DNA of 43,249 nt from assembly GCA_030429365.1 (NCBI GenBank), contig JAUIEW010000010.1:1-43249 (forward strand), in the 5' to 3' direction. A program made the translations under genes and the position numbers. Numbering within the stretch: the first letter of the stretch is position 1; every line of letters starts with the position of its first letter. Shown one piece after another: positions 1-43,249 of this stretch. The notes beneath the pieces are model-generated. The model did no database searches. It had not been told where the DNA came from and saw only the letters and a list, made by a program, of their open reading frames with translations. Source of the stretch: Phycisphaerae bacterium. Its GTDB lineage: Bacteria > Planctomycetota > Phycisphaerae > UBA1845.

Positions 1-563
1 ATGCCGGTCTTTGCTTTGATGTTAGCGCGATGTGCTGAAACGGTCCGGGTCGATATATAGAGTCGTTTTGCAATTTCCGGACTGGTCAAGCCAGCAACGA
101 CGAGTTCGTAAACCTCGTACTCGCGCGGGGTCAGTTCTCTGACTGCCTCCTTGAATTTCTGAATGGTGGCTGTGGAATGACGACCATCGACAAATTCTGC
201 AAGCGCACTTCGCACCGCCTGGATGATGACTCGGTCATCAAAGGGCTTTTCGATAAAGTCCCAAGCGCCGTGCTTGATTGCCTTGACGGCCGTTTGAATG
301 TCGCCATGACCACTGATCATGATGACAGGTAATTGTGGGTGTCGCTCCACAGTTTTGCGAAGAAGTTCCAGTCCGCCCGTTCCGGGCATACGAACATCAA
401 ACAAAGCGCATTCGCCAGTTCGTACCTTTGCATTCTTCAAAAAGTCGCTGGCGCATGCAAAGGGCTGAGTGCTAAAGCCTTCCGCGCTCAAAAGCCACAC
501 CAGTGAATCGCGTACAGCGGCATCGTCATCGACGATGAATACTCGGGGTTTGGTTGCCGACAT
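1..563 (-). CDS. FixJ-like two-component response regulator (partial, C-terminus cut by window edge)
   Basis: Read on the minus strand from ATG at 563, the frame stays open to base 1 (187 codons visible). Residues 1-125 form a receiver domain: acidic pocket D12-D14, phospho-acceptor D56 in the motif FDVRMPG, S84 and K106 in EKPF. From about residue 144 a LuxR/FixJ-type HTH begins (LTPREYEVYELVVAGL, then TSPEIAKRLYIS and TVSAHRANI) and runs off the window. This architecture is known from FixJ/TodT regulators, DNA-binding activators phosphorylated by a PAS histidine kinase. It starts 14 bp after the stop of the kinase gene at 578, so the two are very likely co-transcribed as a cognate pair. The target genes cannot be read from the sequence. 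Confidence 0.93.
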   Translation of the reverse strand, partial: MSATKPRVFIVDDDAAVRDSLVWLLSAEGFSTQPFACASDFLKNAKVRTGECALFDVRMPGTGGLELLRKTVERHPQLPVIMISGHGDIQTAVKAIKHGAWDFIEKPFDDRVIIQAVRSALAEFVDGRHSTATIQKFKEAVRELTPREYEVYELVVAGLTSPEIAKRLYISTRTVSAHRANIKAKTG

Positions 564-577
564 TGGGGTCTCCGGGA

Positions 578-3349
578 TTACTGTTTCTTCAATCGAAACG
601 AGAAGATGGACCCCGACCCACTCTTCTCTATCCAGATTGTTCCACCATGTTCCTCAATCGTTGTCTTGCAAATCGCCAGTCCCAGGCCGAGTCCTGCGTC
701 CTTGGTCGTAAAGAAAGAGTCAAACACCTTGGTTCTCAAGGCGCCATCTACGCCAATGCCTGTGTCGCAGACGGAAACTGTGACGTGGTGGACCTCGTTC
801 TTCTGGCGAACGGTCAATATGCGCGGCTGATCGACGAGCCTGGACATCGACTCAATCGCATTGATCATCAGGTTGATGATGACGTGTTCGATCTCAAGTG
901 CGTTACCGACAACGGAATCATCTGAATTGCTTGTGTTGAGTACAATTTGAACGTCGTTTTGCCTTGCGTTGGAAAGCACCATTTCGCTCGCATTGGCAAT
1001 CACGCGCGAGACAGCAAACGGTTCTCGTGTGGGTGCATCTTTACGGACAAATCGGAGAACTCGCTTGGTCAATTCTTTGGCATTCAGGCATTGTGTCACG
1101 ATTCTGTCGATGGCTTTGCCAATGTCGCTTGCGTGTTCGGTCCCCGAAATTCGCGGTCGAATCCCGTTTGCGTAGTTGGCAATCACGGTCAACGGTTGAT
1201 TGAGTTCATGGGCGACTTCGCTCGCGATTTGTCCAACCGTGCTCACACGCGAAAGATGCGTCAACGCGACCCCACGAGCATGTAATTCCGCTTCAAACTG
1301 CTTGATTTGTGTCACATCTTGGGCGATACCGACGACCAGATGCGTTGCATCGTCCGAGGCGCTCAGGGACGAGCCGCGATCGTGGATCCATCGGGTTGAG
1401 CCATCAGGCAAAAGGATTCGGTACTCCAGGTCGTAGTTCTTGCCTAACTTGAGTTTCGCGAATTTGTCCAGAACGCGCTCACGGTCGTCTTTGATGATGG
1501 CGTCGGTCCACGCTCGCGGATTGTTGTAAAGATCCTCGACTTGTCGGCCCCACACTCTGTCATACGAATTGCTGACGAACAACACGCGATCATTGGAGAT
1601 GTCGGTGATGCGGCAGACGTCTTCAATCGTCTCTGCAATCACTGTGAGCAATCGTTCGCTCTTCCGCAATGACGTTTCGACCTGATGGCGGACAAGGATC
1701 TCTTCGCGCAGCGATTCGTTGCTCTTGGTCAAGTCGGCGGTACGTAGGGCAACCTTGGCTTCGAGGGAGTCGTGCGATTCCCGTAGGGCCTTTTCGTTCT
1801 CTTTGCGGTGAGTGATGTCCTCGCCGACGGCGTGATAGGCGACCAACTTGCGCTTCTCATTGAATACTGCTCTGTTGGTCCAGCGCTGCCATCGCAGTGT
1901 GCCGTCAGGAGAAATGACTTGGTGTTCATTGATTCTCAATGGCGATTCAGGTGTGAGTGCGAGCAGGCTCGTTACAACGCCGTCTTGCTGATCATTGGGG
2001 ATCAAGTGCAAGAACGTCTTGCCAATAATGTCCTCCATCTTGATGTCAAACGCTTTGCAAAAAGCGTCGTTTACGAATTCGACTTCAAACGACGCCGTAA
2101 ATCGAGAAATGAAGATGGATGTGTCCTGGACGAGCGCTTTGTAGTTGGCTTCGCTGCGCCTTAATTGGGCGCTTACCTTCTCAAGTTCGGTAACGTCGCG
2201 ACTCAGACCCAGCACGCCCACGATTTCGCCGTCAGAGTCGGCCAAGGGGAGCTTGTGTGTTCGAAATATGCGTTCTATACCATCGATGAACACAACATCG
2301 CGTCGATCGTAAGTTGGTCGACCAGCCAATGCGTCTCGGTCATCGTCCAGGTAGCCGCGAATCCCTTTGGACGGGTCGCCATCAATCTCGTTTGGATCCC
2401 ATCCGTTTTCCAGGTCCGTCCGTCCATACATGTCTTCTGGTTTCCGGCCGACTGCGCCCGCAAAGGCCTGGTTGCACAGCAAAGTACGCGACTGGCGGTC
2501 CTTGACAAAAACGAGATCCGGAGTGGCATTGATAAGGGCCTGAAGCAAATCAGATTTCAGCGCCATTCGATTCTGCGCTTTCCGCGGCAAAGACTGCGCT
2601 CTCATTTGCTCCGTGAGGTCCGTACTGGACCCAATGATTCGTAGTGGGGCACCATTTGCGTCTCGCTGGACAACTTTACCGCGACCGCGCGTCCACCGAT
2701 ATCCCCCTGAATAGGTGTTTAGTCGATACACGCATTCATAGACCTCGGATTCGCCGGAGAGGTGGGATTCGAGACACAATTGTGTGACCTTCCTGTCGTC
2801 TGGGTGCAGCAAGCTTCGCCAAAATGCGATCGTCGGTTTCACCGCATTCCTGTGGTAGCCCAACGCCTCGATCCACCGGTCGCTAAAATGGGCGGCACCA
2901 GACTTAAGATCCCATTCCCAAAAGCCGTCACCAGCGCACTCCAAGACCATGCTCGCTCGCTCACTTCGGTCTCTGGATTTTTCATCGGCCTGCTTGCGCT
3001 CAGTGATGTCGACGGCGGTAACCAGGATCGCAGTTGCGTCGTTGTGGGGGATCGCGCAATGCGTTGCGAGGAGCCATCGAACTTCGCCATGGGCTGTTTT
3101 GATTGGGATTTCGTGGCTGGAAGGATCGGATGCGCCCGCATGCGGGTTCGACTCGAGACTCTCCGCCCATGAACCAATGTCTGAATCAATAATATCCGAA
3201 TCAATCAACTCAATGGGGCTTAGATTCAGCAACTGATCCAACGAATAGCCGGTCAGCTGAGCGGCAGCTTCGTTGGCATAGCAGATCTGATTGCCCGCAC
3301 AGATGAAGGCCGCTGTCGGTAACTGCTCTCCCCATTGTCGAAAGTCCAC
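578..3349 (-). CDS. Soluble multi-PAS sensor histidine kinase
   Basis: About 923 residues with no hydrophobic membrane segment, so a cytoplasmic sensor. There are five PAS-like units (about residues 10-120, 135-255, 265-395, 400-520 and 565-690), most closed by the DITERK/DLTEQ type of PAC ending, with a short coiled stretch before the fifth. HisKA follows with the H box EVAHELNQPL (phospho-His near residue 714). HATPase_c shows the N box NLMINAIES, G1 box CDTGIG, F box FFTTK and G2 box GLGLGLAI. The layout matches FixL-type kinases; nothing visible proves heme binding. Start choice: the frame can begin at TTG 3364, directly after an in-frame stop, but that TTG overlaps a GGAGG ribosome site. 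GTG at 3349, 8 nt downstream of GGAGG, is preferred. The response regulator gene follows after 14 bp. Confidence 0.93.
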   Translation of the reverse strand: MDFRQWGEQLPTAAFICAGNQICYANEAAAQLTGYSLDQLLNLSPIELIDSDIIDSDIGSWAESLESNPHAGASDPSSHEIPIKTAHGEVRWLLATHCAIPHNDATAILVTAVDITERKQADEKSRDRSERASMVLECAGDGFWEWDLKSGAAHFSDRWIEALGYHRNAVKPTIAFWRSLLHPDDRKVTQLCLESHLSGESEVYECVYRLNTYSGGYRWTRGRGKVVQRDANGAPLRIIGSSTDLTEQMRAQSLPRKAQNRMALKSDLLQALINATPDLVFVKDRQSRTLLCNQAFAGAVGRKPEDMYGRTDLENGWDPNEIDGDPSKGIRGYLDDDRDALAGRPTYDRRDVVFIDGIERIFRTHKLPLADSDGEIVGVLGLSRDVTELEKVSAQLRRSEANYKALVQDTSIFISRFTASFEVEFVNDAFCKAFDIKMEDIIGKTFLHLIPNDQQDGVVTSLLALTPESPLRINEHQVISPDGTLRWQRWTNRAVFNEKRKLVAYHAVGEDITHRKENEKALRESHDSLEAKVALRTADLTKSNESLREEILVRHQVETSLRKSERLLTVIAETIEDVCRITDISNDRVLFVSNSYDRVWGRQVEDLYNNPRAWTDAIIKDDRERVLDKFAKLKLGKNYDLEYRILLPDGSTRWIHDRGSSLSASDDATHLVVGIAQDVTQIKQFEAELHARGVALTHLSRVSTVGQIASEVAHELNQPLTVIANYANGIRPRISGTEHASDIGKAIDRIVTQCLNAKELTKRVLRFVRKDAPTREPFAVSRVIANASEMVLSNARQNDVQIVLNTSNSDDSVVGNALEIEHVIINLMINAIESMSRLVDQPRILTVRQKNEVHHVTVSVCDTGIGVDGALRTKVFDSFFTTKDAGLGLGLAICKTTIEEHGGTIWIEKSGSGSIFSFRLKKQ

Positions 3350-4363
3350 GGCATTACCCTCCAATCACCCTCGGAATTCGTCCGTGCCCTCGCAGGACTT
3401 TTGGACGTAGGCAATACCAACCTCTTGGCCGACGCGATTTCTCAACGAATCAAACGGGTCTTTCAAAAGGATACACTGTCCAGCAGACCCGAAGCGATAC
3501 CGGTCTTGACTCTGTTTCAGCTTGCATTGCAGCCTCCCAATGCATTGTGATATTCTACAGCGCCAGCGGGCGGTCAACGCGAGGAAGAATAGGTCAAAAA
3601 TTAACGCAATCGACGGTGTTGCAACAGCAAGTTCCGCGCGAGTAGTCATGCCAGCACTGCGAACCGCAGCAAGTCGTGCAGTTCAGAGGAAAGTCAGTAC
3701 CGTGCAACTCACATCGAATACTCCCGGTATTGCCAAGCAAACCCACGCATCCGAATCCGCAACGACTTCAATATGCCGGCAACCGTTCGGGCGGCGCGCT
3801 GTGGGACTCTGTTTGTATCGCGCAATCACAATTGTGCAAGGAAATCAACCAAGTACCATACACGTTGAGTATCCTGGCTTGATTGGAGAATTCGCGCGAT
3901 TGCAGGTCGTTGGGTTCGCGTAACTGTGACTTTGCCCGGGGCGCCCGCATGGTCATCGGTTCGCGCCATTTGAACTTGTTATTACCGGCGAACCCCAATC
4001 GGATCAACACCTAAGGCGGAAGTCAAAAACCGAAGTCGATCGGTTTGAGAGCGACCCAAATTAGGTAATTGTACCAATAGGCGCGTTCGATTGGCTTGAG
4101 TTAAAATTCGCCGTACTGTGGCGGTCTATCGTTTTCTCGCCGCAGCGCTCAATACTGAGTTGTTGAATCATATCACCCGGCTGGTCGGCAGGGAATCGCA
4201 TTCAGTGCATCGATTGATGCCGTCGCATTGTGTGGAACCTGGGGTTTATTGAACGCTGCAATCAAGGCGTTTGGGTTCGACTTTTGCGCTAGAAACGTAC
4301 GGGCCGCGCACAACACTGTTGTAGAATATGAGACATTCAGGCGGAGTGCCATTCGATGGCATG

Positions 4364-4465
4364 GGCTGCTGTGGTCCCTGGGCTGCTGTGGTCCCTGGGC
4401 TGCTGTGGTCCCTGGGCTGCTGTGGTCCCTGGGCTGCTGTGGTCCCTGGGCTGCTGTGGTCCCTG
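4364..4465. repeat. Tandem repeat, 6 perfect copies of a 17-bp unit
   Basis: The unit ggctgctgtggtccctg occurs six times with no mismatch and no spacer, at 4364, 4381, 4398, 4415, 4432 and 4449. The flanks (atg before, tgcgg after) do not continue the pattern. The period is not a multiple of three, so all three plus frames read through as short Trp/Cys/Leu-rich peptides; none has a supported start. Perfect identity suggests recent expansion by replication slippage. Confidence 0.97.
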
Positions 4466-5061
4466 TGCGGATGAAACTGTGTCAGCGGCCGATGGCTATC
4501 AACTACGGCTTGAATTGAGTCGCGTAATACGAAGCCGCGGATAGTTTGGAATGTGGCTGCTTCACGGTGCCAGTTGCTTGCTTCGATTTGGCAGGTCGGC
4601 TGGTGATGTACATGTCTACTCTCTCCTCACGGGATGGAGGTGGGGAGTTACCGGGCGCGTGCTTTACGCCCAAACTCGGCCAGGTCAATGGGTCCTCCTA
4701 CGTGGCCTGGCCGTCAATAGGAAACTCGGAGTCCTTCGCAGGAATTTCGAGATAGGCAGCAACAATAGATCAATTTTCGTGTGGGGTCAGGTAATTGATC
4801 GGGCCCTGTCCAAGGATGGTCGTGGCCAGTTGAAGTGTGCTAGGTGCGAGCGCAACTTTTCAATTCGTCTTGCGGGTCGTGGCAATGATTGAGTTGTAGT
4901 TGTGTTGGTTGGCATGAATCACGCAAGAGATTACGAAAAAGTGAATTCAGGCCACGTCGACAGGCAGGAGTATGACAAGGGAAATGAAGTTGCGGGCGCC
5001 GATTAAGGCGATGCGTCCAGCGATAGATCAGTGTACACAGTTGAAAGAGCACGCGACGGGC

Positions 5062-5115
5062 AAAAAAAGCAGACCGGTCAGTCCGCATTTGACGGTACGA
5101 GGCTGACCAGTCTGC
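5062..5115 (-). terminator. Strong rho-independent terminator on the minus strand, without an assigned gene
   Basis: On the minus strand the arm at 5115-5103 and the arm at 5081-5069 pair over 13 positions with one G-T mismatch (plus-strand arms gcagaccggtcag and ctgaccagtctgc), with a 21-nt loop, followed at once by seven T residues (plus-strand caaaaaaagc). No minus-strand gene upstream of it is convincing, so it may end a small RNA or an antisense leader transcript. Confidence 0.72.
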
Positions 5116-5121
5116 GGGATT

Positions 5122-5175
5122 CGGGGTGTAGTACCCCGTCAACATCTTAGATTCTACGAATTCGTCGGCAGAATC
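5122..5175 (-). other. Two further hairpins next to the orphan terminator (possible small RNA body)
   Basis: A perfect 6-bp hairpin cggggt-gtagt-accccg lies at 5122-5138. A second inverted repeat gattct/agaatc at 5150-5175 encloses the palindrome acgaattcgt. Together with the terminator at 5062-5115 these give three consecutive stem-loops in about 115 bp. The transcribed strand is inferred only from the T tract of the terminator; no clear promoter was seen. Confidence 0.4.
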
Positions 5176-5530
5176 GTCAAGGGCTAATGCCGATCAGACG
5201 GGGAGTGTGTGCGCTTGTACTGGCGCAATTCCTCGACTGTGGCTGACGCCTCCCCCGAATCCCTATTTAGATCTTATTCCACAAGGGTTTGTTTTGCGGC
5301 CTATGTGCAGGTTTGTCGGCGGACAAGCATGAGAAGCGCTCGCGTGCGTATCGCGGGAAGCGTTCTCTGGGATGGTATGTCTGTTCCGAACAATTGGTTG
5401 CTGTCGTCGGTTTTTCTCTCGGTAGTTGGCTCCGGCGATCGTTATGCAAATCGCACTTTGGGTAAAAGGCAAACCACACTTTGGCCATGGGTTTCCAAAT
5501 GCACGACCGATAACAAACGCGAGGTACAAA

Positions 5531-8500
5531 ATGACATTTTTCAGGGGCGGAAAAAGCACATTTATTGCACTCAATCTCTGCGCAGCGTTATTCCTGGCAG
5601 TGCAATCTTCGGTAGTCATGGGGCAGCCGTATTCGTGCTCAACAGTGGCTGGTACAGAAGGCGGGGCGGCGCTGCCTGCCGCGTTTGAGAATAACGGATT
5701 ACTGGTTGTCCATTACAACGCGAGCGCGACGATGGCGACGGCTGGTCCTGCCAACATTGCGTTTGTGGAAATTCGCGATGCGCAGTTTGCAGGTAGTCCG
5801 GCGTTACCCGATCCTCAAAATTATGGGATGAATGTCATCCTTCCGTCGCCGCTTACGGCTGACGGTTCGAATCTTCCACCGGCATTGTCGACGTTGGATT
5901 TGGCGACAGGCGGTATCGGTGAACCTGCATTCGGTGGCTTGCCGGCACAATGGACCGTCGATTACTACAATGGGCTGAATGTGCCCGGCAGCTTGGTCGG
6001 AGCGCGAACGCATACCGTCTTGTTTGGGTCGGTTTGCGATGCAACAGCCACGTTTGATCCTCTCAATGACGGGACAAACCCACCTGGTGTTTTCGATGAT
6101 AAGCAATTGGCCAAAACGCTGTTCAAAATCGATGACGGTATTTATCACAGCGTCAATAACCCTGAGGTTCACGTTGTCAATGCGACGGTTGCGCTGACGG
6201 GCACACCAATTCCAGGTCTTCAGCCGGTCACACCATTTCTTCTGGGCGTTTCGGATTTGACCGAACAAGGCTTCTCGACTGACCCTGGTCTACTGACGGG
6301 AAGCAACGAAACGTTCGTCAACGTGTGGCGCGTCTCTGACAACGCGCAGAATACGCTGTCGTCAGTTGTTGAAAACATCTTGGAGTTCAAGTTGGCGTCG
6401 GGTTCCGATTGCGTCAAACCGGGTGAGACGGTCACCGTTGAACTTCATCAGCGAAACCTCACTGAGCCGGCACGTGGGTATCAGGCTTTTGCCGCGTATG
6501 ACAGCGCGATGATGACAAATCTCACGCAGACGTTCACGCCTTCGCCTTATGGGCGAACCCTGCTGAATTCTGTCGCTGGTGATGACATCGACGCAGCAGC
6601 AGGTATTGACGAAGACTTTCAATCGCCGACGGCTGCTGACGCGTTGTTGGCGACGTTGACATTCACTGCCGGTGGGACTGATGGGGTGACGTCGGTCGGA
6701 TTCCGTGTTCACTCACCGCCGACGCGTTTTTCAGATGTAGATGGCTTGGAACTGACGCCTTACCTGATTGACTCACCTCAAATCGTGATTGACGGAACTG
6801 ATCCTGTCATCACATTCTGCCCTTCCGATGTCACCATCGAATGCGATGAATCAACCGATCCTTCCAACACGGGTGAGGCCACAGCGACCGACAATCTTGA
6901 TCCGAATCCTTCCGTAACCTATTCCGATAGTGTGGTCGCGGGCATCTGTCCGCAGGAGTTTGTCATCACCCGGACGTGGACCGCGACCGATTGTGCTGGC
7001 AACGAATCAACCTGCGTGCAAGTGATCACGGTTGACGACTCCGTCGCGCCAACCGGGACGCAGGGTACGATCGACAGCTGCTATGCAACCGCTCTCGATG
7101 CGGAAGCGGCGGCGATCGCGGCTACGACCGACCTTGCTGACAACTGCACAGACGTCGGTTCACTGCTGGTCAGTGCGGTGACGGCTGGGACTTGCGATAC
7201 AACCGTCACTGTGACGGTGGCCGACCTCTGCGGTAACTCAACCGATTTCGTCTACAACACGCGAATTGACTCCACGCCGCCGGCACTTAGCTGCCCGGCA
7301 TCTCCGCCACAGGGCTTGATCATCAGCGAAATCATGGACGGGACTTGGCCGGCAGGCTTACCCAAGTTTGTTGAACTGACCAACTGCAGCTCCGCACCAG
7401 TGGATCTTTCCGGGTACAGCCTGGGCAATATCAACAACGGATCCTCCACGATGGGTTTCGACGCGGTGGTTCTTTCGGGAATTCTGGCGTCGGGTGATTC
7501 GTTCGTCGTGTCGTACGAAGCCGGTGACTCGCCTGGGCATGGAACCTTCTTCGACGTGTATGGTTTCGATCCAGATGAATTTACGCAGGGTCCGTTCATC
7601 AACGGAAACGATGCTCTTGCGCTTTTTGCCGGAGCGGCGCTGTCGGGTGACCCTGTTGACGGCAGCGGTGCGCCGGTGGTCGATCTTTACGGTGTTGTGG
7701 GCGTTGATGGCATTGGCGAGGTATGGGATTACACCGATGGTTTTTCATTCCGCAAGCCTTATGTCGTTGGCGGGAATGGCGGCGTCTTCAGCCCGCTTGA
7801 ATGGCTGTTTGGCGGCGCAGATTCGTTGGTGGCTGCGAATGACGCTGACGAATTGGCATTGATGCTCGCGAATACGACGCCCGGCGTCCACGTGTGCAGC
7901 GGTGGTGAAGTTGTGGTGTCCACCGATCCTGGAACGTGCGAAGCCGAAGTCACCTTGACGGTTTCGGCGACGGATGATTGTGACGGTGTTCTGCCGGTGA
8001 CCTACGAAGCTGACTTTGGAAGCGGCTATGTCTCCATCAGCAATCCGTACACCTTCCCAGAGGGGACATGGTCGGTTAAGGCTTCGGCTGTTGACACATG
8101 CAACAACACTGGCTCCTGCGAATTCTCCGTGACGGTTCTGGATGACGAACCGCCGACGGCGACGCAGGGCACCATCGATGATTGTTACGAGACTTCGGCT
8201 GAAGCCGAAAGTGCGGCAATCGCTGCAACCACCGACTTGGCTGACAACTGCACGACGTCTAATTTTGTTGTGACCGCATCAACGGTTGGAGATTGCAACG
8301 CGATAGTGACGGTCAGTGTGGCCGATGAAGCCGGAAACGTCACGACGTTCGACTACTTCACGACGGTGGACGGAACGCCGCCGGCCATCGCTTGCCCCGC
8401 ATTCTCTGTTGGTGGATTCATCATCAGCGAGGTGGTTGACGGCACACTTTCAGGCGGGATACCCAAGTTCGTGGAGTTGACGAACTGCACACCCAACACC

Positions 8501-10000
8501 ATCGATCTGTCTGAATACCGAGTCGCCCTCTACTCCAATGGCGGCCTTACTGAAAGCTCGTCGAGCCTTGCATACGGTGAGTTGACCGGATTGCTTCCAT
8601 CGGGGGCGTCCTTCGTCATCGCCAATTCCAACAGCGGGCCGGGTACTGATTTCCTTGGAATCTACGGCTTCGAAGCGAACGTTTACGATGCAGTGGCCAA
8701 CAGCAACGGAGACGATCTTTATCAACTGTTGAAAGACAATGGGGTAGGCGGTGACATCGTCATCGACGCCCACGGTGTCCTTGGGGTAGACGGTACTGGG
8801 GAAGCCTGGGAGTATCTCGACAGCTACGCATATTCGCTCCCGGGTCGAACGGCGAATGGTGGCGCGTTCAATCCGGCCAACTGGTTCCATGCGGGCGCTG
8901 ACGCGCTGGACGGCGCCGGGACGGCTGGCATTCTCGCAGTGACCACTCCAGGAACGCACACCTGCGCGAGTTCATTGATCACAAATGCTGATCCGGGCAA
9001 TTGCGACGCATTGGTCACTTTTGCGGCACCAACCGCGACCGACAACTGCGATCCGGCTCCGACGGTGGTTTGCGATCATCTCAGTGGCGAGGTTTTCCCG
9101 GTTGGAACGACCACCGTCACGTGCATGGCCACCGACGAATGTGGCAACACATCCACATGCGAGTTCGATATTGTGGTCAACCCACTCAACGACTTGGCGG
9201 TCACGGTCGAATTGCAGCCGAATATCGATACCGGACTCTCGCTTCCCGATACGCTGACGCGGTGCATCACGTTCGAGTTGTGGGAATGCGGTGGTCCAAG
9301 CTCGGTGACAGTGAGCGAAGAAATCGAATTCTCCATTACCAACAGCGGGCTTCCGGGCGATCCCAATATGGCGATTGGCTCTGCATTGATCGAAGTGCCG
9401 TGTGGGGCTTATTCCTGCATTACCGCCCGCGATCCGCTTCACACGCTTCGCCGCACCGATGAATCGTTCGGCATCATCGGCAGTCAATACGTCGCCGACT
9501 TTACCGGTGATGCGAATGCCGGTGGCGACTGGCTGGTTGGTGGAAATCTCAACGACGACTTCTTCATCGATATTCTCGACTTTGGCGCCTACTCGTTTGA
9601 GTTTGGAAACATCTATGGAAGTCCTTTCACGGGCGACACCGATTGTCTGACGCCGGCGCCCCATGCTGATATCAGCGGCGACGGCATCGTCGACAACTTC
9701 GACTTCTCGTTCATCCAAGGAAACTTCCTCGATACGCATGAAGCGAATTGTTGCGGAGATCCAGGTCGACAAGCAGCAGGCGACGACGGTCCAGTGACAG
9801 AGATCACCATTCGCGAGTTGCGCCGACGCGGTCTCGGACACTACGCCATCGGCGACCTCAACAACGACGGCCGCCTCAATTATGAAGACATTGAAGCGTT
9901 TGCCCAAGGTGTCCGACCCAAGCCCAAGAAAAGTTTGTCGCCAGACCACAAAGACGAACTGAGTCCCCAAAACGAGGAACAGGCCAGACCCGAACGCTAA
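5531..10000 (+). CDS. Giant secreted multidomain protein: cohesin-like, HYR-like, duplicated lamin-tail domains, triple EF-hand C-terminus
   Basis: 1489 residues. The frame is open from 5426, but ATG 5531 is chosen because it follows gaggt by 5 nt and begins a signal peptide (MTFFRGGKSTF, then a hydrophobic core, cleavage near VVMGQ). Approximate order: N-terminal domain 35-280; cohesin-like beta domain 282-420; HYR-like repeat 422-501 (TIECDEST, TATDN); then two copies of a GTQGTID/TATQGTID repeat plus lamin-tail domain (507-786 and 876-1146, each with IISEI/IISEV..PKFVELTNC), with an Ig/HYR-like unit 790-875 between them; a HYR-like repeat 1149-1218; and a C-terminal module 1220-1489 with three calcium-loop-like motifs (NLNDDFFIDILDF, DISGDGIVDNFDF, DLNNDGRLNYEDI). 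Numerous Cys pairs fit an exported protein. It is paralogous to the next gene. The role is unknown; a surface adhesion or matrix protein is plausible. Confidence 0.88.
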   Translation: MTFFRGGKSTFIALNLCAALFLAVQSSVVMGQPYSCSTVAGTEGGAALPAAFENNGLLVVHYNASATMATAGPANIAFVEIRDAQFAGSPALPDPQNYGMNVILPSPLTADGSNLPPALSTLDLATGGIGEPAFGGLPAQWTVDYYNGLNVPGSLVGARTHTVLFGSVCDATATFDPLNDGTNPPGVFDDKQLAKTLFKIDDGIYHSVNNPEVHVVNATVALTGTPIPGLQPVTPFLLGVSDLTEQGFSTDPGLLTGSNETFVNVWRVSDNAQNTLSSVVENILEFKLASGSDCVKPGETVTVELHQRNLTEPARGYQAFAAYDSAMMTNLTQTFTPSPYGRTLLNSVAGDDIDAAAGIDEDFQSPTAADALLATLTFTAGGTDGVTSVGFRVHSPPTRFSDVDGLELTPYLIDSPQIVIDGTDPVITFCPSDVTIECDESTDPSNTGEATATDNLDPNPSVTYSDSVVAGICPQEFVITRTWTATDCAGNESTCVQVITVDDSVAPTGTQGTIDSCYATALDAEAAAIAATTDLADNCTDVGSLLVSAVTAGTCDTTVTVTVADLCGNSTDFVYNTRIDSTPPALSCPASPPQGLIISEIMDGTWPAGLPKFVELTNCSSAPVDLSGYSLGNINNGSSTMGFDAVVLSGILASGDSFVVSYEAGDSPGHGTFFDVYGFDPDEFTQGPFINGNDALALFAGAALSGDPVDGSGAPVVDLYGVVGVDGIGEVWDYTDGFSFRKPYVVGGNGGVFSPLEWLFGGADSLVAANDADELALMLANTTPGVHVCSGGEVVVSTDPGTCEAEVTLTVSATDDCDGVLPVTYEADFGSGYVSISNPYTFPEGTWSVKASAVDTCNNTGSCEFSVTVLDDEPPTATQGTIDDCYETSAEAESAAIAATTDLADNCTTSNFVVTASTVGDCNAIVTVSVADEAGNVTTFDYFTTVDGTPPAIACPAFSVGGFIISEVVDGTLSGGIPKFVELTNCTPNTIDLSEYRVALYSNGGLTESSSSLAYGELTGLLPSGASFVIANSNSGPGTDFLGIYGFEANVYDAVANSNGDDLYQLLKDNGVGGDIVIDAHGVLGVDGTGEAWEYLDSYAYSLPGRTANGGAFNPANWFHAGADALDGAGTAGILAVTTPGTHTCASSLITNADPGNCDALVTFAAPTATDNCDPAPTVVCDHLSGEVFPVGTTTVTCMATDECGNTSTCEFDIVVNPLNDLAVTVELQPNIDTGLSLPDTLTRCITFELWECGGPSSVTVSEEIEFSITNSGLPGDPNMAIGSALIEVPCGAYSCITARDPLHTLRRTDESFGIIGSQYVADFTGDANAGGDWLVGGNLNDDFFIDILDFGAYSFEFGNIYGSPFTGDTDCLTPAPHADISGDGIVDNFDFSFIQGNFLDTHEANCCGDPGRQAAGDDGPVTEITIRELRRRGLGHYAIGDLNNDGRLNYEDIEAFAQGVRPKPKKSLSPDHKDELSPQNEEQARPER

Positions 10001-10105
10001 TCGCGAATGACAGTCTCGAATCCTCTGCAATGAGAATTGACTTGAGGATAGGAAAACACAGTGGGCCAGAAGCTAGACGCTGAGGCCGAAAAACGGAGGA
10101 AGCAA

Positions 10106-13100
10106 ATGCTCTTTAGAATAAACAACATGGTAATTGCCAGTGTATTGGCGACTTTTCTAGTCGGCGGCACTGCATTGGCAGGGAATAGACCGGCGGGCGT
10201 CATTCCATTTGAAGGGCGTCCCGATGCCATCGACACGTCTCATGCCTCAATTGCATCAGGGCTGCGAGGTGTCGGGCCAGGAATCCAGGCGGGCGCCGAC
10301 CATATCGCGTCGCAACAATGCCCCGTCGGGGGGTTCTGTTGGCCGCACGGGAACGCATGCTGTCCCACGGCGCCAACCAATATCACCGGGCCTATCGGGC
10401 TAGGCTTGTTGCACGCACACACGATTACTTCGGACCCAGCGCACCTGGCGGCTGCAACACTAGGTGGGGATTACGATCTCACGGTCCAGTATCCAAACAC
10501 AGAGTTTCGTCTGGGCGCGTTTACAGCGTATTTTCTATGGAAGCTTACGGCTGCAACTGGCGACACCCAGTATCAGGATCATGCCGCAACAGCTTTCTAT
10601 GATGAGCTTGCGGCTGGCACGTACGGGCCAAGCGACTATGACACGCTCGGTTGGATTGGTGCGGTCGAAGCATCTCGTACAGGCACTTGGGTCAATCTTC
10701 GTCCGTGGGAATTCCACAATCAGATTCCCGCAGCGGATGTCCTGGGCAATGCGGGACAGAGTGCGGCGTTTGAAGCCGCGTGCCTGGCAGGACTGAACAC
10801 GCTGGATAACACCGACCCGTCATCTGTCTACTCCGATCTCATCGGCGTGGCCGGAGGGGTTCGTGGTCTTTCCTTTGCTGGCACCACCGCATTCCCTGCG
10901 ATCGTTGCCCCCAACCACGCAGGAGTCAATGGCCTTTCCACGTTACAGGCGCTGGCCGACTATTTGGCAAGCCAGCAGAACGCAGATGGATCTTGGAACT
11001 GGCATTCGGATCTTTCGACCCTCGGAGGTGCGACTGAAACCGACAAAGATACGCAAACGACGGCATACGCCATTTTGGCGTTGCTGGAGGCAGACGCACA
11101 TGTGGCCTCGGACTACTCGTCGAACATCGAAAGCGGTCGCGCTTGGTTGCGCACCATGCAATTGCTCGACGGCGGGTTCATGAGTTATCCCGGTGGAAGT
11201 GAAAACACGGAAGTCGAAGCCGAGGCCTTGAATGCACTTGCTCCAGATTCATGCACACAAGACAGACTGGAATTCCAATTGGCAAGTGGATCCGAATGCG
11301 TGCAGCCCACCGAAACGGTCGAAGTCGAACTCCACCAGCTCAATTTGTCCGGTCCTGTTCGTGGATACCAGGCATTCGCTCAGTTTGATAGTTCGGTAAT
11401 GACGCATGTTTCCAATGTGTTCACGAGTTCGCCATACGCTTTCATCCTGGAAGACTCTGTGAGCGGAGATGAGTTGAACCTCGCAGCCGGCATCGACGAC
11501 AACACGCAATCGACGACGTCCGCGGATGCACTGCTTGCGACCATCTCATTTACTGCCGGCGCGGTTGAAGGTCCGACAACCGTCAGTTTTCGGGCGACCT
11601 CGATCCCAACGCCGCCGTCAAGATTCTCAGATCCGTTTGGAGGCGAGGTCACGCCATGTCTCGTTCAGTCGCCCACCATCGTCGTCGATGGAACGGCACC
11701 GGTTCTGACTTGCCCAGTTGATTTGACGATCGAGTGCGACGAATCGACCGATCCATCGAACACGGGATCGGCGACAGCGACCGACAATCTTGATCCAAGC
11801 CCCTTTGTCGACTACAGCGACGTCATTACACCAACGGGCTGCGATGAAGAATGGACGATCACGCGTACATGGACGGCAATCGACTGTGCCGGTAATGAGT
11901 CGATGTGCGTACAAACGATTACCGTCGAAGACTCAACGGCTCCGGTCGTGACCTGTCCGGCTGACACGACAATCGAATGTGATGCGTCGACTGCCCCCAA
12001 CGATCTGAACATTGGTCTTGAGTTCCCGTTTGATGCGAATCCGACTCTTGGTGCGTCGCAGGCACCGGGTGTCTGGTATACGGATCGATATGCTCCATTT
12101 GGATTCGCTTCTGTTTTCTTCGATGGCGACAACAGACTCAGACATTCCATTGATGCAAGCGACTGTTCGCCATGTCGGGGCGGCCAAAGCAGCAGCTTCT
12201 ACGATACGCAGGGACGCAAATACGACCTCCCAGCCGACACGACTCGAATGAGCATCGATCTGTACATCCCGGCTGACTGGGCAACGACCGAAAGGCGAAT
12301 GGCCGGCTTCTGGGGAACAGCTGTTGATTCGGGCGATGTGATTTCAGGATTCCCGATTATCGAATTCACGAGCACGACTGATGACAGTGGCGTACCGCGC
12401 TTCCGTGGCTGGACCAGCGAAGGATCAGGCGGTTGGATTGATATGGGGCTGCCCACGGGATTTGTGTATGACGCATGGTACACGCTTGAGATCGAGTTGG
12501 TGGGCGCGTCCTGGGTATTCAGAGTCGGCGATCTGGAATTGCTTACGCCGGGATTGGGAAGTGTCCGCATTGATAACCTCATCCTTCAAGGACACAACAA
12601 CACCGCAGGTGTTACCTACGACATCCATTGGGACAACTACTTGGCGGCTGGCAGCGTTCAGGCAACCGACAATTGCGATCCGGCTCCGTCAATCTCGTTC
12701 AGTGATTCGTCAGTGGCCGGTGCATGTCCGCAGGAATCGACGATTACCCGCACGTGGACGGCGACCGATTGCGCCGGGAATTCGAGCAGTTGCGATCAAA
12801 CGATTGAACTGGTTGATACAACAGCGCCAGTGATCGGCGCCTGCCCGGCTGACATTGAGGTAAATGCGGATGCTGGTGATTGCGACGCGGTCGTAACCTT
12901 CACACCGCCAACGGCGACCGACAATTGCGATGGTGCGCCGACGGTGGTTTGCGATTGGCCGAGTGGGTCGACATTCCCATCGGGAACCACGTTGGTCACT
13001 TGCACGGCCACGGATGGGTGCAACAACTCGTCTGCCTGCGACTTCAACGTGACGGTCAATGCGTTTAACGATTTGACGGTTGACGTTGAGCTTGACCCAG

Positions 13101-13822
13101 CAGTTTCGATGCCGGCATCCGTGACGCGGTGCATCACGTTTGAATTGTGGGAATGCCCGGGTGGAGCGCCGGCAGCGACGGTAACCGCTGACATGCTGTT
13201 CCTCAACGGCCTTGCTTCCGACACGATCGATATTCCGTGCGGAAACTACACCTGCATCACGGCCCGCGATGAGTTGCACACGCTGCGACGGACCGACCTC
13301 GATGACTTTGGCATTTCAGGTACCGAGTATGTGGCCGACTTCACTGCAAGTGGCGCAACCGATGACGATTCGCTCATCGGCGGAAACCTGAATGACGATT
13401 TCTTCATCGATATTCTGGACTTCGGTACGTTCTCGGCTCAGTGGGCGACAACGCCTTCACCTGACACGCCGTGTCCGGTTGGCGGTGCCCATGCAGACAT
13501 CAACAGTGATGCGAATGTTGACAACCTCGACTTCTCGTTCATTCAAAACAACTTCCTCGAGACCCATGAGGCGAATTGCTGCGGCGCGCTTAACCGTGAG
13601 GCTGGCGGATCTGAAGGTCCGGTGACCGATATTTCGATCGCCGAACTTCGACGGCGTGGATTGGGGCATCTCGCGGTGAGTGACTTGAACCATGACGGCC
13701 GGTTGAACATGGACGATGTGATCGAGTTTGCGAACGGGGCGCGGCCTCAGAAGCTCAAGCCGGATCATGCGCAACCCCAGAATGCCCAGCTTCAAAGTGG
13801 CATTCGGCGTCCTGGTCGGTAG
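10106..13822 (+). CDS. Giant secreted protein: terpene-cyclase-fold repeat domain, cohesin-like, HYR-like repeats, inserted LamG-like domain, triple EF-hand C-terminus
   Basis: 1238 residues. ATG 10106 is preferred over GTG 10061 because ggagg precedes it by 6 nt and a signal peptide follows (MLFRINNMVIASVLATFL, cleavage near TALAG). Residues about 42-378 look like an alpha/alpha barrel of the prenyltransferase/squalene-cyclase or pectate-lyase-like type (ASQQNADGSWNWH, TQTTAYAILALLEA, GRAWLRTMQLLDGGF). A cohesin-like domain follows at 383-528, then HYR-like repeats from 530. One repeat is interrupted at about 632-851 by a concanavalin-like/LamG-like domain. Residues 987-1238 closely match the C-terminus of the preceding gene, including the loops NLNDDFFIDILDF, DINSDANVDNLDF and DLNHDGRLNMDDV. 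It starts 105 bp after the previous gene in the same direction, so co-transcription is possible. Enzymatic activity of the barrel is not shown. Confidence 0.88.
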   Translation: MLFRINNMVIASVLATFLVGGTALAGNRPAGVIPFEGRPDAIDTSHASIASGLRGVGPGIQAGADHIASQQCPVGGFCWPHGNACCPTAPTNITGPIGLGLLHAHTITSDPAHLAAATLGGDYDLTVQYPNTEFRLGAFTAYFLWKLTAATGDTQYQDHAATAFYDELAAGTYGPSDYDTLGWIGAVEASRTGTWVNLRPWEFHNQIPAADVLGNAGQSAAFEAACLAGLNTLDNTDPSSVYSDLIGVAGGVRGLSFAGTTAFPAIVAPNHAGVNGLSTLQALADYLASQQNADGSWNWHSDLSTLGGATETDKDTQTTAYAILALLEADAHVASDYSSNIESGRAWLRTMQLLDGGFMSYPGGSENTEVEAEALNALAPDSCTQDRLEFQLASGSECVQPTETVEVELHQLNLSGPVRGYQAFAQFDSSVMTHVSNVFTSSPYAFILEDSVSGDELNLAAGIDDNTQSTTSADALLATISFTAGAVEGPTTVSFRATSIPTPPSRFSDPFGGEVTPCLVQSPTIVVDGTAPVLTCPVDLTIECDESTDPSNTGSATATDNLDPSPFVDYSDVITPTGCDEEWTITRTWTAIDCAGNESMCVQTITVEDSTAPVVTCPADTTIECDASTAPNDLNIGLEFPFDANPTLGASQAPGVWYTDRYAPFGFASVFFDGDNRLRHSIDASDCSPCRGGQSSSFYDTQGRKYDLPADTTRMSIDLYIPADWATTERRMAGFWGTAVDSGDVISGFPIIEFTSTTDDSGVPRFRGWTSEGSGGWIDMGLPTGFVYDAWYTLEIELVGASWVFRVGDLELLTPGLGSVRIDNLILQGHNNTAGVTYDIHWDNYLAAGSVQATDNCDPAPSISFSDSSVAGACPQESTITRTWTATDCAGNSSSCDQTIELVDTTAPVIGACPADIEVNADAGDCDAVVTFTPPTATDNCDGAPTVVCDWPSGSTFPSGTTLVTCTATDGCNNSSACDFNVTVNAFNDLTVDVELDPAVSMPASVTRCITFELWECPGGAPAATVTADMLFLNGLASDTIDIPCGNYTCITARDELHTLRRTDLDDFGISGTEYVADFTASGATDDDSLIGGNLNDDFFIDILDFGTFSAQWATTPSPDTPCPVGGAHADINSDANVDNLDFSFIQNNFLETHEANCCGALNREAGGSEGPVTDISIAELRRRGLGHLAVSDLNHDGRLNMDDVIEFANGARPQKLKPDHAQPQNAQLQSGIRRPGR

Positions 13823-13876
13823 TGGGCTGAGCCTAAGGGCGAGTTAGATCCTCGTTTCCTTACCACGAGCTAGGGG

Positions 13877-13910
13877 GGCGTGCGACCTGATTAACGCAGC
13901 GTCGCACGCC
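13877..13910 (+). terminator. Long GC-rich hairpin after the second giant gene (terminator-like, no T tract)
   Basis: The arms ggcgtgcgac (13877-13886) and gtcgcacgcc (13901-13910) pair perfectly over 10 bp with a 14-nt loop, and further G/C pairs are possible outside with a one-base bulge. No run of T follows, so this may be a factor-dependent or weak terminator, or an RNA processing or stability element. It lies 54 bp after the stop at 13822 and before the PEP-CTERM gene. Confidence 0.45.
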
Positions 13911-14047
13911 GCCCTGTAGCCGTTAAGGAGTATTTTGGCAGTCCGAAATCAGACAATGTTTCACGGAAACTGGCCTATGTTCTTATAAATCGACGAAGGT
14001 CGGACAATCGACTGGGGGAGAGTGGGAGACTCGAAAGGAGCCATCAT

Positions 14048-14662
14048 ATGGTGAGTAAGAAACCTCAGTTAACGATTGTTGTCATTGCAGGTTTGCTCGG
14101 TTTGTCGGTCGCAGATGCGAACGGCGGTCCGATCAGCTTGGAGTGGCGTCCCGCAGTTCAAAGTGTTGTTGTTGGGGACACGATCAACATCGGCCTCTAC
14201 GCGGTCTCTGACGATAGCGTGGACGATGAAATCTCGGTGATGGATGTCATTCTTGAATGGGACCCCTCGTTCATGAGCCTTCAAGGGCTCGATAACAATG
14301 GCCCATACAATTGGCTTTCGTCATCGTTTCCAGCCACGGCGATCGGTGGGTTAAACCCGGATCATTCCGATGGTGACGCGACCTATACGGCTCGGAGCCA
14401 ATTCCTACCTCCGTCGGCAATTGCAACGCCGGGTGGACTGTTGGTGACGACGGTTCAGTTTCTCGCGCTGGCAGAAACACCGGGAACGATGCTTTCTATT
14501 CCCGAATCAAAGGGCTTGGCTGAGACTACAGTGATTGGCGACATCCCAGGATTCGACGTTCACAGCTCGCTGGGAAGCGCGATGGTGACGATTACTCCGG
14601 AACCGGCATCGTTCATGTTGCTGATTGCGGGAGCAACGATGGTGATTCGTCGCAGAGCCTAG
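14048..14662 (+). CDS. Exported cohesin-like domain protein with PEP-CTERM sorting signal
   Basis: 204 residues. ATG 14048 follows aggag by 7 nt. There is a signal peptide (MVSKKPQLTIVVIAGLLGL, cleavage around ADANG). Residues about 28-178 are a beta-rich domain of cohesin/CBM-like character (VVVGDTINIGLYAVS, SVMDVILEWDPSFMSLQG, TVQFLALAETPG). The C-terminus is a textbook PEP-CTERM tail: TPEPASFMLLIAG, a hydrophobic stretch, then MVIRRRA. PEP-CTERM proteins are known substrates of exosortase-type sorting to the cell surface; no exosortase is in the window. The next gene encodes a close paralogue of the same domain with a different C-terminal tag. Confidence 0.93.
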   Translation: MVSKKPQLTIVVIAGLLGLSVADANGGPISLEWRPAVQSVVVGDTINIGLYAVSDDSVDDEISVMDVILEWDPSFMSLQGLDNNGPYNWLSSSFPATAIGGLNPDHSDGDATYTARSQFLPPSAIATPGGLLVTTVQFLALAETPGTMLSIPESKGLAETTVIGDIPGFDVHSSLGSAMVTITPEPASFMLLIAGATMVIRRRA

Positions 14663-14833
14663 GTGGACCGACGCCCGTACGCTTGCGGGTTCGATATTTT
14701 GGTTGGTGATCTTGCCATGCGCTCTCGGTTGATAAAGCCGAGTTGCGTGCGGAGATGTTGTGTTGCTCTTCAGGTGACTCGAGATGTCACTTTTGGAATG
14801 CGGAATCAGAGCTGCGGAGTGGGGCGGGATAGA

Positions 14834-15574
14834 ATGAATGGGCACAAGTTTGTTGTTACTGTTGTTTTCGCGACTACGGCATTGCTCGGCAGCAAGTGCG
14901 TTGCGGGCACTGTCGATCTTGAATTTCGACCTTCCTTTCAAGTGGTGGCCCCAGGCGAGACCGTAAACGTTGGTCTTTATGCCGTCTCAGCTGACGAGAC
15001 CGATGATGTGATTTCGGTCATGGACGTGGTTTTGACATGGGACCCCGCAATCCTGAGTCTCCAGGGTGTGGTCAACAATGGCCCCTATGACTGGTTGTCT
15101 TCAGGCTTCCCTTTTAATGCGATTGGCGGACTCAATGTTGATCTGGATGATGGTGACGCCACGTACACTGCGCGAAGCCGGTTCGCGCCTCAACCGTCCG
15201 CAATGGCAACGTCCAACGGACTTCTTGTGGCCACGATTCAGTTCGTTGCAGTCGCAGAGTCTTCGCCAACAACATTAAACATCGTCGAATCAATAGGGAT
15301 CGCGACCACAAAAGTTGTCAGCGACATTCCGGGCTTTGATGTTCATGGGCAATTGAATGGTGCGACGTTTGTTGTGCAGTCCTGCGTTGATTCCGATCCT
15401 GATGATGACGGTGACATCGATCTCGTGGATTATGCCGCGTTTCAACAATGCTTCGGCGTGAGTTCGACGGATCAGTTTGCCATCGATTGTTTGTGTTCGT
15501 TTGATTCGGATAACGACGGCGACATCGACCTTTCCGATTATGATTCATTCGCCGTGGGGATCACTGGCCCTTGA
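14834..15574 (+). CDS. Exported cohesin-like domain protein with dockerin-like double EF-hand C-terminus
   Basis: 246 residues. The frame is open from 14663, but ATG 14834 starts a good signal peptide (MNGHKFVVTVVFATTALLG, cleavage near KCVAG), with a purine-rich ggagtggggcggga stretch upstream. The mature domain matches the preceding PEP-CTERM protein almost motif for motif: PGETVNVGLYAVSADE, SVMDVVLTWDPAILSLQG, NNGPYDWLSSGFP, DGDATYTARS, SDIPGFDVHG. Instead of PEP-CTERM it ends with two calcium-loop motifs (DPDDDGDIDLVDYAAF and DSDNDGDIDLSDYDSF) separated by a Cys-containing linker. This is the dockerin-like tail typical of planctomycete secreted proteins. The pair looks like a tandem duplication followed by exchange of the C-terminal tag. 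Confidence 0.92.
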   Translation: MNGHKFVVTVVFATTALLGSKCVAGTVDLEFRPSFQVVAPGETVNVGLYAVSADETDDVISVMDVVLTWDPAILSLQGVVNNGPYDWLSSGFPFNAIGGLNVDLDDGDATYTARSRFAPQPSAMATSNGLLVATIQFVAVAESSPTTLNIVESIGIATTKVVSDIPGFDVHGQLNGATFVVQSCVDSDPDDDGDIDLVDYAAFQQCFGVSSTDQFAIDCLCSFDSDNDGDIDLSDYDSFAVGITGP

Positions 15575-15668
15575 CCGGATCCGCGACCAGTCTATTCCAC
15601 ACGTATCGCAAGAATCCTCAGTGTTAGTATTTCCAAGCCTGCACCAGCCCGTGAATAGGGCACGTGGT

Positions 15669-18086
15669 ATGCGTCGTTCCAACACCATTGCACGGAGACC
15701 AATGCTCGTGAAAAACCACGCACACGTTTTTGGACTGCTGACGTGCTTTGCCTTTGGTGCCATTTTCGTTGCAGACGTTGCCCGTGCGGATGTCCGGTAC
15801 TCGTTTGTCTTTCGCAGCGACCAGGTAGTTCCGCCAACCGCAAGCATCTCAGCCGGTCAAGGGGCGGCTACGCTGAACACTGCTCAAACGGAATTGGTTT
15901 TCGCCGTGTTGCATGGTGTTTCTGGCGCGACGGCTGCGACGGTTCACTCGGGCGACCCCGGAACCAATGGTCCCGTCGAGTTTGCGCTGACCATGGTCAA
16001 CGCAACAACTTTCGCCGGTACGTGGGCGATTGATTCGAGCGGAATTGCCGATCTCCAAGCCGGGCGGCTTTATGTGCAGATCGAATCGGACCTTTACCCC
16101 GACGGAGAAATCCGCGGGCAGATCGATCTGAATCCCAATCCGATGCCGGGTGATGTGATCATCACGGAAATCATGTACGACCCTCTGTCGCCGGAGGGGA
16201 ATTTTCCCGATCCACCTTTCGCCGCCAACTCTGAGTGGATCGAATTGTTCAATACGACATTTACGGATATTGACATTGGCGGATGGTTTTTTCAGGACGA
16301 GGACGTCGACGAATCGGCTCCTTGCACATCGCTGCGCAGCGGTACATTCCCACCGTTTGTATTGCGATCATTCGAAACGGTTGTCGTTATTCCGGATGGC
16401 GCAGAACTCAATGGCGAGTTGCCAAGCGTCGCTGACTTCAAAACATCGTGGAATCTTGGCCCCAACATCAATGTGATTCAGCTCAACGCGGATGGAACAA
16501 CCGGTGGAGCGATCGTCGGACACAACCTTTCGAACAATCCGTTTAGCGACAACTTCGACAATGATCTGCCGCTGATTCCAGACCCGCCATTGTGGTCACC
16601 TTGCGGCACATTCAATCGAAGCGACAACGAAATCCTCACGCTCAACGATGGGGGACAGATTATCGACGTCGTGAACTTCGGCGACGAGTTTGCGATCGAG
16701 GTCGGCGCGATGGATTGGCCCAACCCTGTTCCCGGCGCCAGCATTCAACTCGTGCCAGCCGACTATCCTGCGCTTCCCCCGATGGACGTCAGCAGTTTCA
16801 GTGCATCGGGCAATGACGATCCAAACAACTGGATCGGGCATGAACCAGCGGACCTTGCAGGTGGGACCCAACAGTCGGTCGAAGCGGGGGTATATAAAGG
16901 TGATGACATTGGGTCACCTGGGTTTTTGTACGGCGCATCGACAGGCAATCAGCCGCCCGTTGCAGTGGGCGAACAAGTGCCCATGAATCCTGGGCAATCC
17001 AGACTGGTCACGATGGATGGGACAGACAACACCCGACCTTTCTTCGGTCTGCTGTTGTTCTTGATCAAGTCGCTTCCGCAGAATGGCAACCTGATCGACA
17101 TTGCAGGCGGCAACCACGTGATTACGGCTGGGGATATAAGCGGGAATGGCTACCTGATGCCGATGATTCCGTTTGATCTGGTTCGCTATACAAACAATGG
17201 AACCTGCGGATTGGACTCGTTTTCGTTTGCGACGTTCGATGGAATCGTCGAGTCCGCTCCGGTGAATGTTGAGTTCTTCGTTCAGTGCGGCGAGGTCGTC
17301 ATCACGGAGATCATGTACAACCCCGATTCGACAGAAAACAGTCCGTCCGAAGCTGAATGGATCGAGCTTTACAACAACGCCGACTACCCGATCGACCTGA
17401 GCGGTTGGTATTTTGCCGACAATTTTACGCGTAGCGGCGACTTTCCTTCGTATATCCTCGGCGCGAAATCGGCGGTGGTGGCGATACCTCCTGTCGCGGA
17501 TCCGAATGAGTACCTGAGCGGCTGGGGTTCGCAATTTGTGCACATCACCACCAACGGCGACACGGGCAACGGCGGCATCACCGGATCGAATCTCTCGAAT
17601 GGCGGTGAGTCACTTCGATTGGTCAAGCCCGGCGGGAGCGCTCCGCTTATTTCTGATGCTGTCTTTTATAAGGGCGGTCTCGTTGATCCGGCGTGGCCGC
17701 AATTGGGCGTCGATGGCCCAAGCATCTACGTTCGACCGTCGGTTTCGTACAACGCACTCGCGAACGACAACCCGCTGATATGGGAGAGGTCGATCAACGG
17801 GATTGACGGTGCGGCATTGGTGGAGTTGACGGCTGTCTATGATGGTGATGATATCGGATCACCAGGATTTCTTCAGGGATTGATCCAGGGACCATGTCTG
17901 CCATTCGGTTTCAGTCATGACGGCAACCGAGACTTGAATGTTGATGAAAGAGACTACGCTCATTATGACCTCTGCTCATTTGGTCCTGGCATTGACATCC
18001 CGCTGAATTGCGACTGCTTTGATACGGACGACGATGGTGACCTTGACCTCATTGACTTCGCCGATTTTCAGGTGGAGTTTGATTGA
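15669..18086 (+). CDS. Secreted CHRD and lamin-tail-domain protein with dockerin-like C-terminus
   Basis: About 805 residues. ATG 15669 (aggg 8 nt upstream) or ATG 15702 (ggag 4 nt upstream, shorter n-region) are both possible starts; each gives a signal peptide ending near DVARA. Residues about 41-157 form a CHRD-type domain (VVPPTASISAGQGAATL, LYVQIESDLYPDGEIRGQI). Two lamin-tail domains follow, at about 163-410 and 541-737, each opening with VIITEIMY and containing EWIELFN or EWIELYN and an IDIGGWFF or IDLSGWYF strand. Between them lies an Ig/cadherin-like unit (about 428-538). The C-terminus (746-805) has a degenerate first loop (HDGNRDLNVDERDY) and an intact second loop (DTDDDGDLDLIDF). 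Substrates or partners are unknown; a surface-attached structural or binding protein is likely. Confidence 0.88.
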   Translation: MRRSNTIARRPMLVKNHAHVFGLLTCFAFGAIFVADVARADVRYSFVFRSDQVVPPTASISAGQGAATLNTAQTELVFAVLHGVSGATAATVHSGDPGTNGPVEFALTMVNATTFAGTWAIDSSGIADLQAGRLYVQIESDLYPDGEIRGQIDLNPNPMPGDVIITEIMYDPLSPEGNFPDPPFAANSEWIELFNTTFTDIDIGGWFFQDEDVDESAPCTSLRSGTFPPFVLRSFETVVVIPDGAELNGELPSVADFKTSWNLGPNINVIQLNADGTTGGAIVGHNLSNNPFSDNFDNDLPLIPDPPLWSPCGTFNRSDNEILTLNDGGQIIDVVNFGDEFAIEVGAMDWPNPVPGASIQLVPADYPALPPMDVSSFSASGNDDPNNWIGHEPADLAGGTQQSVEAGVYKGDDIGSPGFLYGASTGNQPPVAVGEQVPMNPGQSRLVTMDGTDNTRPFFGLLLFLIKSLPQNGNLIDIAGGNHVITAGDISGNGYLMPMIPFDLVRYTNNGTCGLDSFSFATFDGIVESAPVNVEFFVQCGEVVITEIMYNPDSTENSPSEAEWIELYNNADYPIDLSGWYFADNFTRSGDFPSYILGAKSAVVAIPPVADPNEYLSGWGSQFVHITTNGDTGNGGITGSNLSNGGESLRLVKPGGSAPLISDAVFYKGGLVDPAWPQLGVDGPSIYVRPSVSYNALANDNPLIWERSINGIDGAALVELTAVYDGDDIGSPGFLQGLIQGPCLPFGFSHDGNRDLNVDERDYAHYDLCSFGPGIDIPLNCDCFDTDDDGDLDLIDFADFQVEFD

Positions 18087-18106
18087 CTCCGGACGGAGTT
18101 ATTTTT
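18086..18106 (+). terminator. Weak hairpin with T-rich tail after the CHRD/LTD gene
   Basis: actcc-ggac-ggagt overlaps the stop codon of the upstream gene and is followed by tattttt. The stem is only 5 bp, so this is a weak rho-independent terminator at best. Confidence 0.4.
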
Positions 18107-18485
18107 CCTCAAGAATTTCTCCGAACGGTCGCGGGACCGCGCCGTGCCGAATGTCCGTTGATTGTTTGAAAGGCTGAATCTACGCAATTAGTCGCCTTCC
18201 ACCATCAAACTTTGGTGGCCTCGCCGTTGAAGTCGATCCAGCCAGTCGGATCGATCAGAAAACCAAGCGAGCGATAACGTAGCGCCACCAAGACAGTTTT
18301 GTATGAGCGCGACTGAAGCGTCAAAAACCGGCCTTAGGACCCCAAGAACGCAGCTAATTTTCACGCCGGACTGCACGGCATGAAAGAGGTCGCGAGTTCG
18401 AGTCTCGCTGGCTCCAGTCATATCACACAAGGACTTAATGTCGATTCCAGCCGTCTCACTGCGCCTGATGCTGTGGCGTCCGCGC
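18107..18485. other. Convergent intergenic region carrying a tRNA fragment
   Basis: About 380 bp between convergent genes (CHRD/LTD protein on plus, Ser/Thr kinase on minus). Apart from the tRNA 3' half at 18377-18416 I see no gene. The open frame on the minus strand (117 codons) reads antisense through the tRNA fragment and has no domain signal. Confidence 0.6.
18377..18416 (+). tRNA. 3' half of a tRNA, best read as tRNA-Ala(GGC); 5' half missing (att-site-like remnant)
   Basis: Read from the plus strand: anticodon ggc (18377-18379), loop end at, anticodon-stem 3' strand gaaag, five-base variable loop aggtc, a perfect T arm gcgag-ttcgagt-ctcgc (18392-18408), acceptor 3' strand tggctcc and discriminator a at 18416. 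U at position 70 and A73 agree with the G3-U70 and A73 identity features of tRNA-Ala. The bases just 5' of the anticodon (actgcac) cannot pair with gaaag, and no acceptor 5' strand or D arm lies upstream, so this is not a functional tRNA. Breakage exactly at the anticodon loop is what tyrosine integrases acting on tRNA 3' ends leave at one end of an element. Confidence 0.75.
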
Positions 18486-21272
18486 CTATTGAGAATGGGC
18501 CTCCAAACGATCACGAATTTGGCTGAGCGATTCTGGTTCATTTAGGGCTTCATAGAGTTCTACGAGCGCCTCCAGGGCGTCGCGGCCATATTTCTTGTTG
18601 GCCCATTGGGAATCGGAAAGGTAGTCGTCAGCCGCGGTCAATTGCACCTGGGCATCGTCGAACTTTCCCATTTTCGTTAGACATCGGCCATAGTCGGTCT
18701 GGAAAATGGCGCGAACCGTTTTGGCATGCGGTGCTTCTTCGTAGTTCGCCGAGAGGATATGTTCATAGATCGCCTCGGCTTCGTCGTATCGCTCGATTCG
18801 AACGAGCAATTTCGCCAGATCATTCTCGGCGTGAAGCGTGTTGGGATGGTCGTCGCCAATGGTCGTGCGGTAGAGTTCCAGCGTTTCGCGCAGCAGGACT
18901 TCCGCTTCTTCAAATTCAACCAGATCGATCAGGGTCAGCCCCAGATAGGAACGGGCGTAGAGCGATTGCGGGTGATGTTGCCCAAGCGTTGCGTCGGCGG
19001 CTTCAACTGTTTCTTCAAAGACGCGCCGCGCGTCGCCATAACGTTCGAGGTAGCGGTAGGCGGTTCCGAGCGCCTGACCGTTGATGATCACATCCATGTT
19101 ATTGTCGCCCAGCGACTCTTTGGTTTGATCGTAAATCACCTGCAGCAGTTTGGCCGCCTCGGCGTATTGCTCCAGATTCATAAGAGCCGTTCCGAGATTC
19201 CCATTGATGGTAAGCACATCCGGATGGGATTCGCCGAGGATCGGCACAGCGATGGCCGCGGCTTCCTCAAGCAGAGGCCGACCGTCTGCAAAGCGGCCCT
19301 GTCGAAGGTACAGCGTCGCCAACTTGTTGAGCGCGATCGCGGTGCGTGCATCGTTTGCTCCCCAGATGCGACGCGCGTCAACCACAATGCGTTCGTTGAG
19401 TGGGGCAGCGTCTTCATAGCGCCCTTGCCACTTGTAGGTGTCGGAAAGACTCCCGCGAATTTGGACGGCCAACTCACCCTCTTGATCGGTTGCCTCAACC
19501 GTTTTCAGGGCCCGAGTCAATATGGTTTCAGCCTCGTCGAAATTGCCCCGGTCCAGTTCGACCGACGCGAGCGCATCCATCGATGACAAGGTATCGATAT
19601 GTTCAATTCCGTTTACGGATTCGAGAAGATCCAAGGATTCCCGTGCAATGGCAGCCGCCTCGTCGAGTCGTCCCGTTCGACGCAGCAGCTCAACCATCGG
19701 GACATTGGCAACCACCGATTGTGTGTCAGTTGCATCATGGAGCGATTGATGAATGGTTACGGCTTCTTTCAAATGGGGCTCGGCTTTTGCGTAATTGCCA
19801 AGCGCCATGTACGTGCGACCGATGGTCAGTTCAATCGCCGCGCGAACTTCATCTCGATTTGGAAATCTTGAAGCGATCTTGCGTGAGGCGCGGTCCAGCG
19901 CTTCTTTGACGGTGATGTCGCTTGCGGGTTCCGTCAGCGGATTGGCGAGCGACAGCAGGTCTTCGTTTAGAAAGTCGTTGATCGCACTGGCGATTTCGAA
20001 TTGACGCTCGGCTTCGCTGCGCTGACGTTCGGCGACGATACCGCCTCGAATCACGCCGGCAGCGCCGATGATCATTGCCAGACAAGCCGCCACCGATGCG
20101 ACGAACGCCAGGCGTTGCCGCTGTGCGAATTTTCGAACCTGATACCGGAGCGAAGGTGGCCGGGCAACGATCGGCTCGTGCGCCAGATACCGCCGCAGGT
20201 CCGCGGCCAACTCGCCCGCCGTTTGGTAACGCTGGTCGGGATCTTTTTCCAATGCCTTATGAATGATCGTCTCAAGGTCGCCCGCCAGCCGGCGGTCCAG
20301 CCGGGAGAGTCGCGGCGCGACAGAATCAATGATCACGCCTGAGGCCTGCGGGATGTTCTTTCCCGTCAAGTCATAAGGCGGTTTTCCCGCAAGCAGTTCG
20401 TAACCAATGACACCAAGGGCATACACATCGCACTTCGTATCGATGTTTCGTGAGTCGCCCGACACCTGCTGCGGACTCATGTACTGAAGGGTGCCAACGA
20501 GTTGGGTTCCATCGGTGTCGTTCGTCAATGCAGGTCCGTCGCCATCGACGATTCGGGCGACGCCGAAGTCCAAGACCTTGCTGCGACCGGACGCGTCGAT
20601 GACGATGTTGCTCGGTTTCAGATCGCGGTGAATGACGCTTTTGGTGTGCGCATGTTGCACGGCGTCGCAGATTTCGGCGAGCAGCTTGACGCGCTGTCGA
20701 ATCGTGAGTTGCCGACGGTCGGCGTATTCGGTGAGCGGCTCGCCCTCAACGAGTTCCATGGCGAAGTAAGGTCGATTCGCGCTGCGATCATCTCCGCTTT
20801 CATCCGCACCGGCTTCAAAAATCTGGGCGATGCCTGGGTGCTGAAGTCGGGCGAGTGCTTCTGCCTCCAAGGCGAATCGCTGAAGCGACTTGGCTCCCAT
20901 GAGTCCTTGGCGGATGGCTTTGAGCGCCACCGTTCGTTTCGGGTTTTGTTGCTCGGCCCGATAGACGACACCCATCCCTCCTTTGCCCAGCACGTCGAGG
21001 ATTCGATAGTTTCCGAGCCGCTCCGGTATCTGCTCGTTGTCCAAGTTGGGCAACTGTGAAATCAATTTCCCGATTTCGAGTGATGCCACCAGCGCCGGCG
21101 TTTCCAGATCGACTTTGGGAGCGTCATATTGGGTCAGCATCGCCACAACTTTGTCGCGAACCGCCAGATCCGAACCGCACGCGCTTTGTACGTATTCTTC
21201 ACGCGCGGTCGCATCAAGTCGGGTCGCCGCGAGGAAAACCTCACTAACGCGTTGATGTTGCGCTGGTGTCAT
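18486..21272 (-). CDS. Membrane Ser/Thr protein kinase with C-terminal TPR repeats
   Basis: 928 residues from ATG 21272 (GTG 21275 would add one residue). The kinase domain is at about 90-365: glycine loop LGKGGMGVVYRAE, Lys in VALKAI near 118, catalytic HRDLKPSN near 217, DFGVAR near 236, activation-segment end MSPQQVSG. A transmembrane helix at about 388-408 separates the kinase (inside) from a long helical region of TPR-type repeats (about 465-900; for example YMALGNYAKAEPHLKEAV, LYLRQGRFADGRPLLEEA). Its start overlaps the stop of the sigma-factor gene (tgatg), implying translational coupling. This kinase/TIGR02999 sigma pairing is widespread in planctomycetes. The kinase is thought to respond to envelope signals and may act on its partner sigma factor (inference). 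Confidence 0.95.
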   Translation of the reverse strand: MTPAQHQRVSEVFLAATRLDATAREEYVQSACGSDLAVRDKVVAMLTQYDAPKVDLETPALVASLEIGKLISQLPNLDNEQIPERLGNYRILDVLGKGGMGVVYRAEQQNPKRTVALKAIRQGLMGAKSLQRFALEAEALARLQHPGIAQIFEAGADESGDDRSANRPYFAMELVEGEPLTEYADRRQLTIRQRVKLLAEICDAVQHAHTKSVIHRDLKPSNIVIDASGRSKVLDFGVARIVDGDGPALTNDTDGTQLVGTLQYMSPQQVSGDSRNIDTKCDVYALGVIGYELLAGKPPYDLTGKNIPQASGVIIDSVAPRLSRLDRRLAGDLETIIHKALEKDPDQRYQTAGELAADLRRYLAHEPIVARPPSLRYQVRKFAQRQRLAFVASVAACLAMIIGAAGVIRGGIVAERQRSEAERQFEIASAINDFLNEDLLSLANPLTEPASDITVKEALDRASRKIASRFPNRDEVRAAIELTIGRTYMALGNYAKAEPHLKEAVTIHQSLHDATDTQSVVANVPMVELLRRTGRLDEAAAIARESLDLLESVNGIEHIDTLSSMDALASVELDRGNFDEAETILTRALKTVEATDQEGELAVQIRGSLSDTYKWQGRYEDAAPLNERIVVDARRIWGANDARTAIALNKLATLYLRQGRFADGRPLLEEAAAIAVPILGESHPDVLTINGNLGTALMNLEQYAEAAKLLQVIYDQTKESLGDNNMDVIINGQALGTAYRYLERYGDARRVFEETVEAADATLGQHHPQSLYARSYLGLTLIDLVEFEEAEVLLRETLELYRTTIGDDHPNTLHAENDLAKLLVRIERYDEAEAIYEHILSANYEEAPHAKTVRAIFQTDYGRCLTKMGKFDDAQVQLTAADDYLSDSQWANKKYGRDALEALVELYEALNEPESLSQIRDRLEAHSQ

Positions 21273-21841
21273 CACTGGTCATCTATCGAAAGTTCGCTCA
21301 GCAGCCACGCCTTGGCAATCGTCCAATCGTCGACCACGGTGGATCGGGAGATATCCAAGACATGGGCGATTTCCTCGTTTGTTAATCCTCCGAAGAAACG
21401 AAGCTGCACAACACGGCACTGCCGTTCATTGAGTTTGGCGAGCGATTCCAACGCATCCTCCAGGGCAAGCAGATCCAAACGGGTGACGTCTTCGCCCGCG
21501 CTGATGTCCCCCAAGGTAACGCGTTGCCAGTCATTGCCGCGCTTGGCCGAATTTCTTTTTCTTGCGTGGTCGATGAGAATGCGCCGCACCGCAGTTGCCG
21601 CCACCGCCAGGAAATGGGCCCTGTCTTTCCAATCAACCCGCGTCTGATCGAGCATCCGCAGATAGGCCTCATTGGCGATTGCGGTTGGTTGGAGCGTGTG
21701 GTTGGCGGGTTCTCGCCGTAAATGTCGGGCGGCCAACATTCGAAGTTCGTCGTAGACCAATGGCATCAACCGGTCAGCCGCCCGCTGATCGCCCGCCGCA
21801 AGGTCATGAAGAATCGTGTTGGCGTCGTGTTCGGTACTCAT
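21272..21841 (-). CDS. ECF-type RNA polymerase sigma factor, TIGR02999-like
   Basis: 189 residues from ATG 21841. Sigma region 2 is seen in MPLVYDELRMLAARHLRRE and the conserved TIGR02999-type block LQPTAIANEAYLRML and FLAVAATAVRRILIDHARK. Region 4 at about 127-180 has LAKLNERQCRVVQLRFFGG, LTNEEIAHVLDISRSTV and DWTIAKAWLL. This sigma class occurs with TPR Ser/Thr kinases, and here the kinase start overlaps its stop codon. No separate anti-sigma gene is adjacent. It is divergent from the giant beta-helix gene at 22127, separated by 285 bp, which makes that gene a candidate target, though I could not identify a promoter motif. Confidence 0.95.
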   Translation of the reverse strand: MSTEHDANTILHDLAAGDQRAADRLMPLVYDELRMLAARHLRREPANHTLQPTAIANEAYLRMLDQTRVDWKDRAHFLAVAATAVRRILIDHARKRNSAKRGNDWQRVTLGDISAGEDVTRLDLLALEDALESLAKLNERQCRVVQLRFFGGLTNEEIAHVLDISRSTVVDDWTIAKAWLLSELSIDDQ

Positions 21842-22126
21842 CTCAAAAAGCGTATTGGATCGGCCCTTATGCCAATAAACGTCGCAACGACTCCATAATC
21901 GACTGCGATGTTGGCACTTTCAATACAAAGCATACCAGAAATGACGGCTGGCCGGGGCGGTGTCCTTACCCACCCGTATGAGCCCAAAAAACTGAATCCG
22001 GCGCGAGCGGCGCGGTTTACGCGTTTACGAATGAGGGCGTTCAGTGTGGGCGATTGCGCCGAACAGTGGCTGGTCTCCTAATCCGACAAGCGAGCCAAGA
22101 GACAACACATTAAGGACCAAATTCTT

Positions 22127-25100
22127 ATGACTTACCGCTTCCATTCAAACCGACGTTTCAGTCTGATTCTATCCATCGCAGTATCGTTGATCGTTGCACA
22201 ACAAAACCTCATTGCCCAAACCACGGCGACCTGGGACAACGGGCAAGCCGGCGACCAATCTTGGGATAGCCCCATGAATTGGAATCCCGATGTTGTGCCA
22301 AACAACGATGACGAAAACAGCTACGACGTTGTTGTCGATGTTGCCAATATCGATCTCGGTTCAAACATTACCGTCAGCAGCATGGACCTGAACCAGGGAG
22401 GGGCGGCTGGCGTCACGATTAACGGTTCGGGCCAGTCGCTGGAAGTCGAAGGAACGACGCTTGCCGAGGATGTTCATTTTCTGGGAAGCGGGCAATTCAC
22501 ATCGGCTGGCGTTAACGTCACCGGGTCGGTGTTGCTGGGTGGGGCTTGGTTGATGAATCCCGGCCCGGTCATGTTGGGCACGGGGGCTGCGAATGGCGAG
22601 TTCGTGATGCAGGACACGGCAACGCTGATCCTTCAGGATACGTTCGACATCTTAAAAGACGGCGACTTCCTGAATTTCGGCGGGACACCGGACATCCAGA
22701 ATTCGGGGGCATTCAGGAAGTCCGGCGGGACCGACCTGTCAAACATCGCGGTGCGCTTTGAAGACGTTGGAGGAACAATCAGCGCGGCAAGCGGATTGCT
22801 CAAATTTAACAACACGTCGTTACTGGGATCGACGGTCACGCCATCGAACTCAGCGGTCATCCAATTCAGCGGACCGACTGAGGTTTCATCCCTGACGTTA
22901 TCGCCAGCCGACTTTGGCAAGATCGAATTTGACAATGCGACCGTCACGCTCGGGACCATCACCGGTTCGGGGAGCGATCTGTCGACGATAATCGCCAAGA
23001 ACGGCGGCAGCATCTCGGGCGGATCGATCAACATGTCAATGGAATTACTGCCATTTGTCATTGAGGGCCCGAGCATCGACGGGGTAACCAACCTTGGCTT
23101 CTGCGAATGGCGCCTGGGCAAGGTGACGGGTAGCGGCCTTACCAACAATTCGGGCGCAACGTTGAATACCGCGTTTGCTGGAATCGGCACGCCCACGATC
23201 GAAAACGCGACGCTCACCAACAACGGAAACGTGTTCGTTGATCGCACGATCGGTCTTCGAGACAACGGTAAAATTGATCATCTAAGCGGCGAGTGGACGT
23301 TTCGAAACGGGTCGGCTGGCATCAACACGCAAGTCGGTGGAAATTTGACGGGACTGTTCACCCACGTCGCTCCGATTGTGCTCGACGCACCGGGCGATTT
23401 CACATCGCACATCACCTGCCCCATGACCAGTACGGGCCGCTTCGATATCAAGAATGGCGAATTGCGATTGAACCAGCGCATCGAAGACAAGATGGTGCTG
23501 GATGGAAACATCATCGCCGTCGACGGCGGGAATGGACATGGCGCGACGTTTACGATCGGAAATGACAGCCTGAGCCGAAGCACGCTCAAGAATGCCAGTA
23601 TCACCGTGACAAGCAACGGAGTTTTCCAGTGGGCGGGCACCGGCATTCACAAGATTGAAGGCGAGTTGGTTAGCGGCGGTGTGGGCACTGCTCAGAACAC
23701 TGGTGTGACGCTATTGGCTGAAGCTTCGACTAGCGCGGACCTTCGATTCGATGCGGCTGTCCCATTTCACATGAACAGCAACAACGCCAATCTCCAAGCT
23801 GACGGAACCATCACCAACAAGGATCACGTCAAGTGGTCGTTCGGCGCGGTCACGGGAACCGGACAATTCATCAACGATAGCAACGCGACCATCGACGTCG
23901 ATGCCAACATGCGGATCTCGCGCGGCGACATCTCGACACTCTGCAACAACGGAATGATTCTCCTAACTGGGCTATCGTTCCAGGGGATCACGCTCGATTC
24001 GTTTGGGTTTTTGCAGAACGAAGTCAACGGGACCATTCAATTCCGCGGAGACCAGGATGTGTTTCCGCTGGGTGACGGCGGATTGTTGCGAAACGACGGG
24101 TTGATCGAAAAGAAGTTTGGCAGTGGCGAGTCGTTGATTCACTCCGAGTTCCGGCAAAATGCGGGTGGAACGCTGCGCTCGCGATCAGGAACGATCACCC
24201 TGGATGGCGAGACGATTGACCTGCTGGGCGGGACGGTGTCGGCCAACAGCAATGGAGCGGCGGTTTTGGTGGCAAACTCGTCACGTACGATAAATGTGGC
24301 ATTCGACTTCGCCGAAGACGCCGTTGTTGAGTACGCCAACTTATTGTCTTCGACGGTTCACGAAATCGACGGGACATTGACGGGTAGTGGACTGGGCAAA
24401 CTGGTTTTTTCCGGCGGAACGATGAAACCGCGCGAAGGTTTCGCGACGCTGAACTTTGATGAACCTTCTGAGTTTCATCAATTCAACGGGACCCTCAATG
24501 AAGTCGGCAAGCGCATCTTCAACATGGGCGACGTCTTGATGACCGGCGGAACAGTCGTTGGCGAGTATTTCAACCAGATCGATGGCAACTTCGTGCTGGA
24601 CGGTGGAACAGTGACCGGTGATTACTCCAACGAGGGAATCTTCTCGTGGGGCGGAGGAACCATCGACGCGCAATTCAGCAACGATGCCAATGGCGGCATT
24701 GTCGACATCGATGGCACCAACAACGTACTGTTAGCCGCCGATTCCCAGATCAACAATCAAAACCAGATTCTGCATACCGGGTCGGGCCGCTTGCAACTCG
24801 GTGAGAACGCCGAACTCATCAATGCCAACGGAAGCGAATATATCTTCAGCGGCGGAGCCAACATCGAAGAAGTCGCGAGCCAGATTCAAAACGCCCGCGT
24901 TACGAATACCGGGCGCATCGCCAATGCCGGTTCCATTGACAGCAGCATCAACGTCAAAGTCTCGAGCACCGGGGGGATGTTCGAGACGACCGGCGCCGGC
25001 GATTTGAATATCAACGGTGCGATCGGAGAGCAGGGCGGACAACCGGTCATCAACGGCGGCACGTTCAAACCGGGACCGAGCCAGATCCACACTTTTTTTG

Positions 25101-26680
25101 CCGACCTTCAAGGCGCAATCACGCACGATTTGCAGAATTCCAACGGCGTCGTCGAACACGCCAATGCCGAAGTCGACGCCACGTTGATCGCCACGGGACA
25201 GGGTCTCGTTCGAATCGACGACGCCCACACACCCGATGGCGGCGGTTTGTTTGAACTGGTCACCAGCAACAACGGATCGCTGTTTGAGTTGACAGGTACG
25301 CTCGACATCGCGACGGCAGCGACTACGACCGGGGGAACCGTGACCTTCAAAGACACCAAGTACAATCTGTTTCGAAATGGTGAGCTGGGTACGTTTGAAG
25401 CAAATTCGAACTTGACCTTTGACAACAACAGCAGCGCGGGCGGTGTTGTGCTCAGCGGTCCGGAAAGCGGCGATCGTCAGGATTTCATCTTGGCCGCCGA
25501 GCGAACCGCGTGTCTGATTGGAACCACCGACTTAAGACTCGACGGTTTCATCGAATTTCAGAATCAGGGCACGTTTGAAATCAAGGACATCGGGCGGGGC
25601 ATCGCCAGTCTCGACTTTGCGGGGACACACATCACCAACAACGGGACTTTCCACAAGACTGCGACAAGCGGCGGGTTGAGTCTGGTGAATCCGTCGTTTG
25701 CAAGCAGTGGAACGGTGAAGGTCAGTGCCGGGACGTTGGCGATCACGGACTGCGAAACCCTCGACGGCGACCAGTTGGAAGATGGGACATGGATCGTGGA
25801 GTCGGGGGCGACACTTGGCTTGGACGGCGGGTCGTCAACTCGCATTCTCGAAAACGACGCAACGATTCGCCTGATTGGTACAGGTGTTTTCAGCAACCTG
25901 CCCACCGGTTCGACGACCGATCTCTTTGCCAATGATGGCACCCTGAGTCTTGAAGATGACGCCGGTGGCACCGGTGCGACGTTTATCACAAGCGGTGAAT
26001 ACGAGAATAACGGGACGACCAACGTGTCGGCCAACAGCACGCTTAGCGTCGGCGATTTTGACAACGACGGCAACATGAACATCAACGGTACGTTCACACA
26101 CGGCGCCGTTGAGTTCTTCCAGCGCGGAACGTTGTCCGGAACAGGAACAGTCAACGGCAACCGGATCATCAACCAGGGGACCACCTCACCCGGTAACTCG
26201 CCGGGGATGCTTATTATCGACGGTGAATTCGTCAACGACACCACCGGCATCCTCGACATCGAGTTGGGCGGATTGACGCCGGGCCTCGACCACGACGTGC
26301 TCATGGTGACGCAGGACTTGACGCTTGATGGAACGCTGCTGCTAAGCAGCACCAACGAATTCATGCCGCAGACCGGTCAGTCGTTTGACGTCATCACGGC
26401 GAACAACATCACTGGAACATTCAGCGAGGTGTTGGGAGCCGGTCAATATACGATTTTGGTCGGATCAAATACCGTCACGGTTACCGTGGACTGCGCTCCC
26501 GGCGACAATGACTGCGACGGCGATGTCGATCTGGACGATTACAAAGCGTTTGCCGAATGCCTGAACGGACCACTTGATGTCCCATCAACGTCATGCCTGC
26601 AGAAATTCGATCTTGACGCGGACGGTGACATCGACGCGCAAGACTTCCAAGTGATGCAGCAATTTCTTGGAGGCCCGTGA
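22127..26680 (+). CDS. Giant secreted beta-helix type protein with dockerin-like C-terminus
   Basis: 1517 residues. ATG 22127 has aagga 10 nt upstream and a clear signal peptide (MTYRFHSNRRFSLIL, then a hydrophobic core ending near LIAQ). The mature N-terminus contains the W-rich motif TTATWDNG and SWDSPMNWNPDVVPN common at the start of autotransporter-strand type proteins. Residues about 80-1340 are a long run of short beta turns rich in N, G, T and S (NNGTFHKT, ENNGTTNVSANSTL), consistent with a right-handed beta-helix. At about 1347-1440 lies the passenger-end motif TSPGNSPGMLIIDGEF, then DIELGGLTPGLDHDVLMV. The tail (about 1452-1517) has two calcium loops, DNDCDGDVDLDDY and DLDADGDIDAQDF, with a Cys/GP linker. 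No membrane beta-barrel is present, so it is not a classical autotransporter. Adhesin or matrix role inferred. Confidence 0.9.
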   Translation: MTYRFHSNRRFSLILSIAVSLIVAQQNLIAQTTATWDNGQAGDQSWDSPMNWNPDVVPNNDDENSYDVVVDVANIDLGSNITVSSMDLNQGGAAGVTINGSGQSLEVEGTTLAEDVHFLGSGQFTSAGVNVTGSVLLGGAWLMNPGPVMLGTGAANGEFVMQDTATLILQDTFDILKDGDFLNFGGTPDIQNSGAFRKSGGTDLSNIAVRFEDVGGTISAASGLLKFNNTSLLGSTVTPSNSAVIQFSGPTEVSSLTLSPADFGKIEFDNATVTLGTITGSGSDLSTIIAKNGGSISGGSINMSMELLPFVIEGPSIDGVTNLGFCEWRLGKVTGSGLTNNSGATLNTAFAGIGTPTIENATLTNNGNVFVDRTIGLRDNGKIDHLSGEWTFRNGSAGINTQVGGNLTGLFTHVAPIVLDAPGDFTSHITCPMTSTGRFDIKNGELRLNQRIEDKMVLDGNIIAVDGGNGHGATFTIGNDSLSRSTLKNASITVTSNGVFQWAGTGIHKIEGELVSGGVGTAQNTGVTLLAEASTSADLRFDAAVPFHMNSNNANLQADGTITNKDHVKWSFGAVTGTGQFINDSNATIDVDANMRISRGDISTLCNNGMILLTGLSFQGITLDSFGFLQNEVNGTIQFRGDQDVFPLGDGGLLRNDGLIEKKFGSGESLIHSEFRQNAGGTLRSRSGTITLDGETIDLLGGTVSANSNGAAVLVANSSRTINVAFDFAEDAVVEYANLLSSTVHEIDGTLTGSGLGKLVFSGGTMKPREGFATLNFDEPSEFHQFNGTLNEVGKRIFNMGDVLMTGGTVVGEYFNQIDGNFVLDGGTVTGDYSNEGIFSWGGGTIDAQFSNDANGGIVDIDGTNNVLLAADSQINNQNQILHTGSGRLQLGENAELINANGSEYIFSGGANIEEVASQIQNARVTNTGRIANAGSIDSSINVKVSSTGGMFETTGAGDLNINGAIGEQGGQPVINGGTFKPGPSQIHTFFADLQGAITHDLQNSNGVVEHANAEVDATLIATGQGLVRIDDAHTPDGGGLFELVTSNNGSLFELTGTLDIATAATTTGGTVTFKDTKYNLFRNGELGTFEANSNLTFDNNSSAGGVVLSGPESGDRQDFILAAERTACLIGTTDLRLDGFIEFQNQGTFEIKDIGRGIASLDFAGTHITNNGTFHKTATSGGLSLVNPSFASSGTVKVSAGTLAITDCETLDGDQLEDGTWIVESGATLGLDGGSSTRILENDATIRLIGTGVFSNLPTGSTTDLFANDGTLSLEDDAGGTGATFITSGEYENNGTTNVSANSTLSVGDFDNDGNMNINGTFTHGAVEFFQRGTLSGTGTVNGNRIINQGTTSPGNSPGMLIIDGEFVNDTTGILDIELGGLTPGLDHDVLMVTQDLTLDGTLLLSSTNEFMPQTGQSFDVITANNITGTFSEVLGAGQYTILVGSNTVTVTVDCAPGDNDCDGDVDLDDYKAFAECLNGPLDVPSTSCLQKFDLDADGDIDAQDFQVMQQFLGGP

Positions 26681-26986
26681 CGGTACCGAAGAATGCAGCA
26701 GCGCCATGCTTTATCAAGCGCGCTCCGATCCGGCAGAATTGCGGTCGGCGACTTTGGTGATGAGGCGTGCGGTGGCTTCCTCAATGCGTGGGTTTGCATT
26801 GTCCATATAAAAACGACATGGGCCTTGTTGCGCCTCGAATGTTGCGATTTCTGCGGCATTTCGCTCGGGGATCGGCTCCGGTGTTGCTTACGAAGTTTGA
26901 CAAATGGGACACATCTGAAGTGGGCGCTGCCAGTTCGAATTTGCTACAATGCCTCCAAAGTCAATCAAGCTTTGAGGAGGCAGCGC
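26681..26986. other. Intergenic region, promoter region of the GHL10 gene
   Basis: About 306 bp with no gene of its own; the open frame that covers it is the upstream extension of the next gene. A tacaat box at 26945-26950 could be a -10 element about 35 bp before the start codon, but no good -35 box sits at the right distance. No terminator hairpin was seen for the upstream gene. Confidence 0.4.
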
Positions 26987-29308
26987 ATGCCATTTCGATA
27001 TCTTCCCGCACTGGCGACAATTACACTCGGCGTGCTCGCTTCGCCCGGTTTGGCTCAGATTGTCACGGTCGACAACCTTGATTCAGGATTCTCAGTGCTG
27101 TCTGGCACGTGGAATTCCGGTTCGTTCCCAATTCCCCATGGACCCGATTATCGTTGGGTGCTCACAGTTGATGAGCCTTACTCTGAAGTTGAGTGGCGGC
27201 CCAATTTACCAACGACCGGCCTTTATGAGGTCGAGGTCTGGTACGTGCAGGGCACCAACCGCGCGTCCGACGCGGTGTACACCGTTCACCATTCTGGAGG
27301 TTCGACACCCGTCGCGGTCAATCAGCAGGGCGGCGGTAGCCAGTGGAACGTGATCGGTACGTTCAACTTCGATGCCGGTACTGGTGGACACGTGACGATG
27401 AACAACGACGCGAATCCGTTGGTCGTCATCGCCGACGCGGTCCGGTTCACATCGCTTTCCGGCGCGACAGCCGACCTTACCCTTGCGGTGTCGCCACCGG
27501 GCTCGGGTACAACGACGCCAGCAGCTGGCAGTGTGAATTCGTATTTCGTGGGCGAGACGGTGAACCTTCTCGCGTCGCCTGCAAGCGGACACGTATTCGA
27601 TCATTGGGAATCGTCGATTGGGTCACTGCCGGCATCGCCAACTTCTGCAGCGACAACGGTAACGGTTGATCAAAACAAGACGGTGACAGCCGTCTTTGTG
27701 CCGGGTGATACGACACCGTCATTTCGCGGGTTCTGGGTGGACGCGTTCGGGTTTGGTTTCAAGAGCACGGCGCAGATTGATCAAATGGTGGCGATGGCGG
27801 TTGCCGGCGGATACAACGCGATCGTCCCGGAAGTTCTCGCTTACCAGGACAACGTTGGCACCGGACATGGCGCGTATTGGAATTCGGCCATCATTCCCAA
27901 AGCCAACGACATCAGCAGCGCGTTCGACCCGCTGGCCTACATGGTCGATCGGGCCCACGCGAACGGACTCGAAGTTCACTGCTGGCTGGTGTCGTTTCGC
28001 GTCAGCGAATCCTGGCCCCCCAGCGGCAACAGCATCATGACCGCCCATCCCGAATGGCTCATGGTTCAGCCGGGAAACATCGATGGCGGTCCGGCCACGG
28101 TCGATGGCAAGTACACACTTGATCCGGGGTCAGCCGGCGCCCAGGAATACCTGATGAGCATCGTCCGCGAACTCGTCACCAACTATGACATTAACGGTAT
28201 TCACTGGGATTACATTCGCTATACGTCGGCGAATGCAGGCTATCCGGCCGACTTGAGTTACGACAAGTCGAGTTTGGCTCGTTTCCATGATATCACGGGG
28301 CGCAGTGATATTCCGTTGGCTGGCGACACCCAGTGGAGTGACTTCCGGCGCCGCACGATCACCGAATTCGCCCGCCGCGCAATGACCGAGGTGGCGACGC
28401 TCGACAATCCGCAGCAGCCGCTTCGCCACACTGCTGCATTGATCACCTGGGGCAACGCGCCGTCAAGTTTTTCTTCGAGCAGTGCGTACAGCATCTTTCA
28501 GAATTGGCGACACTGGATGGAGATGGGCTATCTCGACGCGGGCATTCCGATGACGTATTACAGCGACACAAGCCATGCATCATGGTATCGAAACTGGGTT
28601 GATGCTTCGGTCGGTTGGCGCTACGACCGCCACATCTACACGGGGCCAGCCGTCTATCTCAACTCATTCGCCGACAGCGTCTCGCAGATGCAATACGCAC
28701 TCAACGCGGGAGTCGACGGCCTGAACACCTATTCGTACCGCAGCACGAATGACACGGGATCGACGTGGTCCGATTGGTATTCATATGTGAAGACGAATTT
28801 GTTTGGCGATTCCGTCGAGGTTCCATCGATGCCATGGCGCGATCCCGAAGCCGCAACGGAAGGAAACGTATGGGGGCGCGTCACCGATGGCGCCACCGGT
28901 GAACCGATTGACGACGCGACCATCTTGCTGGATGGCGTGGACACCGGCATACGCACCGACGGCAATGGGTATTATCTGCTCACACAAATTCCGACCTCTG
29001 CCGGTGGTTCGACGAAAGGCGTTATGGCTCGATTCGCGGGATACGCAGACGTGTCGCGGCCAGCAGTGCTCGTCGAGCGCGCCGGTTACACCGAAGCCAA
29101 CTTCGGCATGGGGGCATGGCTGACGGGTGATTACGACGCAGACGGTGATGTGGACGCGGATGACTATGCGGAGTTGGCCGCTTGCCTCACCGGACCCGTT
29201 GCGGGCCAGATGATCGCCGGATGCGATGTCCTGGATACCGATGTTGACGACGACGTGGATCTTGAAGATTTCGCCGCGTTCGAAGCGGCGTTCTCCGCAG
29301 GACCATAA
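26987..29308 (+). CDS. Secreted GHL10 (DUF187)-family glycoside hydrolase-like protein with dockerin-like C-terminus
   Basis: 773 residues. ATG 26987 has ggagg 6 nt upstream and a signal peptide (MPFRYLPALATITLGVLAS, cleavage near GLAQ). Order: a golvesin/Xly-type beta domain at about 26-150 (YEVEVWYVQGTNRASDAVY, WNVIGTFNF); an InlB-B-like repeat at 161-242 (GHVFDHWESS, NKTVTAVF); a TIM-barrel domain of GHL10 type at 245-620 (FRGFWVDAFGFGFKS, HANGLEVHCWL, and near residue 404 the family motif INGIHWDYIRY); a carboxypeptidase-regulatory-like domain at 626-708 (GRVTDGATGEPIDDATI); and two calcium loops DYDADGDVDADDY and DTDVDDDVDLEDF at 714-773. GHL10 proteins are predicted exported polysaccharide hydrolases. 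The substrate is not known; a surface or extracellular location is inferred from the signal peptide and tail. Confidence 0.92.
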   Translation: MPFRYLPALATITLGVLASPGLAQIVTVDNLDSGFSVLSGTWNSGSFPIPHGPDYRWVLTVDEPYSEVEWRPNLPTTGLYEVEVWYVQGTNRASDAVYTVHHSGGSTPVAVNQQGGGSQWNVIGTFNFDAGTGGHVTMNNDANPLVVIADAVRFTSLSGATADLTLAVSPPGSGTTTPAAGSVNSYFVGETVNLLASPASGHVFDHWESSIGSLPASPTSAATTVTVDQNKTVTAVFVPGDTTPSFRGFWVDAFGFGFKSTAQIDQMVAMAVAGGYNAIVPEVLAYQDNVGTGHGAYWNSAIIPKANDISSAFDPLAYMVDRAHANGLEVHCWLVSFRVSESWPPSGNSIMTAHPEWLMVQPGNIDGGPATVDGKYTLDPGSAGAQEYLMSIVRELVTNYDINGIHWDYIRYTSANAGYPADLSYDKSSLARFHDITGRSDIPLAGDTQWSDFRRRTITEFARRAMTEVATLDNPQQPLRHTAALITWGNAPSSFSSSSAYSIFQNWRHWMEMGYLDAGIPMTYYSDTSHASWYRNWVDASVGWRYDRHIYTGPAVYLNSFADSVSQMQYALNAGVDGLNTYSYRSTNDTGSTWSDWYSYVKTNLFGDSVEVPSMPWRDPEAATEGNVWGRVTDGATGEPIDDATILLDGVDTGIRTDGNGYYLLTQIPTSAGGSTKGVMARFAGYADVSRPAVLVERAGYTEANFGMGAWLTGDYDADGDVDADDYAELAACLTGPVAGQMIAGCDVLDTDVDDDVDLEDFAAFEAAFSAGP

Positions 29309-29790
29309 CAACGGCGCCGCTTCTGGGGGCTCCATTGAGCAGGCGGGCCGGACTGGCGACCGAGCCTGGACTACTGCAAGCTTCTCGATCGCCGTAAATT
29401 GCCCAAATTGACTATGGCTTAGTCGCCGGGCGTCTTGGCCTGCTTTGGAGCCACTCTGCGACGGTGCCGCGATCGAGCAGGCGTAAACGGTCTCGGGCCC
29501 ACCCTCCGGCCAAAGTTGAAGTGGATATTGATTCCTTTGCCCAAAAGGTCAGAACCGCTTATGGTTATGGCGGGTGGCGACCCACAACGGTGAAATTCCG
29601 CCGGGTCCGTTGAGTAAGCACCATTTTCAGATTCGAGTTTGCATCGCCTTGCGCGAAGCTTGGCGTGTGCGAACAGGGCTGCGAATTTCGATTGGTTCAT
29701 TGGCGCCATCCCTTGATCGATTTGGCAGCATGTGTTTCTGAAAAGTGACGTTTCTAACAGAGTATACTGAGTTTTTATGGAGAAAGATTC
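29309..29790. other. Intergenic region before the cytochrome c gene
   Basis: About 480 bp without a convincing gene. Near the right end a tatact box (29763-29768) fits a -10 element about 22 bp before the start codon, but no matching -35 box is visible. The minus-strand open frame that covers this stretch runs on antisense into the Asp/Gly repeat of the next gene and is not credible. Confidence 0.4.
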
Positions 29791-30285
29791 ATGAAGCAAC
29801 GATTTGCCCTGGCTTTGATCGCCCTCTTCACGATCGGTTTCGTCGGATGCGTCGACATGACCGGCGACAACGGTGGAGATAACGGCGGTGACAATGGCGG
29901 TGACAACGGCGGCGACGTCAACACCAACGGCATGGACGATGGTGGTGACGACGGTATGGATGACGGTATGGATGATGGCGGCGACGTCGACACCAACGGC
30001 ATGGACGACGGCGGCGATGGGATGGACGACGGCGGTGATGGCATGGATGACGGTGGCGACGGCATGACCGATGGTGGTGATGCGACAGCTGGCGAGGCCG
30101 TATTCGCAGCCAACTGTGCGGTTTGCCACGGCGCCGATGGTTCCGGTGGTGCGGTTGTGGCTGCCTCGATCCGTGGTTCGGACACCGACACGGTCAACGG
30201 CGCCCTCATGTTGGATGGCCACCCCTCACCAGAACTGAGTGAAGAGGACGTCGCCAACATCGTGGCGTTCCTGGCCGACGCATAG
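29791..30285 (+). CDS. Lipoprotein cytochrome c with Asp/Gly-rich stalk
   Basis: 164 residues. ATG 29791 has ggag 8 nt upstream. A lipoprotein signal peptide ends in the lipobox IGFVGC, making Cys20 the lipid-modified residue. Residues 21-98 are a low-complexity, highly acidic run built of GGDN, GMDD and DGGD units. The C-terminal domain (about 99-164) is a small class I-type cytochrome c: heme-binding CAVCH at 109-113, a likely axial Met at 140 (GALMLDGHPSPEL) and the final helix EEDVANIVAFLAD. It is expected to sit anchored to a membrane and carry electrons, with the acidic stalk as spacer or cation-binding segment (inference). No oxidase or dehydrogenase partner is adjacent. The gene is monocistronic, followed by a hairpin terminator. 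Confidence 0.92.
   Translation: MKQRFALALIALFTIGFVGCVDMTGDNGGDNGGDNGGDNGGDVNTNGMDDGGDDGMDDGMDDGGDVDTNGMDDGGDGMDDGGDGMDDGGDGMTDGGDATAGEAVFAANCAVCHGADGSGGAVVAASIRGSDTDTVNGALMLDGHPSPELSEEDVANIVAFLADA
29868..30080 (+). repeat. Degenerate short tandem repeats encoding the Asp/Gly stalk
   Basis: Inside the cytochrome gene, 12-bp units of the form ggnggngayaay are followed by 18-bp units such as gacggcggcgatgggatg. The copies vary mostly at third codon positions, so the repeat is kept at the protein level rather than being a fresh DNA expansion. Confidence 0.75.
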
Positions 30286-30356
30286 GTCAGAAACTTTGCG
30301 CACTCGTGCAACTGTTGTTGCAGGATGCGTTGACAGATGTACCAAAACGGTTGAAT

Positions 30357-30392
30357 ACGGGCGGTGACCTGATGAGGTCGCCGCCCGTTTTT
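30357..30392 (+). terminator. Rho-independent terminator between convergent genes
   Basis: The arms acgggcggtgacc and ggtcgccgcccgt pair over 13 positions with one G-T wobble and a 6-nt loop, and the T tract ttttt follows at 30388-30392. It terminates the cytochrome gene; on the other strand it lies just past the end of the VWA gene but has no equally good T tract. Confidence 0.85.
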
Positions 30393-30434
30393 CTTCACGA
30401 TTCGCTTCGTGTTGAATCGACTGACAGGGACTCG

Positions 30435-32987
30435 TTATTGATCGTCCGCATCGCCCATCGCGTCAACCGGCTGCATCAGGACTTGGGCTTGCCGGACGAG
30501 TTCGACGAAGCCTTCGCGATCTTCGGAACGGTGTTGCCCAGAAGCGCTGCCAGCGAGATCCAGCACTAGATCGAAAATCGCTTCACCGCGATGGTTGGAG
30601 TTTCGCAGGATCATGCCGAATGATGCGACGGCGGCTGCGAAACGGAAATCTTCCGATGCTGCCTCAATCGATCGGCCCTCATCCAGCACCGGGTGTTCGA
30701 GCTTGGTGCTCGTGTCTTCGTCGGGTAACTTGTAGCGGACCTTCACCGTCATCAACTCGTCGTTGTCGATCAACTCAGGTGACGGGTTGGCGAGTTGATA
30801 CTTTAGCGGATCGACGTCGGCAAGTTCCGGCTCATTACCAGCCGGGACGATTTCGTACAGCGCGGTGACAGTATGGCCCGCGCCGATTTCGCCCGCGTCC
30901 TTGGTGTCGTCGTTGAAATCTTCCTTCGCCAGCATGCGATTTTCATAACCGATCAAACGATAAGCCGCCGCGATCGCCGGGTTGAATTCGACCTGAATCT
31001 TCACGTCCTTGGCGATGGTCACGAGCGTTCCGCCCATCTGTTCGACGAGAACTTTCTCGGCTTCGCGGAGGGTGTCGATGTACGCGTAGTTGCCGTTGCC
31101 CTTGTCGGCCAGCAGTTCGAGCGTGGCGTCCTGATAGTTGCCGCCGCCAAATCCGAGCACGCTCAGGAATACCCCGGTCTTGGCTTTCTTTTCGATGAGG
31201 CGATGGAGGTCGTCTTCGCTGGTGACGCCAACGTTGAAGTCGCCGTCGGTCGCAAGGATCACGCGGTTGGTTCCGTCTTTGATGAAGTTGTCAGCCGCGA
31301 TCTGGTATGCCAGTTCGATGCCAGCCGCCCCGTTGGTGCCGCCGCCCGGTTGCAGGTTGTCAATCGCGTCGAGGATCGCGCCGCGGTTGTCGCAGGTGAT
31401 CGAATCGAGGACCAGTCCTGACGCACCGGCATAGACGACGATGGCGACGCGGTCGTATTCATCGAGTTGATCGACCAGCATGGTCATGCTTTGCTTGAGC
31501 AGCGGCAGCTTGTTGGGTTGGTTCATCGAACCGGAGACGTCGATCAAAAACACGAGGTTGCTCTCGGGCCGCTCGTCGTTGGGGATTTCGTAACCCTGCA
31601 AACCGATGCGGGCGAGGCGATGGTTTCGATTCCACGGGCAGTCAGCCACATCGACATTGATCGAGAACGGTTCGTCGATGCTCGGCTGGGGATAGTCGTA
31701 GGCGAAGTAGTTGATGAACTCTTCAATGCGAACGGCATCGCGCGGCGGAAGCTGACCCGAGTTGAGGAATCGTCGGGCGTTGGCATAGGAGGCCGTGTCG
31801 ACGTCGATGGAGAAAGTGGACAACGGTTCCCGCGAGACGGATTTGAACGGGTTCTCGCGGATGCGGGCGTAGCTTTCGGTGGTGGATTCCTGTGGCGCAA
31901 TTGCATCTGGAACACCGTCGCCGTCAATGTCGCGAAACCGACTTGGGTCAGTACGCCACTCCCAAGCGAATACTTCAATTCGCGGATTGAGCTGGGATCC
32001 GTCTCCGTTGAATGGACCAAACGGAGCCTGATAGCCATAGCTGACATTCGGATCCCGCGCCGGGCCATCTTGCGACAAACCGAAGTACTCGCGCATTTCG
32101 CTTGTTTGGTTTAAGCCCCACAGCGCAAGTCCAGAATTGTTGGTTGTTGCTGGCTGCGAATCTCGCACAACCAAGAAGTTTCTTCCCAAGTGGTAACCAG
32201 CTGACTCATCCGCATCCAAGAATGCATTCCATCCTTGTTGTTCTTCCAATAGCTCGTCGGCGTTGAAAAAGTCCTGCCGACTTCTGCCGTGCGATTCGCG
32301 GCTCGCAACACCATCCGCAGGTTGTACATATTCGTTGCGATTGTCAGCGGAATAGCCCAATGCATTCAATCGTTGTATCGTGGCCCGATTCGCCGTCGCA
32401 ATATCATCGCCGATAGAAAGCGTATTCCCATCGGCATCGTTGTCCGCGAAATCCACTGGCGATGATTTGTACGTCCTCGCTGCCAGCGAATCCTCCAACG
32501 TTATGCGATCGTATGAACCGGTGCGCGGCAGATCGGAACCGCCAGTCGCATCGAGCCAGACGTTTGTGTCCGCAGCATACCGCTTGTTGACTCTGTTTTC
32601 TGTGAGTACCGGAATGGCGACTGAGAACAGAAGGAACAGCGACGCGGCTATTCCCACGCCAATCCATGCAATTTTCTGACCGGGCGTGAGTGGTTGCGCA
32701 GGCGCTGATTCGGATTCTTCAGTCTCGGCGATTTTCGATTCAATTCTATCGCGGTGCGCTTGGGTCAGTCCGACCATCGGTTCTTCGGCCAATGCTTGCT
32801 TTAGCAGGCCGGCGGTTTCCTTTACGGATGCGATGTTTTCCTGCCACTCGGGATTGGCTGACAGTTCGGATTCGAGGTTGGTTGCTTCTTCGGTGGACAG
32901 TTCGCCGAGCGCGTACGCGGTGATGCGCGGATCGTCTTCGGGGAACATCGATTCGTTGGCGTTGGTTTCGTTTGGCTTGCGGGTCAT
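30435..32987 (-). CDS. Membrane VWA protein (YfbK-like) with anti-sigma-like N-terminus
   Basis: 850 residues from ATG 32987, ggagg 8 nt upstream. The first ~70 residues (DDPRITAYALGELSTEEA, ESELSANPEWQENI) resemble the cytoplasmic part of transmembrane anti-sigma factors but lack zinc-binding Cys/His. A transmembrane helix spans about 106-128 (IAWIGVGIAASLFLLFSVA). The outer part has a short Asp loop DIDGDGVPDA, then the vWF_A N-terminal domain (about 390-470, FSIDVDTASYANARRFL), a VWA domain (about 475-655) with intact MIDAS motif DVSGSM near 482, and a DUF3520-type C-terminal domain (VKIQVEFNPAIAAAYRLIGYE). Its start overlaps the stop of the ECF sigma gene (atga), so the two are translationally coupled. 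A role as membrane partner or regulator of that sigma factor is inferred. Confidence 0.94.
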   Translation of the reverse strand: MTRKPNETNANESMFPEDDPRITAYALGELSTEEATNLESELSANPEWQENIASVKETAGLLKQALAEEPMVGLTQAHRDRIESKIAETEESESAPAQPLTPGQKIAWIGVGIAASLFLLFSVAIPVLTENRVNKRYAADTNVWLDATGGSDLPRTGSYDRITLEDSLAARTYKSSPVDFADNDADGNTLSIGDDIATANRATIQRLNALGYSADNRNEYVQPADGVASRESHGRSRQDFFNADELLEEQQGWNAFLDADESAGYHLGRNFLVVRDSQPATTNNSGLALWGLNQTSEMREYFGLSQDGPARDPNVSYGYQAPFGPFNGDGSQLNPRIEVFAWEWRTDPSRFRDIDGDGVPDAIAPQESTTESYARIRENPFKSVSREPLSTFSIDVDTASYANARRFLNSGQLPPRDAVRIEEFINYFAYDYPQPSIDEPFSINVDVADCPWNRNHRLARIGLQGYEIPNDERPESNLVFLIDVSGSMNQPNKLPLLKQSMTMLVDQLDEYDRVAIVVYAGASGLVLDSITCDNRGAILDAIDNLQPGGGTNGAAGIELAYQIAADNFIKDGTNRVILATDGDFNVGVTSEDDLHRLIEKKAKTGVFLSVLGFGGGNYQDATLELLADKGNGNYAYIDTLREAEKVLVEQMGGTLVTIAKDVKIQVEFNPAIAAAYRLIGYENRMLAKEDFNDDTKDAGEIGAGHTVTALYEIVPAGNEPELADVDPLKYQLANPSPELIDNDELMTVKVRYKLPDEDTSTKLEHPVLDEGRSIEAASEDFRFAAAVASFGMILRNSNHRGEAIFDLVLDLAGSASGQHRSEDREGFVELVRQAQVLMQPVDAMGDADDQ

Positions 32988-33610
32988 AATGATTTCCTCC
33001 GGCTTATGTTGGCCGACGGGTTGATCGCCAGTTGTTTGCGGACGGTTTTGATCGCGTGGTGCAGCAGGTATCCGACGTTGCCCACGCTCGTCTGCATCAC
33101 TTCGCTGATTTGCTGGTAACTCATCTCGTTTTGAAAACGAAGTCGCAGCGCCTCCTGCTGATTGTCGGGCAGGTCGGCGACGATGGCGTGCAGTTGATCG
33201 ACGGATTCGGTGTGTTCGAGGTCAGCCGACGGCGGCTTAACTGCGTCGGGAGCGGCTGACTCCGCGACAAATGAAAGTGTATTGGCTTGCATGGTCTTCA
33301 TCGGTTTTTCCTTGCGGAGCACGTCGAGTGCCCGATTGCGACAGACTGCGAAAAGCCACGGACCAATCCGACTAGTTGCGTCGCGATCGTCATCGAGGCG
33401 GCCATTGGTTGAAGCCCCATCTTTGCAAGTGGACAGCTCATCACACGTCGATTGGTCGGAGCAAAAGCGCAGGAACGTTTCCTGCACGACATCGCGCGCA
33501 CCTTCCACGCTGCCCACAAGCCGCGTCGCATAACGCGTCAGTGGACCTTCGTATCGATCGAGGACGGCAGGCATCCAAGCCCGCCGGTCAGGTCGATGGT
33601 CGTCGGTCAT
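32984..33610 (-). CDS. ECF-type RNA polymerase sigma factor
   Basis: 208 residues from ATG 33610, with ggag 8 nt upstream. Region 2 is seen in YATRLVGSVEGARDVVQETF and FAVCRNRALDVLRKEK, with an unusual hydrophilic insert between them (about residues 52-82, with Cys residues in SDQSTCDELSTCKDGAS). Region 4 (about 145-195) has LPDNQQEALRLRFQNEMS, YQQISEVMQTSVGNVGYLL and HHAIKTVRKQL. Its stop overlaps the start of the VWA/anti-sigma-like gene by 4 bp. It is distinct from the TIGR02999-like sigma factor at 21272-21841. Target promoters are not identifiable here; the divergent Cys-rich lipoprotein gene starts 358 bp away. Confidence 0.94.
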   Translation of the reverse strand: MTDDHRPDRRAWMPAVLDRYEGPLTRYATRLVGSVEGARDVVQETFLRFCSDQSTCDELSTCKDGASTNGRLDDDRDATSRIGPWLFAVCRNRALDVLRKEKPMKTMQANTLSFVAESAAPDAVKPPSADLEHTESVDQLHAIVADLPDNQQEALRLRFQNEMSYQQISEVMQTSVGNVGYLLHHAIKTVRKQLAINPSANISRRKSL

Positions 33611-33968
33611 GCAGAAAGCTCCGATCCAATCGCAACGGCTTCACCCATAATACGAGCGAGCGGCCGATTTCTTGGGGGCGATCTGAATTTTCTCTCGAAA
33701 TGCTGTGATCGCCGGTCCAACTGGTCGTCACTCATCCGGACCGTCGACCCCTCGGCCAACAGGAGCCCGCGGTGATCCGTAGGCCGTGCGTTTTATGGGG
33801 ATGGAAAACGACTATTTGTTGGATTGGGCGGGCCGCGTCGGTACCATGAGGGGTGGTCCATGGGGCGATCACTTCTCAGCAAGCGCATAACCCATCCGAG
33901 CGTGCCGCCCGAATGAAACCAACGGTTACGGTCTGTATTGGTGTTCACCGATGAGAGGAGCCGTTGCC
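33611..33968. other. Divergent intergenic region between ECF sigma operon and Cys-rich lipoprotein
   Basis: About 358 bp that must hold promoters in both directions. I could not identify a convincing -35/-10 pair, operator or hairpin, and no credible gene. Confidence 0.4.
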
Positions 33969-36425
33969 ATGCACATCACACGTCTTGGAGATCGACTCAA
34001 AGGATCACTCCCGACCGCACTGCTTGGATTGTGCCTGCTGAGTTTGTTGGGTTGCGACCCGCCGGCTGACACTTCCGGGAACGGCAACGATTCCGGGGAC
34101 GGCGGCGATTCATCCGGAAAGGTCGACTACGATCTGTATTCCAATCCCGATGATGCCCTCGCCCTGAAGGCGACGAATGACCTCGGTGAGACGGCCGAGC
34201 TCTATGGCGCGAAAGACGCGGAGGGCAATCTGACGCGGGTCGAGTTCGTGCGCGTGCAGACCGCCGACGACCTGCTCAACGATCAGGCGACGCTGATCCA
34301 CCTTGATCCCGATACCGGGCGCATTTCCCGCATCATCACCGGCGACGGGCACGAATTCGAATTTGATCTGTCCGACCCGAACCGCATTCAAATGCGCATG
34401 ATCGTGGCCGGCGGCGAATCGCAGATCAACGCCAGCGTGGACCTGGTCGAACCGCTCAGCGATCCGCCGGACAGCCCGGCCGATTCGAGCGGCGGGGAAA
34501 GTGAAGGCGATGACGGTTCGGGTGGCGGCGGCGACGGAATCGACGACGACCCGCTGCTGGATGACGACGACTTCGCCCCGGACGATTGCCGCGGTGATTT
34601 TGACTGCGCCGAAAATGAGATTTGCTTCGAGGGTCAGTGTTTTCCGATCATCGACTTTCGCCCGAGGGGGCGATCAGATTGCGAAGCCCTCGTCAACGTT
34701 GTTCAGTGCGACGAACCCGTTGTCGGCGCTGACGTCTACGTGGTGCGCGGCATTGCCGTGCCCCCCGTGACCACGCTTTCGACGCGCGTCTACCCGGCCA
34801 AACCCACTGAGAATCTGGGCTTCTATTCGGCGTGCCTGCCGATCGATCAAGGACCGACGCCGGGTCAAAGGGTGGAGCAGATTTGCAGCAAGGCCAACGA
34901 ACTCTTCGGGATCGCGTGCAGCACCAACGACTGGGTCATCCCCAACCAGTTGGCAATTTGCGGAACGCTCGCGGGGTCCATCGATTTCGTGATCCTGGGG
35001 CCCACGGGCGAAGCGATCCCCATCTTCGCGGTCTGCGAGGGGGCGCTGAATGCCTGGATCCTCTCGTGTGTTGTCTTCGCAGCAGGCGATGGACGCAATC
35101 CGACTCCGACACTCGGCGAATTCGTGTGCAAGAACGTTCGTTCGGTCGTCGATCCGGCCGCCGAACTGGTGGGGGCCAACGTTGAAATCCAGGGTGTCGC
35201 CGACTTCCAGGGAGAGCGTGTGACTACGTCATTCGTCCCGGCTTCCACGCGTGGTGATTTTCCACTGCTCACGGCGGACTTCGGATCGCATCCCCGGATC
35301 GAGAGGTTTTCGATCAGCCCATTTTCTCCGCGCGTGGGCGAGGCCTATACGATCAGTGCGACCGTTGCCTGCGCCGGGACCGGCACGGTGACTGTCGGCG
35401 TCAATGGAGACGGTTACAACGCGTCTGAGGATTTCTTCCCGGCGACCGACAGTTCGGAGACGTTTACCGTCCCGGTGCCCGGTGGCTTGAGCGACGAGGT
35501 CCACACGATTTCACTGGTGGCGTTACCTTTTGGCGGCGGCATCGGGGCCAGCCGGATCACCACGGTGAACTTCCGACAGGTCTGCAACGATACCTGTGCT
35601 AGCGCCAACAACGGGATCTGCGAGGACGGCGGCCCCAACACGGAGTTCTTCGTGGGGGCGCCGTGCGAACTGGGGACCGACTGCGCCGATTGCACTGGGC
35701 CGCGTGGCGAATGTGAAAACGATCTCGACTGCGTCGATGCCGGGTTGGATCCCATCTGCGTTAGCCATCAATGCGAGGAATGCGAATTCAACACCGATTG
35801 TCCGGATGGGCAGGTGTGCAATGACGACCTTAAATGTGAGGTCGAAGTCACGGACTGTCCGGCCGATGAGCGCTGCGATCAGGCCTGCGCGGGAACCGAT
35901 CCCGACTGCGCGATGTGCGGTTTCGACGGGACGTGCATCGCGGACTGCGATCCGGAGTACCCCGATTGCTTCGAAGGTACGTTTAGAATTCTCGGGTACT
36001 TCAATACAGATTGTGTTCCGGGTATTCCGGGGGCGCCAATCGGTCCTCCCGGTGCATGTGGCCAACTCCCCGACCTGAATCCAAACCTTGCGGACATTCA
36101 ACTTTCGGGCAGTGCCACGTTCCCAACCATCCGGCTCACGGGGCTGCGGCAGATCACGCAAATCTCCGTGGTGCGGACGCCATCCGCCAATCCGTTGTTG
36201 ACCGACAATGTTTACGGCATCGCCAGTGAAACGGACCCGGAAACGGATGAGGTTTTTTATCTGCCGACGACCATCCGGTATGGCGACTACAGTATCGAAG
36301 GGACGCGGCCGACGTTTGGAACAACCATGACACCGCCGCTTCGGGCGGGAATGGGCGACTCCTACGTGATCGCCGTGGGTTCGGTCGATGGGTTGTCGCA
36401 GATATCCTTTGAAGTCGTGCCGTGA
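33969..36425 (+). CDS. Large Cys-rich lipoprotein of unknown function
   Basis: 818 residues. ATG 33969 is chosen over ATG 33951 because the upstream ATG overlaps a gaggag ribosome site that sits 8 nt before 33969. The lipoprotein signal ends in the lipobox LSLLGC (Cys29). An acidic, Ser/Gly-rich linker follows, then a beta-rich domain (about 45-150), a second acidic linker (about 160-205), a short Cys motif (DCRGDFDCAENEICFEGQC), a globular region to about 430, and an Ig-like domain (RVGEAYTISATVACAGTGT). A Cys-rich block at about 535-670 resembles EGF-like or myxococcus-type Cys repeats (NTDCPDGQVCNDDLKCE, DERCDQACAGTDPDCAMC). The final ~150 residues form another beta domain. Anchoring at a membrane with an extended surface part is inferred. 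It converges with the next gene, 26 bp away. Confidence 0.85.
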   Translation: MHITRLGDRLKGSLPTALLGLCLLSLLGCDPPADTSGNGNDSGDGGDSSGKVDYDLYSNPDDALALKATNDLGETAELYGAKDAEGNLTRVEFVRVQTADDLLNDQATLIHLDPDTGRISRIITGDGHEFEFDLSDPNRIQMRMIVAGGESQINASVDLVEPLSDPPDSPADSSGGESEGDDGSGGGGDGIDDDPLLDDDDFAPDDCRGDFDCAENEICFEGQCFPIIDFRPRGRSDCEALVNVVQCDEPVVGADVYVVRGIAVPPVTTLSTRVYPAKPTENLGFYSACLPIDQGPTPGQRVEQICSKANELFGIACSTNDWVIPNQLAICGTLAGSIDFVILGPTGEAIPIFAVCEGALNAWILSCVVFAAGDGRNPTPTLGEFVCKNVRSVVDPAAELVGANVEIQGVADFQGERVTTSFVPASTRGDFPLLTADFGSHPRIERFSISPFSPRVGEAYTISATVACAGTGTVTVGVNGDGYNASEDFFPATDSSETFTVPVPGGLSDEVHTISLVALPFGGGIGASRITTVNFRQVCNDTCASANNGICEDGGPNTEFFVGAPCELGTDCADCTGPRGECENDLDCVDAGLDPICVSHQCEECEFNTDCPDGQVCNDDLKCEVEVTDCPADERCDQACAGTDPDCAMCGFDGTCIADCDPEYPDCFEGTFRILGYFNTDCVPGIPGAPIGPPGACGQLPDLNPNLADIQLSGSATFPTIRLTGLRQITQISVVRTPSANPLLTDNVYGIASETDPETDEVFYLPTTIRYGDYSIEGTRPTFGTTMTPPLRAGMGDSYVIAVGSVDGLSQISFEVVP

Positions 36426-36451
36426 TCGAACGTGATATCAGCAAGGCCGGT

Positions 36452-38071
36452 TCAGGGCGCGAGGGCGCCCAACTGCCCGGCAAACGACGCGAAGTCGACC
36501 AGATCCACATCGCCGTCCTGCTGCATGTCGGCGTGGACGCAGGCTGACGTCGACGGGATACCGCCGCCCGGACCGGTGATGCAGTCGACGAACCCTGCGA
36601 TGTCGGCCGACGTGACCAGCCCGTCATCGGTCACGTCGCCTAGGTTTCCATCAAGGGGTGTGCAAACCGGATCGCCACCGCCAATGATCGTGGTCACCTG
36701 GTCGAGGCCCGAGAGAACCGTCGGAGGCAACAGGGCGCCGGAGAGCGGTGCGACGATTCCGCTGCCCGGATGAATCTCGACCAACTCGGCAGAACTTGTG
36801 CAGGCAATAAAGGGCGAACCGCTTGGATGAAACGACAGCGCGGAAAACACCGGTGGGGCGGCGAGCGGAACCGGAGTGATGTCGCCTGTCACCACGTCAA
36901 CCGTACTAAGCGAAGAACCGGTTGAGAAATAAAGCAGGCCACTGGACGGGTCGAACGCCATTCGCGCGTTTGCGCCCGAGAATGAAATCTGCCCCCAACC
37001 TGTCGGAGTTACCAAGCCTGAATCTACATCGACCGTTCCAAAAAATCCGACACCGGGAATAATCCATTCGTAGATGCAGTACAGGGTTCCGTTCGCGTCG
37101 AAGGCAATGTCCTCCAATCCGGGCAATGCGAGGGGATCGGAGTTGGAGATGGCCGTCAACGATGTGACGGCGCCGGTATTCGGATCAAGCGTGCCAAGAA
37201 ACTCTGTTCCGCCGCCTTCGTCGATGAAGTAAATCGTATTCGAGATCGGATGAACCGTTAGTCCGTGTCCCGTGGCTCCTATGTCGAATTGACCGGGACT
37301 GTCCCAACTGCCGCCGCCGGTTAAATCAAAATTGCGATGGACGGTATTTGAACCGCGATCGACGGCATAGTATGCCGTTTGCAGGACGGGCTCGCTCGGT
37401 TCGGTGCACTCGATCAACTGCAATTGCAAGTCCCAATCTGCCCCTTGTCCTCCCAAGTCGCCGTCGAATGCTTCAAAGTCTGCAAATGTGCTGACATCAA
37501 ACGTGTAAACGCCAGGTTCAAGATCGAACGTCTCGTCGATTCTAAAGAAGGCGGAATTATCCTGAACATGGAGCAGGTAAGAAAAAAAGTCCGGGCCGTC
37601 CAGTCTGATCGCAACTTGCCCAAAACTGAAAGAGGAAGCGGTTCCTGTAAGATGGACGGTTTCCGAAGAGTCCAAAGACAACACTGCACGAAAGTCTGAA
37701 AAAGCATCAGCTTCTGAGTTGGCACTCGGCCCGGTGGCTTCCGCCGATGCACCGAGCTGGCCTTTGACGGTGATCAGATTCGTTGAGAGTATGCTGTGCT
37801 GACTCGCGTTCGTGCTGGCTACTGCAGTCATTCCTCGCTTTGGTGAACCTTGAACACTGGAAACGGACGCAATCTGCGTTTCGAACAAGCCGAAATCGTC
37901 GGACTGCTCGTCGACCTCGTCATCAACGTGTTCTAATTCAACACCTGCGCTCGTCGCGCAGTTTGCCCGGCGTGATTGAAGGAGGATTTCCCAATTGCTC
38001 GAGAAAGTGCTTTGGGGAACACTGCATAGTAGTGCAAAAGCGCAGAGCGTCATCAATTCTGAGCGTTTCAT
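36452..38071 (-). CDS. Secreted beta-propeller-like protein with dockerin-like C-terminus
   Basis: 539 residues. The frame is open from 38110, but ATG 38071 has aaggg 8 nt upstream and begins a signal peptide (MKRSELMTLCAFALLCSVP). Residues about 35-205 include a jelly-roll or pre-peptidase-like beta domain (FSFGQVAIRLDGPDFFSYL, LEPGVYTFDVSTFADF). Residues about 215-455 form propeller-type repeats (HGLTVHPISNTIYFIDE, LEDIAFDANGTLYCIYE, ARMAFDPSSGLLYFSTG, LSFHPSGSPFIACTS). The tail (about 475-539) has one degenerate loop (DVTDDGLVTSADI), the C..GP linker and one good loop (DMQQDGDVDLVDF). It is transcribed in the same direction as the TadG-like gene upstream, but a terminator lies between them. 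Confidence 0.88.
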   Translation of the reverse strand: MKRSELMTLCAFALLCSVPQSTFSSNWEILLQSRRANCATSAGVELEHVDDEVDEQSDDFGLFETQIASVSSVQGSPKRGMTAVASTNASQHSILSTNLITVKGQLGASAEATGPSANSEADAFSDFRAVLSLDSSETVHLTGTASSFSFGQVAIRLDGPDFFSYLLHVQDNSAFFRIDETFDLEPGVYTFDVSTFADFEAFDGDLGGQGADWDLQLQLIECTEPSEPVLQTAYYAVDRGSNTVHRNFDLTGGGSWDSPGQFDIGATGHGLTVHPISNTIYFIDEGGGTEFLGTLDPNTGAVTSLTAISNSDPLALPGLEDIAFDANGTLYCIYEWIIPGVGFFGTVDVDSGLVTPTGWGQISFSGANARMAFDPSSGLLYFSTGSSLSTVDVVTGDITPVPLAAPPVFSALSFHPSGSPFIACTSSAELVEIHPGSGIVAPLSGALLPPTVLSGLDQVTTIIGGGDPVCTPLDGNLGDVTDDGLVTSADIAGFVDCITGPGGGIPSTSACVHADMQQDGDVDLVDFASFAGQLGALAP

Positions 38072-38284
38072 TCTTGCGACCCTTTGAGAGTGGCTTAAAC
38101 CATATACCACGGCCTTGACGCGCCCGGCCCGTACGATGTGTGCGTTGATTGTACCAAGATCGCGTGATCAATGTCTGCGCGTAATTCGGATCGCCTATGC
38201 AGTTGGTGCGACATCGTTTGGATGCAATTATTGATTTGAGTCCATGTATTTATTCAGCGGTGTGCACTCATGCCATAGTGAAAC

Positions 38285-38317
38285 ACCCCGCAGCCGCTTT
38301 CGCGAGCCACGGGGTGG
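38285..38317 (-). terminator. Hairpin terminator after the TadG-like gene
   Basis: The arms caccccg (38285-38291) and cggggtg (38311-38317) pair over 7 bp, with further pairing possible inside the 19-base loop. On the minus strand the hairpin is followed by tttc. It lies 37 bp past the stop of the TadG-like gene, in the right orientation to end its transcript. Confidence 0.6.
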
Positions 38318-38353
38318 GCGATGGTGATTGTGTTGTGACGACGTCCGGTCGAG

Positions 38354-40204
38354 CTACTTGATCAATTCAACCGGTCGCGTTCCTCCAAGTTTCTTGAAAA
38401 TGGCTTCCAACTGATCGCTGTATGCGTCGATCGAGCCTTCGGCGTGGAAGTGCTCACCGCGACCGATCTCTGCGATCTGCGACATCAACGCGGAGTCAGA
38501 ATCTGAACCAACGCTGACCGCGAAGATACGAATGCCCTGCGCTGCGGCTTCTTCGGCCATCTGTCGGGCGTAGATCGGACCATTGGTGTAGTCGCCCGTG
38601 CTGCCCCATGACGAGACGTTGGCCTTACCGTCGGTGAGAAGAATCATCACCTCGCGGGACGTGGGGCGCGCCCGATCGCTGGTCAGTTCTTCAATACCGC
38701 GGGTGATGCCGCCACCCATGTTGGTCCACGCGTCGTAGTGACCGGCTTGCATCTCGTTGAGGCGATTCTTCACGGACTCGTAGTCGTCGGTCAGGTCGAC
38801 TTCGTGACGGGCCGTCTGACCGTAGATCTCAAGGGACAGGCGATCGTCGGTATCGAGCGTCTCGATGAGGTCGGCCATGTGCGTCACGGCGTCCTTGACG
38901 GCCTGCATCGGCTGCGTGGGCACGTTGGCGAGGTCTGACGTTTCGGCGTGCGATTCACGCGTTTCGAGCAGATAGTTGGTGAAGGTTTTGAGTCCGAACC
39001 GATAGCGGAAGTCGGAATCGGCGCGGGCTGCACCGCTGGATGATTTTCCGACGAAGCTGATGTAGTCGATCCATGAGCCCTGCTCGAATGGATAGTCCAC
39101 CAGCCAAGTCAGTTCGCTACTGCTGACAAAACCGTTTCCGTTTCCATTCTTGCGCTGGTTGTAGGGAATGTCCTCCCAGAGGCCATTGTTCATGCCGCTA
39201 TCCCAGCGGGCCAATCCGAGTGCCACAGCGACGCGCTCTTCCCACGCTCCGTTGCCGTCGTAATCGTTCGACATGAGCGCGTCGATTTCTGAGTTGCTGT
39301 AACCGGCGTCTTCGTACCAGTCCTCAAGATCGTTGTCGTACCAATCTTTGTTCTTCTTGTAGTAACGAAGCGCCGGATCGTTCGACGGTTCATAGGTCTG
39401 CGTGATCGAGTTGCCCCAGTAGTACATCAGCCCAAACGTGGGACCGGCCACTTCACCGGTCGCAAGCACGCCCGGATCGGTTCCGCCATTGCCAGGTCCG
39501 CCTGGGAAGTAACCTGGAGGTGGCGGTGGATTGCCGGGATCGCCGATGGCATACGGATTGACGCCATCGCCGATACCCCAGGTGCCACGTGAAATCGGAA
39601 GCGCTTCCCAGACGTCAAACAGATTGATATCGGTCTTTTTGAAGTTGCCGAGTTCACTGTCATCGTTGTGTGACGCCGAAAGGTCGGCGACGATCGCGAT
39701 GTCCCGTGGCACCATCATGGCAATCGCTTCGGCTTCCACATCGGTGGACTGCTTGCCGAAGATACGTGCGAAGTAGAGGGGCAGGGCGCCATTGGCGCTG
39801 CCCGCCGTCTTCTTCATGACGACCCGAACAGCGTCCGGAAACTCGGTCGTTGGCTGAAAGTCGTATGACCCGGTCTGTTCGTTGTACACGGCCCGTCCGA
39901 ACTGGATGTCGGCGTCTGAAACCGCCACCGACTCTTGCAACACCTTATTGGCTTGAACAATCCGGTGAGCCTCTGCACGAGCGAGTTCCATTGGATCGCC
40001 TTCGTCATACGACGCCAGCTTGGACGACGCAGCCAGTGCAGCCGCATCGGCCGTACGCTGAAGGTCGGTCTTGGCGTTGTAAACCACACCAACATCGATC
40101 GTCAGCGCAGCGAACCCCATGATCGCCGACATCGAAACCGCGACCTGGACCGCCACGGCACCCCGGCGTCGATAAGTTCTGAATCCGTTCATTCTTTCGT
40201 GCAT
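38354..40204 (-). CDS. TadG-like membrane protein with split VWA domain
   Basis: 616 residues from ATG 40204 (ggagg 9 nt upstream); an ATG four codons later is possible, and the frame is open to 40282. The N-terminus has the TadE/TadG-like element (RRRGAVAVQVAVSMSAIMG, hydrophobic helix, YNAKTDLQRTADAAALAAS). A VWA domain starts at about 165 (IAIVADLSAS, a DxSxS MIDAS). After the first MIDAS element comes an insert of about 250 residues (roughly 180-430, with a PPPPP linker and the Asp-loop motif SNDYDGNGAWEE), after which the VWA fold resumes (MGGGITRGIEELTS, REVMILLTDGKANVSS, IRIFAVSVGSDSDS). TadG proteins are known pseudopilin-like parts of Tad/Flp pilus loci; no other tad genes are in the window, so this may be an orphan. 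Confidence 0.9.
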   Translation of the reverse strand: MHERMNGFRTYRRRGAVAVQVAVSMSAIMGFAALTIDVGVVYNAKTDLQRTADAAALAASSKLASYDEGDPMELARAEAHRIVQANKVLQESVAVSDADIQFGRAVYNEQTGSYDFQPTTEFPDAVRVVMKKTAGSANGALPLYFARIFGKQSTDVEAEAIAMMVPRDIAIVADLSASHNDDSELGNFKKTDINLFDVWEALPISRGTWGIGDGVNPYAIGDPGNPPPPPGYFPGGPGNGGTDPGVLATGEVAGPTFGLMYYWGNSITQTYEPSNDPALRYYKKNKDWYDNDLEDWYEDAGYSNSEIDALMSNDYDGNGAWEERVAVALGLARWDSGMNNGLWEDIPYNQRKNGNGNGFVSSSELTWLVDYPFEQGSWIDYISFVGKSSSGAARADSDFRYRFGLKTFTNYLLETRESHAETSDLANVPTQPMQAVKDAVTHMADLIETLDTDDRLSLEIYGQTARHEVDLTDDYESVKNRLNEMQAGHYDAWTNMGGGITRGIEELTSDRARPTSREVMILLTDGKANVSSWGSTGDYTNGPIYARQMAEEAAAQGIRIFAVSVGSDSDSALMSQIAEIGRGEHFHAEGSIDAYSDQLEAIFKKLGGTRPVELIK

Positions 40205-40803
40205 AGCCTCTTTCCTCCCCACCGCCTTCTCGCCTTGCATTCCCGCCGCTGTGACTACTGGCGTCAACCCACGGGGTTGCAAGGCGACACATCATGTCAG
40301 TCGAAAACTACGATTGCAGATTCGCAACGTGCAAGACTTGGACCGGTGAGAAAACCATTGGGTAAAGTACGGACACACATGATAAATCTGGGGGAACGAT
40401 CGAACTGAGAACGACTCGCAACCCGTGAATTGTGCGGACGTGCTGCGGCATTGTTGGTTTCCCCTTTCACGGGGTATTAGGTTGGGGATCTTGGCGTTAT
40501 CGGGCCGATGAGGTTTATCACTCCGCCAAACGATTCGCTTGCACGACGCGCAGCGCTCCGAAGGCCGGACCTTCGCAATCCTCCGAAATTTTTTTGAGTT
40601 GATCGTGACGTACGTCTTATAAGCATAGGGGAACAGTCTGAACGAGCACAACCAGAAGCTTTGCTTTGCAGTGCTCGGACGTGCTGAATCGGAGTCTCTC
40701 AAACGGTTGCGTGGCGGGGTATTGAATGCCCAGTGCTTCCTTAAGCGCTGTGGATCAGTTTTGGGGAAGAGGCAAAACGGGGAGGACTACATACATCGAT
40801 TTG
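40205..40803. other. Intergenic region between TadG-like and PilZ genes with small hairpins
   Basis: About 600 bp with no credible gene (the 136-codon minus frame lacks domains and has unlike composition). Visible structures: hairpin cccc-tttcac-gggg at 40461-40474; hairpin cgaagg-ccgga-ccttcg at 40559-40575 near an A/T run; a 10-bp palindrome gacgtacgtc at 40607-40616. On the minus strand ttgtgc, 18 nt, tatgct at about 40650-40620 could be a weak promoter for the TadG-like gene, with a leader of about 400 nt. No known riboswitch class could be matched. Confidence 0.4.
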
Positions 40804-41193
40804 TTAGCCGGCAAGGCGGCGAGCGGTGACCGGCGATCGGGTTTCAAATTCAACACCGACGATTTGCCCGCCAAGCGTGTTGGTGGTGTGGACGACGCGG
40901 CCGATAACACTTCGAGCGTTGTTGCCAGCGCAGATTTCAAGTCGGGTGTGCTGATCAATCTTCTGACGCGACACGAAGCCGACACCCCCCATGGAGACGT
41001 CGCGGGCCTTGACCATGATCACCAAACCTTTGTCCGGGCCGCTAAGAATTCGCACGGCCAGCGATGCGCTCCACGTGGTGCGCTCGTGAGCGCGTTTGCC
41101 TTTGTAGTTATCGGTGGTGCCATGACGGCGTGCATCCTGAACCCACTGCTCGACGACTGGTGACGTTGCCAACTTGCGTGAAGTGCAGAACAT
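40804..41193 (-). CDS. PilZ domain protein (predicted c-di-GMP receptor)
   Basis: 129 residues from ATG 41193, with gaggag 7 nt upstream. A single PilZ domain occupies about residues 32-120: the first c-di-GMP motif is in KRAHERTTWSA (Arg-rich, R-x-x-x-R-like), the second in the D/N-x-S-x-x-G pattern of RDVSMGGVGF, and a closing strand is IVGVEFE. Single-domain PilZ proteins are known c-di-GMP effectors that control pili, matrix or motility by protein contact. Its upstream position, in the same direction as the TadG-like gene, suggests a link to pilus or surface functions (inference), although about 600 bp separates them. Confidence 0.88.
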   Translation of the reverse strand: MFCTSRKLATSPVVEQWVQDARRHGTTDNYKGKRAHERTTWSASLAVRILSGPDKGLVIMVKARDVSMGGVGFVSRQKIDQHTRLEICAGNNARSVIGRVVHTTNTLGGQIVGVEFETRSPVTARRLAG

Positions 41194-41679
41194 GGTGTCT
41201 CTCCTCTCATTCCCCTTCGTGTGACGCGGTGCCCATCACCGACATTCACAACGCCCAACTGTGGGGTCTATTGTCAGCCGGCAGATTTGAACCTTTCCAA
41301 GAAATTGACCAAATTGAGAAAATGCCACTCAATGACACTCCAGCACGGATTGGGTTACCCGATGCTCCGATTCAGGGTCCCAATTTCGAGGGGGGATCAC
41401 GCAGGACGGCGGTCAGCCGCCAGCCGCGTCCGCACGGGATGACTGCGATGGCGTACCGAAGAAGGGGGTGAGCGGTCTGAGCGATGGGGCAGTGAGTGGG
41501 GCGACTCGTGACCGTTTCAAAGGGTCGATGGAATATTTCCCGCTGGAACGTGAAGCCCGGGGTTGGCACCCAGTCATGAGGCTCCCATGTTTGTGGAGGC
41601 TCAATTGCGGGCCGGCGCCCATACCCGTACGCAAGCGAATTCGTTGACAGTCTTCGGGGCGTGAGTAGACTTATCGGTC
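41194..41679. other. Divergent intergenic region
   Basis: About 486 bp between the PilZ gene (minus) and the secreted hypothetical gene (plus). Promoters for both should lie here. Open frames in it are short and without domain signal; I see no clear hairpin, repeat or RNA gene. Confidence 0.4.
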
Positions 41680-42330
41680 ATGAAGAACCGACTCGCCCAA
41701 TTCGTCTGCCTTGCAGGGTTGCTGACGTGTGCGGCTACCGCGTTGGCCGCCCCCGAAGCGAGCAAGATTGCCCGCCGCTGGCAGTTGGATATCGAATTCC
41801 ACGATCTTGAGCGAATCAGCGTAACGCTTCCGGGCGACAAGAGTCCAAAGGCGTTTTGGTTCGTGCTCTACACCGTGACCAATAACACGGGTGAGGATGT
41901 TGATTTCTACCCGACTTTCGATTTGGTCACGTCGACCCTGCAGGTTGTCCCAGCCGGCGAGGGCGTGAGCCCGACCGTCTATGACGTGCTCAAGGACCGG
42001 TACAGCAGGCTCCACCCGTTCTTCAGAGATCCGATCCGGGTCCACGGCAAACTGCTCCAGGGCGAGGATCACGCCAGGACGTCGGTCGCGGTCTTTCGCG
42101 ATTTCGACCCCAAAGCCGACAGTGTGACCGTTTATATTGCCGGCCTGTCCGGGGAGTTTGCCAAAGCCGCGAATCCCATGTTTGACCCCAAAAAGCCGGA
42201 ATCGGCCGACAATCCGCGGTTCTTTCCCCTTCGAAAGACGCTGGCAGTCACGTACGATATCCCCGGTGACGAGGTGACCAGGGCGGCTTCTACGCCGATT
42301 CGCCGCCTCCGCGAGTGGATCATGCGGTAG
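41680..42330 (+). CDS. Secreted hypothetical protein
   Basis: 216 residues with a signal peptide (MKNRLAQFVCLAGLLTCAA, cleavage near ALAAP). I do not recognise a named family. The mature part is a single beta-rich domain: LERISVTLPGDKSPKAFWFV, LYTVTNNTGEDVDFYPTF, DSVTVYIAGLSGEFAKA, a Pro/Arg-rich segment near ENPRFF-like DNPRFFPLRKTLAVTYDI, and a basic C-terminal helix IRRLREWIMR. The YTVTNNTGEDVDF strand pattern suggests an Ig-like fold that describes differences between paired quantities, but this is weak. It sits just upstream of rpmA, in the place where rplU usually stands, and is not a ribosomal protein. Confidence 0.8.
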   Translation: MKNRLAQFVCLAGLLTCAATALAAPEASKIARRWQLDIEFHDLERISVTLPGDKSPKAFWFVLYTVTNNTGEDVDFYPTFDLVTSTLQVVPAGEGVSPTVYDVLKDRYSRLHPFFRDPIRVHGKLLQGEDHARTSVAVFRDFDPKADSVTVYIAGLSGEFAKAANPMFDPKKPESADNPRFFPLRKTLAVTYDIPGDEVTRAASTPIRRLREWIMR

Positions 42331-42491
42331 GGTCGTCCCCCAACTTAGGCCAGTCTGGCAGGGGAGCGGAACCGGCGATCACATTCCTCGAATCGTCGAT
42401 TTGAATGATTTCAGCATCTTGGTAAATTGTATTGCTCGGCGGGCGGTCTCGATGATCGCCCGGATTGTTCGGTCCAGGTTGGAGTTGTTTG

Positions 42492-42737
42492 ATGGCACAT
42501 AAGAAGGGACAGGGTTCCTCGCGTAACGGTCGTGACAGCAACCCTCAGTATCGCGGCGTCAAGAAGTACGGTGGCGAGGCAGTCAAAACCGGTTCGATCA
42601 TCGTGCGCCAGTGTGGGACCAAGTTCATCCCCGGACGCCACGTCGGGTGCGGTAGCGATTACACGTTGTTCGCCCTTTGCGACGGCAACGTCGAATTCAA
42701 AGGTCGCAAGGTACGGGTGATTCCGTCCGCCAATTGA
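42492..42737 (+). CDS. rpmA: 50S ribosomal protein L27
   Basis: 81 residues, full length for bacterial L27. ATG 42492 has ggag 7 nt upstream; the frame is open nine codons earlier, but the family start [16 protein letters not shown] fixes the site. Further family motifs: [48 protein letters not shown]27 sits near the peptidyl-transferase centre of the large subunit. The usual upstream partner rplU (L21) is absent; the gene before it encodes a secreted hypothetical protein. A hairpin terminator separates it from obg downstream. Confidence 0.98.
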
Positions 42738-42825
42738 TGTCCCCCAATAGACAAGGTCGTTTGGCCCGTTCAGTTCCGCCGACTTGGTTCAGTCAGGGCG
42801 AGATCTTGTGAAATCGGATTCTTCG

Positions 42826-42854
42826 AGAGGGCTAAGTGACAGCCCTCTTTTTTT
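42826..42854 (+). terminator. Rho-independent terminator between rpmA and obg
   Basis: A perfect 8-bp stem agagggct/agccctct with a 7-nt loop aagtgac is followed by a run of T (at least six). It should end or attenuate transcription after rpmA, so obg probably has its own promoter in the 70 bp that follow or depends on readthrough. Confidence 0.9.
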
Positions 42855-42923
42855 GTGCGCATCTTTCGGTGGGTGTTCGGTTCGACGAGTCGTTGGGCCA
42901 GTATTGGTTTTCAGATTTGAATC

Positions 42924-43249
42924 ATGTTTATCGACGAAGCTGAAATCGTGGTGCAAGCCGGCAACGGTGGTGACGGATGCGTCAGCTTTCGACGCGAGAA
43001 GTACGTCGCCTTTGGCGGTCCCGATGGGGGCACCGGCGGCGATGGCGGAAGTGTGATCCTGCGCGGCGACGAATCGGTCGAAACCTTGATGGACTTCAAG
43101 GGCAAGCATCACTGGAATGCCAAGAATGGCGGACCCGGTGAAGGCCGCAACATGACCGGCGCACGCGGTGAAGATCTGATCATTCACTTGCCGGTCGGTA
43201 CGTTGGTCTACGATCGCGCAACTGGCGTACTCGTCAAAGACCTCCACGG
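42924..43249 (+). CDS. obg: GTPase Obg/CgtA (partial, C-terminus beyond window)
   Basis: 108 codons visible from ATG 42924 to the window end. This is the N-terminal glycine-rich Obg fold: MFIDEAEIVVQAGNGGDGC, VSFRREKYVAFGGPDGG, TGGDGGSVILRGDES, HHWNAKNGGPGEGRN, MTGARGEDLIIHLPVGT. The GTPase domain lies outside the window. Obg is an essential ribosome-assembly and stress GTPase, commonly encoded after rpmA. No strong ribosome site precedes the ATG (tttgaatc), but the family N-terminus fixes the start. Confidence 0.97.
   Translation, partial: MFIDEAEIVVQAGNGGDGCVSFRREKYVAFGGPDGGTGGDGGSVILRGDESVETLMDFKGKHHWNAKNGGPGEGRNMTGARGEDLIIHLPVGTLVYDRATGVLVKDLH

Follow-up and report, generated by a model that had tools for sequence, protein, structure and literature searches.

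Two adjacent genes of a planctomycete of the class Phycisphaerae encode the same secreted domain with two different C-terminal endings, which raises the question of whether a pair of calcium loops may serve as an attachment signal in the way that a PEP-CTERM tail does, or whether it is a dockerin. Both genes lie on the forward strand of the window, the whole stretch of 43,249 nucleotides that was analysed. Gene A (14048–14662, 204 aa) carries GAAAGGAG immediately 5′ of its ATG at 14048 and encodes a signal peptide, a cohesin-like domain (14123–14593) and a PEP-CTERM tail (TPEPASFMLLIAGATMVIRRRA, 14594–14659). Gene B (14834–15574, 246 aa) encodes a signal peptide, a cohesin-like domain (14903–15376) and a double calcium-loop (double-EF), dockerin-like tail (15383–15571). 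Its start is likely the ATG at 14834, which is followed by the signal peptide, and not the GTG at 14663 where the open frame opens, so that 171 bp would separate the two genes. Both proteins indeed contain all seven motifs named in the first-pass annotation, with MSLQG in place of LSLQG in gene A. The identity of the two proteins is 56% over 177 aa (BLASTP, E 1e-67), and reaches 62–63% over ~157 aa for the mature domain alone in a whole-genome search, where an E value of 2.5e-59 excludes chance. The alignment places the breakpoint between SLGSAMVTI and TPEPASFMLL in gene A, and between QLNGATFVV and QSCVDSDPDD in gene B, with the homology ending directly after the last predicted strand of the shared domain. 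Past this point gene A continues immediately with its PEP-CTERM tail, and gene B with a 65-residue module containing two D-x-D calcium loops. An exchange of C-terminal tags at one position of a common domain, as originally described for this pair, is thus confirmed. A counterpart pair occurs in Phycisphaerales bacterium UBA1845, of the same genus, where the gene A domain is 97% identical and 5.4 kb of the locus align with that of the window, with 87% identity at the DNA level; a narrow alignment search returned 4 related loci.

The first-pass annotation recognised the common domain but missed its fold. Scans of the two genes alone against Pfam and NCBIfam gave nothing decisive and nothing above the Pfam threshold, the domain of gene B reaching 14.2 bits with the Pfam Cohesin family (PF00963, cut-off 24.1). 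In a Pfam scan of 38 relatives, PF00963 was the sole recurrent family, with weak matches in 12 of them (best E 1.7e-4). An AlphaFold model of gene B, the only good one out of five obtained from an input of 8 sequences (mean pLDDT 64.8, the others 38–47), scored 70–85 across most of the domain. The top Foldseek matches of this model were nearly all cohesins (best E 5e-7), and VIA superposed it on the Clostridium cellulosomal cohesin 6kgc with a Z of 15.8 and an rmsd of 2.1 Å over 138 residues. The predicted domain, of moderate model confidence, shows the nine-strand jelly-roll of cohesins. A profile of the family searched against solved structures found a cohesin only marginally (5g5d, E 0.56, below matches to an unrelated protein). 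The shared domain is accordingly assigned to a divergent family with the cohesin fold and a putative capacity to bind dockerins; the gene A domain, 62% identical to that of gene B, takes its fold assignment from the latter. A third single cohesin in the same genome (L303, contig C267, 6849–7535, minus strand) exceeds the PF00963 cut-off with 41.5 bits and continues through a proline linker to a membrane segment with a basic end at the C-terminus. About 2 kb from it lies a dockerin-tailed protein of 1590 aa. Outside Planctomycetota, this cohesin-like domain also occurs, likewise ending in PEP-CTERM, in an Armatimonadetes MAG (L157, 4926–5570).

As for the double-EF tail, the initial reading had correctly seen a double calcium-loop module, and missed its predicted dockerin fold. 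Modelled alone (pLDDT 82.7), the tail of gene B folds as loop-helix, helix and loop-helix, with three helices and two D-x-D loops. The first twelve places of the VIA comparison were all taken by dockerin-bearing chains, the best with a Z of 6.1 and an rmsd of 2.1 Å over 52 residues, whereas calmodulin-type EF pairs reached at most 2.3; a Z of ~6 is modest for a 66-residue domain and can reflect a common arrangement. With this caution on Z, the predicted model points to a dockerin-like fold with putative calcium-dependent cohesin binding. By sequence, the gene B tail alone stays below every Pfam and NCBIfam cut-off and has no match to PF00404, a family that does match some sister tails (e.g., 31.5 bits for L062). 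It resembles other double-EF tails in the window, namely those of the neighbouring CHRD plus LTD protein (15669–18086, tail at 17907–18083, plus strand), of the proteins at 22127–26680 (26492–26677, plus) and 26693–29308 (29123–29302, plus), and of the one at 36452–38110 (36464–36649, minus). Directly upstream of gene A, a HYR-domain protein (10061–13822) contains a dockerin type I on the plus strand (13388–13555) with 25.0 bits for PF00404, over the cut-off. This protein and the one at 5426–10000 have a common terminal module, in which a dockerin-type pair is accompanied by another calcium-loop motif (RRRGLGH..GDLNNDGRLN), and which differs from the double-EF tail of gene B. Genome-wide, double-EF tails number at least 150, the point up to which matches were scored. 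The tail model A2 is tuned to one family and undercounts the tails of other families, which makes it unsuited to comparing counts between genomes of the order. In 107 of 117 collected double-EF proteins the module lies within 10 residues of the C-terminal end.

The other ending is that of a PEP-CTERM protein, since gene A combines an N-terminal signal peptide with a PEP motif, a hydrophobic stretch and a basic C-terminal end. TIGR02595 scored 18.5 bits at 14594–14656 in the genome search (cut-off 16), and 14.5 bits, just below, in hmmscan. The genome (5.23 Mb in 455 contigs, 95% complete) holds about 60 PEP-CTERM tails and one exosortase (TIGR02602, 143 bits, on contig C369), whose neighbours, named from sequence, are an SLBB-type polysaccharide-export protein and a Wzc-like chain-length protein. 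Among 114 genomes of the order, 110 have an exosortase, and the co-occurrence check proposed at first therefore has little power. The three genomes of one family (f2, G001–G003) lack both exosortase and PEP-CTERM tails, and no C-terminal double-EF tail occurred in 400 kb sampled from G003; f2 being a single clade, dependence and common loss are inseparable there.

Within the order, the cohesin domain of the pair was found in 62 of the 114 genomes. It is directly followed by a PEP-CTERM tail in 26 cases (25 by script plus L069) and by a double-EF tail in 38, while 40 members belong to larger proteins. Measured past the domain, 25 PEP tails span 20–38 aa and 37 double-EF tails 62–87 aa. When the tail labels were placed on a maximum-likelihood tree of the family, at least 11 changes were required, and at least 6 on the well-supported branches alone, counting PEP against all other labels. 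The exact number of changes is unsure because many deep forks are weak, yet a single origin of the exchange is nonetheless excluded. Since the pair of the window groups with its UBA1845 counterpart in a single clade (support 100/99), the exchange there followed a local duplication. Adjacent copies (within ~2.5 kb) with different tails were found in this genome (G000) and in G093, G016, G107, G101, G083, G085, G087 and G076, and an adjacent pair with the same tail on both copies in G080. Such discordance was discarded as a standalone statistic, since these 9 genomes against 1 come down to only ~4 against 1 independent origins. Two further observations concern the endings. In L069 (G061, contig C6, 248–1819), no stop codon closes the frame of cohesin plus PEP-CTERM, which continues through a second signal peptide and into a protein bearing a dockerin; this second part resembles the end of the window protein at 10061–13822, so that either a fusion or a lost stop may be involved. 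Four proteins (L105, L253, L254 and L262) have tails judged by eye to be IPTL-CTERM-like where their relatives have PEP-CTERM or double-EF tails, which makes a third alternative ending.

The exchange is not confined to cohesins either, so that the refuting case named in the first-pass annotation, a lack of further families with the exchange, does not apply. When the 61 PEP-CTERM proteins and the 117 double-EF proteins of this genome were compared by their bodies (E 1e-5), 8 PEP proteins, gene A included, cross-matched double-EF bodies, and 10 had a PEP-tailed paralogue. Four more families with both endings were thus found: an adjacent pair on contig C263 (44% identity over 370 aa), the HAF-repeat proteins (NCBIfam TIGR02913), an unnamed domain that carries PEP-CTERM in L193 and double-EF in L062 and L185, and an adjacent pair on contig C117 (L166, 3691–5252, minus strand). 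In the latter, the PEP member is like the zinc-related all3515/ZepA family, below the cut-off, and its neighbour has a double-EF tail. The C263 family is present in 31 genomes of the order and the tandem pair is kept in 13 of them (five of genus g1 and eight of family f8), the double-EF gene preceding the PEP-CTERM gene and the contig of G099 stopping at the PEP motif. In the tree of this family all PEP copies cluster together (92/86), with a single change of label, which identifies the pair as an old duplication with both tails retained. Two genomes (G083 and G089) have in this family a membrane-type tail, IPTL-like by eye, and a second copy with an EF tail elsewhere in the genome.

Altogether, secreted bodies end in one or the other of two alternative C-terminal tails, and the recurrent swap between them suggests two alternative ways to hold proteins at the cell surface. 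Cohesins are the classical receptors of dockerins. The proposal that the planctomycete tail acts as a signal comparable to PEP-CTERM therefore holds as a pattern, given the recurrent exchange and the extreme C-terminal position, but its second half, that this would be so rather than as a cellulosome dockerin, is unsupported, because the tail models as a dockerin and the body exchanged in the pair has a cohesin fold. The reading that we favour, which stands a near-even chance of being right, is that the pair represents single cohesin modules with two alternative attachment devices, gene A as an anchored copy and gene B as a docked adaptor. What the analysis shows is the recurrent exchange, the two folds in the predicted models, the exosortase gene and how numerous both tails are; we infer the processing, docking partner and location of both products as follows. 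Both would be exported by Sec, after which the single exosortase would process the PEP-CTERM copy, leaving it as an anchored cohesin on the cell surface or within the exopolysaccharide layer. The double calcium-loop tail of gene B would fold as a dockerin and be held non-covalently by a cohesin, so that the product, cohesin plus dockerin, could work as an adaptor linking the anchored cohesin to other dockerin-tailed proteins. The membrane-anchored cohesin L303 fits this scheme of anchored cohesin, adaptor and clients. Across the order, a secreted body might either be tethered directly, by a PEP-CTERM or IPTL-like membrane tail, or plugged in through a dockerin, and bodies may switch between both states in evolution. 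A broader version, in which the exosortase-processed PEP-CTERM cohesins are the receptors for the ~150 dockerin-tailed proteins, with gene B as adaptor and bodies switching branch, is put forward tentatively and is, as a whole, somewhat doubtful.

A challenge to a docking role comes from genomes with no apparent receptor. A cohesin was detected by at least one of two profiles in 70 of the 114 genomes, and by neither profile in G094, G095 and G096, all of the same genus. In 297 kb of G095 there are 10 double-EF tails despite no detected cohesin. Either the cohesins of these genomes are too divergent to be detected, or the tail needs none. Cohesins diverge fast, so that their absence by sequence is weak evidence, but the tail may have a cohesin-independent role. 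Close to the original interpretation, the double-EF tail would then itself work as a signal for sorting or attachment, recognised by dedicated machinery or a surface polymer. On the 117 collected proteins the tail stands as a terminal module; it is exchanged with PEP-CTERM on non-cohesin bodies, is abundant in G095, where no cohesin is detectable, and has a relative already named by NCBI as 'GC-type dockerin domain-anchored' (NF041540), to which L265 shows a weak match below the cut-off, all of which would suit such a signal. Against it, neither a membrane segment nor a cleavage motif was seen in the tail, nor a transpeptidase co-varying with it, its fold is dockerin-like, and cohesins are found in most pair-carrying genomes of the window's own family, which makes this alternative unlikely. 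An improbable account as well is that the two copies have different fates, the PEP-CTERM copy being retained at the surface and the double-EF copy released, with the loops only capping or stabilising the protein. The C263 family, whose tails stay with their own orthologous copy across two GTDB families with one change, fits such divided roles more readily than a free exchange of tails, whereas the frequent tail changes in the cohesin family argue against it, as does the strong conservation, across very dissimilar bodies, of the helix pattern and the two loops, which suggests a shared partner. Neutral shuffling, by which duplicated secreted proteins would acquire nearby common 3′ ends of no functional meaning, agrees with how common both tails are in the genome and with the weak deep nodes of the cohesin tree, but is very unlikely given a tandem EF-plus-PEP arrangement preserved in 13 genomes, breaks always at the domain end and tails that keep their consensus.

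The favoured scheme of anchored cohesin and docked adaptor recalls known cohesin-dockerin systems, cellulosomal or not, in the combination of a cohesin fold with a dockerin fold and of few cohesins with many dockerins. In this line, the anchoring and adaptor scaffoldins of the cellulosome resemble the cohesin-plus-anchor and cohesin-plus-dockerin proteins found here. The cellulosome combines a multi-cohesin scaffoldin with plant polymer hydrolases that carry dockerins; in the part of this proteome surveyed, only single cohesins were detected, with low sequence similarity and mostly below the Pfam cut-off, the bodies are not mainly cellulases, and one dockerin-tailed GH18 was seen. PEP-CTERM takes the place of SLH or sortase as the anchor, and docking is predicted from the modelled folds. 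Cohesins and dockerins outside cellulosomes are known (Peer et al. 2009, as cited in PMC5244752 and PMC9012536), and their function there is described as not known (PMC5244752). One precedent is the hypothetical 'planctosome' of freshwater planctomycetes, a surface complex of cohesin, dockerin, HYR and LTD proteins (PMC6461901). The window contains the same kinds of domains, but in the planctosome the anchor is an LTD protein and PEP-CTERM goes unmentioned, whereas here a cohesin bears PEP-CTERM directly. In the PEP-CTERM/exosortase system (PMC1569441), the PEP motif, hydrophobic stretch and basic end are as in gene A, the exosortase likewise sits in an exopolysaccharide cluster, and the joint absence of exosortase and PEP tails in f2 is in keeping with that sorting; that work describes no exchange with dockerins, a word absent from its text. 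The GC-type dockerin (NF041540, cut-off 29 bits), whose name already refers to anchoring, likewise has a double calcium loop at the C-terminus; L265 reaches 20.4 bits with it, and gene B has no match. Among 5.4 million open-licence papers, a scope that is no proof of novelty, none was found with both 'dockerin' and 'PEP-CTERM'. The role of dockerin-like tails beyond cellulosomes is not settled, and this genome alone supplies 150 or more of them. Where one body occurs with two tails, in pairs that many genomes have preserved, nature has in effect set up the controlled experiment already, and a PEP-CTERM-ended cohesin is a concrete candidate receptor that joins two sorting systems so far described apart. 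Facing the surface-protein genes of the window, at 18486–21841 on the minus strand, lies a serine/threonine kinase with TPR-like repeats beside an ECF-type sigma factor, both recognised by eye.
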